From Periplaneta americana (taxonomy: Eukaryota > Arthropoda > Insecta > Blattodea > Blattidae), in contig NC_091125.1 in NCBI RefSeq assembly GCF_040183065.1, forward strand, positions 122,579,121 to 122,643,120: 64,000 nucleotides of DNA, in the 5' to 3' direction. The notes beneath the pieces are model-generated. The model did no database searches. It had not been told where the DNA came from and saw only the letters and a program-made list of their open reading frames with translations. The position numbers were made by a program, and so were the translations under genes. Of the stretch, positions 1-64,000 are shown one piece after another. Position 1 is the stretch's first letter, and every line of letters starts with the position of its first letter.

Positions 1-2229
1 AATGGCATATTCTAGAGCGAAGTTAAAAAGTAAAGGTGATAGTGCATCTCCTTGCTTTAGCCCGCAGTGAATTGGAAAAGCATCAGATAGAAACTGACCT
101 ATACGGACTCTGCTGTACGTTTCACTGAGACACATTTTAATTAATCGAACTAGTTTCTTGGGAATACCAAATTCAATAAGAATATCATATAATACTTCCC
201 TCTTAACCGAGTCATAAGCCTTTTTGAAATCTATGAATAACTGATGTACTGTACCCTTATACTCCCATTTTTTCTCCATTATCTGTCGAATACAAAAAAT
301 CTGATCAATAGTCGATCTATTACGCCGAAAACCGCACTGATGATCCCCAATAATTTCATCTACGTACGGAGTTAATCTTCTCAAAAGAATATTGGACAAA
401 ATTTTGTACGATGTCAACAAAAGTGATATTCCTCGAAAGTTACCACAGTTGGTTTTGTCCCCCTTTTTAAAAATAGGTACAATTATGGACTCCTTCCATT
501 GTTCTGGTAAAATTTCCTTTTCCCAAATAGCAAGTACAAGTTTATAAATTTCGCTATATAATGCACTCCCACCCTCTTGTATTAATTCTGCTGGAATTTG
601 ATCGATACCTGGAGACTTGTACTTTTTCAGATTTTCTATCGCAATTTCGACTTCTGTAAGCGTGGGTTCGGGTATAAATGGCTCAGCAGTTTGTATTTCA
701 ATTTCGTCCCGATCATTTCTATTTGGCCTATGTACATTTAGTAGTTGCGCAAAATAGTTTTTCCATCTGTTTAGGATTGATGGAGAGTCTGCAAGCAAGT
801 CACCATTCTCATCCTTGATAACGTTTACCCTTGGCTGATATCCGTTCTTAAATTCCTTTATACCCTTATATAAATCTCGAATGTTTTTATTCTTACTATT
901 TGTTTCTACCTCATTCAGTTTTTCCTTCAAGTAACCTCTCTTTTTATTCCTAAGTGTACGACTTGCTTCCCGTCTTTCATTGAAATAATTATCTCTCTTC
1001 TCCTCAACTGGATCCTGTAAGAATTTCAATTTTGCCTGTTTCCTTCTTTCTACTACCATGCAACAATCTTCATCAAACCACGGTTTCTTTTTCTTAGTTT
1101 CATAATAACCTATGCTCTGCTCAGCTGCAATTTTGATACTATCTCTGATATTTTCCCACACGCTATTAACATCTAATTCTTTCTCAACTTCGTCGGAACT
1201 TTCTAAAGTGGCAAACCTATTCGAAATTTCGACCTGATAATTTTGCTTAGCTTCCTCGTCCTTTAATTTCAAAATATTGAATTTAGTAATATTAACTTGT
1301 TGCTCTACTCGCTTGGCTACTGATAATCTTTCTCTTAATTCTCCAATCACCAAATAATGGTCAGAATTACAGTCTGCACCCCTGAAAGTTCGAATATCTA
1401 CTATACTAGTATGTCTCCGTTTATCTATCAAGATGTGATCTATTTGGTTGTGTGTCAATCCATCTGGAGAAGTCCAAGTATATTTATGTATATCCTTATG
1501 GGGGAATGTTGTACTTTTGACAATTAAATTTTTCGATGTGGCAAAGTTGACTAATCTAACTCCATTGTCACTACTAATTGCGTGTAGGCTCTCTTTTCCA
1601 ATAGTTGGTCTAAAAATATCCTCCCGTCCTACTTTAGCATTGAAATCCCCCAATAAAATTTTCATGTGATATCTAGGGAACTGATCAAAAGTATGTTCCA
1701 ATTCCTCATAGAAGCTATTCTTTATATGGTCGTCTTTCTCTTCTGTAGGGGCGTGAGCATTTATAACTATGATGTCGCACCATCTACCCTTAAGTACTAA
1801 ATATGATAACCTGTCACTGATAAATTCGACCTTTTTTACTGCTGATTTTATTCTTTTATGAACAAAGAATCCTGTTCCTAATTGGTGATTATTGTTTCCT
1901 TCCCCATAATACAACAAGTAATCTCCTATTTGTGATATGCCATTCCCATCTAACCTAACCTCTTGTACTCCTACGAAGTCTATTCTATATCTAGCTAGTT
2001 CTTTTGCTACTAATGTTACCCCTCCTGTTCTATAAAGACTAGTTACGTTCCAAGTGCCAAATCTCAAATCCTTATTCCTTTGCTGTGGTCGTGCCAGAGA
2101 ATCAGTCCTATTCCGAGGCTTATTATAGGGATACGTAACAAGCTGTTTTTTACGGTGATGGGTTGTTAGCCCTTCGCCCAACCCCCAAGCTGGAGGACCA
2201 CCCCTTATCGGCTGTCCACGACTGCTTAT
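1..2229 (-). CDS. APE endonuclease-reverse transcriptase ORF (partial, intact frame)
   Basis: The frame is open for 743 codons from just after a stop at 2230-2232 to the window edge, and I found no stop on reading it through. The endonuclease starts near codon 56 with RFGTWNVTS, followed by VQEVRLDGNG, NAHAPTEEK, LLGDFNAKVG, a Q-I-D-H box and SDHYLV, all typical of APE-type nucleases that nick target DNA. RT follows: KSPGIDQIPAELIQEG, FKKGDKTNCGNFRGISLL, GDHQCGFRRNRSTIDQI, motif A FIDFKKAYDSV (both Asp present) and GLKQGDALSPLLFNFALEYAI. No Met lies near the start, so initiation probably uses coupling from the small upstream ORF or a non-AUG codon. Loss of the motif C half is due only to the window edge. 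An intact frame this long suggests recent activity; a bacterial or host RT is excluded by the APE domain. Confidence 0.9.
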   Translation of the reverse strand, partial: MSSRGQPIRGGPPAWGLGEGLTTHHRKKQLVTYPYNKPRNRTDSLARPQQRNKDLRFGTWNVTSLYRTGGVTLVAKELARYRIDFVGVQEVRLDGNGISQIGDYLLYYGEGNNNHQLGTGFFVHKRIKSAVKKVEFISDRLSYLVLKGRWCDIIVINAHAPTEEKDDHIKNSFYEELEHTFDQFPRYHMKILLGDFNAKVGREDIFRPTIGKESLHAISSDNGVRLVNFATSKNLIVKSTTFPHKDIHKYTWTSPDGLTHNQIDHILIDKRRHTSIVDIRTFRGADCNSDHYLVIGELRERLSVAKRVEQQVNITKFNILKLKDEEAKQNYQVEISNRFATLESSDEVEKELDVNSVWENIRDSIKIAAEQSIGYYETKKKKPWFDEDCCMVVERRKQAKLKFLQDPVEEKRDNYFNERREASRTLRNKKRGYLKEKLNEVETNSKNKNIRDLYKGIKEFKNGYQPRVNVIKDENGDLLADSPSILNRWKNYFAQLLNVHRPNRNDRDEIEIQTAEPFIPEPTLTEVEIAIENLKKYKSPGIDQIPAELIQEGGSALYSEIYKLVLAIWEKEILPEQWKESIIVPIFKKGDKTNCGNFRGISLLLTSYKILSNILLRRLTPYVDEIIGDHQCGFRRNRSTIDQIFCIRQIMEKKWEYKGTVHQLFIDFKKAYDSVKREVLYDILIEFGIPKKLVRLIKMCLSETYSRVRIGQFLSDAFPIHCGLKQGDALSPLLFNFALEYAI

Positions 2230-2299
2230 TCAATATATTCGCAGCTACCCTCCATATCTGGAGGCCGTCTCCTCTATCCGCAACCTGAGGACGCGCCAT
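2150..2299 (-). CDS. Small ORF1 of the RTE-like element (49 aa)
   Basis: An ATG at 2299 opens a 49-residue frame (MARPQVADRGDGLQIWRVAA at its start, ending ANNPSP) that stops at 2150-2152. It overlaps the beginning of the endonuclease-RT frame by about 80 bases in another frame. RTE-type elements are known for a very short first ORF overlapping the second, so I read this as ORF1. No domain is recognisable; it could instead be a leader frame that aids ORF2 translation by reinitiation. Confidence 0.6.
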   Translation of the reverse strand: MARPQVADRGDGLQIWRVAANILNKQSWTADKGWSSSLGVGRRANNPSP

Positions 2300-2400
2300 G
2301 CCGTGGTGATAGGGACCCACAATACATGGATTATTGGTGCCACTTAATTTAATAATAAATTGCTAAACACATACACAGACAGACATTGTCCTCGAAGGTA

Positions 2401-2603
2401 TAGATGAGGAGGCGAGATCTGGCATGTGAGCAATATGAGAGGGGAAAGAATGAGTTATCAGAAAGAGAGTTCCTTTCAGGATGGTTAATATTACACGGAA
2501 ATTCATCTCAGACTAAAACATATTATCTTCCCCCTCCACACCCTTTAGTGATATAGCCACTGTACATGATAAGGTCATAGGACAGGTCTTGCCTCCTCTA
2601 CTA
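2401..2603. mobile_element. 203-bp MITE with TA target duplication
   Basis: The ends read TAGATGAGGAGGCGAGATCT on the left and the imperfect complement of TAGTAGAGGAGGCAAGACCT on the right, flanked by TA on both sides (2399-2400 and 2604-2605). The second duplication unit has the uninterrupted sequence near 35875 (AAGGTAGAACCGTTTTGGC), which is the empty site. TA duplication suggests a Tc1/mariner-like source. It is too short to encode a transposase. Confidence 0.8.
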
Positions 2604-3520
2604 TAGAACCGTTTTGGCATCAGGTATGCTAAACATGGACATTTCCACAAAAATCTCGAGATGAATTTTTCAGTATTAAAATACTCTATCTTATATTTTC
2701 ATATTTCATCTACTGAGAAAATATAAAATATTAGTGACATACTTTTACTATTTGTAATACGGTACCGATATCTTTAGTGAAGTTCAGCATAATTCGTTTC
2801 GATTGTTTAATTAAATACGATTAATTAATACCGATATATAAAACATATAATTCTAGAATAACGTTTATAAAATATTTTAACTATTATGTTTAGCTACATT
2901 TTTTTAAATATTTCCTAGCAGCATAATATATATGAAATCTGGAGCAGTATCTACTTTTCCTGTGATTACAGTGCTAACTATCAAATACGATTCTAAGCTA
3001 GTGTTATCTTTAACTCTGATAACATTTCTACTTATCGTAAGGGCAGAGAGCTGTTAGCCTTCCTACGAGTCCTTTATCAAGTCATCATTAATCCAGCTCT
3101 CAGTTTCGTATGATCTAACCTACAGTATTTAAAACAAATACGAAAGAAAAAACAAAGGTTAAAAGTCGAAAGCTTCAATTTGTGTTGAAATAAACTCTAT
3201 ATAATCTCAAAACTTTCTGAATTTCCCTTTCGGAAATTCAGGATTGTTTCGCGTAACAAAGAGATAACAATCATATCATCATAATGCTCAGAATAGAATA
3301 GTACTCACAGTGACACTGCAATATCTCCAGAAATACGACGGTACAATTTACCGGAAGCATTTTGATAGTGCACTTGATAAAATGGTAGTGAAGCTCGACA
3401 TACCTAATATAAGGATTTGAGATAAAATTTTGATTAGGATTAAATTTATGGCAAGGAGTAAGTATCTATGAGCGTCGTTCCATTGAATTTGCTATCCATC
3501 GATAGTTTGCTGTGCTGCTG

Positions 3521-3805
3521 CTGGTAATGATGATGATGATGATGATTTTTTTTTATTTTATTGGGTTATTTTACGACGCTGTATCAACATCTAGGTTATT
3601 TAGCGTCTGAATGATATGAAGGTGATAATGCCGGTGAAATGAGTCCGGGGTCCAGCACCGAAAGTTACCCAGCATTTGCTCGTATTGAGTTGAGGGAAAA
3701 CCCCGGAAAAAACCTCAACCAGGTAACTTGCCCCAACCGGGATTCGAACCCGGGCCACCTGGTTTCGCAGCCAGATGCGCTGACCGTTACTCCACAGGTG
3801 TGGAC

Positions 3806-3844
<39 letters not shown>

Positions 3845-3846
3845 CC
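3521..3846. repeat. (ATG)n microsatellite split by a SINE
   Basis: ATG/GAT trinucleotide runs at 3526-3547 and 3807-3844 flank the inverted SINE at 3549-3806. In unit 2 the equivalent runs at 36981-37083 and 37999-38084 have no SINE. Minus-strand poly-Ser frames across it are repeat translations. Confidence 0.8.
3549..3806 (-). mobile_element. tRNA-derived SINE, family B, reverse orientation
   Basis: The head on the minus strand reads GTCCACACCTGTGGAGTAAC with a B-box-like GGGTTCGAATCCCGG, followed by a conserved body (CCGGGGTTTTCCCTCAACTC, ATGAGTCCGGGGTCC rev.) and the tail ATAACCCAATAAAA. Further copies are at 7267-7506, 53279-53523 and 62378-62515. Pol III type 2 promoter boxes and a tRNA-like head identify it as a SINE rather than a tRNA gene. 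Confidence 0.85.
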
Positions 3847-4423
3847 CTCACAATCAACTTCTAAGGGTACTTACAAGACGTAGCCTGGTTCGTTACCTAG
3901 TTGGTCGCTCGTAACCTAGTTGGTCGTTGGACACAAAGTTGGGGTGTACAAGACGGAGCCTGGCTGGTTACCGTGTTGGTCGCTCGTAAGCTAGCTGGTG
4001 GCTGGGCAGAAGATCGGGGTGATGAGAACGAAGTTTGTTTGCGCCTGCCAGTCAATGTAGCTGAACTTACTCTGCTTTTTTCAAAATTGTATTTAAAAAA
4101 CAATAATTTATAAAAGTGCCAGAATGGATTATATTGGTCTTCAAGTTCTCCTAAACGTACCTTAGATATTTGGGTATTTTCAGTACGGAAATAACCACGT
4201 AAATAATTCCACTTTTCTGGAAAGCGTCATAATAAAACCCTTTCATTAAATTCCATATAGTTCATTCTGATACACATAGAGTATTGATAGAATAATATGT
4301 ATTAATTGTCAAAAGGTCAGTACCGGTAATTATATTGTTTCTAAAATCGTCACTTTCTGTAAAATATAAATTATTCATTTACAAAGTTACTTATTATTAG
4401 TATCCATTTCACACTACCTCATT

Positions 4424-4512
4424 CTAGTGCCGAGATCAAGAAAGCATGGGGCTCTATCTCCATGCTCCCGAAGTGCCTTTATGGCATGTGAAGGAGCTAC
4501 CTTTACCTTTAT
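4424..4512 (+). mobile_element. SINE family A, 3' fragment
   Basis: About 90 bases match the 3' body of the family A SINEs at 17834-18110 and 51341-51593 (AAAGCATGGGGCTCTA, CTTTATGGCATGTG, CTACCTTTACCTTT). The tRNA-like head is missing, so it is 5' truncated. A frame across it is a chance ORF. Confidence 0.75.
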
Positions 4513-4959
4513 TAGTATTCATTTCAACTCCTATTCCATTTCACAATTTCACAATAACATATGGGCTTTGGTGGTCGAGTTGAACCTGATTTCAAAATTT
4601 GTAAACATTGATTATCCTACCGAAAATTTGTTTTTAGAATTTGAAGTCTTGAAAATACATCCAATTTATATCAATGCATTATTAAATTTCACATATAAAA
4701 ATCACACATATTTCAGATCATATACTCACAAACAAAACCAAAAGCATGAATACAATATGTTTGTTGGAAGCCAAGTGTTTAACGAGCATTGCTTTCAACC
4801 AAAGTACTAATATCTGCCCTAGAATTTATATCAAATTAATAAAGAACTACACAAATTTATCTATCTCCAACAGTTTGAAATTTAAAAATGTATGTAAGCA
4901 ATTTGTTATAAGTAATTATTAATTTTTAGATCTGATGTTGTAATTTATGCGTCTACATT

Positions 4960-5066
4960 TATTTTGCATCGAATCCTACTCTGAGAATGAGAACACACTC
5001 TTTTAGGGGCGTGCTAGAATGTTGTAAATTTACAATTTTTCTGTATTGTATTTTTCTGGCAATAAA

Positions 5067-5132
<66 letters not shown>
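4960..5132 (+). mobile_element. LINE-type 3' tail with (TTA)n
   Basis: A segment containing AGGGGCGTGCTAGAATG and AATAAACATTATTATTA ends in about 20 TTA repeats (5068-5132). A related tail lies at 9022-9125 (AGGGGCGAGCTAAAGTTTTT). Shared 3' sequence plus simple-repeat tail fits the 3' UTR of a non-LTR element; no coding portion is attached. Confidence 0.5.
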
Positions 5133-5133
<1 letters not shown>

Positions 5134-6089
5134 TGAAATTAATCTTTCCCAATCCATTATAAGCAGTAGGCGTTTAGCACGTGGGGAAGTTCTACGGACG
5201 CATGCGCAGTAAAGACATTTACTGTAGGTGGTTGGTAGCCGGAAAAATGAGGTGATTCATTCTACGAGCTACCAACGGGCTAACAGGCGACGTAGCAGTC
5301 TACCGACCAGGCCTCGTCTTGCACGTCTCCATTGCTTAACGTTCGGGCCATGGATGAACTTACTGAGTTTCCCGTAACACATACTAGAGGCGCTGTTGTA
5401 GAAATTGATCTTGCTGCCATCTATTTCTGGGAGGGGCATTATTACATCTAGCAGCGCACCAAGTAGCAAAAAGAGTAATTACTCCATGCATTTAGCAGCG
5501 CACCTGGTGACGAAAATGTTAAACTGTGCAGAAAGTATTTCCTCCCACCCTCATCAATATTCAAAACTAACCCAATTTAAAATAAAACATTTACATTTTT
5601 ATTCCTCACAGCATCTTCTACTGAAAATTCTTACCGAAACCAACAGGAAGATAAAAGAGACGCTCTATTTTACACTACCCAATTAAAATATAATCAGACA
5701 GAGACAAAAAATAAAGCAAAAGTTAGATGATTGGGATTGTATTCTTTGGGTATTTATTGTATAGCACAATGGAAAAATCTGAATAACTACTTAGATAGTT
5801 CACTTTATTATATTACTATTACTTTACAATACATTCAACAACACTATTTTTGCAACGTCCATAAACATCAATGTTTAACATATACTGCTTAAACACACAC
5901 GTATCACTTTATGTTCACTTATTAGCAAGTTTCTGTCTGCCATCTCGTTCCTCGAGCAATATCTCGAACAGATAAATAGAGAACTCTGGGTAATGCACCC
6001 AACACGTAGTTTTAATGTTCACCACCTACGACGTTTGGCGCAGATCATCTTATTTCAGTCCCCCGCCGCCAGATGGTGCTGACCGCAGT

Positions 6090-6348
6090 TTCGCATCCTA
6101 TTATATACATCAATCATCAGATCATACATCCACTACTGCTGTGAGATATGGGGCCTAGCTCATCCTCGCCACCTGAAGAGTCTGGAAGGAATTCAAAGAG
6201 CTGTCTGCAGAACAATCACTGGTGCACATTACCTCACGAACAATGTCAAACTCTACAGTGAACTTCATATACCCTTCCTGGTTGTTCATATTCAAGATCT
6301 ACAGACTACATACAGGAATAAGCTACTTCATCATGCCAACCTTTAATA
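6090..6348 (+). pseudogene. Jockey-type reverse transcriptase C-terminal relic
   Basis: The frame starting near 6093 reads IIRSYIHYCCEIWGLAHPRH, then LEGIQRAVCRTITGA, LHIPFLVVHIQDLQ and ends with tandem stops at 6343-6348. This matches the thumb/C-terminal region of Jockey-like RTs (usual form: xIRPVLTYGCEVWG then LQ-x-IQNKFLRMITGAP). It is a 5'-truncated copy without catalytic motifs and cannot be functional. Confidence 0.7.
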
Positions 6349-7266
6349 AGAGACATAACATAAATTCAAACAAATACTTCCGTCTTTGACGATCTTAGTA
6401 ATCAATTTTCTTTAACAAAACCTATTTACATTTCAATTTATAAAATCATATTTTTGTAAAAGGCAAGGGTCCAAGAGACCTGGTACTTTTAATAAAAACA
6501 TCTTAAAACTCAAATCCTATTATATATTCATCCATGGTTCGGGCATTCTTCCGACTAGGTAACCTGGTCAGGCTACCAACTACCAACCAGGCTCCGTCTT
6601 GCACGTACCCGAAGTCCAATTTATGAAATTCTACAAATATTTTTGAACCAAAGATCAGCTTCAAAGATTCTATTGATGTTACTTAGTACGATTATTTCTC
6701 CAATTTTGGTACAATCAATGTTATATCTTTGCTTAAGGATTTATTTTTCCTGATGTTTGCGCTTGTAATTTAAAGCTGATAAGTAATAATGCTGTAAATA
6801 AGGTTTAGGTTACTTACAACAGTCGGATTTATCCGCTCTGCTATCTGATCTTTTCGTTATTGAAGCACGTATACTGGATTTTTCCTTGACAATTTCAGGC
6901 CTGACGATTAATTTCCTGTTGGAACAAGATCATCGGTAATGAAGCTGTTAAAACACTAATGAATATATACCTAAACATTTCTAAAGAAAACCACTATTGA
7001 TGAAGTGGAAGTGTCTCTACAACATTACAGCGGAAGAAATGCCCTCGTATCTTATTACTCTACATAGTTCAACATTCGTATGACTTTTAAATTATGATTT
7101 TGCAAATTGAAAAAATAGAAACTATTTATACACAAATACAGCTATTTCATGTTAATTTACATAACATTAAATCGAAGCGATCAGTGCAAGAAGGATAGAT
7201 CTTCTGGTTTTTTACATACGAACATGTTCCTTTTCTGAATTGTATGCTTCAATTACATATTAAGTT

Positions 7267-7506
7267 AAATGTCCACCGCTGTGGAGTAAGGGTTAGCATG
7301 CCTGACCGTGAACGAGCAGGCCCGGGTTCGAATCCTGGTTGGGAGATGTTACCTGGTTGAGGTTTCTTCCGGGGTTTTCCCTTAACCCATTAAGAGCAAA
7401 TGTTGGGTAACTTTCGGCGCAGGTGGACTGATTTCTCTGGCATTACCACCATCACATTCAGACTCTATATAGTCATAGTATTTGATAAAGCGTCATAAAT
7501 AACCAA
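7267..7506 (+). mobile_element. SINE family B
   Basis: It begins GTCCACCGCTGTGGAGTAAG, has the B box CCGGGTTCGAATCC, the body GGTTGAGGTTTCTTCCGG and TTGGGTAACTTTCGGCGC, and ends CGTCATAAATAACC. It lies in sequence missing from unit 2, so it postdates the duplication or sits in a segment unit 2 lost. Confidence 0.8.
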
Positions 7507-8082
7507 TTAAGAAAAGTAAAATGTATGGTTTTTCAATATTTGTTACTTTATTCTCATCGTCCTTTCTTTCTTCCTCCTGCGTTTTCTTCTTTATTCCTTT
7601 CTCATATGAATATCTATTTCATGTGAATTTTCGGATCTGTGCATCCGTGCGAGGGTGTGTGTGTATGTGCCTGCCAAACGACGTTCTGTAGATCCAATGT
7701 AAACGACGCATAAAATTAACTAATCATTTTATTATGTAACGTACACTGGGAAGTATAACTGAAAAATAATATACCGGTAGTGAAATGCTTCCCAATTGCA
7801 CAAATGTATATAGTAAAGACAAATTACAAGATGAAGCATTGAAATACGAACCAGAGTGCTATCGTCGAGCACACAGCTTCTTCTCCAACTATGATCATGC
7901 AGTCGAGGTCACGTCAGTAAGCCTAGTAGAACAGTTAGCTTATTATAAGTTGAGTATTTATTATACAGGGCATATCAAAAGTCCGTTAACACTTTCAATA
8001 TTTTATTACACAAAAACTACAAGTGATAGCACTTCAAACACACGTCAGTTTAAAGTCAAACTCTCAAAATTCTGTTTACACA

Positions 8083-8342
8083 TTACAGAGATTCAATGTG
8101 TGAACCACGAGTGACTCGAAAGATGTCCAAACGATAATCAAACTCTTCCCATACCCTTTTCAACATATCCTCTGTGACCGTGGCGGCAGCTTCTCGAATT
8201 CTGGTTTTTAGTTCTTCTAAATCACGTGGCAAAGGCGGTACAAATACACGGTCCTTTAGATATCCCCATAGAAAAAAGTCACATGCAGTCATATCGGGTG
8301 ACCTAGGTGGCCATGTCATGAAACATCTGTCCCTTACTCTAG
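8083..8342 (-). pseudogene. Transposase 3' fragment, left arm
   Basis: The minus frame contains VRDRCFMTWPPRSPDM, CDFFLWGYLKDRVF and DIFRVTRGSHIESL and ends near 8083. It duplicates the right-arm protein with a few substitutions. It keeps only the final part of the DDE/D domain (the last acidic box around SPDMTACDFFLWG), so it is inactive. Confidence 0.8.
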
Positions 8343-8390
8343 CACACAGAAACCTCACAGAATCATTGAACATGGGTGTTATTCACCAAA

Positions 8391-8889
8391 GGTGAATGTT
8401 TTCTGCGCGTTGTCACAACGAAAACTGTACGGACCTTTCTTCTTCATTGAGGCTACTGTGACTGGACATTCATATCTGGACAAGTTGGAGCAATGGTTGG
8501 TGCCTCAACTTAGACAAGATCTCGATGACGATTTCATGTTTCAGCAAGATGGGGCTCCGCCACATTTCCACAATGCAGTTCGTGCTTACCTGAATACGGA
8601 GATGTCTGATCGTTGGATAGGACGTGCTGGAGTAAGGGACAGATGTTTCATGACATGGCCACCAAGGTCACCCGATATGAATGCATGTGACTTTTTTCTA
8701 TGGGGGCACGTAAAGGACCGTGTGTTTGTACCGCCTTTGCCACGTGATTTAGAGGAACTAAAAACCAGAATTCGAGAAGTTGCCGCCACGGTCACAGAGG
8801 ATATGTTGAAAAGGGTATGGGAAGAGTTTAATTATCGTTTGGACATCTACCGGGTCACTCGTGGTTCACACATTGAAGAATCTCTATAA
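8391..8889 (+). pseudogene. Mariner-like transposase C-terminal half
   Basis: A 165-codon frame reads YGPFFFIEATVTGHSYLDKL, FMFQQDGAPPHFHNAV, SDRWIGRAG, WPPRSPDMNACDFFLWG and ends EESL at 8889. QQDGAPPHF carries the second catalytic Asp, and SPD-x-x-x-CDFFLWG the third acidic box, of the mariner-superfamily fold seen in Tc3/mariner-like elements of insects. The N-terminal helix-turn-helix and the first catalytic Asp are missing. It starts with GTG, so this is not an intact gene. Confidence 0.85.
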
Positions 8890-9009
8890 GGTGTAAACAG
8901 AACTTTGAGAGTTTGACTTTAAACTGATGTGTGTTTGAAAGTGCTATCATTAGTAGTTTTTGTGTAATAAAATATTGAAAATGTTACCGGACTTTTGATA
9001 TACCCTGTA

Positions 9010-9509
9010 TAAATGTAACCTAACGTGTCTACTCTTTCAGGGGCGAGCTAAAGTTTTTCTGTATATATTATATTTTATGTTACAATTATTAGCAAAATAA
9101 TAAATAAATAAAATAAATTATATTATGGCTATAAGTTTGTTCATATTGAACAATAATTGTATTTTTGATTACACTGAACAACACGACTTTTGCTCCGACT
9201 TAAAATAATGTGTCCCTTATGGTTTGATGTGCGCTGAATCCGAAAATGCATCTCTTTTTTCTTATCACATAAGGTTTTTAAGATATACTATGATTTCACT
9301 TTTCGATAAGCGCTGCCCCAGGAAACATCTGGAGCGGGTTGGGGGTATAAACCAAAACAAAAGCTAATGGATTTTGTGAGTATATGACTTATTTCCGGTT
9401 TTTATGGTTGTTGGCATGTTCTCTTGTACTTCCAATAAATAAACAGATATTGGTCCCTTCTATTAAGTAAATTTCATAACAGTTCAAAGTGAGGTCTATG
9501 CAATGAACA
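9010..9509. other. Non-coding stretch with LINE-like tail
   Basis: It holds an AT-rich LINE-like 3' tail (9022-9125, ending in AATAAATAAATAAAATAAAT). I recognise nothing else in it. It belongs to the about 3.4-kb block (7081-10480) present in unit 1 and absent from unit 2. Confidence 0.4.
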
Positions 9510-10007
9510 AACAAGGGTGTGGTTTTTCAGTATTTAAAGAAAACATTTACCAGTTTGAGTGAAGGCAAATTAAAAGAGGGAATTTCTCCAGTCCACATAT
9601 TCACAAAGTTATGGCTGACCCATTGTTTGAGGAAAAACTTTCCGTTACAGAAAGAATGATGGCATGGAGAGCTTTCAAAGACGTTTGCTCAAATTTCCTT
9701 GGAAATTCTAGGGCAGAGAACTACATAGAACTTGTTGTGGAAACCACGTTAAGTGCATATGACAAAATGGAGTATAATATATCTCTCAAAATGCACTTTT
9801 TACATTCTCATTTGGATTTCTTTCCTCCTAACTTTTGGAGCGATATGCGACGAGCATGGGAAAAGATTTCATCAAGAAATATCTGAAATGGAAAGGCGAT
9901 ATAAAGGAAGATCGCCGTCCAGCATGCTTTTAGACTATTGTTGGTTCCTTGTAAAATACAGTCCCAGGTCTAATTATAAACAGAAGTCGTCCAGAAAGTT
10001 ATTTTAA
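9510..10007 (+). pseudogene. Frameshifted copy of a recurrent arthropod domain (MSLKxHFLHSHLDFFP type)
   Basis: Joined over a frameshift near 9836, the translation has WRAFKDVCSNFLGNSRAENY, then LKMHFLHSHLDFFPPNF, then in the next frame DEHGKRFHQEISEMERRY and MLLDYCWFLVK. I know this pattern from many uncharacterised, repetitive predicted proteins of arthropods, probably derived from a transposable element, but cannot name the superfamily. Codons upstream to 9510 (LSEGKLKEGI) extend the match. The frameshift and missing N-terminus make it a pseudogene. No signal or membrane segment is seen. Confidence 0.6.
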
Positions 10008-10659
10008 ATGTAAGTTCAAATTCCGAGATTTTTCTCATTATACGCATGAAATATTTTTATTGTTGTTGTGTTTTAAACTATGTAGCATCATTTTTGTAAC
10101 CAGTACGCATTTTTCAAGTATTATGAGAAATTTTGAATCCCTAGTGTGTTGTAATTTTATCAGTAGCAGTGAAAATTAAAAACAAAAAAAGTTTGTCATA
10201 AAAAATTCAATTCATTTTTCCCAGAAAATGGTACGTGATGGGACAATTTGGATTTTAAATTCTGATTTAGGGCACACATATTAGTAATATTCACCTATTT
10301 TTATTTCGGAGCAAGACAAAAGGTAAAAATTTGTTGTTCAGTGATTATTAATGTATGTTCACAAAATAGGCCTCCAAATCCAAGTTAGTTTGAAGAACGA
10401 TTTCCGAGTGTAGTAGTTTCAGATCGTTCAGCAACTCATCCATGCTCTTTATATAATAAATTTGAGGAGACGTGAAATGTTCAGGCTAAGAAATAGATCA
10501 TGTTTCTGTGCTTTTAATTTCTTGTACTTTCGCAATATATCTTCAAGTTGGAAATAGTATCTGAGGTACTCGTAGTAAGGGCTAGCTTCAAATTGTCGGC
10601 AGTCAACAAATGTAGATGGCCATTCTTCAAAAGCTGGCATACTTCTTACTTTATATAGT

Positions 10660-11240
10660 GTCCCAAAAGTCCGGTCTTATGGAGAAAATCGGATAATTGA
10701 AGTAATAATAAATTTGTTGCAAAATGTAGATCAAATATTGAACCATAGATACCAGTTGAGGGCTAGGGATGGAACGTGCAATATGGAAAATAAAGATGAA
10801 ATTGTGATTTTGCATGTCTCAGTTATCTCTCATTGACAAACATGTGATGAATTTCACCGTCGTCATCTAAACAAAAAGAGACCAGGCAATGATCCATGGA
10901 TCGAATCTTCGGAGATTTGTTCTGTAGCAGACAGACCACGTACATAGTGCCCCACAAACATTCACTGACGATGACAGTTCCGTTGCGGTACTTGTGGTCA
11001 TGGTAACAGCAAGTCCATCTATCATTGCGAAAAATTGAACAATTCTGCGTCATAAATTTCACTCTTATAAATCTCAGCTTGCGCTGGGACTGTATGGTGA
11101 TGATACTGGCCGTGTGAAGAATTTTATAATTTATTGGATTACTACCAATGAAATAAATAGTGTAGGTATCATGGTCATGTGAACCGGCACAACAGGGTGT
11201 ACTGAGCGCAAGAGAATCCTCACAAACCATAATGTGTTGA
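10660..11240 (+). mobile_element. Mariner-like transposon relic, unit 1 copy
   Basis: It starts with an inverted-repeat-like TGTCCCAAAAGTCCGGTCTT and is collinear with 39003-39620 in unit 2, where the transposase is better preserved. Helix-turn-helix coding remnants are at about 11030-11100. The DDE half present in unit 2 is not found here. The insertion therefore predates the duplication, and unit 1 later lost its 3' half or it decayed past recognition. Confidence 0.6.
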
Positions 11241-11499
11241 TGCTAGAGTCGTGCAAAACCGATTACGAAAAATGGAAATGATATATTGTTACTGAACGCC
11301 TGGCGCTATAGACAATATGCGAAGCTCTTCCGTCTCCAATGGTCCATTGTTCGGTTTAACGAATGTCCGAGTCTTTCCCGGGTGGACGGCTCTGGGTCAT
11401 GAAAGATAATATTGAGCCATCCAGGAGTTCCAAGAATCGTTGCAAGGACGCGATTATCATCGTGTACCTTTCGATTGATATTTTCTTCTCTCTCCCCAT

Positions 11500-11551
11500 T
11501 GGCTGGCTGGCTGGCTGACTGACTGACTGACTGATTGACTGACTCATTCAT
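11500..11551. repeat. (GGCT)n(GACT)n microsatellite
   Basis: TGGC/GGCT repeats pass into GACT repeats and then CATTCATTCGTTC. The minus-strand Ser/Gln-rich frames here are repeat translations. Confidence 0.85.
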
Positions 11552-12671
11552 TCGTTCAGCAGTTCAGGTATTGCAACAGCACGCATCATGAAGCTACAAT
11601 AATTATTAGAGCTTGAGAATGCTTTTATTTTTGTTAATAACTTTTTACCGCCTTAAAAATTATTTATTAGTGAAATAATAACACAGCCACTTAGAATAAT
11701 CAAAAGACAAAGGCTATATTAACAACTACTCTTTCAGAGATAGCCTATGCATTTTAAGTTTAAATTATGAACGTTACAATAGTAAGGGTGTACTCATTTG
11801 ATTTTCTATTTTGTAAGTAATTCCTCTTTATTTTATTCTTGTATTTGTTACATGTGAGATTTCATCTACGCATTACGCTTATTTCCTTTGTTGTTACGTG
11901 TCCATTAGTTGATTCATATATTAGTTATTAGGATAAATGTACCAAAGTGCCCAATCAGTTATAATCCTATTTCAAGCTAACTCTTTTTTAATTAGGAAAA
12001 GTAAATGTTCTTCAATTGTTACTTCATTTTTGTAGTTAGAAAATGTCATCAGAGTTACTGTATGGTGAAGTGTGCTTGGCGTTCTGTCCTATATATTTGT
12101 ACTTCTGTCTAGCCAGCAATACGTCAGGCGCAACCGCTTAAAAGTCGGATATTCGGTTGGATGTTCAACCTCGCCGGCTGTTTTGCGATCGGTCGAATAC
12201 AAACCGTTTCTAAGCGCTGTTCTGCAGCTCTCTGGTTGATACCCAAGCAGATCCTGCAGTCATTTTAGAGTTATATCTCTTTTGAGTTCATTGAAAAACT
12301 GTTAATTATAGAACTGAATAGAACTCTTTCGTTAGGGATAAAAACTTATTTTCAAATTATATATATTTGAAAAAAGAAACTAACGCACAATGTATATCTT
12401 TTTTTAAATAAATGTTGCGAAAGCAACGGAAACAGAACAACAGAAGGAAAAAGTATTGTGACAAATCCTATTCACATTTTAAGGAAATCATATTTTTATT
12501 ATCATGTCAACCTTACTGGTAAGGAAGGCCTTCAAAAGAGTCCAGATATTTTCTTGGTGTTATGGTTAGCTTCTGTGATTAAACACCAAAAGGTCCAGAG
12601 CTCGATTCTCAGTTATATATAAATGTTTGAATTATAGCCTATAGGGTCTTGATAGGAGCAAACCCAAAGTC

Positions 12672-12832
12672 GTAATTATTCTTCTGTAGCTCATATAGGA
12701 ATTGTTATTGGAGGGTTAATAATTTTGAATTATTCGGCATTTTGTGGATCTCATATTTTAATAATTGCTCATGGTTTATGTTCTTCAGATTTATTTTATT
12801 TGGCTAATATTTCTTATGAGCGTTTAGGTAGA
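12672..12832 (+). pseudogene. ND4: NUMT: nuclear copy of mitochondrial ND4 fragment
   Basis: With the invertebrate mitochondrial code (ATA read as Met) the plus strand reads YSSVAHMGIVIGGLMIL then [20 protein letters not shown] then [15 protein letters not shown]. This is the well-conserved core of NADH dehydrogenase subunit 4, a membrane proton-pumping subunit of complex I. About 155 bases are present, with no start or stop of its own, inside nuclear sequence. The paralogous place in unit 2 (about 40785-40830) has ordinary sequence instead, so the mitochondrial DNA was captured in unit 1 after the duplication or lost from unit 2. The nuclear frame continuing to 12958 is fortuitous. Confidence 0.9.
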
Positions 12833-13277
12833 CTGGGGAACAGCAATAGGTGGCGAACTGAAGTTAAAAATAAAAAAAAAAACAAAACCTTTGACAACTC
12901 ACAGCACAAACCATGCAGCGTTCCTATTCCGTCAGGTAGTTACGCAATTGACCATTAGGCGACAGGTACTTGACTCGGTTCTGGCCCATGTCTTGCTATA
13001 GCGCCATGAAGTTTCATATTTTCGTGAATAGGCCTATATAAACATCACTCACAGACGAATCATAAGTACATTTTATGTACAGTAACATACAAATTTACTG
13101 ATCTGCGAGATATGTGTCCATATGATAACACATCCTCCGTAAAGACAGAAACAGTGACGAAATAAAATTTCCCACACCTCATGACAATATCAAGTTTAAC
13201 ATCAAGAGAAGTTGTAATTCTTGATACACGCTGTAAACTTCTTCACATATAAAAATTTCCCACTCTGTGATTACGCA

Positions 13278-13287
13278 GGGATTTTCC
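13278..13287 (+). promoter_or_regulatory. kappaB-like motif upstream of protease gene 1
   Basis: GGGATTTTCC fits the GGGRNNYYCC consensus of NF-kappaB family sites, 166 bases before the predicted transcription start. The second gene has GGGGATTTCC at the matching position (41249-41258), within a conserved block containing CTGTGATTACG. Function is inference. Confidence 0.35.
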
Positions 13288-13411
13288 AGATTGTGAACTT
13301 ATTGCAAAATCCATCCCATGTTCCCAAATTTAATTTATAAAAATATACTTTTATCTTCAAGGTTAAATACGTAACTTGTAATGATATAAGGAAGGACCAC
13401 TAATTATTTAC

Positions 13412-13449
13412 TATAAAAGCAAGCTGAACTTTATGTCTCCATCAGTTAA
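13412..13449 (+). promoter_or_regulatory. Core promoter of protease gene 1 (TATA + initiator)
   Basis: TATAAAAG at 13412-13419 lies 32 bases before the A of an arthropod initiator TCAGTT (A at 13444). Predicted 5' UTR is only 13 bases. This decides the start codon: the in-frame ATG at 13433 lies upstream of the transcription start, so translation begins at 13457. The second gene has the same elements at the same spacing. Confidence 0.8.
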
Positions 13450-13456
13450 CCTCAAT

Positions 13457-16400
13457 ATGAAGTTCACCATTGCAGTTCTGCCTATGCTAGTGCTTGGATG
13501 CCTTGGTAAGTTTCCTTAAAGTACTCTAAAATCACATATATTTACTTCATTGACAGCATTTGCTGTAAGAATATTTCTTCTATCTTTCTTTCGTACAACC
13601 TTTCACAAAAAAAAATTGTTGAATCAATATTACCACCACCATAAATTTATACATTCATTCTTAATGTTATTTTCTGACCCATGTTTGCTTCATTGGATTT
13701 AGAGACATCTGTTGCAACTTGATTATTTTAACATAAAATAGTTATTTTGTCCTCCTGTATTCTGTAATTGATAGCATACTTTCTTCTTCCTTCTTCCGAA
13801 ATTTATCATCAGATCATGGATGGATAAAAGCTATAACCGAAGCTAACTTTGGGCAAAGTACTGTATAATTTCATCAATTGTATCTCTTTAACAATCGGGA
13901 AAATGGTCTTAAAACGTTTATGTTTTAAGAAAGAGCGAAGTGTCATCATAATTAATACAGAGTATAAACTGGCATTTCTGGATGTTTATAGCAACAATAG
14001 CGCAGTAAGTGAATTCAATGAAATTCCACACAAGAAAATGTCATCAATAGCCTATTAAAATGTGTAATCCATTACACGCTACCACATGGGTCCAACTTAA
14101 CAGTGCTTCAAAGCGTATGATATTCTCGTTGTAGTAAGTAAAGACAGGTGTGATCAATTGTCACTCAGTCAGCGTCTTATTAAAGTTCATGCAATGCTGA
14201 AACATAAGAACATTAAGAACTGCTATTTCAGCGAATTCCAGTGTTCGCTTGTTGGTAGAGCGTTCCTTCCGATGATTTCGCAACGTGTTTTAATATTCCT
14301 AAAATATTTCCTAACATCATCAGAGACCATAGTATACCAACATATATAAAAGTGATATTGGATATGGATTTAGGGGAGAGTCGGGTAGTATCGGACATCG
14401 CGTAATATCGGACAGTGAGTTTCTTTCATCTACCACACGATGATAGTACCTGATTGATATGGTTACGTTTCTGTGATGTCGCATAGAGAAACGTAACCAT
14501 GTCATTAAGATACTACCATATGGAGGTAGATGAAAGAAACGCACTGTCCGATACTACCGACTCTCCCCTATACTGTAGTTATGTTCCGAGGTACAATATT
14601 TCATTTATTTCTTCGACATCTATGCAGCTCTTGATAGCTTTAAAGTAAGGTTGCAAATGGAGTATAGGTTTTTGTTGTATATGTTTGTCTTTCATTTTTC
14701 TCTTAGAAACAGGGTGTCAAAGTTCTTCTTCACAATTCACTTATAAAGTTTGTACTTTGGAAATTATATTTCGAACCTTGCATTTCAAGTGAAATATTTT
14801 ACAATTCAACAAGAAGAAAACCGTAATACATATACTAGTGCAACAAAATTAATATTGGATAATCAATATATTAGATTACGGATTTTTTAAAAATGTATAC
14901 ACATGCATTTTTGGAATCAGTGTACAACAACAATTATAACATGCATCCCTTAGAGTCTCAACAATTTTTCATCTTCCAAATCAAAACAGACACCTAATTG
15001 CTTTATTCATTAAGTAGTTGGATTCTAACATTTTAAATATATAACAGTAAGACAATTTAAAGGGTAAAGGTTTCCCTTTTATAGGTCATATACGAGTAGT
15101 CTCTGAGACTAGATGGAGTTTAGGACTACTACATTTTCTAGGCAATTGACATTAGTACCAATAGGCATGTTAGTCCTACGTGCATTCTACCTTTATCCCC
15201 AATGGACATACACCTGGTAGAGCCCGAGCGCAAATTCGTGGCACCTGCGCAAAAGAGGAATCAATTGGCATCCACTTACATGAACTCGCCCAAGAGTCTT
15301 GCTGAAGGGGTGTTTCAACAGTACGCTCTATGAGAAAGCAGCAGCTCGCACACACAGAACTTCCCCCACTCCGAAACCTCAGAAAGAAGGTCGCGCATGT
15401 TGGTGCCACGAGTTTGCGATCAGGCTCTACTCATTTCTGTTAGAGGCTGAGTAAATTCCAATGCCACAGTACGGAAGGAGGTTTAAATGAACGAAATAAA
15501 ACCATGATCAGATCGGTAACCGAACACGCATCCTTCCGGCATGGAAGGTAACTTCTGTCTACAACAGTACCCGTTGCAAAGAACAACACACATTCAATTA
15601 AAATAAGCACAATTACTCATGCGATTATCTAGTTTCGGTAGTGGGCATCATGGAACAGATTTTGGGAACCAAATGTATAGGTCTAAAAAGGAATTAGCTA
15701 TGTCATTGTCAAAGAAAAACGAAGTACTTTGAGGAAAGCGGACAGAAGTTTGATTTCTCAAATGTATGATATATCTTACAAGATTTATCATAGATAGAAC
15801 TCCGCTCCTTTAGGAGAAACATCGTTAAATCACTGAAACACATTCTAATGTGCCTCATTATTGTTTTCCTTGAATTATAATTAATAGGAATTCATTTTTT
15901 TAAAAAGCTTGAACCTACAAATGAATCTATATTAAGTGGATGTTTATCTTTTCAGGGGCACAAGTCAGTTACCAAGGAGTGGATGTTGCTCGTAATATCA
16001 GGATTGTGAATGGCGAAGAAGCTGAAGATGGAGAGTTCCCATTCCAGGTCAGAAACCAATTAGCCTACCAGTTTAACTTATTTCGAATATGGCAATCCGA
16101 AATGCCTTTCAACATAACAAACGTCTGTATAAGCAGACAATATTAAAATCAATACATCTAAAAAGAAACGCTTATTATTAACCACATCACCCTCAAAAAG
16201 TGAAAAATATTACCTTCGTCAGGAATAAAATAGATCAAATTAGAATATCAGCAAAGTTTTATTTGCTAAGTATCGCTTTCCACATTTCAAATCAAAGAAT
16301 TGACTCCAACTGTCCATTTATAAATTCTTGAAAGTGGTAATGAAATACTACGTCTAATCTTACATATCAAAGACAAAGATAAAAGAGTTGCAAACAAAAT

Positions 16401-17124
16401 GTCTAGTAAGAATAGAAATATTAATCTATAGCAAAATTATTGGACAAGTTTTACATCTGACAACGAAGTTTAATTTAGGTAAGTGATCTTGATTACATAC
16501 AATGCAACAGAGTTGATACGAAGTAATACTGCAATATAATAAAACAACATAAATAAAATAGTCATTTCATTCATTCGGAACATATTTTCTAGACACTCTT
16601 TGATATAATAAAAATGTATTAAATCACGATGAAATCAAATTACTTATAAGACGGTGTGCTTATTGTTTATTCAATTTGATTGTTTATGCCTACAGGTATC
16701 TCTTCAGAACGGCGGAAGTCATTTCTGTGGAGCTACAGTCTTGAACACCGAATGGATCCTCACAGCTGCTCATTGCATTTATGAGTAAGAACCTCTCATT
16801 TCGCATAAGAAAACCACTACCGGTATTCAATTAAATAGAATATTACAAAAACAAATACTATTAGCATTAGAAATTTCATTACATTTCATTCCTAGCGTCA
16901 CATCATAATCGTGATACACGTTCACAGCACAATCTGTTGCTATCAATACCACGTCATCAGACATCTCTGTACTCACGTTCATTCTCAATAGCCATGGCCC
17001 GCTCATGGAATTCGCTGCCGCTGGAAATCAGGGGTAGTCTTAGTCCTCAGTTGTTTAAAATTAGGTTATTTAGAAATATTTTAAATGCACAGAACGATTT
17101 TTTAGGTATAATTTTTATTATTAC

Positions 17125-17176
<52 letters not shown>

Positions 17177-17606
17177 GTTATTATTATTACTATTTTACAG
17201 TCATTATTTTATTTTTCCATTAACACTAATATCTAGGTAATTGTCACTGTCTCAATATAACATGTGCTGTGCTGATCATACTAATTCTACTATGCCTTTA
17301 GTTGTGAGATTATATTCATATGTATTAATTCTTTTTTTTTAAGTTAATATTTGTATACTAGAATGTATTTTCCTGTTTGTGATTATGTATTCAGTCTCTT
17401 TTTTATTATATATATTTTTTATTATTGTTATTTAAAGTTAATACTGATTGTGTATGTGTATTCAATCTCTCTTTTTTACTTAATTATGTTTATTATTATT
17501 TTTAAGTTAATATTTGTATACCGGTATGTATTTTTCCGTATGTGATTTGATCCTGGTTGAGTGGAAGAGAAGGCCTGATTGCCTTAACTCTGCCACGGAA
17601 AATAAA

Positions 17607-17663
<57 letters not shown>

Positions 17664-17719
17664 GGGCGGCCGAGTAGCTCAGTTGGCCTGATGGCCTTAA
17701 CTCTGCCACGGAAAATAAA

Positions 17720-17763
<44 letters not shown>

Positions 17764-17765
17764 CA

Positions 17766-17833
<68 letters not shown>

Positions 17834-18105
17834 GGGCGGCCGAGTAGCTCAGTTGGTAGAGCAGCTGGCTACGGACTGGAAGGTCCGGGGTTCGATCCCA
17901 GGTGGTGACAGGATTTTTTCTCGTTGCCAAACTTTCAGAACGGCACCCAGGTTCACTCACCCTTCTATAAAATTGAGTGCCGGGTCTTTCCCGGGGGTAA
18001 AAGGCGGTCAGAGCGTGGTGCTAGTGCCAAGGTCATGGAAAGCATGGGGCTCTACCTCCATGCCCCCCAAGTGCCTTCATGGCATGTTACGGGGATACCT
18101 TTACC

Positions 18106-18160
<55 letters not shown>

Positions 18161-21100
18161 GTTACAATAGTAAGAATTTGCATCAAAACTAATTGTGTCA
18201 AAGATACTTTTACTTTTAAAATAACTATATTCTCACTTTTTATGATCCACTGAAACCATTGAAAATTTCTATTATATTGGTACATTCCGGGATTTGAATC
18301 CGGGAGCTCCTGAAAGATATCTAGTATTAACAAATGAGCTACCTAGGTGAATTAATAACTAAAAATATAGCTATTTTCCGTTACGAATTTTCTAAATCGC
18401 AATTTATTTCGCCTCTGTAGTCAAAGTAAGACTGTGTGGTAAGTGATGCAATATTATGAATTATCGTCTCTTGTTGTTAACACATTTGTTTCGCGTTAAG
18501 TGAACTTTGAAAAAGTATATAAAATACTCTGATCAATCTTAAATATTGATTTTTAATACAACTGGGTTATAAATTAGTTCTCGAATATACGTATTTATAA
18601 TTGATATTAATAGTAATATTAATAATGGTTTTATTTAACTAGGGATAGTTCAGGGCATTGGGTCATCTCTAATGCTCACAAGAGTAAAAAATTAATACAA
18701 AGAACCATTTTACGTACACTTGCAAAAAAATAACTACTAGTACATATATCTGCTTGAATCATACGCTTATAAAAATTAAATGTCTTAGTATTTGAGGTCA
18801 TAAAGAACGCATGTGTGTCCAATTCACATAACGAAATTCATCTACCTATTACATTGCAATTACACAATTTAATTTAATCAAGTCTTCTAATTTATAGTTC
18901 AAAGAAATGAAATACAAAATTTATCAAATAACTCAATAGTTACAACAAGGCTGAAATACGTAATATGTCAGTCATTATTGTGACATTAATTTCTTGTTTA
19001 GTTACATGAATATTCAACAAAAGGATTCTGATAATAATTGTTACAAGACGACAGAAAATTGAAATCACAATCACACTACATTTTATCTATATTACATATC
19101 GTCACAAATAGTGTGCATTTATACGAGTCTAAATAAAATTATTTGCTTATTGACGTATGTTTTCATTTTATTGTAGTTATGACATCAACCAATACACAGT
19201 TCGAGCTGGGTCAAACAATTACAATACTGGCGGAACTGTGCACAAAGTCGTCCAGTGGGAGTACCATGCTCAATACCAGAATTACGCCTATTGGAACAAC
19301 GATGTGGCAGTGGTCAAGGTGGTTAATTGCAAATGTTACATATTAGATTTAAAATTCTTCCTTAGTAATATAATTTAGTAACCAACTGGATTGTTCCGAA
19401 ACGCGAACAACATATACTAAGAAATTACGTGTAAACTTCAGCAAGGGTCAACGGGTTTTCGTCACTAACTTTTCGTCAACGTAATCATTTGTCACAATTT
19501 GTTTGTCACAGAGCTTTTCTTCACCTAAGTACGATAAGTCAGAACACCAGATACATCACAAACATATCTATTTTTCGCCGTTTAAAGTTTCGATATGCCT
19601 ATCAGCAATAATTTCCAGTTCATCCAGAAAAAATAAATGTTTTGCGATATTACAAAAATAAAAAACCTGTGGAAACGTTTTGCTATACTATAAACATATA
19701 GATTATTAAAACGTTTTCTGATACTATGAATATAAAAACCATGGAAATGGTTTCAATGCTATAAAAATGAAAACCATGAAAATATTTTGCATTACAAGAA
19801 AATAAAACCCACGAAAACGTTCCGCGATACTATAAAAATAAAAACCATGGAAATGTTTTGCGATACTACCAAAATAAAAAAAAAAATTGAAATTTTCTGA
19901 AAAACAATTAAAATAAAAACCATGGAAATCTTTGGCAATCCTATAAAAATATCAACCATGCAAATGTTTTGCGATGCTATAAAAGAAAAAACCATTGAAA
20001 TATTTTGCGAAACTATAAAAATAAGAACGACGGAAATGCTTTCTGATATTACAAAAATAAAAACCATGGAAATGCTTTGCAATATCATAAAAATAAAAAC
20101 CATGGAAACGTTTTGCGATACAATAAAAAAAAAACAATACAAATGTTTTGCGATATTATGAAACCACAGAAACGTTACGAACGAGTATCGTATGACATAC
20201 AATCCTGAGACAAACGTATATTATGAAACCATAAGTTCTGTGACGAAAATGTTATGTGCGACGACTCACATGTATGGCGAGTAAATTATGACGAATTTAC
20301 ACACCTGTTTTGCGGAGTGTTTATGCCTCATCTGCCTCACCTGAGATCTTGTGATAAATTCTTTCTAAAGAATTTTTCAACACAAGGGTAGAGTAATCAA
20401 CGCTTACTGGCATAGGTCTGCCTACTAGATATATTCTCCTGAAACAGTTGTCAAACGGTACAATGGAAGAAGCGCAGAACATGCGACGCGATTTTTTAAA
20501 AAGGCACGGTAAAGAGCATACTATAACCTTTCTCATTTCTTATCGTTCTTGGAAAATCTATAGGAACGAATCTCTAGAGTTGTGTTTTAACCTAGATCAT
20601 ATATGTAACATATTGCTCTTCTCTATGTTAAAATCGGCAGCACTTTGAAGAGAACAACCACCAGGATCGGCACCCGTCCGCCGTAAACGAACACGAGATG
20701 GCAGTACAGTCGCTAATGCAATTCAAACGGGAGTTATGACGTGACTCCTTATGTAACAACTAGATGGCAGCATAGTAAACCTGACAAAAGTTGTTCCGTC
20801 AAAGCCTATAAGACCGAGCAATCTGGGTACATATGGTCTAGGGTTTTAAGCATGCCTAGATGTTTTAAAGTAGCAGTCCCACCACTGGAATCACTCTGTC
20901 TTCAAAATATAGTTGTTTATGGTTACAACAATACGTAACAATAGGTACACAGAAGTTCGCAGTGAACATAATTACTCAGAATAACTTTACATTACGGAAA
21001 TGCCGCAAGTTACAAAATAAAATAATGCAACCTCATATGCACAAATATTTTAGTCACAAAATGCGAATCAGATTTGCAAGGAAATGTGTAGAGTAAAGAG

Positions 21101-23446
21101 AATGAAATGCTTTATTGGGTATAACATAAGATGATACGTTAAGTTAGAGAACTCAATTCTATAAACATTTAGACAATAATAACGGTACGGTGATACTAAA
21201 GAAAATGGGAAATAAAGGAAGAAATGAAGGAAATAATATATAAAAGATAGTTGAAGAAAATACAAAGAAAAATAGAATGCAACAAAGAGAAAAAGAAAAA
21301 TCATGAGGTTAAAACTGATAGAAGCAAACAAGAAAGAAAGAAATGTACACGACAATAAATGAGAAATATAGAATGAAATATGAAATAAATGTAGGAATTA
21401 ATAAATTTACAACTAGTGCAGTTCCAATATATATATATCGATGGATTTCACTTTTATTATCCAGCTTAAGAACAAAATTATTTACTGAAGATAAAGGTTA
21501 AGGTAAAATGTATGATCCAATACTGAGCAAATTTTAAGACATGGTGATTCGCTGTAAAGATTAATAATACGGTTTCAAAAAAATATATCATTTTCCTTAG
21601 CACCCAGATGTTTTATTGGCAATGTCTCTTGTTTGAAAAGATGACCAGAACCTATGTTGAAATTCGTAATTAAAATCATTTTTACAGGTTAGTCCACCTC
21701 TCACATACAGTGCCAAAGTGCAACCAACTGTGCTGCCTGCAGACGGTGCTGAACCAGCGGGTGGAGCTACAAGTACTGCCATTGGATGGGGAAATGCTTG
21801 CGTAAGTACCCTATATTAACTATTCGTTGATAGTGTTTGTAATTTTCCTTATTGAAATATTGACGATATTCCAATGTCATTAATAAACGAAATTATTCTG
21901 TGGAAACTTTCTACACAGCTGCGTTACCACTGTAAATTTCATAAGATATTTCTAGGACCGAACCCTTCAGGTCTGTATCGTGTAGATATTCTCACTTACA
22001 GCATTTCCGTATGTGAACGGAAGGCCATTGTCCATTCCTTTCGTCATAGAGTGAGCTGTTTGTTTGATAGCAGTCTATTGGCCTTAATCTCCATTAAACA
22101 CTTTCGGTAAAATGTGCAATGCGTTCCCTTGGCAGTATTGTCTGATGGTAATTCTTACACAAAACGTATAATTTTCGTCTTGTGGTGATGGAATTCAACA
22201 AACTACTTTGACTTTCACTTTCTTCTGCTTGGTAGATTTGTTCAACATTTCACTGGCTAGGCGTCTTTCTAATCATTAGTGACTTACTATCCCACAAAAA
22301 CATTTCAACTGACATAGCTACAACTAGGCCAAAACAATTACGGTCTTACTAATAAATCTTTGTAATTTTTATAAGACAATTATGCAGAGTTAGGACAGAA
22401 AATGGTACTAATAAACCATGCATAAGCGCTGGATTTATAAGCAATGTGTAACTATATATGGGAAATGCTTTGCTGTAGTTATATACACGAAATCACCTGT
22501 TTGAGAGTTGTATACAAAGAAAAAATGGCCGCCAAACTAACAACTGTCCGTATAGATTGTCATTAAATAAAGAGCATAAAATAATTAAAATAATATTGCA
22601 GCAGCTGTACTCTTTGATCAAAATATAGCGTGGTAATCGATCATGCCCAGTTGTACTGTCGATACTTAGCGCTGCACATTAGAGCACACTACCGGATGAA
22701 ATAAAGAATCTCAGTTATTCTATTACTTTTCGTAATAAAATATTGAACAGTACATATTTATCGTGTTCTAGGAAGATACTTTTAAACACCAACTTATTCC
22801 AAATAACTTAATTACTTATTTAATGTAATCTTTCAGTATCAATGTCCTGGAATTCCTGACTTGCAAAAGGTCAGCCTCGTAGTATATTCACTTCAAGACT
22901 GTTTGTCCTACTATGGAGAAGGTCCCACTAATGACATGGTCTGCTCTGGAAAGCCAGAAAACCAACAAGGAATCTGTCAGGTAAGTGAACATATAATAAT
23001 TCAGTTTTTAATATACAACTCGTTAACAATCTCTGTTATGGTCGACTAAGGCCCTCTGACCAGCTAAGTAAAATCGATTACTTAGTTAAAATGGTTGGCA
23101 ATGGAAACAAACAAACACACATACACACACATACAAACACGCATACATACACCCATACATACGTACAATGACAAAGATTTCCACAAATCTCTGAATTCTG
23201 CGTTTACGCCTGTGTTTACATAACAGTACAGACAATGTCAAATTTTTCAGATTCCCAGCAAAAAACATTAATCATTTTAATGATCTTTTCGTATTTTTCC
23301 AGGGTGATTCTGGAGGTGCTCTCATAGTCGACGGTGTCCAGATCGGTATCACGTCTTGGTCAGGACTTCCTTGTGCTTCAGCTCCAGGCGTTTGGACAAA
23401 GATTTCTCATTATAGAGACTGGATCAGGCAGAGAAGTGGTGTGTAA
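13457..23446 (+). CDS. Secreted S1A serine protease zymogen, gene 1 (7 exons, 257 aa)
   Basis: Coding exons: 13457-13505, 15956-16047, 16696-16784, 19177-19318, 21688-21801, 22837-22980, 23303-23446; all introns are GT-AG and join to 257 codons plus TAA. Residues 1-17 ([17 protein letters not shown]) are a signal peptide encoded by exon 1. A 15-residue prosegment ends in NIR, then the mature chain starts [15 protein letters not shown] at residue 33, so activation needs a trypsin-like cut. The triad is H73 (LTAAHC), D119 (NNDVAVV) and S213 (QGDSGG). S1 pocket: G207, S230 and G239 at chymotrypsin positions 189, 216 and 226. Gly replaces trypsin's Asp189, so chymotrypsin-, elastase- or collagenase-like cleavage is expected. 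Eight mature-chain Cys include an unusual CYQC (C162, C165). Likely an extracellular digestive-tract enzyme; site of expression is inference. Confidence 0.92.
13506..15955 (+). other. Intron 1 of protease gene 1
   Basis: GTAAGT to TTTTCAG, phase 1. Besides the palindromic MITE at 14373-14568 I see no recognisable element. A GC-richer stretch (15130-15560) without clear identity may be another degraded repeat. Its minus-strand 77-codon frame has no domain. Confidence 0.7.
14373..14568. mobile_element. 196-bp near-palindromic MITE with TA duplication
   Basis: GGGGAGAGTCGGGTAGTATC on the left is matched by its near-complement at the right, with TA on both sides (14371-14372, 14569-14570). Inversion continues inward (GTTTCTTTCATCTACC against GGTAGATGAAAGAAAC, then GTTACGTTTCT against AGAAACGTAAC), leaving only a small loop. 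The whole element would fold as one long hairpin. Tc1/mariner-derived by its TA site. Confidence 0.88.
16048..16695 (+). other. Intron 2 of protease gene 1
   Basis: GTCAGA to GCCTACAG, phase 0. Collinear at both ends with gene 2 intron 2, which is longer by an about 950-base insertion. No repeat or gene recognised here. Confidence 0.7.
16920..17663 (+). mobile_element. LINE 3' end with coding relic and (TTA)n tails
   Basis: The frame at 16937-17100 reads [20 protein letters not shown] then [15 protein letters not shown], the C-terminal signature of Jockey/CR1-like RT polyproteins. A 3' UTR follows, interrupted by a (TTA)n run (17117-17185) and ending GAGTGGAAGAGAAGGCCTGA...GGAAAATAAAATTATTATT. 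The (TTA)n tail runs to 17663. Gene 2 intron 3 lacks it, so it inserted after the duplication. Confidence 0.7.
17664..17833 (+). mobile_element. Chimeric SINE head / LINE tail with (TTA)n
   Basis: A SINE family A head (GGGCGGCCGAGTAGCTCAGT) runs at TTGGCC directly into the LINE 3' terminus (TGATGGCCTTAACTCTGCCA) and then a long (TTA)n run (17725-17833). This is a template-switch or recombination product joining the two families at a shared short sequence. Confidence 0.65.
17834..18162 (+). mobile_element. SINE family A, full-length, with (TTA)n tail
   Basis: The tRNA-like head has an A box (TAGCTCAGTTGGTAGAGC) and a B box (GGGGTTCGATCCCAGG). The body has CAGGATTTTTTCTCGTTGCC and AAAGCATGGGGCTCTACCTC. 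The 3' end TACCTTTACCTTTTT leads into (TTA)n. The tail resembles that of the neighbouring LINE, suggesting that LINE supplies the reverse transcriptase. The 218-codon frame across it is a repeat translation. Confidence 0.88.
18285..18358 (-). mobile_element. Old tRNA-like SINE relic shared by both units
   Basis: On the minus strand CCTAGGTAGCTCATTTG is followed by CCCGGATTCAAATCCCGG, giving A-box- and B-box-like elements about 45 bases apart. The paralogous relic lies at 45435-45512 in gene 2 intron 3, so insertion predates the duplication. It does not form a convincing functional tRNA. Confidence 0.5.
18360..19176 (+). other. 3' part of intron 3, protease gene 1
   Basis: AT-rich unique sequence collinear with 45515-45640 and 46255-46923 of unit 2, ending ATTGTAG before exon 4. 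I see no element in it. Confidence 0.6.
19636..20175. repeat. Degenerate 36-bp minisatellite in intron 4 of protease gene 1
   Basis: About 15 tandem units of consensus TTTTGCGATACTATAAAAAT followed by AAAAACCATGGAAATG. The 36-bp period is a multiple of three, so open frames appear on both strands (for example 19792-20202 minus, 19922-20161 plus); they are artefacts. Gene 2 intron 4 has no such array. Confidence 0.9.
20591..20842. mobile_element. 252-bp MITE with 7-bp target duplication, copy 1
   Basis: Terminal inverted repeats start CCTAGATCATATATG and, from the other end, CCTAGACCATATGTA. GTTTTAA flanks both sides (20584-20590 and 20843-20849). Gene 2 intron 4 carries a probable empty site (CACCTTAAGCATGCCC near 48072). 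A second copy with another perfect 7-bp duplication is at 56557-56809. No coding capacity. Confidence 0.88.
20850..21687 (+). other. 3' part of intron 4, protease gene 1
   Basis: Collinear with 48075-48963 of gene 2 (shared purine-rich AAAGGAAGAAATGAAGG-like stretch and the acceptor region). No gene or element recognised. Confidence 0.6.
21802..22836 (+). other. Intron 5 of protease gene 1
   Basis: GTAAGT to CTTTCAG, phase 0. I recognise no repeat or coding sequence. The paralogous intron 49078-50330 holds a palindromic MITE not present here. Confidence 0.6.
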
Positions 23447-23487
23447 TATGGAAAGCATGTACTGCGATATACTGTTACATAAGCTAT

Positions 23488-23493
23488 AATAAA
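23488..23493 (+). terminator. Polyadenylation signal, protease gene 1
   Basis: AATAAA 42 bases after the stop codon. The second gene has it at a comparable place (53049-53054), so both messages should have very short 3' UTRs. Confidence 0.75.
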
Positions 23494-23715
23494 TGCAATT
23501 CAAATGATTAATTTGAAGTATACTTATTCAATATTACAGCACACAACCTCACAAAAACCCAATTATCCAATTGTTTCCAGTTTCCAGATCGATTTAATTT
23601 CGGATTGACTGAAAAAACCAGTTGTACAACTTATGTTTCTTAGGCTACTGAAAGAATGCCACATAGGAACGAAAACCAAATCAGAAAATAAAATAAATAA
23701 CCATAGCATCAATGA

Positions 23716-23837
23716 TGATCTCCAGATATCGATCAAATTCCAGAAGAATTAATACAAGAGGGTGGAAGCGTATTATCTAGCGAAATTTATAATCTTGCAC
23801 TTGCTATTTGGGAAAAGGAAATTGTGACAGAACAATG
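23716..23837 (+). pseudogene. RTE-like RT relic, 5' piece of an interrupted copy
   Basis: The frame gives SPDIDQIPEELIQEGGSVLS then EIYNLALAIWEKEI, matching the same region of the intact ORF at the window start (SPGIDQIPAELIQEGGSALY). It stops at GAACAATG, exactly where the 3.2-kb transposon begins; the match resumes at 27041. Confidence 0.88.
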
Positions 23838-26800
23838 CGTCCGCTGGCGATCAAATCCTCGTAACTCCAAAATTGAAAATTTTACAGGAGAAAGAAATAA
23901 TGTTACTGTGACTGTGTTTTTGAAACAAAATCGATGTGGTTTTGAATATAGCAACCGAAATGTGATACATTAAATGTACGATAGCAGTATATACTGCAAA
24001 TTATATACATTTGTGTGTGGTGGAGTTACGGGTTTTTGTTACTGGTTAGGACTTTGGATTTACGTGGTTTCTACTAAATGAACACACTTCTTTCGTATAT
24101 TTTATGTTCTTTTAAGTGATCTCAATAGTTGTTCACAACTACATGGATGCCAAATTAGTAAGTGACTACACTTAAGTGGAATACAGGCATGTTTGTATAT
24201 TTTATGACAAATTTAACGTCGATAAAAATGAATACAAACTTTACAGATAACCATTATACAAACTGTTAAAAAAAATTGACATAAACGATGTAAAGACAAC
24301 TTTAATTTTTAATTTCTCAATTTTATAAATATTTCTGTTGTTCGTTGTGTTGGGATTTATACAAAATTTTATACTTTCCACTAAACTGGAAGAAAATGTC
24401 TGCTGAGGTTTTGTAGGAAGTCGTAGAATACATTGAAATCATGGGGCATAATTTTATTTATTTACTGCAAGTAGGTGAGAATTTGTATAAAGCTGTGGTA
24501 CAGACATATTTTCTCTGTTCTTTGGCATCCTTTTAGAAATAATGCTCCATGCACAATTCAAATTAAATTTATATTCAATAATTATTCCCGAATTGTCGGC
24601 GACAGTTGGGTCTCCTGGTTTTGAAATAAGTCCAATGGAACTTCGAAACTTTACTACATACTTTGAAGAAGTCATGGTGAAGATATTACATTATGTATGG
24701 CTAATTTTTTGTCTGGCAGTTTTGCATGCTTCAACATACACTGCAGGTGTAAATTTAGCTGTTGCTTAATTTTCTTTCTATTGTAGAGTGAACAGAATCA
24801 CACTTCATTTGATTGTAACCTATCTCAAGAAACTCCTGAACAATTCTCATGGTTAAGGCTATTAAATCATTTGCCAAAATACTATTTCTGTTTTGGTAAG
24901 TACATTCATCACTATACAAAATTACTTCATCTTCAGGTACTTTTTTGTAAATAAAACTCACTATTATACTGGTAAATTAATTAGAATTTAGTCTATCTTC
25001 AACCTCATGCCATCGATAACAAAATACATCTTTTCATTGTGAATCAAACAGTGTAAAGTTATGCAGTTTCAGTTTCGTCTTAATGGTACAGAGCTGAGTC
25101 ATGGAGAGATACGCACAGAAGTACAGCCTGCAAGTCAATAGTCAGTACTTTTTTAATGTCTTTTTTGTCTGCTTCCTTAGACTTTCTTGCTTCATATTTT
25201 CTAAGAATATGATAGTAATATTTTTCATCATCAACATTTCCTGCATCACGAGAGCAGCACAAATGACAGTGTTTTTTTATGTGAAAATAGACTTAAATTT
25301 TGTTCCTCAAACACATACATAAATATATTTATTGAAGTCTGTGATTTTTTTCTGTATAGAATGTCTCGTCTCATGTTCTTTGTAGAGGGCAGCTTTACTC
25401 TGCCAATTTGGTTCAAAATATAGCCTATTTTTCTGGAAGTAGTTTGGCAATGACAGAACTCCAATTTTGGCAGCTCAGATAAAGTTGAGAAGTATTCATT
25501 CTTAAGTTATTACCTTTTTTTTTCTTTTACTATTAACAGCTTCTTTGGTTTGATGGTAGATTTAGAATTAGCTTAGGTCCCATTTCTTACAGAGCATTCC
25601 TCTATGGAAAATATGTTAAGAAACATGATCTTGCAGACTTTTTGTATTTTACTGTCAATGAAAAATAATTGTGCATAGTATAAAATCGATTTGATTATTT
25701 TGAATTTCCCCTTCGACGCTGAAGTGGAATACAATCTACAAGCCCTATTACAAACACCTTTTTTTCTCCCATGGCAGATTAGTCCAAAAATTATCGAAAA
25801 TTGTCTTTTGTTGATTTTCTGAAATTATTTTACAAATCCTACTTTTTGCATTACAAGAATATTTCTTTCTACTTCATATCTCCATTTTCTGCCTCATCTT
25901 CCTTCCATGTGATTTAGTTCTTTCATTCGTTGTTTCTTGTTGACTGTCAGTTTCCATTAGCCGTATCCTGATTTCTTATATAAGTATTAAGTTCTGCCAC
26001 TTTATTGCTAATAGTAAATGAAAAAAAAAATATTGTTTCATTACCATTTCAACAAACCATAACAAAATAATGTATACCAATGCAGCAACAATTAATTTCA
26101 AGTGTCACTCACTTGTCTCTCCATTTGCGTTTCCTGATTCACTTTCGTTCTAAAAGCTATTATTTTTGACATATAGTGTTCATCACAACTACTGTCAGTG
26201 GATTCCTCTTCACTGCTGTAAGTCATATCAGCCTTAGTATTACTACTGAGTTTAACGGAGATATTAGATATTGTGATACCTTTAACAGGATTTTTTGCAA
26301 TATCTCCACAGAGTGCAGACTAATTGCTAAAGTGTTGTGATCTGTAACACCGAAGTTTACAGAGGAACCATAATAATGGTGTTTAATATTTATCTTGTTC
26401 TAAATAAAAATAATGTAATTAAAGCATTTAACTATTTACTTATTCATTCATTCATTTATTATTTAATTATGTATTTATTTATTCATCTCTTAGGCCTAAT
26501 AAAAGCGCCATTTCAGTTCCCTTTATTACATCACATTAAAATAATCCTACTAACCTGAAATGACTTCGAAATTCTGCGTATTATTTCCATATAGTGCAGG
26601 AACAATTTCTGAACTGTTGTATTCTGTAACACCGAAGTTAACAGCAGATTATTCTCATACTGATCATTTGACATAGCATATTTTTAACGTAGCATCAGTC
26701 ACAATGCCTCTTATGTCAGTTTCAGTCTGCCAATAATCAATCAGCATGGGTATTTAAAACCTCGTAATATCCCACCCAATGGAGTTCCGAGCTTTTGAGT

Positions 26801-27040
26801 CTGAGATTAAAAGCAGTGGAAACCTCGTGATTCCAGTCTGCTGGAGATCCGAGGTTTTGAGTCTGAGATTAAAGGCTAAGGAGATACGAGGTCTTTGTAA
26901 TTGGTCAGTAGATGGCTTCTGTAAGATTTGGAGTCACAATTCTTTAATAGAACATGGGAAATATTATTTGTTGCCAGGTAATGGCAAAAAACCGATTTTA
27001 CTTGTAAATGGTGTTACGAGGTTTTGATCGCCGACCGACG
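23838..27040. mobile_element. 3.2-kb TIR transposon, 4-bp target duplication, superfamily uncertain
   Basis: Left end CGTCCGCTGGCGATCAAATC and right end, read inverted, CGTCGGTCGGCGATCAAAAC; over 31 bases they match at 26. AATG is duplicated on both sides (23834-23837, 27041-27044) and the interrupted RTE copy joins seamlessly across it, proving the borders. Subterminal copies of CCTCGTA-type motifs recur at the right end, and 26779-26812 is repeated at 26843-26876. The minus strand holds a decayed transposase-like frame. A 4-bp AATG duplication with CGTC ends fits none of the common superfamilies I know. Confidence 0.88.
24390..26270 (-). pseudogene. Decayed transposase-like gene of the 3.2-kb element (DUF7869-like)
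   Basis: Read 26270 to 24390: an acidic N-terminal piece (EESTDSSCDEHYMSKIIAF), then RRDILYRKKSQTSIN, then DDEKYYYHILRKYEARKSKE, then MSFIYKKVPEDEVILYSDEC followed by TYQNRNSILANDLIAL and MKCDSVHSTIERK. The YSD-x-C-x-x-QNRN and MECDS-H-AIE-like motifs are those of an uncharacterised RNase H-like domain I know as DUF7869, common in repetitive insect and aquatic-animal proteins. Several stops and frameshifts separate the pieces, so it is a pseudogene. Acidic residues in YSDEC and MKCDSVH are candidate catalytic residues (inference). Assignment rests on motif memory only. Confidence 0.55.
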
Positions 27041-27842
27041 AATGGAAGGAGTCCATAATCGTACCTATCTTTAAGAAGGGGGACAAGACTAACTGTAGTA
27101 ACTTTCGAGGAATATCACTTTTGTTGACGTCGTACAAAATTTTGTCCAATATTCTTTTGAGAAGATTAAATCCATATGTAGATGAAATTATTGGGGATCA
27201 TCAGTGTGGTCTTAGGCGTAATAGATCAACTATTGATCAGATATTTTTTATTCGACAGATAATGGAGAAAAAATGGGAGTATAAGGGTACAGTGCATCAG
27301 TTATTCATAGATTTCAAAAAGGCATATCACTCGGTTAAGAGAGAAGTTTTATATGATATTCTTATTGAATTTGATATTTCCAAGAAACTAGTTCGATTAA
27401 TTAAAATGTGTCTCAGTGAAACGTACAGCAGAGTCCGTATAGGTCAGTTTCTGTCAGATGCGTTCTAATTTACTGTGGGCTAAACCAAGGAGATGCACTA
27501 TCACCTTTACTTTTTAACTTTGCTATAGATTATGCCATTATGAAAGTTCAGGATAACAGAGAGGGTTGGAATTGAACGGGTTACATCAGCTGCTTGTCTA
27601 TGCGGATGACGTGAATATGTTAGGAGAAAATCCACTAACGATTAGGGAAAATATGGGAATTTTACTTGAAGCAGGTAAAGAGATAGGTTTGGACGTAAAT
27701 CCCGAAAAGATAAAGTATATGATTACGTCTCGTGACGAGAATATTGTACCAAATGGAAATATAAAAATTGGAAATTTATCCCTTGAAGAGGTGGAAAAAT
27801 TCAAATACCTGGGAGCAACAAATGTAAATGATGCAAATCAAG
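27041..27842 (+). pseudogene. RTE-like RT relic, 3' piece
   Basis: Continues from 23837: SIIVPIFKKGDKTNCSNFRG, DHQCGLRRNRSTIDQI, FIDFKKAYHSVKRE, a stop after FLSDAF (27466-27468), then the motif C box YADD in LVYADDVNMLGENPL and EEVEKFKYLGATNVND. The second Asp of motif A has become His (AYD to AYH) and the frame is broken, so it is dead. It ends near 27842, where a SINE-like tail and a hAT element follow. Confidence 0.88.
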
Positions 27843-27850
27843 CTTTCAGG

Positions 27851-29477
27851 CAGTGGCGGCTCGTGAACTTGTGGACTGGGGGAGCTGCAGTAGATTTTGG
27901 TACATACAAATTTCACTTCTTGATATCATTACTAATAAGTGTAGGACAAAAATAAATGCACTACATATCGAAAAATCAAAACTTCCTGACTTAGTTGGGA
28001 GATGTCTGTGGCATCATTTGCCATAATCGCTAAAAAAATTAATACTATCGATTTCAGTCTGAATTTCAGATCGGCAGGCACTCAACATGCAATCTACCAG
28101 TTCATTCTGAATTGTTTTAGAACTACCTTTAAACAGTGGCATGTTCCAAATGATTTTTGAGAGGCTCGTTTAGATTACTCACGAACTGTAGCAACCCACG
28201 AAATACACAGGGTTCTTCGAATAGTTTTTTCATCATGTTCCCTAAGGGGAGTTCATACTGGCCACAAAATTTGATAAATCAATACTTTTTTAAATAATTT
28301 CACGATTTTTTCACACTTCTTGATTACGTTTGAGAATGTTTGTTCTGTTCTCTTCACATAACTGCGCAAAATATTACTTTTGCCTAACATAGCCAATGAA
28401 ACAACATTTTTCAGGTGAGACTGCGAAGATTCGTGCTTTTCAATTTTTAAGGGCAAATGTCCTAAATCTGTCACACCACTCCTAGTCTAGCAGCATCACC
28501 ACCGAAGAGGAGCCAAGGAAAACAAAATACTGAATTTTTTTGTCCATATCCACGTAACCACAAATGCTTAGCGTAAATTTAATTGTTATTCTTCCTTACA
28601 TAAATGCACTATTTCGGCTGGATGAAGCTTGAGTAAGATTTAAGTCGGGTAACGGACGACTCTTTAATTTCATTTCATTACATCAATCTTCTCTGCAAAG
28701 GAAAGTTGAGAAAAATAAAATTAATATTCTGTAATTCACACACACTCATGCTTGCACATTTGCACTGGTTAAGTTACGATACTAAGACGTCACACCAAAG
28801 CAACACTCAAATATAATGATGGCCAACAATATTCTAAAACTGGAAAAGAAGTATCTTTCATATTTTACGTGCTATGTTAAAAGGATTCTACTCGTGTAAT
28901 CATTTTGAGTTAAGGCAAATATTAAGTTCTGCTGGAGACTGGATATATACGTAATAATAAGGCAAAAGAGAATATTAATTTCGTTATATTAACTCGATAA
29001 GATTCTACAAGAATAAGTATGTCAAGAGAAAATAAAAATGTTGTCATTAAGTTTCAAGCGAATAGAGAATCCATTTGACGCAGCATTACAATAGCGGTGT
29101 GGGAGGGGAGGAAAGATCTTCCCTTGTCGCCTGGCTCTGCAAGCCACTGCATCGAAATATGGGTTTTAAACGGCGGCCGTTTCCCTCTGCTTCCCTTCAC
29201 CTCTCTACCCCTTGACCGAGCAAGACACTCTCTATGAGCTGTCTCACCCTGCAGATCCCAGGACGACTTTGAATGCAGTGTCAATTCCAGTACAGTCGAC
29301 GCGCAAAAAGATTATGCGTAAGGTAATAGTACATTTTCCCGGCCAGATGAAATATAAAGCAATTTACCAATAAAAGCTGTAAAAATTCTTCTACAAGTTA
29401 AAATAAATATTATTTTTATTTTCCTGTTAAATCAGGTGTGCTGCAGGTCCGCAGCGCTTATGGACGAGCCGCCCCTA
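27851..29477. mobile_element. hAT-superfamily transposon with 8-bp target duplication
   Basis: Left CAGTGGCGGCTCGTGA, right end inverted TAGGGGCGGCTCGTCC, flanked by perfect CTTTCAGG on both sides (27843-27850, 29478-29485). The 8-bp duplication and CAG-N-GGCGG ends define hAT. A decayed ZMYM1/TTF-type hAT transposase is on the minus strand at the left. Its left end resembles that of the non-autonomous element at 42113. Confidence 0.9.
27880..28500 (-). pseudogene. hAT transposase N-terminal relic (ZMYM1-like)
   Basis: Read from 28474 down: TDLGHLPLKIEKHESSQSHL, then VVSLAMLGKSNILRSYVKRT, then, past stops and shifts, YELPLREHDEKTIRR and MANDATDISQLS. This is the order of the TTF-type zinc-finger-adjacent region and RNase H entry of ZMYM1-like hAT proteins (usual forms: HExSxxH, LRGHDE, DExTD). 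The first catalytic box now reads NDATD. The C-terminal dimerisation part is missing. Not functional. Confidence 0.7.
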
Positions 29478-29485
29478 CTTTCAGG

Positions 29486-29602
29486 TATAACTCCCTGTAA
29501 AGTTTATTTGAATAAATTCGAGGGAAAAATTCTTCCGGGCCAAACCGGGGACATTTGGTCGAACGTGCCAAGCTCTACCAACTGAGCTACCCGGGAACTC
29601 TA
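29486..29602 (-). mobile_element. tRNA-derived SINE, minus strand, interrupted at its tail by the hAT element
   Basis: The minus-strand head CCCGGGTAGCTCAGTTGG with a B-box-like GTTCGACCAAATG and a body ending TTTACAGGGAGTTATACCTG abuts the hAT target duplication, and a few tail bases appear left of the hAT near 27830-27850. Order of events would be RTE, SINE, then hAT. The SINE family differs from A and B. Confidence 0.5.
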
Positions 29603-30403
29603 CCAGACACCGATCCAATTTTTCCCTCTATATCCACAGACCTCAAAGTGGGCTGACAACCGTCAAGCAACCAACATTGAGTGCACACTAACTCTGTGTG
29701 ACTTAACAGGAAAAACCGAGTGGTGAATAAATTTTCAGTAATAAGCCTAAATATCATGTGATCATTTGCAACTAAAACTGACTCATAGATTCTGTACATG
29801 TGATTGATCTTCTGGCTGATATGTACAGTTGTCAAAAGAAAAAGTGGCCGCTCTCCTGAAACAAAGTTCCCTTCGGGTATCTTCGCTACAATTCGGAGAC
29901 AGGCGATGTTACATGTTGTTGGACCACGTTGCCTGTTATCTACAGTTATAATTGAAGTATTCTGTGTGTTATTCGATAGCATAATGGTAGCGTTCTGGCC
30001 TCTTATTCGTGAGCTCCTGCGTTCGACTACAACCTCGTGCTTTTTATGTTATTTTTTGTTTTGTTTTTGAGAGAGACAAACTATACATAATGGCTCCTTT
30101 CTCTTTTACGATTATTTTAGTAATTAACATCAGGTTCATCAATATATTATGCCATGACTTTATCATTATGATACTGTGGCTGCAAATGGAAAGAAAAAAG
30201 ATTTTATTCTCAATAAAAATATCTTTCGTGGCATAAACAAAACAAATTTACTGGTGTCGGCCTTGAAACATTCAAACAATTAAGTGTTCAAAAAACAAAA
30301 CAAAAATCCACAATTCAATATTTAGTCTATCTTCCTTTTATCTCGATCATCTTGCAGTCGAGTGGGCATGGAATCGACTAGTCTTTGCAAATAGCGACTG
30401 TTC
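29603..30403. other. Spacer with possible tRNA-like relic, otherwise unassigned
   Basis: A tRNA-like run (AGCATAATGGTAGCGTTCTG to CTGCGTTCGACTAC, about 29978-30033) may be the head of a degraded SINE. The 131-codon minus and 88-codon plus frames here have no recognisable domain and I treat them as chance. Confidence 0.4.
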
Positions 30404-30905
30404 TTAGACACGATATTCCAGGTATTCTGAACATACATAGGCTACATAAGTGTTCTGCCCATGGGCAGGTCTTTCATTGGAAACCCAGCAATCTCCAATC
30501 TTTCCTATTTTCTGCCTTCCTCTTAGTCTCCGCGTATGATCACATATCCTAATGTCGTCTATTATTCTTTTCAACCAGAGACCCAACCAATTCCTTTTTC
30601 TCTCTCTAATCAGTTTCAGCATCATTCTTTCTTCACTCACTTTTTCAAACACAATTTTATTTCTTATTCTGTCTGTCCACTTCACACGCACCGTTCTTCT
30701 CCACATCCACATTTCAAATGCTTCAATTCGTTTCTCTTCATTTCGTCGTAATGTCCATGTTCCTTCCCCAAACAATGCCACACTCCACACAAAGCACTTC
30801 ACTAGTCTCTTCCTTAGTTCTTTTTCCAGAGGTCCTCAGAAGATCCTTCTTCTTCTATTAAAAGCCTCCTTTGTTTATGTTTGCAGTTTTTCTTGGGAAG
30901 GATAG
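30404..30905 (-). pseudogene. Non-LTR reverse transcriptase C-terminal relic
   Basis: The minus frame reads KCFVWSVALFGEGTWTLRRN then IEAFEMWMWRRTVRVKWTDR then ERMMLKLIRERKRNWLGLWL, the C-terminal domain found after the RT of RTE-like elements (usual forms: YGCETWT, EAFExWxWRRM, W-x-GHxxR). Upstream polymerase motifs are absent and the GH pair reads GL. It is a truncated remnant about 130 codons long. Confidence 0.75.
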
Positions 30906-31201
30906 GCCTAAATGCGGTAACATCCCGTTGCTTTCCGCACACCACTATCTCTTTCGCATCTTATTAGATTCCAGGGGGCCCGAGCGTGGAGATGAGGAGA
31001 GTGGATTTGACTAATTGGGCCATCCGGACTTCACCGAAAGTCACGGCAAGAGTTAAATATTAGTTCTATCAGGATGTTTGACCCGATCAGAGACCGAGAA
31101 ATCCCAATTAGCCTTTGCCCCCCGCATCCTGGACTAGCTTCTACGAATCATCAGAAAATCTTGGATTGTGATTGGGCCAATTTTTCCGAAAATGTTTCCA
31201 C

Positions 31202-31290
31202 ACTTTTGTCCTCGTAGCTCAGCGGACGAACGTCGGAATTTAGATGTCAACGTCTCAGGTTCAATTCCTCATTACTCCTTTTCATTTTAT
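31202..31290 (+). mobile_element. tRNA-like SINE head
   Basis: CCTCGTAGCTCAGCGGACGA is followed 40 bases on by CAGGTTCAATTCCTC, A-box and B-box spacing of a tRNA-derived SINE. The arms do not pair well enough for a tRNA gene. Confidence 0.45.
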
Positions 31291-31384
31291 TGTGGTTCAA
31301 GATAGTATAATGTAATAATACAAAAAGAAAAACTAATACCAGTATTATGCAACTGGATTTTTCCAAACCTAATATTAAATTTAT

Positions 31385-32480
31385 GTTATTCATATCGCTA
31401 AAGAACGATAACTCAATATAAATTATAACTTGAATATTATTTATACAGTATCACTAAAGAACGATAACAGAATATAAATGATAAATATCGGTTTGTTTAA
31501 TTAATATAAGATATTATATAATACATATTTAATTATCTAAATAAAATAACCTATTTTACTAAGAAAAATGGTTATTTGTGTTATAATAATTACTTACATA
31601 AAATACAGATTATTTATATTGCGAAAGAACAATAACAATATAAATAACTTGAATATTATTTTATAATGCTAATGAAGGAAAACAGAATATAAATGATAAC
31701 TTGAACATTATTTATATCGCTAAAGAACGATAACAATATAAAAAACGTGAATATTATTCATATCGGAATTTCACAGATTTATTACAGATGTATTTAAGAA
31801 ATTGTAGAAGAATAGTAATTAGTAACAGTGTCCTATTTATTCTTCTTGGAGCCAAATTTGTAACTTTTAAAAGTGAGGTTACAATGTTGAAGTGTATGTG
31901 TTGTAACGGATGCCTGATTTGTTATGTATGTGAGTCAGTTATGGGATACTTGATGTCGTCGCAATGTCGTAATTATAGTTTGATTGTATTTGTGTGACTG
32001 TTGTGTATTAATTTATGATGTATGGTACGGAAAGCTACATATTTGTGTTATAGAAGTGTTACGTATGTGTGTTGTTAATGTTTTTGTATGTTTCAAATCG
32101 ATACCTGATATTTGTTTTGCAATCGCAATGCGTAATTTACGGATTGTTTATGTTTTGTTTACATCGCATAAGCTAATTTAATTTTATTTTCTATTTCTCT
32201 TTATGCTTATCTTTTTTGTGTATAAAACCATAGCCCTAACATACATATGTAAAATAGGGCTAACCCCCATTGGAGATACAATAATAATAATTATTATTAT
32301 TCATATCGTTATAAAACGATAACAGAATACAAATGATGACTTGAATTTTATTCATATCTCTAAAGAACGATAACAAAATATAAATAACGTGATATCCATA
32401 AAGAACGATAACTGAATATAAATGATAATTTGAATATCATTTACATCGCTAAAGAACGATTAGAAAATAAAATGAAAACT
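31385..32480. repeat. Degenerate about 52-bp minisatellite interrupted by a LINE tail
   Basis: Units of the form TATCGCTAAAGAACGATAAC plus AGAATATAAATGATAACTTG and AATATTATTTA recur at 31385-31500, 31605-31765 and 32300-32480. Between the last two blocks, about 31790-32300 resembles a LINE 3' UTR (AACCATAGCCCTAACATACA, GGGCTAACCCCCATTGGAGA, AATAATAATAA tail). Confidence 0.7.
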
Positions 32481-32493
32481 TGAAGAAGACCCG

Positions 32494-32556
32494 AACCCAC
32501 AACCTTTGAATCATTAAACAAGCACTCTACCGCTGGTCTACGAGACGCAGATATGG
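32494..32556 (-). mobile_element. tRNA-like SINE head, minus strand
   Basis: Minus strand: CTCGTAGACCAGCGGTAGAG then GGTTGTGGGTTCGGGTCTTC, with correct A/B-box order and spacing. It directly follows the minisatellite. A functional tRNA is unlikely because the acceptor stem does not pair. Confidence 0.45.
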
Positions 32557-32989
32557 AACACTTTCATAGTTCCGGAACTTCTTGTACAAGCACATGCATC
32601 GTTCAGCATCGCCGCAACCCGAAGTGGACTTTGAAAATATTCGCTGTTCACGAGTGCGGCCACTTTTTTTTTTTTTTTTTTTCGACAGCTGTACAGTTCC
32701 CTAGAGAAAGAATGAGACGTCTCTTGGTGATCCGAAAGTCAAGTTCTATAGCGCAGTTCACACGATAGCGACGTAGCCTAGCTGGAAGATATCTGGCCGT
32801 GTACGTGTATTTTCACTCTACTCTTAAGCACACAACAGTGAAAAATATTATCAGTTGTCTCTCTGTTTCTTGCATACGTCTCTGTTTACGTCCATGGTCA
32901 TTTATTTTATACGAAAATATACAACGTACCGTGTTACATAGAAGTCGCTTGCAAAGGGGTAAAACAATATTAATGTTTAATGACAATTA

Positions 32990-34900
32990 ATGCAAGACCA
33001 TGACAAAGAAAAGAGGGACCAGTACAAGGACCACGAAATGAACAAAGAAAAGACAATGATAAGAATCACAACATGAACCACAACAAGTATCACGACATTG
33101 TCCACAGTAAGTATCACAACATGGATCACGATAAGGACAATGACAAAAAGTTTTAAGAAAAAGACAAGGATCACAATGAGAATGATCACAAGGACTACGA
33201 TATAAACAAGAAATATCATGGTAATGACATATTAAAAGAAATCGGAGACCTCTATAAGGATCAAGAGGACAAAGAAAAGGATCACAATAAGGATCACAAG
33301 GATCACGATAAGGATCACGACATGCACCACGACAAACGTCACAAAAACCACAACATGAACAACGACAAGGACCTCGCTAAGGGACACAACAAAAACCACG
33401 ATAAGGGTCATGACAAAGACAACAAAGAACCTGATAAGGATTACACTGAAGACAACAAGGATCGTAATAAGGACCACGACAAAGACAAGAACGATCATGA
33501 TTAAAAAACAAAGAAAACAATGATCGCGACAAAGACATGTATTACGATAAGGGTCGTGACAAAAACAACAAAAACCACTATAAAAAGAACGACAAGTATC
33601 AGATAAGGACTATGACATGGACCACGATAAGTAACACAAGCCCCAAGACCACAATAAGAACCGTGACAAAGACAACAAGGATAACGATAAGTACCTATCA
33701 TAAAGATCAGGATACAGACAAGAGTCGCGATAAGCAGCATGACAAAGACAACAAGAACCACGATAAAGACAACACTGATCACGATAAAAAGCATGACAAA
33801 GCAAATCAGGACCAAGGACCACACCAAAGACAAGGACCACACCAAGGAAAGGATCGCGATGCCCCATTTTCATAGACAACATCAAACACAATACAATTAC
33901 CATGATGAGGTTCAGGGCATAAACCTCTACAAGGTCCACAATAAAGGGCACAGCAATGACCAAGTATATGATAAGGACCGCAATAAAGACAACAAAGACC
34001 ATGATAAAGAACACGACAAAGAAAACAAGGTTCGTGATAAGGACCACGATAAGGTTCACGACAAAAATAACGAGAACCACGATAAGGATCATGACAAAAG
34101 GAACGACCATGATAAGGTCTACGACAAACACAACAATGTCAACGGAAAGAAATTCACATCAATAATCAAGATAAAGCCTCGACATAAACTTCAAGGATGA
34201 CGACATGGACCACGGCAAGCACCATGGTCCTTATCGTGGTGCTTGTGGTCCTGTCGTGGTCCTTACTGTGATTCTTGACGTGGTCCTTATCGTGATCTTT
34301 GTCGTGATCCTTGTCTTTGACCTTTTCATGGTCCTCAGCGTAGGTCTTCTCGTGGTCCTTGTCTTTGTAATGACCTTTAACGTAGACATTATTTTCCTTG
34401 TAATGGTCCTTATCGTGGACCTTGTTATCATTGGCATGGTCCTTATTTCGTCATTTGTTTGTCTATGTATTGGTCCTTATCGTGGTCCTGTACTTTGTCG
34501 TGGTCTTTGTTGTTTTGTCATGTCCTTATCGTGATCGCTGTCGTGGGTGTAGTCTTTGTGATCTATATATGATGGTCCTTGTCGTTGCTCATATCGTAGT
34601 TCTTATCGTGGTCCTTGTATTTTCCATGGTACTTATTGTGGTCCTTGCCGTTTTCGATATTACGGCCCTTATCTTCATCCATGTTGTGGTTCTTTTTGTG
34701 GTCCATATCGTAATTCTTATCGTGGGCCTTGTATTTGCCGTGGTACTTGTGGTCCTTGACGATTTCCATGTTATGGCCCTGAACTTCATCCATGTTGTAG
34801 TAATTTTTGTGGTCCATATAGTATTTCTTATCGTGGTCCTTATCGTAGTTTTATCGTCGTCGTCTTTTTCGTGGTCGTTATTGTTTGTCGTGGTCCAATA
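32990..34900. repeat. Inverted two-arm minisatellite (Asp-His-Asp-Lys type)
   Basis: About 32990-34215 is built from degenerate 12-base units like GACCACGATAAG and GATCACGACAAA. From about 34225 to 34900 the units are the reverse complement (CTTATCGTGGTC). The switch is marked by CAAGCACCA (34216-34224), a 12-base loop and TGGTGCTTG (34237-34245). In the right arm a 114-bp higher-order repeat starts at 34602 and 34716. Translated arm-wise, both give Asp/His/Lys/Asn-rich frames, and much unit variation is GAT/GAC, CAT/CAC, AAA/AAG. No promoter, Met-led full frame or known domain was found, so I call it a repeat. Confidence 0.85.
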
Positions 34901-35403
34901 TTTGTCATTTCGAAGTAATAAGCCTACTATTTTTCCCAATTGTTAAGTGACTTTTTTATCGCATGGTCGATAATCTAGTCTTCGTCGCAAGGATTCAAAA
35001 CGCAGTAAGGCATCTTATAGATCATTGAGTTACTCAGGATCTCGTGCTTCGATTGACATAAAAATAATATTTCAGATAATCTGTACTACGTATTCAAATG
35101 CCTTCTCGAGGAGGAGGAGAAGTTAGCAGTCTCCCAAATTGTCCGGGCTATAACAAGCTTTGTTAGTGTTTGGAACGGCATTTCCTTGCGGTGAGACCAA
35201 TAAATTCCTTAACGTTTGTTGTTAAAACATATTACATTTCATTGTAATTGTTACAAAGAAACATCACCCGTTTACCATGATATTGTAAGATCTAAATTAT
35301 AGTTATTATTAAATAATAACTAAAATAAATAAAATTTTGTTAAAACACATCGCTAAGTCCTGGGGTTAGTAGGCCCAGCTTCGTATTAGGATCAAGATCA
35401 CAG
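34901..35403. other. Unassigned spacer before duplication unit 2
   Basis: AT-rich sequence with no recognised gene or element. Confidence 0.4.
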
Positions 35404-35489
35404 AAAGTGTACTTAACTGAAAAATGCACACTACCTTGTGTATCAGTGCTCTCATCTCCGATCATGCTGCAGTATCTTGTATCTGGGAC

Positions 35490-35790
35490 TTTCAATATTC
35501 TTTTATTCTATCCTCTCATTCTTTCTTTGGGGGACTTCACATTATTATCAGGCAGTACATCTCATTTGGCCATCTGCGTGAGAGGAAGAACATTGTTTGT
35601 ATACATCTGAAGTCTGATTAGTGAAATATGTTACTAGTCAGCGATGTATACAACATATGGGGGAAAGAAATTGACCATCCTACCCCATTATCCCCTGACT
35701 TAGTTTCCTCATGAGTGATGCATTATTGGTGTCACTTATGAAGTTCAAATCTTTCTTCGGCCAGTTGATTAAACAGCAACAACAACATAA
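35490..35790 (+). mobile_element. LINE 3' end, copy 1
   Basis: A coding end (IIRQYISFGHLRERKN then LKSD and stop) is followed by a UTR with TACTAGTCAGCGATGTATAC, CCTACCCCATTATCCCCTGA and TCATGAGTGATGCATTATTG, and by CAACAACAAC. The same order occurs at 62960-63205. The C-terminus lacks enough signature to name the clade. Confidence 0.7.
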
Positions 35791-36969
35791 TAGATACTGA
35801 ATATTCAACAGAAACTGTCGCATAATTTAATGATAAATTGCTGAACATATACAGAGACAGACAGTGTCGTCGAAGGTAGAACCGTTTTGGCTTCAGGTAT
35901 GCTAAAAATCTCGAAATGAAATGTTTCAGTATTAAAATATTCTATCTTGTATTTTTATAGTTCATGTACCAGTACTGAGAAAATATGAAAAAGTAGTGAC
36001 ATACTTTTACTGTTTGTAATACGATAATGCATTTGCACAAACCTACGCAACATTTTAAATCATAAAAACATACCGATATCCTCAGTGAAGAATAACATAA
36101 TTTGTTTCAATTGTTTAATGAAGTACGATTAATTAATACTACCTGTTAAAATCCCATGCATTAAATGTATGTAGCACACTTCTATACAGTGGTTTTATTT
36201 ATTTGGAAAAATGTACTAGGTTTACACTAGTTATGAGTTACCACACATCTTCAACAAAAATGAAATGAAGTTACTGATATAAATAATTCTAGAACAATGT
36301 TTATAAAATATTTTAACTATTATGCTTAGCTACATTTAAAAAATAATTTCCTTGCAGCATAACAGATCTGAAATCTGGAGTAGTACCTTCTTTTCCTGAG
36401 ATTACAGTACTATCTAACTAACTATCAAATACGATTCTTCGCTGGTGTTATCTTTAACTCTGATAACATTTATACTTATCACAAGGGCAGTGTTCCGTTA
36501 GCCTTCCTACGAGTCCTTTATCTAGTCATCATTAATCCAGCTCTCAGATTCGCATTATCTAACCTATTTAAAAGAAAGACGGAAGAAAAAACCAAGGTTA
36601 AAAGTCGAAAGCTTCAATTTGTGTTGAAATAACCACTATATAATTCCAAAACTTGTCTGACATTCCCTTTGGGAAATTCAGGATTGTTTCGCATAACAAA
36701 TACATAACAATCATAATATTATGATAATGCTCAGAATAGTATGGCTCAGTGACACTGATTTTTCAACAAATATGACAGTATTATTTACTGGAACTTTTCT
36801 GAGTGTGAATTAAATTGATAAGACAGTAAAGCTGGACATCCTTGATACAAGAATTTGGGATAAAATTTTGATTCGTGTCAAATTTACGGCAAGGAGTAAG
36901 TCTCTTTAGGAGTCGTTCTATCACTTTTCCATGCACTGTTAGTTTCCTACCGCTGCTGGTGTTGCTTCT

Positions 36970-36980
<11 letters not shown>

Positions 36981-37053
<73 letters not shown>

Positions 37054-37083
37054 AATGATGATGACGACGATCATGATGATGAT
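36981..37083. repeat. (TGA)n microsatellite
   Basis: About 34 trinucleotides, imperfect at the 3' end. Equivalent to the SINE-split run at 3521-3846. Overlapping poly-Met and poly-Ile frames are artefacts. Confidence 0.9.
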
Positions 37084-37998
37084 CAGAGACCGGAAGTTTA
37101 GGCATTATGAATCATTAAAATAGGCAGCCAAAAAGGCATCATACATAGCTAAAATAGGCAGGCAAAAAGGCATTATAAATAGCTAAAATACGCAATAAAA
37201 TACAATTACAAAAACCTTGCACTAGACCAACAACCTTACACTTTCCACAAAGGGATTTCCGCAGCAAGAAAAGCTTTACATAAGTCGAATGCAAATTGAG
37301 CTTTTCTACTCGATGTTGCAGTTACTGTTGGAAGCAAATAAATCTTCTTCGCAGTAGCCTTGGAAAGTGCATTTTTGTGTTTGGTTGTACTGATATGTTG
37401 CGATATGAAATATTTCTTTTCGTAGTTCACTGACTGCTCACATATTTTGCATTAAGTACTTTACCGTCAGTACAAAATACATTGGATTCAAAAGTATTAA
37501 CGTAACTTTGCAATTTGCTGCGTAAAGCAACACTGAATTTCGGCATCTTGCTGCTATAGCTACTGAAAACTGAAAGAAAAATAACGGTTAAAAAATAACG
37601 TTAGACCCGCACTCATTGTTGCCTTGTCAAATAAGCACCAGCGATAATTAAAACGCTTAATATTATACATTTTTGCATGCCAGCACTCATTGTTGCAAAG
37701 ATAATATGAAAAAAATGATATACACTCGCTGAAGTCTTTTTGTTGTAGCGGTTATAGAAATAAATTAAAATAATATACCTGTAGGCAATTTTTAATTATA
37801 AATTAATAAATGATAGATAAATAATCAAATAAAGGCAAAAAAGCATTGTAAATTAGGCATTTATATTAAAAAAGACAGTAAAGGGCAACATAAAACTGTG
37901 ACGTTTCAATCACAAAGGTATAATTCTTACAGATTTACTTTCAAAATGAAGATGGATTTAACACATTTAAAAAGGCATTCTGCCAAAGTCCAGGTCTC
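37084..37998. other. Unit 2-specific spacer
   Basis: Replaces the 3865-6610 element interval of unit 1. Repeated motifs AAAATAGGCAGCCAAAAAGG and AAAATAGGCAGGCAAAAAGG occur at its start. The 64-codon minus frame at 37236 has no domain. Confidence 0.4.

Positions 37999-38084
<86 letters not shown>
37999..38084. repeat. (TGA)n microsatellite
   Basis: About 28 perfect trinucleotides. The 93-codon Asp-rich plus frame and Ser-rich minus frame over it are repeat translations. Confidence 0.9.
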
Positions 38085-38085
<1 letters not shown>

Positions 38086-38405
38086 CACGCGACCAACTTC
38101 TAAGTACAATTTATATAATCCTAGAAATATTTTTGAGCAAAAATCAGTTTCAGAGCTTCTATTTGATGTTATTAAGTAACGATTATTTCTCAATGTAATA
38201 TCTTTGCTTAAAGATTTAGTCTTTTTCCTAACGTTTGTTCGTGTAAATTTAAAGCTGATAAGTAATAATGCTGGAAATAAGGATTAGGTTACCTACTATA
38301 GTCGGCCTTATTCACTCTGTTATCTGATTCTTTCTTTACTGTAGTACGTATACTGCATGACGTTAGTCAATTTTCTTCAGTTATTGAGTTTCGTGGTTCA
38401 GAAAT

Positions 38406-38662
38406 GAAGGGTACACGGGAAAACGAACAATGTCACATTTTCATTAAGGTTGAGATAATGATCTATTTCAGTATATTACTGCAAAATTGATTGGTGTTTC
38501 TACTTGAAATGAAGAAAAAATTGATGAATGTATCCGTGTTTTAATTCTCCTTTACCACTTTTGGTAAAAATAACACTAAACCTTGTAGTAATACAGTGAA
38601 TTAGATAACGACATCACCCTTAAAGGAATTGTGACATTGTTCGTTTTTCCCGTGTACCCTTC
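38406..38662. mobile_element. 257-bp MITE with AAAT duplication
   Basis: GAAGGGTACACGGGAAAACG at the left and its complement at the right match for about 34 bases with one single-base indel. AAAT flanks both ends (38402-38405, 38663-38666). Unit 1 has uninterrupted sequence near 6890. The very well conserved ends suggest a recent insertion; superfamily unknown. Confidence 0.82.
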
Positions 38663-39002
38663 AAATGTGTTAGCAATTTTAGGCATGATGATTAATTTCC
38701 TGTTGAAACAAAATCATCGGTGATAAAGTTGTTAAAACACTAAACGTTTCTAAAGAATAGAACCGTCATTGATGAAGTGGAAGTCTCTCATCAATATTAC
38801 AACAGAATAAATGCCCCCGTGTCTTATTACTTTTAAAACAGAAATATATCATGTTTCTGAGCTTTTAATTTCTTATTACTTCAACTTCTTATAAGAGCTT
38901 TCGCAATATGTCTTCCAGTTGGAAATAGTATCAAATTGTAGATAGTGGATAAATGTAGATGGCAATTCTTCAACAGCTGTCTTGCTTCTTGCTTTATGCA
39001 GA

Positions 39003-40150
39003 TGTCCCAAAAGTCCGGTCCCATAGAGAAAATAGGAAATAATTGAAGTGATGATAATTTATTACAGAATGTAGATGAAATAAATACCAGGGATGGAATG
39101 TACGGTATGCATAATAACAATGAAATTGTGATTTTGAATGCCTCAAGTCTCTCTCAACAGCAAACATGTGATGAATTGTGATTCTGCATGCCTTAGCTCT
39201 CTCTCAGCAGAAAACATGTGATGAATTTCACCGTCATCATGCAAACAAAAGGAGACCTGGGCAATGATTCGTGGATCGAATCTTCATACACTTTCAGGAG
39301 ACTTGTTCTGTAGCAGATATCACGTAGAAAGTGCCGCATAAACATACACCGATAATTACAGTTCTGTTGCTGTACTTGATCAAAGTAACAGCAAGTTTCA
39401 TCCGTCACTGCGAAACATTGAACGGGGACCTGGAGTTTCCAAAACCTATGTGTACCATATTCTGCGTCATAAATTTCATTATTATAAAACTCAACTTGCG
39501 CAGGGGGAGAATTTTGTAATTTATTGGGTTATTATGAATGAAATATATAGTATAGTTATCATGGCAATGTGAACCGGCACAACAGGGTGTACTGAACGCA
39601 AGAGAATCCCCACATAGCACAAGATGTTGATACCCAAACGGATACCAGAATAACAGGTGATACGCAATACATGTAGAACAGATAGTGGAACCAGCTTCTC
39701 TTGAAGGAGGTATCAATGCTGAACAATATCTGTAACTGCTAAAAGATGTGTTGGAATCATACGTTGACGATATGGCAGTAGCAGTAAGTTGCAGATTCTA
39801 CTTCCAACAAGACGAAGCTCCTGCGCATTTAGGTGTACATGTGCGAGAATGGCTTAATGAGAAAATTTCTGGACGATGGATCGGTCGTAGAGGACATGTG
39901 GAATGGCACCCACAGCCCTCTAACCTTATACCCTTGACCTTTTTTTCTGTGGAGCACCTTAAATCTGTTCACATTCAACTGACAATCACAAAGAAAACAT
40001 TAGTGCTGTATGTCACGCTATTACACCAAAAATGTTACGAAATGTACAATAGTGGCAAAAAAACCGAACCGACCATTGTAGCTGATTTCAGTGTCACAGA
40101 TTCAAATTTTGCTATTCACAAAACACATACATCTTGTATAATTAATTAAT
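39003..40150 (+). pseudogene. Mariner-like transposase relic (HTH + DDE), unit 2 copy
   Basis: After an end-like TGTCCCAAAAGTCCGGTCCC, the plus strand encodes a helix-turn-helix piece (GVSKTYVYHILRHKFHYYKT, about 39427-39490), then, after frameshifts, LLKDVLESYVDDMAV, FYFQQDEAPAHLGVHVREWL, SGRWIGRRGHVEWHPQPSNL and LTFFSVEHLKS. Usual forms are FQQDGAPAHF, GRRGPIEWPPRSPDL and LDFFLWGHLKS. The second Asp is kept; the third acidic site (SPDL-x-x-LDFF) reads SNLIPLTFF, so catalytic capacity is lost. Unit 1 retains only the 5' half (10660-11240). Confidence 0.78.
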
Positions 40151-41248
40151 TAATTATAACTCCCAGTGTCGTAACTCGAAAACGGTGATTTGTAAAGATA
40201 TGCTACTTCTTAGTAAAATGTTGCTGTAAAAATATTTTAATAAATAGGCACCAAAACCTTTCATAATCTATCATTTCATTATTACAATTTTATACCTCCA
40301 ACTACTAAAAAAATTACGAATGTAATATGTGATTTCCGACTTACGACAGTAAGGTATTTTATAGGGGTGCGATATTATAATAGCCTACATGTGGACCTTG
40401 GTGCATTGATATTGATTATGATGGCAGATCTGCAAAACGAAATCTCTTGCTACCTGTATCTTCATTAAAACTGTTTTAAACAATTCCTTGGATCTTTTTC
40501 CTAAGATTAATATTTCTCCAACACTAAATTGTTCAAATAAATAATTTTGAAAACATAAATTTATTTTTAAAATGACTTTAAATCATGTTTCCCTTTAAAG
40601 AAAATTGTGTTTTTACTGTTATATAAACTTTATTCTTAAGGAAATACTAACGACTTCAAAAGTGTATTGATTTTTTTAATGGCTACCTTGCCTGGTTAAG
40701 AACCAAAAATTTCCGGTTCGATTCTCGACTATCGACTATATGCAAGAAATTTTTCAAGTGTATAGGGTCTAGACTAGAGCAAACCCAGCGTTGAAATCGA
40801 AAAATTCTCAACACACGATAGGTGTCAAACTTCAGCAAGAAAAAAGAAACAAAAACAATAAACTCGCAACACTAACCGTATAGCAACCCTATCCCGTCTG
40901 GTAGTTACGCAGTGACTACTAGATAACAATTGCTTCGTTTGGCCATGTTCTACTTTTCCTGTTGTGACATTGATTTTCATATTCACTTTAAAATCTCGAT
41001 GTTATTCATAGTTGAACCATTAAATACATTTTGTAGAATACAAAAGTAAAATGTACATTTTATAATCTTCAAGATATCGCTGTACCATTTCATACCTAAA
41101 CATAGGCCTATAAACAGTGACGAAATCAAATATCCCACAGCCTCCTACAAGTATTACAATATCACGTTTAGCATCAAGAGAAGTTGTAGTACTTGATACT
41201 TGTTGTCAACATCTTCAGATCTACAAATTTCCCATCTGTGATTACGGA
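40151..41248 (+). other. Upstream region of protease gene 2
   Basis: From about 40670 it aligns with 12540-13440, including a tRNA-like relic (AATGGCTACCTTGCCTGGTT, GGTTCGATTCTCG, about 40678-40730) shared by both units, but without the ND4 insertion. No gene recognised. Confidence 0.5.
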
Positions 41249-41258
41249 GGGGATTTCC
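41249..41258 (+). promoter_or_regulatory. kappaB-like motif upstream of protease gene 2
   Basis: GGGGATTTCC, 156 bases before the predicted start, at the paralogous position to the gene 1 motif. The sequence differs by a one-base slip but both fit GGGRNNYYCC. Confidence 0.35.
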
Positions 41259-41372
41259 ATGTTATTACCTTGTTGCAAAATTCAAAATTACATTTGTAAA
41301 TATATACTTTATCTTGAAGGTTAAATGTCTCATTCGTAATGATTATATTAAAAATCAGATTAAATGGTTTAC

Positions 41373-41410
41373 TATAAAAGCGAGTAGAATCTTATGTCTT
41401 TATCAGTTAA
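41373..41410 (+). promoter_or_regulatory. Core promoter of protease gene 2 (TATA + initiator)
   Basis: TATAAAAG at 41373-41380 and TCAGTT with its A at 41405, 32 bases apart as in gene 1. The ATG at 41394, in frame with the signal peptide, lies upstream of this start; translation should begin at 41418. Confidence 0.8.
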
Positions 41411-41417
41411 CCTCAAT

Positions 41418-42264
41418 ATGAAGCTCACTATTGCAGTTCTGTTTACGCTGGTGCTTGGGTGCCTTGGTAAGTTTCTTACAAGTACCTGTAAAATTACATG
41501 TATTTACTTCATTAGAATTCTTCTTCAGTTCTCTCTTCTAAATACTGTTTCATATAAAATTTATTGGACCAATATAACTATCAACAGAAACAGCTTCAAT
41601 TCAATTTCCCTTTACTAACTTCTCAGGATTTGGCAGTGATAATATTTTCCAAACTCACAATTTTAACAAGGCCCTCTGCGTTTCATGTCTTATTAATTCT
41701 GAGCTCTCTTACTTGTTTGAAACTGAATTCAGAGCTTACTCAGAACACGTTTTTATTTCTGTTGTGTCTGTTCACTACTAGACACCTGATTTGTTATGTA
41801 TCACATCTGACATCAATTTAATTATGCTGTACTATGAATTCGTAAACTTCGCAGTTCTATAATAACTTGTACGACGGTTTGCCATTGCGTTAAATTACCA
41901 GCAATGACTATACTCACATTCAATAGGATCATATTATCAAACTATCATATATACCACAATGAAATAAAGTGAGATATTTCACTTTTCTTCCATTTATTTT
42001 AATGCTTTACCAGTTTAGTTAATTCTTTGCCAGTTTTTCTCTTTATTGCCGTTTTACCTAATTGCACTTGCTTATTTTATAGAGTATGAAGGATGCGCAG
42101 GAAACCTATATACAGTGGCAGCTCGTGATAAAATATTATGTGTGTTCACAATTTTGTGTTCCAAAATCGAAGAGAATTTGAAATCGTACGTTTTTAGCCT
42201 AATATGAAATGTCATGATTCCAATGCTTCACTGTCGAAAAAACCGTATATAAATTCAAAACAAC

Positions 42265-42321
<57 letters not shown>

Positions 42322-45300
42322 AACCTAGTCTTTTTATTTCCAATTTTTCCTGGAAAGCTAGTTTACCCAGTTCTTTATTCTTCAAAATTACTTGAACAGA
42401 GTTCATTGTTTACGTCTGTTAAAAATTAATACATAAAACAATTTACAAAAGCGTGTGTTCAGTAATATACTGTATTTTGATTCACAACACACTAATACAG
42501 TATAGCCTATACCAGTAGTGTAATCCCATTCGCATAGATTGATTACTACAAATACATGCCGGTAAATATTATTCTTAAATAATATACACCACCATACATT
42601 TAAATTCATACCACCGTCGCATTCAGCCAGCAAGTCTTTGAAAGCCAAACTATGCTATATGCCGACACTGAAGTATAGTAATTCACAAACTACACTCTCG
42701 TAGCAGCACTGTACACACATCCACATAAAGTAAACGTTCCGACAGTAAGATGCTGACACCTGCAGGCTAAAATACAGACTTATTAAATTTTCTCGATATA
42801 TAGCACGTGAACGATAGGCATCGATACACCTGACATCTGTAGGATAGATTCACTGTTCACTTAATGCTTTGTGCTCTTGACGAGTCATAAGCGGCCAACG
42901 AAAGACAATTTTCTCCCGCGCATGCGTGAAATTCCTGTAACCTTCTTGAAAAGAGCACGGCTTGTACGTGAACGGATGTTGCCAAATTTACATAAGAAGT
43001 TTATGCAAGATGCGTGAAGTTTAAAATACTCGATCCTGATATTATACATCCCCACTACGCCAATACGGTATTAAATAATAAAACTAGTCGCGCATTAATG
43101 GAAACAAGGTGTTCACGTGCTCTTGTGCTCTTATTGACGCACCGCCACTGCCTATATAGTTAATTAATTTCAAGTGATTTAAGATTCAAGAGTTTATTAA
43201 AAACAAAACTACACTTGATTTATTCAAATTAGAGAACGTTTTTATAACGCGTTACAAAATTTCTAAAGTATTACATAAAATGATTTGTGATCAAAGTATA
43301 CCAACAGAGATCAGCCAAGTACCATGAGAAAAGAGGGCCGAAAGTTCTTTTTCACAATACACATCTCATAAGATTTATCACGAAACGAATTACGCTCAAT
43401 GGGAGAAAACCCCCAATTGACTCAACACCAACTGTGCGTCAATATGTTTACCTACTTATAATTGTTAGAAATTCAGTGTTAAACACTTTGAACCTAAAAC
43501 TTATAAAAATTTCGGAATTACTCTATTCAGATAATTTATCTTCTTAGGAGCACAACTTAGCATCCAAGGAGTGGACGTGGCTCGCAATGTGAGGATTGTG
43601 AATGGTGAAGAAGCTGAAGATGGGGAGTTTCCATTCCAGGTAATAAACTAATAAATACTTTTAATAATTTATTGAAAATATAGCTGTTCCAAAAGCCTTT
43701 TAAGTTACCAAATGTCTGTATCGGCAGATATTAATGAAAGAAATAAAAATCAAACACGTTGAAAGGAAATCCGTAACATGCTTGAAGACTGAAAAAAAAA
43801 TAGTTTATCATTGGATAAAAAGTATAATAATCAGCATATATTATTAAAATAAATACAAATTAAACACGTTGAAAGGAACATGCTTGAAGACTGAAAAAAA
43901 CTAGTTTATCATTGGATAAAAATTGTAATAATCAGTATAATTATATTCGCTAATAAAATGTACTGTACAAATTAGAGCACTAACTCTAAATTTCTATCCT
44001 TAAACTCTTAAGGGTAATCATGGATTACTACATATTTCAAATCGTCAGCATCAGAGACAAACATAACAGAATTCCGAAGAAAATATCCAGTAAGAACATA
44101 AGTGTTAATGATGCCAATCTTTCAATGGGGTTATCAGTAAGTCCATAGAAGGAACGCGCGTGCCATCTTGTGGCAGAATCAGATGTAGAACATATAATAT
44201 TTTTACACGTTACCTATCACTTCTGCAACAAAAAAAAAATGCTTCGTGGCATATTTTGTATATACGAGTAAGAGCTGCTTTCCTGCAAATTACTTCTTGA
44301 AGCATACCTACTTCTCATTGTGATATCTTAATCTTCTTCATTAAAAGTGATTTTAGTGTTAATGTGTTTATTGTAGGCCTGAATTCCATCTGATTTTTTC
44401 TCACAACACAAGATTCTTCTCGTAAGAGAGTCATATGAGGCACATTTAGTACTGCAAGAACAACAGCTTTACTTAATGTTTTATAGCCACTATCATTACT
44501 GAAAACTGTAATTCTGACCCTATTTGCGTCTATTCTAGATCCCTTTTAATGTGTTCAGAAAAGGTATCGCATTGGTAAGGTAAGTCGGAAATTCCTCCTG
44601 AAGTCTGTTACGTTCATCTTTCATTAACAAAATTTGCGAGTTTTTTAATAAAATATTGAGATATTAAATGTCTAACATTTTTCGACGTAAAATATACTCG
44701 TATACAACTTCTGTATGCTTGAGAATTTCAGCGTTAACTGTAAATTTCTTCACAGATTGTTTTGTCTGTACTCGGAAGAAATATTTTTCCGTGATACCTT
44801 TGCTTTTCCGTAATACTTTTTCGTTAAGTCGTAATGTCGTAATATTGAGGGGAAATAATTACGGAAAATCCTTAACAGTTAGCACTTGTAAAATGTTAAT
44901 CTATAATAAAATCATCGGGCAAAATTTTCCAATATTTTAATGTGTGAGAACGAATATGAGAAGTAGTTGATAAATGTGTGACCTGGATACAACATAAAAA
45001 ATCAAAGAAAATTGTAATTTCTTTCATTCGAAGTGCACTTTTTATGCAAGTTTTGCTCTAATGGAAACAATATAGAAAAATAACCGCAACTTTCTGACTT
45101 TGAACCTCAATTTGATTGTTTATGCCTACAGGTGTCCCTTCAGAACGGAGGAAGTCATTTCTGTGGAGCTACAGTCTTGAACACCGAATGGCTTCTCACG
45201 GCTGCTCATTGCATTTATGAGTAAGAACCTCTCTCTTCAGTATTTAAAAAATATGGTCTGATTTGAATGGAGCGAAATATTAGAATATTTCAAAAAGAAA

Positions 45301-48300
45301 TATTACAAATTTAATACAAGATACTTTTCTTAAATATATCTGATTAATATCAAAACTGATTGTGTCAAAAATCTTTCACCTTTTGAAATAACTGCTTTTT
45401 GGGTTATCTACGAACGATAAAATCCCTATTAGATTGGCAGATCTTGGGATTTGAAGCAGGGGCCTCTCGAAAGCAAGTGTAGTGTTTTGCCACTAAAGCA
45501 CCTCGCTCATTGAATTATTGAATCAATATAAAGCTATTTTTCGTTGCGAATAATCTAAGATACAGCTACTTTTGGTTGTGAAAAATCTAAGTCCCAAAAT
45601 CTATCTGGCCTCTCCAGATCAATATGGTAAGATAATAGTACATTATGCAACGAGCTTATAATGATAGTAATTAAGACGCGAGGATGTTTATGAAACGAGC
45701 GCAAGCGAGTTTCATAATTTTCATACGAGCGTCTTAATTACCATTATAGGCAAGTTTCATAAGACATTTTATGCTCGACCATATTTATAACTTGAAATTA
45801 TTCGTAAGTATTCATGTTATTCTTATGTGACTGGTGAGCGAACTGACCTTGTGCAATCTCGTAAATTGTGAGATGTGCGCAGACGCGAAAGTATTGATTT
45901 TTTCCGAGGAACAAATGTCATTGACCTTGATATAATCTAGAGAGTAAAATGAACATTAATCTTGATATAACATTGAAATTGATTCAGACATTGAAAAATG
46001 AGATGACAAATTGAATTTATTTGAATATTATTTACAATTAACGCTAATTATTATAGTAACAGAACATAACCTTCTGCGACAGTATTGGATTTCCAGCCTG
46101 CGTGACGTTTTGCTAGTTGTCTTTCGATTGCATATCCGAGAATAATCGAAAACCTGAACTTTAATGAATAGGTGTACTTTAATGACATGCATTAAAGTAC
46201 TGCTACCAGGTGTATAATTACTTCATTTCGGCATGGTCGAGCATAAAGTAACATTCAGAATGACTCAATGTTAAGAATTACCACCCTTTGCCTTAAACAC
46301 GTTGTCACACGAGATTAAACTCTAAAGCAGTATCTAATATACTTCAAATATAATTTGACATTTAATTCATTATAAATAATATAAATTCTTCTAAATAAAT
46401 TTTTCTAATATAAATTATTCTTCTAATCGGAGATTATGAGGAAGGCAGAAAATAGGGAAAACTGGATAATGCTGAGTTTGCAGTCAAGGACCTTCCCTTA
46501 GTCCAAAAGCTATGAATAAATTAATCGTATAATTGTTTCACGTGAATTTGTGGAAAACAAAATATCTGCATAGGCCTCTATCTGCTTGAACAGTACGATG
46601 TATAAAAGGCAAAAATGTTTTTAGGAAGACTTCTAATTAATAGTTCAAGAAAATGAACTCTAAAATAGGTACATTAAAGAAACTCAATTGTTATCATAAG
46701 AATAAAGTGTATAAAATATATTAGTCATCATTTCACATTGATTTTTGTTGAGTGGCATGAGCATACAACAAAAAGAATCTATTAATAGAAGTTATAGAAA
46801 GACATCTTACGTTTAATGAAACTCATAATCTCACTAAGTTCTATCCATATATTATGCAGTCAGAAAATATTAGCTTTTACTAACACAATGTTCTTTCTGA
46901 CGTATATTTTCATTTTATTACAGCTATGACATCAACCAATACACAGTTCGAGCTGGAACAAACAATTATAATACTGGGGGAACTGTGCACAAAGTCGTGC
47001 AGTGGGAGTACCATGCACAGTATCAGAATTACGCCTACTGGAACAACGATGTGGCTGTAGTCAAGGTACTTTGAGTGCAAATATTATTTACATATATTTC
47101 AGATTTTAAATCTTTCCGAATAATACAGTATCATTCACAACAGACTGAATTGTTTCGAAAAAAAATAGAATATTTATATAAGGGAGTACGTATCAGCCTC
47201 ATGACATCATTTTTACACTTGCTCTGCCGATTGTCTACACTTCGCTTGTGGAGCTCATTTCTTCAGCTTTTCTTATAAATTTTGTCTGGAGGATATTTCG
47301 ATATGAAGATAGCTTATTCATCGCTTTCTGAAAAACTGTGTCTTTAAGATAAATCTAATACATAGATGGTATATTAATTTATATTTCCAACCTCTTTCTC
47401 TTCTCTTCTTCTTGCATAATACTGGTACTTTTCTTAATGAAGAAAATTTTTTGTACTCAATTTATAATTAAAATGAAGTCGCAAACAGTGAACACTGATT
47501 TTCGTCTTCATATTTCCGATTAAAATTCCACATTGTATAGTAGCTCAATGCCTCACAAATCTAATTCGCAAATCTTTGATCACATTGCAATTCTTATTGC
47601 AATTAGGCCTATACAAACTTTCATTTCTATGAAAAAAGCACAAATAGTGTTACGTCTTCACACAAGCTCACGATTTTGTACCAAGATCTCTCTTTTATTC
47701 ATTGTGCATTTTGTTGCACTACATTTTATAATTCTGATTATAGATTTAATTAGGGCCTAGTCACAAAATTATATCATGTATCCAAGATACTTGATGTAGA
47801 TCACTTTTTCTCATATCTTATTTCCAGTAGTTTTCTTCTATAAAGAAATTTTTCCACATAAATCTATCCTTGAATTTTTGCTAATATATTACACTTCACT
47901 GAAGAAAATTTTAATAATAAATTGACAGATATCTATAAATAATTATAAAAAATATTAAGGGTGATGAAGTGAAAACTCTGTGTATAATATTTCTTGTACA
48001 CATGGCAAATCTGAACGAACGATTCTCTAGGAATCCAGCCATGACAGTAGAACCATACTGCAGAAAATCTTGCACCTTAAGCATGCCCAGAGAATTTAAA
48101 ATGGCATTCCCATCACTGGAAATACTCTGTCTTCAGACTACAAGTTAATATGGTTAAAATAATATGCAAAAATAACTTAGAAGTTTGCGTTGAGGATAAT
48201 TTACACAGATTAAACATTACAACATTACACAAATCTTGCAAGATACAAAACAAATACAACAATTTATTTGGACATACAATAACATGGTATGCACAAACCT

Positions 48301-51300
48301 TTTCATCATCAATTGCGTATTAGAGTTCAAAGAATATATGAACAGTAGTGAAAGGTTGAAATAGACGATAAATTTAAACATTACATTCATTGAATATTCA
48401 GACAATATAAGAGGCAATATAACCCCGGTACTAAAGAAACTTTGAAAGAAGAGGGGAAGGAAAGGAAAACTAAAATAAAGAACAAAGAGAGCTGAAGACA
48501 AAAAAGAGAATACGATTGCAACAAAGAGAATAAGGATAAAAAGGAGAAAAGATAAATTAAGGGGATAAACAAAAAAGAAAAGATTATGTATGAAAATAAA
48601 GGAAAACTAAGGATAGAAATATGAAATAAATAAAAACATAAAGAATTAATAAAGATTGAACTAGTACGCTTCCAATTTTAAAACATATTTTTAACTTGTA
48701 TTATTCATTTCATCAATAAAATGACAAAATTATTTAATGAAGATAAAGTTTAAGATGAAAGGTAAGAGAAAAATGCTATGTAAAATTTGAGACGTACATG
48801 GTGAATATATATATATATATATATAAAATTGTGAAAATTAATAATACAGTCTCAAAAAATAACACATTTTCCTCAGTACATGTGTGCTTTATTACCTATG
48901 TCCCGTGGGCAGAATGATGAGAAAACAACAGAGTGCAATTCGTAATGATGATAATCCTTACAGGTGAGTCCACCTCTCACATACAGTGCCAAAGTGCAAC
49001 CAACTGTGCTGCCTGAAGACGGTGCTGAACCAGCGGGTGGAGCTACAAGTACTGCCATTGGATGGGGAAATGCTTGCGTAAGTATCATGGCATTAAATAT
49101 TTTATGGTGTTTGAAATTATTTTATTTTTTAACTATTTAAGATATTTTCATGAAATTAATAAACGAAAGTACTGTATTAGATGCAAGCCTCCTCCAAAAT
49201 CAAGTTTTCCATCGAAAATCTCACAGCATATTCCGAGGATCGAATCCTTTACCTCTTCCCAGTTCTAATAATTGTTAACAGATAGCGCTGAAAAGATAAC
49301 CATGTATGAGACTGAGCATTTTGTTTCAAAACAGGCTCCTGGCCATCGTCTTCTTTAGAAATTTAGGTGAAATGTGCACAGCCACGCAGCTAATTGTAAA
49401 TTTCTTGTTTCTTGTTATTAGAGCACGTTCCGCATCCCTTGCGTTAATCTTATTTTCCAGATCAAGATATCTATCACCCTTGACATCCAGTTCAAATTCT
49501 GAAAGTGTTTTGCGAACAAGAATACTTCAAATCCGGTATTCAAACGTTCATATTTTGTAGTGATTTCTGTTTTACCTCGTGATGACACACAATTTCAGTC
49601 CCAGCAATGAAATGCTTTTCAACAATCGAGTGATTTTAGTCTCCATAATGCAATTCTTTTCAGTGATAGATTGATGACAGTAACTCTGTCGTCGATTTGC
49701 AAAAGGAGACACGTCCAAAATGACAAAGTATTGGGAAATCGTAAAAAAAACCATAGCATACTTAAAAATCATAGATCCTGAATGTATGTATCCAATGTGA
49801 TCTAACTATAAAAAATAAATATGAATATTTTAATTTGTTAATTTAGTTATAATTGTTGCGATTTTCCAACGCTTTGTCATTTTGGACATGTCCCCTTTAG
49901 CAAATCGACGACAGAACTACAGTATTCTAATAGAACTATAACTAGATCACAATTAGATTAAAATTACAAAACCTGAGATGAAATTCACTGGTTACCTAAA
50001 TCTCAACGTTCAATACATTTCACCAAATAAACATATTAATATAACGGGAAGCATTATCCCAACTTTCACATGACGTCTCATATTATATATTTAAGAAATA
50101 GTTGCATCTGTAGTCGATAATTTTTATTCAAAACTTCTCCACATCATATCACACATATTTAGTGAAATCAGTATGCATCAACTTCATTTTCCTAACATTC
50201 TTTAAGCAAAATGATTTATATGTTTTTTTTCAATATTTAATGTTTATTTTGTTGTGGGAAGCAAATTGTAAACATTATTCTAAATAACTGTGTACTATTC
50301 AACTATTTATGTAATGTCGTATTTCTGCAGTATCAATGTCCTGGAATTCCTGACTTGCAAAAGGTTAGTCTCGTAGTATACTCACTTCAAGATTGTTTGT
50401 CCTACTACGGAGAAGGTCCCACCAACGACATGGTCTGCTCTGGAAAGCCAGAAAACGAACAAGGAGTCTGTCAGGTAAGGAAATACATAATTATGTCTAA
50501 TTATACAACTTCTTCTCCACTTGCTAAAGTTTCCTGTTATAGTCAACTAAGACCCTAAAGGACACGTTCAACAGTCTCGAAGTTCGCACAAAATCGTTTC
50601 TGAGTGAGAGACACATAAAAAATGGTATTTATTAAGTCTATCTACCTATGGTAGAATAGTAGAGAATTACATGTAACAATTTATATTTTTTAGGTGAGAA
50701 ATAACATAAATTTTATAAATGTCATTCAGCGACAAGGTTTTCTGTGTGCAGTAATCTATGACACAGTCTCTCAATTTTGCGTCGCTTTCGAAGAAATCAT
50801 TACTATAGGTCTCGCAAGCAGGGATTATCGACGATATGAATGCGGACGAAACAATCCGATAAGGAAGAGCGAGCAACTGGAAAGGTCACGGGATAACTTG
50901 AATGATATTCAAGAGTACATTCAGAAGAGAAACAACATCGATAGAATCAGTCTTGCATTGTGATAGTTATATTACGGCTATAGTTTCAGTTCCAATGAAT
51001 ACGTATCTTGTTTGAAGTTCGTTTATTTTATTATGTAGTAATGGAGCGTTCCCCTCGCAGAGTATCATTATTTTATTCGTAGACATAATGTTGAGCGTTT
51101 AATTCGCTTCGAATTTCTCTCTTCATTTCCACAGGCGATTTCCCCATCTATTCATCTTCTTGGAAGAGGCAGTACTTACATCGGCCCGTATCTCTCGCTC
51201 CCTCGGCGTGCCTACATACACACGTCAAAACAGACAGTAACGTCACCAGTGTTGTCCGGTAATCGTTCCTTGCGCGAGCTATAATTGTAATCAGTCGGTT

Positions 51301-53002
51301 CTCTGATTTAATGACAATTTATTATGGTAACCATTCGGTCGGCGGCCGGGTAGCTCAGTTGGTAGAGCAGCTGGCTACGGACTGGAAGGTCCGGGGTTCG
51401 ATCCCAGGCGGTGACAGGATTTTTTCTCGTTGGCAAACTTTCAGAATGGCCCCGAGGTTCACTCAGCCTCCTATAAAATTTCCCTCATTCAATTTTCCTC
51501 ATTCTAGTGTCGAGGTCATGGAAAGCATGGGGCTCTACCTGCATGCCTCTCAAATGCCTTCATGGCATGTTACGGGGATACCTTTACCTTTTTAACCATT
51601 CGGTCACCAGTAACAAAATTTAATCAAAGTGCATACACATTTACAAAAAAAAGTGAATAGAGTCCAATGTTTATTAATTGAGGAGCGTGTTGCCCAGAAC
51701 ATTCAACAAAGAAGAATCTCAACATATTTATGTCCAAAGCTTAACTGTCACAAAGATAACAGAACGAAAATACTTAGGACTTCTTACGGGTCCAAAACTT
51801 ATACAGTATGTCTACATATCGTGTGTGTCCGTGAAATATCAACAATCTACACACGACAGGACATTGCTGATATGAAAAGTTCACTGTCATTGCTTCTGAA
51901 TGAATCTAATGATTGAAGAATAAACGTAGTATGTACATATTAAGCGTATTTTGCATATAATTTTAAAAATCGTTATTCTGACACTCGAATCATTGATTCA
52001 GTTACGTAATCACACTATGTAAGAACACAGAATTGTACCCCTCTAAAGCACGAAATTATGAAACACTAATTAGTTTACGAAGAGATCATACTGCTTAAAT
52101 CCCCTGCATAGGTAGTATGCATTTAATAACATTCATCACTTTATATGATATTTATTGTATGTATTTAGAAATACTCCTGACTAACTTTTAAATAATAATA
52201 AACATATTACTTATACTCTCTTATAAATCATAATGTGTTTCTGAGCGCTTACTTAATGGAAAATCTCACAATTTGAAAATTATTGTACGACTAAACATCA
52301 ACGTATAATCAAATCATAAACATAACATTTAATTTCTAACTTCAAAATTAAAACACTCTTTATATATACATATACACAGTGGACACACAATATCTCCGAG
52401 CCTGAAAACCGTCACTATAACGATTTAGATTTGTAGAAGCGGACTTGCGGAAGGAAGGGACGGGTGTAGAGATATTATCGGTATGGAAACAAATCCATCA
52501 TACTTCTGAAATTAAAAACATCCGCTCACTATCACTGTCAGACTCATTTATTTCACTGGAATTAAGAACCAACATAGAGAGCGGTGAGTAATCGATGTTT
52601 TCAGTTTTAACATACACGCATAAAAACCTGCACTACAGAATCACTTGTTTCTCCTTATCTCGCCCGCCTTTTTCTGTGGCGTGGGACAGGCTCAAAGATA
52701 TCTTGCGTCCATTGTGCATTCATATAGACAGGCAATGACAAATATTCTCACAAATCCCAGAACTCAGCGTCAACGCATGTTTAATGCATGTAAGAAGTCT
52801 ACAGGATTGCTAGTAGAAAATAATTAAATTTTTAAATGATATTCTCGCATCTTTTCAGGGTGATTCAGGCGGCGCTCTTATAGTCGACGGTGTCCAGATC
52901 GGTATAACTTCGTGGACATCAATGCCTTGTGCATCAGTCCCAGCAGTTTGGACAAAGATTTCTCATTACAGAGACTGGATCAGAGAGAGAAGTGGTGTAT
53001 AA
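41418..53002 (+). CDS. Secreted S1A serine protease zymogen, gene 2 (7 exons, 257 aa)
   Basis: Exons: 41418-41466, 43548-43639, 45132-45220, 46924-47065, 48964-49077, 50331-50474, 52859-53002; exon lengths and intron phases are identical to gene 1. It has a signal peptide [17 protein letters not shown], a prosegment ending NVR, mature start [15 protein letters not shown], and triad H73, D119, S213. I count 17 differences from gene 1 in 257 residues. Five fall in a 14-residue stretch of exon 7: [14 protein letters not shown] replaces [14 protein letters not shown]; a sixth (Val for Ile208) is at position 190 of the S1 site. The pocket thus has Gly189, Thr216 and Ala226, narrower than gene 1 and suggestive of elastase-like preference (inference). 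The extra CYQC is kept. No disabling change is seen, so both copies look functional. Confidence 0.92.
42113..43150. mobile_element. Non-autonomous hAT element, 1038 bp
   Basis: Left CAGTGGCAGCTCGTGATA, right inverted CAGTGGCGGTGCGTCAAT, flanked by perfect CCTATATA (42105-42112, 43151-43158). It lies in intron 1 of gene 2; gene 1 intron 1 has none. It contains an (ATA)n run (42267-42319) and no recognisable transposase. The left end resembles the hAT at 27851. Confidence 0.9.
43752..43945. repeat. Tandem duplication of about 110 bp in intron 2 of gene 2
   Basis: AACACGTTGAAAGGAA and ATGCTTGAAGACTGAAAAAA through ATCATTGGATAAAAA occur twice (from 43753 and from 43862) with few differences. Gene 1 intron 2 has a single related copy. 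Confidence 0.8.
44105..45070. other. About 950-bp insertion in intron 2 of gene 2, unidentified
   Basis: Gene 1 intron 2 is collinear on both sides but lacks this block. A minus-strand run ([26 protein letters not shown]) is open for a while but matches nothing I can name. The 90-codon plus frame at 44668 has no domain. No clear terminal repeats found. Confidence 0.4.
45435..45512 (-). mobile_element. Old tRNA-like SINE relic, unit 2 paralogue
   Basis: Counterpart of 18285-18358. The B-box-like part reads CCTGCTTCAAATCCCAAG on the minus strand. More diverged than in unit 1. Confidence 0.4.
45641..46248. mobile_element. 608-bp hairpin-rich element with TA duplication
   Basis: Bordered by TA (45639-45640, 46249-46250), with related ends CATTATGCAACGAGC and, inverted, CTTTATGCTCGACCA. 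An internal copy of the right terminus lies inverted at 45767-45783. GTAATTAAGACGC near 45671 pairs with GCGTCTTAATTAC near 45745, enclosing a second hairpin (ATGAAACGAGCGCAAGCGAG region). A third hairpin is at 46170-46200 (GTACTTTAATG pairs CATTAAAGTAC). Gene 1 intron 3 lacks it. No ORF. Confidence 0.7.
46251..46923 (+). other. 3' part of intron 3, protease gene 2
   Basis: Collinear with the end of gene 1 intron 3, acceptor ATTACAG. No element recognised. Confidence 0.6.
47066..48963 (+). other. Intron 4 of protease gene 2
   Basis: Collinear in its 3' half with gene 1 intron 4 but without the 36-bp minisatellite and the 7-bp-duplication MITE. A short (TA)n run lies at 48806-48824. No gene recognised. 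Confidence 0.6.
49682..49920. mobile_element. Palindromic MITE in intron 5 of protease gene 2
   Basis: CTGTCGTCGATTTGCAAAAG at 49688 is inverted at 49912 over 56 bases with only a few mismatches (ending AAATCG). The ends extend a few bases outward (GTAACT and GTAGTT). The spacer is AT-rich without coding. I could not fix a target duplication. Absent from gene 1 intron 5. Confidence 0.8.
50475..51328 (+). other. Gene 2-specific insertion in intron 6, left part
   Basis: Gene 1 intron 6 is 322 bases, this one 2384. The extra sequence begins near 50560. It holds an 89-codon frame (50694-50963; [33 protein letters not shown]) of no recognised family. No terminal repeats found. Confidence 0.4.
51341..51593 (+). 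mobile_element. SINE family A, complete, 12-bp target duplication
   Basis: Head GGCGGCCGGGTAGCTCAGTT, B box GGGGTTCGATCCCAGG, body CATGGAAAGCATGGGGCTCT, end TACCTTTACCTTT. Perfect AACCATTCGGTC on both sides (51329-51340, 51594-51605). A clean duplication without a (TTA)n tail suggests a fairly young insertion. The 94-codon frame over it is an artefact. Confidence 0.92.
51606..52858 (+). other. Intron 6 of protease gene 2, right part
   Basis: AT-rich, unidentified to about 52690; the last about 170 bases align with gene 1 intron 6. No gene or element recognised. Confidence 0.45.
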
Positions 53003-53048
53003 TATGGAAAGCACTGTACACGCTGTGATATTAGGAAATATTATATTT

Positions 53049-53054
53049 AATAAA
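53049..53054 (+). terminator. Polyadenylation signal, protease gene 2
   Basis: AATAAA 47 bases after the stop codon, in the sequence paralogous to 23488-23493. Confidence 0.75.
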
Positions 53055-53685
53055 TACAATTTAAAATATTTATTGTAACTACATTTATTCAATATTATAG
53101 CACATAACCTGAAACGAACCTAAATCTCCCACTGAAGGTCTTGGCGCAAGAGGGAGACACTTGCCTCTCCTGATATATGTGGTAAAATGGAATTACTCTC
53201 CTCTTACAACAGACCCTTCAATTGTTTCCAGTTTCCAGAATGGTCCATTTATTCAGTAGGCCTATATAAAACACAATTGTCCACACCTGTGGAGTAATGG
53301 GTAGCGCGTCTGGCCACGAAACCAGGTGGCCCGGGTTCCATTCCTGGTCGGGAAAAGTTACCTGGTTGAAATTTTTTCCGAGATTTTCCCTCAACCCAAT
53401 ATGAGCAAATGCTGGGTAACTTTCGGCGCTGGACTCCGGACTCATTTCACCGGCATTATCACCTTCACCTCATTCAGACGCTAAATAGCCAAGTTGTTGG
53501 TAAAGAGTCGTAAAATAACCTAAGGCCGGGAATACAAGGCAGTAACGCGGCATTGCATTGCATGCGCGCAGTAAATTGTGCACTCTCGAGCAAGTGGCGC
53601 GCACGGGACAAACCATCTGAGCAAGGCGCGCAAGCCGCGAACACGACTTTAGTTCCATTGTATCTGCCACCCACAACGGACGTCA

Positions 53686-53826
53686 ATGAACAAGGAGGAA
53701 GCTTTGTTAACTGCTGCTGGTGCTTTAGCAGTAATAGCTCTGAACAAGAAGAAACGTAGACCTCGACGATGGTGGCATACGGAGCTGTATAGAAAACGGA
53801 TAGGAGTAATTTATTGGGGGCAATAA
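53686..53826 (+). pseudogene. Harbinger transposase N-terminal remnant (46 aa)
   Basis: The frame MNKEEALLTAAGALAVIALN then KKKRRPRRWWHTELYRKRIG ends at TAA 53824-53826. The hydrophobic start followed by a basic run and R-R-W-W-x-x-x-L-Y matches the beginning of HARBI1-like nucleases (usual form: KRRFWVHPLLRxR). The DDE domain is gone; sequence after it is AT-rich. Confidence 0.7.
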
Positions 53827-54711
53827 AATTTCAAGAAGTCAGCGGCCAGTATTTTAAATAAGCCAAAGAAAATGATTTTGAAATAAAACATAGGAATGCA
53901 AAATATATACAACAAATACTACAAAAATTGTTATTCAATTCATTAAAAATAATAAGAAAAAACAGAAGACATTAAACGTGCTGGTTTTGACTATCGGAGT
54001 AGCCTATGTGATTAACATTCTGGGGACAAAGTTTTGACTGGATGATGTTGGGGAGAGCCAAGAGAGTTTGATTCAAATCCGAAAGTGACAGGGTGTAGTG
54101 TAGTAAGAATGGGATTGGAGATTTTGTCATTAAAGTCGGCTTGAGAAGACTTGAGTCGGAGGACGTTGCGGTGGTTCGGGAGCTGAAGCATAGTAAGTTG
54201 AGGGAGTAATTAAATAGGTTGTCTAGGGTAACTCGTTTGGGAGTAAGACATCAAATGAAGGTGCAAATGAATGAAAACGTTCTTCACCATATAAGTTGGC
54301 ATTTCAAAGAATGAAGTAAATAATTCATTAACCTTCTTAGATATAAAAATAATAAAACACAAAACCAAATTGGTGACAGGAGATTCGTTTACAAGCCTTC
54401 AATACCTTTTGCGAATTTCAAAACAGATTATCGGAGAAATAATTCCAGAAGTTTGCCCAGCAATTGTCAGCGCATTAAAGAAAAATATCACGATGAGTTA
54501 AATCATAGTACCAACGTAATGTGCTTCTTTAATGGGAATATTTTAATTGCAACACAAATAATGAGACATTGAGAGAATTGCAGTTAAAAAATTCGAAATA
54601 TCACACAAAGAAAAATTAATAATATTTCGAAGTCTCATTGTAATAAAGAAACACATACAATGAAACTACAAACATTTTATTTTTCGAGTAATCAAAATTG
54701 GATTGCCAAAT

Positions 54712-54944
54712 AAAAAGAAATTATGGTTTATTTAACGACGCTCGCAAACTGCAGAGGTCATATCAGCATCGCCGGTGTACCGGAATTCTGTCCCGCAGGA
54801 ATTCTTTTACATGCCAGTAAATCTAGTGACATGAGTCTGTCGCATTTAAACACACTTAAATGTCATCGACCTGGGCCGGGATCGAACCCGCAACCTTGAG
54901 CATAGAAGGTCAGCGCTATACCAACTATGCTACTCAGGCCGACT
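54712..54944 (-). mobile_element. SINE family C inside Harbinger
   Basis: Minus-strand head GTCGGCCTGAGTAGCATAGT with TTGCGGGTTCGATCCCGG, tail GTCGTTAAATAAACC. TTGCCAAAT flanks both ends (54703-54711, 54945-54953). Confidence 0.88.
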
Positions 54945-55116
54945 TTGCCAAATGATGTTTTTAATTTAAGTGTAGTGAAAACGAGTATTTTCGTTTTGCT
55001 TTCACCTGAACGTCATTGCTGAATTCCTTTCTTAGTAGTCGCATGATATGCTATTATTTTCGATAAAAGAAAGTACAAAATTATTTGACTTCACACAGTG
55101 ATCTTTAACCTCCCAG

Positions 55117-55381
55117 AAACCATAGGCGTGGTTCAGGCGGTAGCGCGTTTGCCTGCTGATCCGGAATTGCGCTCAAGCATGGGTTCGATTCCCGCTTGGG
55201 CTGATTACTAATTGTGTTTTTCTGAGGTTTTCCTCAATCGTAAGACGAATGTCAAGTAATCTATGGCGAATCCTCGGCCTCATCTCGTCAATTGCCAATT
55301 CGCTATCACAAATTTCATCGACGCTAAATAGAACCTAACCTAGTAGTTGAATGAACGTCGCAAAATAACTAATTAAAAACA
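55117..55381 (+). mobile_element. SINE family D inside Harbinger
   Basis: Head AGGCGTGGTTCAGGCGGTAG, B box GGGTTCGATTCCCG, body GCTGATTACTAATTG and CCTCATCTCGTCAATTGC. Target duplication TTAACCTCCCAG / TTAACGTCCCAG (55105-55116, 55382-55393), 11 of 12. A related copy is at 58269-58672. Confidence 0.85.
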
Positions 55382-55610
55382 TTAACGTCCCAGCAGCGGC
55401 TTGCATAATTCCAACAGCGTCTGTCAGTAATTCTGTACTATCATCCTGCTTTTTCGCTCGTTTTGGAGCCCTGTCCCATCTTGCGTATTCACTGGCACGT
55501 TCCGTTGTTTTTATTATAATAGTCAATATCACCAGGTTTCCACCAGGGCATAATTTACAGTCTACTTCAGACCACTCGATGCTTGGGGTGTGCGCGCTTC
55601 ACGAGACAAA
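55382..55610 (-). pseudogene. Possible second Harbinger gene remnant
   Basis: The minus frame has YARWDRAPKRAKKQDDSTEL followed by DAVGIMQAAAGTLM, a basic linker plus helical tail as in Harbinger-associated Myb/MADF DNA-binding proteins. It is short and starts without Met; the SINE has removed its 3' side. Assignment is weak and rests mainly on position. Confidence 0.35.
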
Positions 55611-56249
55611 CGGCAACGAACCCGTCCACACTGCGGCAACGAATCCCTTTGTGTTCGCGAGAAAAACCGACAAGAAACGGATCGCTGAGCGGCATTTGAG
55701 GTGTGCGCGTTCTGGCCGCAACGCGTGCTTGAAATCGCGTACAAACGAGCGAACGAGGCCTCGAATTCTGTTCGACCCTTGTTGCATTACTGCCGCAGCG
55801 CGCCCGTGTATTCCCGGCCTAATAAAAAGAAATAAATAAAACACAATTTAATTTCATATTGGAGGAAAGACCAGCTGCCCAATAAATGATATTTCTCAGA
55901 TCACTGAAATAAATAACACATAGGAAGAAAATCCCAAATCAGAAAACAGAAACATCGCAACTGTTTCGCCTTCAAAAATTGTGGTCAGTCCATCTTCGTC
56001 GTTTGTTCAAACAACTAAGCCCAGTTGTTTGGAATAGCCAGACATAACGACTAGCAACTTCTGCTGTCATATCTATTTGCCTGATGATGGAATCTGTATG
56101 TAATTTAGAAACGTTGGAAATATTTCCAAGACAGGTGAAATACACAAAAGCCTATTTGTGAACACATCCACTGTGAAAGTCTAAAAAGCTGTAGGTGTTG
56201 TTTGATTGCTTACAGAAATATGACTGAGTACTATTTATAGAAATTATTT

Positions 56250-56425
56250 TGATATTTAAATTATAGGCTATCTAAAACGGTGGTAAAGTTGAATAGGTCT
56301 ATATCTAATATAAGAATTCTAGATTAAATTTAAATTTGTATTAAATTTGTGGTGAGGAATAAGTCTGCACGTCGCGTCGTTCTGTTGACTTTTTCCATGC
56401 ACTGCTCGTAATTTTTGCTCCTAAT
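56250..56425 (+). repeat. Third partial copy of the duplication unit's 5' region
   Basis: GGTAAAGTTGAATAGG, AGGAATAAGTCTGCACG, CGTCGTTCTGTTGACTTTTT and CCATGCACTGCTCG parallel 36800-36950 and 3390-3510. The spacing of shared blocks is the same in all three. It lies downstream of unit 2, where a next unit would begin. Confidence 0.5.
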
Positions 56426-56556
56426 ACCAATAATGAGAACAAGCATTACTATCCGTCCATTGTAAATTGACCGGTGTTGATTCCACAAACTAGCAGAATG
56501 CTTCATCTTATCTCCCTCCGCGAATGCCTTGATCCCCTCAATGCCCCACGTTCCGT

Positions 56557-56809
56557 CCTAGATCATATATGTATCAGATTGCTCATCCTTATGTTAAAAT
56601 CGGTAGCACTTTGAAGAGAATAACCTCCAGGATCGCCACTCGTCCGCCGTAAACGAACACGAGATGGTAGTACAGTCGCCAATGCAATTGAAATGGGAGT
56701 TATGACGTGACTCCTTATGTAACAACTAGAGTGCAGCATAGTAAACCTGACAAAAGTTGTTACCGTCAAAGCCTATAAGGCCGAGCAATCTGGGTATATA
56801 TGATCTAGG
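56557..56809. mobile_element. 253-bp MITE with 7-bp target duplication, copy 2
   Basis: Same family as 20591-20842, about 90% identical by eye. Flanked by perfect GTTCCGT (56550-56556, 56810-56816). Both copies share CCGCCGTAAACGAACACGAG and AACCTGACAAAAGTTGTT. The 68-codon minus frame is an artefact. Confidence 0.88.
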
Positions 56810-56816
56810 GTTCCGT

Positions 56817-57086
56817 AATGGCCTTGTCTTGTATACAACGACAGTGGCGACATCAGCGCTCAGCGGTCATGTAACATTGAACGCGTAGTAGGCCGACCTC
56901 CATGTGCCCTTTGACTTTCACCTGTTTAAAAGCTGAGAGGCCTGAAGCTTAAATCACAATATATAGTGAGGATCACGTAAGAGCAGTTCCTAAAAGGATA
57001 ATTTGGCTGTCTCTTCAGTGTTGCCAACTAATACCAGATATCACCAAAGAGGGTAAAATCACAATGTGACATGTACAATAATAATG

Positions 57087-57140
<54 letters not shown>

Positions 57141-58260
57141 TACTATTAACAATAACGATGTCTTACTTATTTACTACATCTCATCTTTATGTTGGAAGGT
57201 GTTTTCTAAATGCTTCATAATTTGTGAAAGAGTAGGCCTATATTTTCCACCTGGACCTCTCGCACATTATTTTGGAAATTAGTAGATTAACTTGATCTAA
57301 TATTAAAATGTATTTTGTCTGACAACATGAAATTCATTGCTTTGACTATACAGTTGACAATTCAAGAGACCTATCCTAAAAATGTATTTTGTTTCATCAC
57401 GCGAAATGATTACGAAAACCGAATGCCACATTAAAATGTATGTTTAAATATACTTACTTACTCCTAATAATTTTGCTATTTTAGTTATAATTGCTGTCTC
57501 CTTGCGCATGTTCTATCGCTCACCCAAGTGCATGTATCACACCACATGTTATATTTATTTACACTTATCTGACTATAATCTTGAATTGTAACCACAACAC
57601 ACAAAATAACTATTATGTATGAATATAATTCTGATATTAATTAATTATTAGTATGTTCCAATATCACTAGCTTCCAGTAATCAGCTCAGAAATCTAGAAC
57701 AATTTCAATTTTCATAATTTCCACTACCGACAACAGCTGTTCTTGCTATCAACATAACAGTTAGAAAATCACTACCAGTTGTAGTATTTCTCAGTATCGA
57801 AATTCGAAACGAAGTTGGCAAAACAAAATTCAACCTTCAAACTAGAAAATCACAATAATCCACTAGCATATGTAGTAATGGGGGAAAATGGTTAGGTTTC
57901 ACCCTTAGGGTATTAAGTAAGCTGATCCGGACTATAGGTGGTGACGATGATGGTGAGTCAGAAATGTACAAGGTGCCTGACTCAACCATTCATAAATTGT
58001 TTTAGACATTACGCAAAACACGAGAAGGGGTAGACACATTTCGTCGTTGAAATCTCTAACTCACAGCGTTTGTATTTAGTTTTCATAATGGTTGAAAAGA
58101 GATAAAATAAATAATAGAATAAACGGGTTGATTGATGAATATATTGAGTCATACGATGCGCTTGAGTAAAAAAACATTAATTTCTAATACACGGATCTCT
58201 CGAGGTAGTTAATGACTGTCAGCTAGAGTAATGGGTTCTATGAATATTTCGACTGCCTGT
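56817..58260. other. Unassigned region with (ATA)n
   Basis: An (AAT)n run lies at 57079-57140. I recognise no gene; open frames are short. The sequence is mostly unique-looking and AT-rich. Confidence 0.5.
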
Positions 58261-58340
58261 CTAGACACAGGCGTAGCTCACCCGGCAGAGTTAGTGATCC
58301 CAGGCAGCATAGGTCCAAATCCCACTTGAGCTGATTACTA

Positions 58341-58514
58341 TAGGCATCCTACAAGGAAAACTCAACTCGGACTCCTCGCAGCGCGCATGCTATACCCCTC
58401 TTACCCCCCTTCAGTAGGAGTGAGAGCATGCTGGGAACGGAAGCATATGTCATCTGCGCGAGACAGTCACGCCCGCTGATTTCTTCGCATTAAGTTATCC
58501 TTGTCGGATGCCTA
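58341..58514. mobile_element. 174-bp MITE with TA duplication
   Basis: TAGGCATCCTACAAGGAAAA and, inverted, TAGGCATCCGACAAGGATAA; TA flanks both ends (58339-58340, 58515-58516). The surrounding SINE sequence joins cleanly when it is removed. The interior is GC-richer than its surroundings. Confidence 0.9.
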
Positions 58515-58608
58515 TAAGTTGAATTTCTTCCGAGATTTCCCATAATTGTAAAGCAAATTTCACATAATGCCATAACGAATCCCCGGACTTACCTCGCCAA
58601 ACACAAAA

Positions 58609-58610
<2 letters not shown>

Positions 58611-58652
<42 letters not shown>
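58611..58652. repeat. (CT)n microsatellite
   Basis: About 21 CT dinucleotides. Confidence 0.95.
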
Positions 58653-58656
<4 letters not shown>

Positions 58657-59107
58657 ATCCATCCACGCTTGACAACCTTGACAGCAGGATAAAAAGTGTG
58701 GCTATCTCATTGATCCAGAGGAATCACATCTCTCGCGTTGTGATTTATTAGTTCGAATCGACGATCATAGATGTCAAAATAAGCAGTAGCTTAGGTTACA
58801 GTGCAGTGGCGACATCTTTGGTCTATGTTTATAGTTACCACCGTAACAATCACATCCTACGTATGGGCAGTGACGGCGCTAGGGGTGGACGAGAGAGGTC
58901 GCCCAACCAAAAATTCTCTTGCCCATCCTTTCGCCACTCTAAAAGAACAGATTTTAATGCATTCCATTTTAATTAATTCTGTGCAAAATATTAACAGTAG
59001 CCTACTGTTTATTATTTCCCAAACTATGCATTTAATAATGATTCAACAAATTCATGTTTGTGCTTTGATACTGCATACAATTAATAGCAGAATAGCTTGG
59101 TATAGAT

Positions 59108-60127
59108 CAGCGGTGACCAAAACTCGAGCTGCAGTGATTACATGCGACAGACAGCCTATGAAGTAAGGAGATGGCGGAAAGTTAATCGGCATGAAAACTA
59201 CACCAGTGGTGGTTCCTGTACTAATATCTTGATCAATCCCGGGGATAAAAATCTCAAACTTTGCTGTATCAGTAATGTGACTGTTGTCATCAAGAACCAG
59301 TGAATAATATACTATTTTTCTTGCTTCTTTTTTAACCTTCCTCTTAAATATAATCAGGAATTTTATAAATTCTTCTCTCGATACTTGGTCGAGAAATTTA
59401 TAGCTTTTCAAAATTAAAACTTCTTATGGACAAGTTATTTAAGCTTATTTTAATCATTATTCTTTCGAGAAATTCTGTTCTATTAAAAGGCTTTAGAGCA
59501 CGAGATATTTCAAACCCCATTAGGTAGCTGACTTCCTTACATTTATTTATCTCATCTTTCTCTTCCTGGCTATGATTTAAGACATGTTAATTCCTGGCGT
59601 TTAACAGTTCGTTGGCACATAATATTGAATCAATTTCTCTACAATATTATTATCAAATGAATAACTAATATATAGTTACCCTGATCTAAAAATTAAGAAG
59701 ATTAAAATTGAGATAAAACCTAATAATTTTATCCTTCTAGGGAGAAGATATAAAAATATCAATATTCATGCACGTACAGAAGAATTATAGAAACACATAT
59801 ACTTAGTGGTCAATAATAATATTAATAATAATAATAATAATACATTATTCAGGGTGGCAATTAATGTTTCTATATACTCCTAATTGAACCGTTGAGCAAA
59901 GTAAACATATTACATATTTGTCCAACAGAACAACAAAAACGTTCTCATTCTTTACGAAACCACTTCTTAATGCTTGAGAGACAGAGTTTGTAGAGCGACA
60001 TGATACTGCCACTGCTTGCCTTCAGTACGTCAATGAAAAACACAGCAATGTACAGGAAACTCCTCGTACCCGTTTTAATGTCTGTGATTACACGATGTAA
60101 TCACGACACCAGCTTTGGTCACCGCTG
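59108..60127. mobile_element. hAT element with decayed GTF2IRD2-like transposase
   Basis: Both ends begin CAGCGGTGACCAAA, and GTGATTACAT recurs 20-30 bases inside each. The left duplication GTATAGAT (59100-59107) is matched perfectly at 60568-60575, beyond a second hAT element that inserted in the right-hand copy. About 1 kb long with a transposase remnant on the minus strand. Confidence 0.88.
59180..59600 (-). pseudogene. hAT transposase relic (GTF2IRD2/Charlie-like)
   Basis: From 59590 down, over a frame break: INKCKEVSYLMGFEISRALK then FNRTEFLERIMIK, then KARKIVYYSLVLDDNSHI-like sequence and TDTAKFEIFIPGIDQDIST. Usual forms are IAKxxKPFxDGEFIK and FSLALDESTDISDTAQLAIFIRGID. The first catalytic Asp box DESTD reads DDNSH, so catalysis is lost. 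The C-terminal half is missing. Confidence 0.65.
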
Positions 60128-60134
60128 GTATACA

Positions 60135-60332
60135 CAGGGACGTCGCTAGGGGAGTGCGAAAGGGTGCGCAAGCACCCCATAAAAAATCGGAGCACCCCTT
60201 TCCGCACCCCAAAGGGCAATTTATTAAAACAAATAATAAGCATAAGTTATTTTGAAGAACAAAAACAAACAAACAATTTCTTGGATGTGAAAAAACTACG
60301 TCCCTTAGTGTATCGTTATGGATGTGATGAAC

Positions 60333-60428
<96 letters not shown>

Positions 60429-60566
60429 CAGATGTATAATATGCTCGCAAGTGCATGAGAGAATATTTTGGATCTTTTATGTACCACATTTTTACAGCTC
60501 GCACCCCATTTTTAAATCTCGCACCCCAACCGCACCCCCCTTGCTCTGATCCTGGCGACGTCACTG
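60135..60566. mobile_element. Small hAT element inserted in the neighbouring hAT's target duplication
   Basis: Left CAGGGACGTCGCTAGG, right inverted CAGTGACGTCGCCAGG; GGTATACA (60127-60134) and GGTATAGA (60567-60574) flank it, 7 of 8. It contains AGCACCCC/GCACCCC runs and a long (AAT)n tract (60331-60427), no transposase. The Leu/Tyr-rich frames are repeat translations. Confidence 0.88.
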
Positions 60567-60575
60567 GGTATAGAT

Positions 60576-60763
60576 CTTATCACACAAGTGTCTACATTTA
60601 ATTTGACGTTCTGTTATCATCAGCGTTACCAACCTCGAAACTATCTTTCCAGCTACGTTTGTATTAAAATCCAGCTACTTTACTCTAAAACAGCTACTTA
60701 TAAAATTGTATACTTGTCGTGATTGATTTAGGCCTATAAGTTACAACAGTAATATGGATGTAA

Positions 60764-60817
<54 letters not shown>

Positions 60818-61419
60818 TATTGCTGTGTTGTAAACACTTTGTATTTTAATGATGACTACAACTGAAGAGAGAAGTAAACAAACAATGAAAGTAAAGTTCT
60901 CTTTACAAACGACTACCCGAATTTTCTAAAGAACACGGCTCCATTGATTTAAGCCAGGGGTTCTTAACCTTTTTAATCTCACACCTTCCCTAAAAGTAAA
61001 CACTTCCTCTCGCTCCGAGTATGGACACCGTTCCGGGATCTTTGATGAAACAAAAAATGGCAATTTAAAATAATTACTGTAACAACATATTACAGTCGAA
61101 TGATAATGTTATTAGTAGTCAGACCATGAACGAATGTAACTTGTGTACCCACGCCAAATGACTACACCTCCTCTACCTACGGGCATGAAGACTCCGAATT
61201 TGCGTGTACAATCAGTAATATCTCGGCATCGAAAACAGCTACAAATCTATGTCATTACTGATTTGTAATCGCGAGTAATGGAATATTAAATGAACATGTC
61301 CAATATGCTGAGTAAGCCATAGTGAAAAAGTATTGTCAACTCGAACTAATTTCGGATTCTGTCTTTAATAGAGGGCTGTAGTGAAAACATCTCTCGATCA
61401 CTCGTCCACGTTGAAATTC
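60576..61419. other. Spacer with (TTA)n and an isolated hAT-like end
   Basis: (ATT)n at 60765-60818. CCAGGGGTTCTTAACCTTTT at 60956 looks like a hAT left terminus, but I found no partner. No gene recognised. Confidence 0.4.
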
Positions 61420-61555
61420 TACTACCACTACTGCTACCACCACTACTACCACCAGCACCACAACCACCACCACCGCCGTCGCCGCCGCCGCCATCACCAC
61501 CACCGCCGCCGGCCGCTACTATCACTACCACTACTACTACAATTACTATTACATA
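61420..61555. repeat. Compound (ACC/ACT/GCC)n trinucleotide tract
   Basis: Imperfect CAC/TAC/CGC triplets. The minus Gly-rich and plus His-rich frames across it are artefacts. Confidence 0.9.
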
Positions 61556-61724
61556 CACTCCTACAGGGACATCATTTTATTTTTACTTCAATTTTTATTG
61601 TACCTGCGTTTCTAAATGTACTTGATTCCCACCCCTTTCACTAATGTCCTTGCTAACGTCAGTCACACAAACTTACGGCCGCTGTTGCTAGCAGTGAAAT
61701 AAACAGTACAGAGTACAGTGTGTT

Positions 61725-62260
61725 TCAAAAATATGTTGCATTTTCTATAGAAGAAAAGGCTTATATTATCGAAGTTTATTTTCACACACGTATGGTGTGT
61801 AGCATAACTGAATTTATCTGTGTGGACTGAGCACAAGTGAAGATTAGAGTTACCGAAAGTACGGTACCCTACAATATGGTACGGTACAAAACAGCATTAT
61901 TTAAATAAGAGTTTTGTTTTACTGTTTGTAGGTATGAAGGACGATGATGGAAACTGGAATTACAATATAACCGAATGTGAACAACAGCTTTTCTTTTTTT
62001 TTTTTTCACAATTTCCTGATTATATCATTACGGAATATTTTCGTAGAAATGTCATTAATCTGGTAGATAAATTTAGAGCAACAGAGTGTACAGAAAGGAA
62101 GAAAAGTCTAAGATGGCCAACAAAGGTGACAAAAGATGCTGTAGAAGATGCTAGAGAAAGGATGCAGCGAGGTCCTAATAAGTCGGTCAAGAAGTTAGCT
62201 GTAGAAATTGGGGTTTCTTACGGAAGAGCTCACAAAATTCTCAGGAATAAATTAGGTTAG
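61725..62260 (+). pseudogene. Mariner-like transposase N-terminal relic
   Basis: A first piece FQKYVAFSIEEKAYIIEVYF (61729-61830) ends in a stop. A second frame (61934-62260) holds FRRNVINLVDKFRATECTER, RWPTKVTKDAVEDARERM, GPNKSVKKLAVEIGVSYGRA and HKILRNKLG. This is the paired helix-turn-helix arrangement (VxxFRxTGSVxxxxRSGRP, RRLSxEIGISRxSVxRIL) of the same broad transposase group as 39003-40150. No catalytic residues are included. Confidence 0.75.
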
Positions 62261-62377
62261 TAACATGCTGAATAAAGTAGACATTACATAATGTATATAA
62301 CCGCCTGAAGACTTGAGTTTGTGAAAAAAAAATTGTTACTATTCTACTGTTTTTTTTTATAAAATATTGTAAAGTAA

Positions 62378-62515
62378 TGACATGAGCAAATGCTGGGTAA
62401 TTTTCGGTGCTGGACCCCGGACTCATTTCACCGGCATTATCACTTTCATTTCATTCAGACGCTAAATAACCTAGATGCTGATACAGCGTCGTAAAATAAC
62501 CCAATAAAAAAAAAA
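62378..62515 (+). mobile_element. SINE family B, 5'-truncated
   Basis: ATGAGCAAATGCTGGGTAAT to GCGTCGTAAAATAACCCAAT plus an A-rich tail; the head is missing. Inserted inside the mariner-like relic. Confidence 0.85.
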
Positions 62516-62954
62516 GTAATGACCAAACTGAAAATCGTAATACTATATTTCCCTGTAACATAAATGGATACACTACTTTTCTCTCCTCCTATAGCTAGCA
62601 AAATGATTTGTTTACATATTGCACTAGCAACTCCAAACTCCTGTAATGGAAGGGGGGTAACAGTCCGAGTATAGCCAAGTTAATGTTAAAAATGTTAGTA
62701 AAAATAAAGTGATGTCCCTGTACTTTACTTCTGATTGAGGTTCTGGCTGATACATACATCATTATCATTGAAGGTAGGAATTTATACGACAACATGAGGA
62801 TATTAGGTTAGTTGTGCTTAGACTGTCGTTACGTCATGAATGACGTGAAGCGTGAGGTATGGCCAGGTTACAACTGAAATGTGTTGTGTATCACAGCAAT
62901 TGAATGGGATATGTTTCTCGTGCGTACAACGAACACTCTATGCATACCTAACCT

Positions 62955-63205
62955 TGTAGTCTCTGTGGGTAAATTTCTATCTTTAATTATGAGGCAGTAC
63001 ATCTCACTTGATGATGATTTGTGTGAGAGAAAGAACAATTGTTTGCACCCTATACGTCTGAAGTCTGACTGAAGTATGTTACTAGTCAGCGATGTATGCA
63101 ATGGAGGGGGAAAGAAACTGGCCACCCTACTCCATTATCTTCTGGCTTAGTTTTCTCATGAGTGATGCCTTATTGGTGTCACTTATAAGGTTCCAAGCAG
63201 TCCGT
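62955..63205 (+). mobile_element. LINE 3' end, copy 2
   Basis: Coding end LIMRQYISLDDDLCERKN then LHPIRLKSD and stop, followed by TACTAGTCAGCGATGTATGC, GGCCACCCTACTCCATTATC and GCCTTATTGGTGTCACTTAT. Parallel to 35490-35790. A (CATA)n tail follows. Confidence 0.72.
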
Positions 63206-63215
63206 ACATACATAA

Positions 63216-63345
63216 ATTCATACATACATACATACATACATACATACATACATACATACATACATACATACATACGTACGTACATACATTACATACATAC
63301 TACAACTACAACCACCACCACCACCACCACCACTACCATTACCAG
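63216..63345. repeat. (CATA)n and (ACC)n microsatellites
   Basis: CATACATACATA runs from 63216 to 63300, then ACCACCACC to 63335. The frames across them are artefacts. Confidence 0.95.
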
Positions 63346-63686
63346 CATTATTCGAGGGAGAAGTATAACTAAATACTTCGTTAGACTGCAAAAGAAGTTT
63401 AACATGCCGGAAGAACTATGAAATATTGTATAACACATTTGACAGTAGTCAATATGCTTCGTCAAGCTTCTGAGAATGCATTTGTACTTGAGGCAATGAG
63501 ATAAGATAATAAAATAATCAGGACGTATCATGTACTGTACATATTCCCGAGCACCTGATTCATGTACATTTGAAGCAATTTATAATTTCATTTATAGAAT
63601 TAGTGTACATAAAAAGAAAGCAAAGGAACTTTAAAACAGGTCCATTCTTGATATAATTAACAAATCAAAGCAAAATTTGAAGTATG

Positions 63687-63758
63687 TTGAGTGAGTGAGT
63701 GAGTGAGTGAGTGAGTGAGTGAGTGAGTGAGTGAGTGAGTGAGTGAGTGAGTGAGTGA
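63687..63758. repeat. (GAGT)n microsatellite
   Basis: About 18 perfect GAGT units. The minus-strand Leu-Thr-His-Ser frame is its translation. Confidence 0.95.
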
Positions 63759-63970
63759 ACCCATTATGCAGTTCATCAGCAAATATCAACTTCAGTGGAA
63801 GGGTCATCTCGAACGAATGAATCGATGCAGAATTCCAAAAGCACTGTTTCATTACCATCCGTATGGCAAAAGATCTCTAGGCCGTCCAAAGAAGAGATGG
63901 ACTGAAAATTCTAGTTTGAGACCGTAACAGGCCACTTGGCCTAATACTTGTTAGGAAGACGACGACGATA
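63759..63970 (+). pseudogene. Non-LTR RT C-terminal relic and 3' UTR
   Basis: QFISKYQLQWKGHLERMNRC then RIPKALFHYHPYGKRSLGRP then KKRWTENSS matches the W-x-GHxxRM-x-x-x-RIPK and GKR-x-x-GRPKxRW ending of RTE-like polyproteins. The 3' UTR includes GGCCACTTGGCCTAATACTT. Upstream coding is missing and replaced by the (GAGT)n tract. Confidence 0.75.
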
Positions 63971-64000
63971 ATTAATTATACAAGATGGATGTGTTTTGTG

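Follow-up and report, generated by a model that had tools for sequence, protein, structure and literature searches.

A decayed cut-and-paste DNA transposon in Periplaneta americana and its relatives with open genes for a probable DUF7869 transposase

Introduction

Groups of cut-and-paste DNA transposons can be told apart by the target-site duplications they leave, which measure 8 bp in hAT, 8-11 bp in MuDR, 7-8 bp in P and 6-7 bp in Dada, and 4 bp in Ginger1 and Ginger2 as well as in Kolobok, the duplication of which is TTAA. Sola is described as having a DDD transposase, 4-bp duplications, terminal inverted repeats (TIRs) of 11-1124 bp and a size of mostly 2-9 kb (PMC10741241). The duplications of Sola2 are AT-rich, being AWWT in one amoeba and ATAT, AAAT and ATTT in another (PMC3627910).

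Here we describe an element in a 64,000-nt stretch of the Periplaneta americana genome (termed the window; assembly GCF_040183065.1, contig NC_091125.1), together with its copies and relatives in the same genome. Like Sola elements as described, the family has AT-rich 4-bp duplications, TIRs and a length of 2-9 kb; the relatives carry open genes for proteins matching DUF7869 (Pfam PF25273), a domain to which the Pfam description assigns no function; in the present case its gene is bounded by defined transposon ends.

Results and discussion

Borders and setting of the window element

The 3.2-kb insert proves to be a genuine cut-and-paste DNA transposon and represents one decayed copy of a family with dozens of members (termed F1); the coordinates of its features are listed in Table 1. 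It starts with CGTCC and ends with GACG, and its two TIRs, each of 32 nt, are 84% complementary. The insert interrupts a reverse transcriptase that we take to be of RTE type. When the flanks are joined minus one AATG, a single in-frame reading of this reverse transcriptase results, EIVTEQ-WKESIIVPIFKKGDK, and the right-flank ORF (27028-27468) matches Pfam RVT_1 with an E-value of 5.8e-17. The AATG on both sides, the inverted ends and the restored RTE frame bear out the reading of the initial annotation, that of a complete transposon with exact borders. Further downstream, the RTE reading ends after KYLGATNVND at about window position 27830, where the RTE copy seems to be truncated or interrupted a second time.

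The TIR core recurs near both ends of the element. In the F1 consensus it has 13 matches at ≤6 mismatches, both terminal copies counted, whereas 30 controls shuffled in 2-base blocks gave 1.9 on average and 7 at most, which suggests several putative protein-binding sites.

Table 1. Features of the window element and its flanks (window coordinates)
Feature	Position	Strand	Remarks
Complete non-autonomous DNA transposon, family F1	23838..27040	.	3203 bp; 92.7% identity to 30-copy consensus
Left target-site duplication AATG	23834..23837	.	sequence reading
Right target-site duplication AATG	27041..27044	.	sequence reading
Left TIR CGTCCGCTGGCGATCAAATCCTCGTAACTCCA	23838..23869	+	F1 consensus, CGTCGGCTGGCGATCAAAACCTCGTAACTCC
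Right TIR	27009..27040	-	
Subterminal repeat of TIR core (CAAAACCTCGTAACTCCA), left side	24021..24038	-	F1 consensus at 184, 2 mismatches
Subterminal TIR-core repeat array, both orientations, right side	26755..26899	.	array found on consensus, window positions read off
Presumed RTE-type reverse transcriptase reading, 5' part	23719..23837	+	interrupted by F1 copy
Presumed RTE-type reverse transcriptase reading, 3' part	27041..27468	+	Pfam RVT_1
DUF7869-type (probable transposase) gene relic	24420..25858	-	six pieces aligned to L073 residues 149-663; stops, frame jumps
Best-kept relic piece, YSDECTYQNRN (second conserved Asp) and GYNQMKCDSVHSTIE (third conserved Asp)	24761..25081	-	

Copies and target sites of family F1

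A search of the 3.23-Gb assembly (91 contigs) with the window element gave at least 46 matches when 40 of 175 candidates were scored; at least 32 of these matches, the window included, are near full length and run from query positions 1-7 to 3202-3203. Different borders in other copies had been named by the initial annotation as evidence against its reading; in the 37 copies fetched with their flanks, the borders lie at identical places, some with single-letter changes, and the exceptions are L019, which is altered in the first six bases of its left end, and L040, the right end of which lies outside the fetched stretch.

After L022 and L025 were dropped, their flanks being equal to those of L018, 36 distinct sites were compared, the window included. 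An exact 4-bp duplication is present at 30 of them, compared to 7.1 expected from randomly re-paired flanks. The six misses comprise L017, L032 and L042, each with a duplication one letter off; L019, which lacks an exact duplication; L044, with flanks that hold no matching duplication; and L040, with its right end beyond the fetched stretch. The exact duplications are ATAT (12), ATAA (7), TTAT (3), GTAT (2) and six singletons. Among the latter is the AATG of the window copy, which is untypical of a family in which ATAT and ATAA together account for 19 of the 30. Overall, 22 of the 30 consist of A and T throughout and none is TTAA, so that the 4-bp, non-TTAA duplication first read at the window copy holds for the family. 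The base preceding the duplication is C or T at 29 of the 30 sites, and the base following it is G or A at 25, which indicates a palindromic favoured target, Y-WTAW-R.

The copies L018, L022 and L025 (C9:4.7 Mb, C2:4.3 Mb and C9:3.3 Mb, respectively) sit on two chromosomes and agree in all 15 bases to the left and to the right of the element, which points to a copy carried along in a larger duplication or in another repeat.

The gene relic and the non-autonomy of F1

The protein encoded by the relative L073 aligns with the minus strand of the window element at an E-value of 2.8e-40, across 8 in-frame stops and frame jumps. Fragments of the element gave no direct DUF7869 match against Pfam, and the homology is visible only via the relatives with open genes. 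As to the "DUF7869-like gene" reported initially, the homology is therefore upheld by the L073 alignment, whereas an intact gene is not, what remains being a pseudogene.

The decay is common to the family. In a consensus of 30 F1 copies (the window and 29 others, with the two flank-duplicates and six copies that are partial or interrupted excluded), the longest stop-to-stop frames do not exceed 102 codons; the 25 younger copies differ from it by a median of 2.8%. The window copy groups with L009, L010, L014 and L023, and the consensus of these five is likewise broken. The two subfamily consensuses have stops in common, such as those in ECT*QNRN and DDEKY*YHI, and we infer that F1 arose by amplification in trans of a master copy whose gene was no longer functional. 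The window copy is thus not autonomous, and the F1 gene was already dead, a point absent from the initial annotation. A clearly autonomous F1 partner was not found, the closest fetched relatives, L068 and L069, being broken too. Eight further candidates for autonomous F1 copies (L046, L047 and L040-L045) were rejected, as DNA comparison with the consensus showed them to be partial or interrupted.

Relatives with open DUF7869 genes

A 56-residue piece containing YSDECTYQNRN was used as a query against the genome, and 150 places were scored of 778 candidates. About forty of the scored places are F1, and the rest show 42-89% identity over varying lengths, some of them with long open frames. Six stretches with relatives were fetched. 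The element of L071 (positions 534-4005, 3472 bp) is flanked by ATAT on both sides and contains an open stop-to-stop frame of 800 codons; its inverted arms, 50 nt in length including five flanking bases, are 92% complementary. The element of L072 (positions 2245-5919, 3675 bp) is flanked by TTAT on both sides, with an open stop-to-stop frame of 790 codons. The ends of both are built alike, CGTCG-N9-CAAAACCTCGTA (end sequence CGTCGTTAAGATAGCAAAACCTCGTATCTC), and in both the DUF7869 frame is the sole frame of ≥150 codons between the ends. The initial annotation had linked the domain to defined transposon ends, and in L071 and L072 an open gene and matching ends do occur in the same element.

The other four stretches are less complete. 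L073 has an open frame of 668 codons, and ATAT follows its right end, CGTCGGTGAAGAAACAATACCGCGTAACTA; L070 shows a right end only. The left ends of both were not found within the fetched stretches. L069, a broken F1 relative of about 79% identity, has CTAT on both sides, and L068, another broken F1 relative (76-86% in the main pieces), has no matching duplication, so that a 4-bp duplication is present in three of the four relatives with both ends read. L068 aligns with the L073 protein over residues 109-663 in one piece (E-value of 3.5e-94), with 13 stops.

Beside the F2 element of the L071 stretch (on C1), long open frames occupy positions 4479-6299, of which 4479-5774 matches Pfam Dimer_Tnp_hAT with an E-value of 1e-6; both hAT-like frames lie outside the element ends.

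Conserved aspartates of the DUF7869 protein

The L073 protein matches Pfam DUF7869 with 28.9 bits (E-value of 1.1e-6), above the curated cut-off of 26 bits, and L071 (22.7 bits) and L072 (22.9 bits) fall just under it. At E ≤ 0.1, the three proteins match only DUF7869 and weak unrelated Pfam models, with no transposase model and no integrase core among them. Pfam holds models for the transposases of hAT, MuDR, P, Tc1/mariner, piggyBac, Harbinger, CACTA and Ginger, and none of these groups is matched by L071, L072 or L073. NCBIfam gave nothing meaningful for L071 and L073, nor did a profile of the two against the sequences of solved structures (best E-value of 0.094, for a ribosomal protein, and 0.55 in another search).

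Three aspartates are invariant in the three proteins, namely D401 (VFTMD), D478 (Y[SN]DGC) and D519 (GHTQMECDS) in L073 numbering, with spacings of 77 and 41 positions; their contexts in L073 itself are VFTMDLQA, YSDGC and HTQMECDS. An RNase-H fold with a DDD triad may be predicted from these residues.

The third aspartate belongs to a DSVH motif in L071 and L072 and reads DSVQ in L073; a further DUF7869 sequence presumably lacks DSVH. The motif in two of the three open proteins resembles the C/DxxH signature described in PMC9587614, and the family could in principle belong to one of the superfamilies with that signature (Kolobok, MuDR, hAT, P or Dada) and have an odd duplication. We regard such membership as very improbable, as DSVH is not strictly kept and no Pfam transposase model is matched. 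Moreover, the ATAT-type 4-bp duplication misfits the lengths known for these groups. Kolobok shares the 4-bp length in addition to the C/DxxH-like motif, but differs in its TTAA target, which is absent from the 30 exact duplications here. More generally, duplications of 4 bp that are mostly A/T and never TTAA speak against most groups with established duplication lengths. Ginger1 and Ginger2 also resemble the present family in their 4-bp duplications. Ginger, however, encodes a Gypsy-like integrase (PMC10741241), whereas no integrase core is matched by the open proteins.

Association of end motifs and DUF7869 genes

The end pattern CGTCGN9CAAAACCTCGTANCTC has 139 matches in the genome, and the variant CGTCGN9CAANACCVCGTA (CAANACCVCGTA) has 864, giving 1003 together; the reversed control gave 0 for each. 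The ends were paired with the 150 scored of the 778 candidate DUF7869 hits. Among 100 listed of the 139 first-pattern ends, 58 have a scored hit at a distance of up to 6 kb. The other 42 are distributed over F3 (17 of 21), F4 (9 of 9), F1 (8 of 45), F2 (6 of 23), F5 (1 of 1) and F6 (1 of 1). These listed ends form 30 convergent pairs, 23 of which enclose a DUF7869 hit (F1, 15 of 16; F2, 6 of 7; F3, 2 of 7).

The initial annotation had also named DUF7869 genes consistently lying without these ends as evidence against the link. Of the 103 scored protein hits on C1-C11, 37 have a listed end no more than 6 kb away, against 0.06 expected by a rough estimate over 2.1 Gb, and the remaining 66 have no listed first-pattern end nearby, some of them belonging to the variant-end family and some having neither end. 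The association is partly trivial, because the pattern was derived from F1 and F2; F3 and the variant-end family provide more independent support.

Among 100 listed of the 864 variant ends, there are 42 adjacent pairs with a median length of 2.7 kb, three of which enclose a scored DUF7869 hit; these are 3788 bp (with a 644-codon frame; C1, 115432620-115436407), 3328 bp and 2600 bp long. On C1-C3 there are 19 non-F1 hits, four of them beyond the listed range of variant ends. The 15 scorable ones comprise five at ≤1.5 kb from a variant end, three in or beside F2 ends and seven with neither, and two of these seven have a stop inside the matched stretch.

Elements of about 2.7 kb with the ends CGTCGCTTAAGAA[CA]CAATACCGCGTA account for nearly all of the 98 lettered C1-C3 variant matches, of the 864, and are far more numerous than the window family F1. 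In viral contigs and prokaryote genomes, searches with two to six short patterns each found no relatives, which is weak evidence of absence.

These counts bear on whether the DUF7869 gene might be a passenger or a captured host gene, with another protein moving the elements. The 42 of 100 listed ends with no scored hit within 6 kb fit such an origin, as does the amplification of F1 although its gene is dead in the window copy and in the whole family. Dead genes, however, are normal for non-autonomous families; families with diverged ends carry the DUF7869 gene too, and in L071 and L072 no other frame within the element reaches 150 codons, all of which makes a passenger gene highly unlikely.

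Proposed mechanism

The DUF7869 protein is very probably the transposase of these elements. We hold with good, though not full, confidence that the window contains an old F1 copy, non-autonomous itself, and that the autonomous members of the related families in this genome encode a DUF7869 transposase of about 670-800 residues. This protein would bind the CAAAACCTCGTANCTC (CCTCGTA) repeats at and near both ends, the element would be excised by an RNase-H-like centre composed of D401, D478 and D519, and it would then be inserted at Y-WTAW-R, the joints on the two target strands lying 4 bp apart. The F1 copies would spread in trans, the gene being dead in their common ancestor.

A domain that had no assigned function would thereby become a probable transposase with defined ends, a target site and candidate open-gene copies, and proteins that now carry the DUF7869 label could then be recognised as products of mobile elements. 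Matching ends, the genome-wide end-motif matches and open frames of 790-800 codons offer a testable system within one genome.

Relation to Sola

We lean slightly towards a Sola-like transposon, for which Sola2 is the nearest group as regards the target site, the comparison with Sola being one of descriptions. The features shared with Sola and Sola2 as published are the 4-bp AT-rich duplication (all A/T in 22 of 30 here), TIRs, a length of 2-9 kb and occurrence in animals, and the DDD transposase described for Sola may have a counterpart in the three conserved aspartates. Compared to Sola2 as described there, only 12 of the 30 duplications, all of them ATAT, follow a strict AWWT, and the target here is Y-WTAW-R; in addition, the ends here begin with CGTCG, and the TIRs measure 32 nt, compared to 12-21 bp in amoebozoan Sola2. 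The suggestion of an "undescribed" transposon group is consequently not established, given that the initial annotation had left Sola out and that the published features of Sola largely fit.

Alternatively, and as a more doubtful proposition, DUF7869 proteins could be the transposases of a new superfamily that is unrelated to Sola or to any named group. It would be a large animal group with ends CGTCG-N9-CAANACCNCGTA, core arrays as binding sites, a palindromic Y-WTAW-R target and a 4-bp stagger, of which several families, some with open genes, exist side by side in this genome. Consistent with it, the three open proteins match DUF7869 and weak unrelated models but no Pfam transposase model, and L071 and L073 have no meaningful NCBIfam match and their profile no meaningful match among solved structures. 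A full-text search of open literature found no mention of DUF7869. On the other side, the length, the AT-rich 4-bp duplication and the possible DDD triad agree with Sola and Sola2 as described, and the absence of a Pfam match carries little weight, as Pfam may lack a model for Sola. A Sola-like transposon therefore stays our preferred reading.

Other features of the window

A long open fragment at 8302-8889 with DDFMFQQDGAPPH and PRSPDMNACDFFLWGHVKDRV resembles what we take to be a Tc1/mariner-type transposase. Immediately upstream of the RTE copy, exon-like pieces at 22807-23446 presumably derive from a trypsin-type serine protease. A tRNA match on the minus strand at 3729-3801 (Rfam RF00005, 35.3 bits) is possibly a tRNA-derived SINE. 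The stretches 17511-18170 and 51263-51595 have one 30-letter translated string in common, and are likely copies of one SINE-like repeat.
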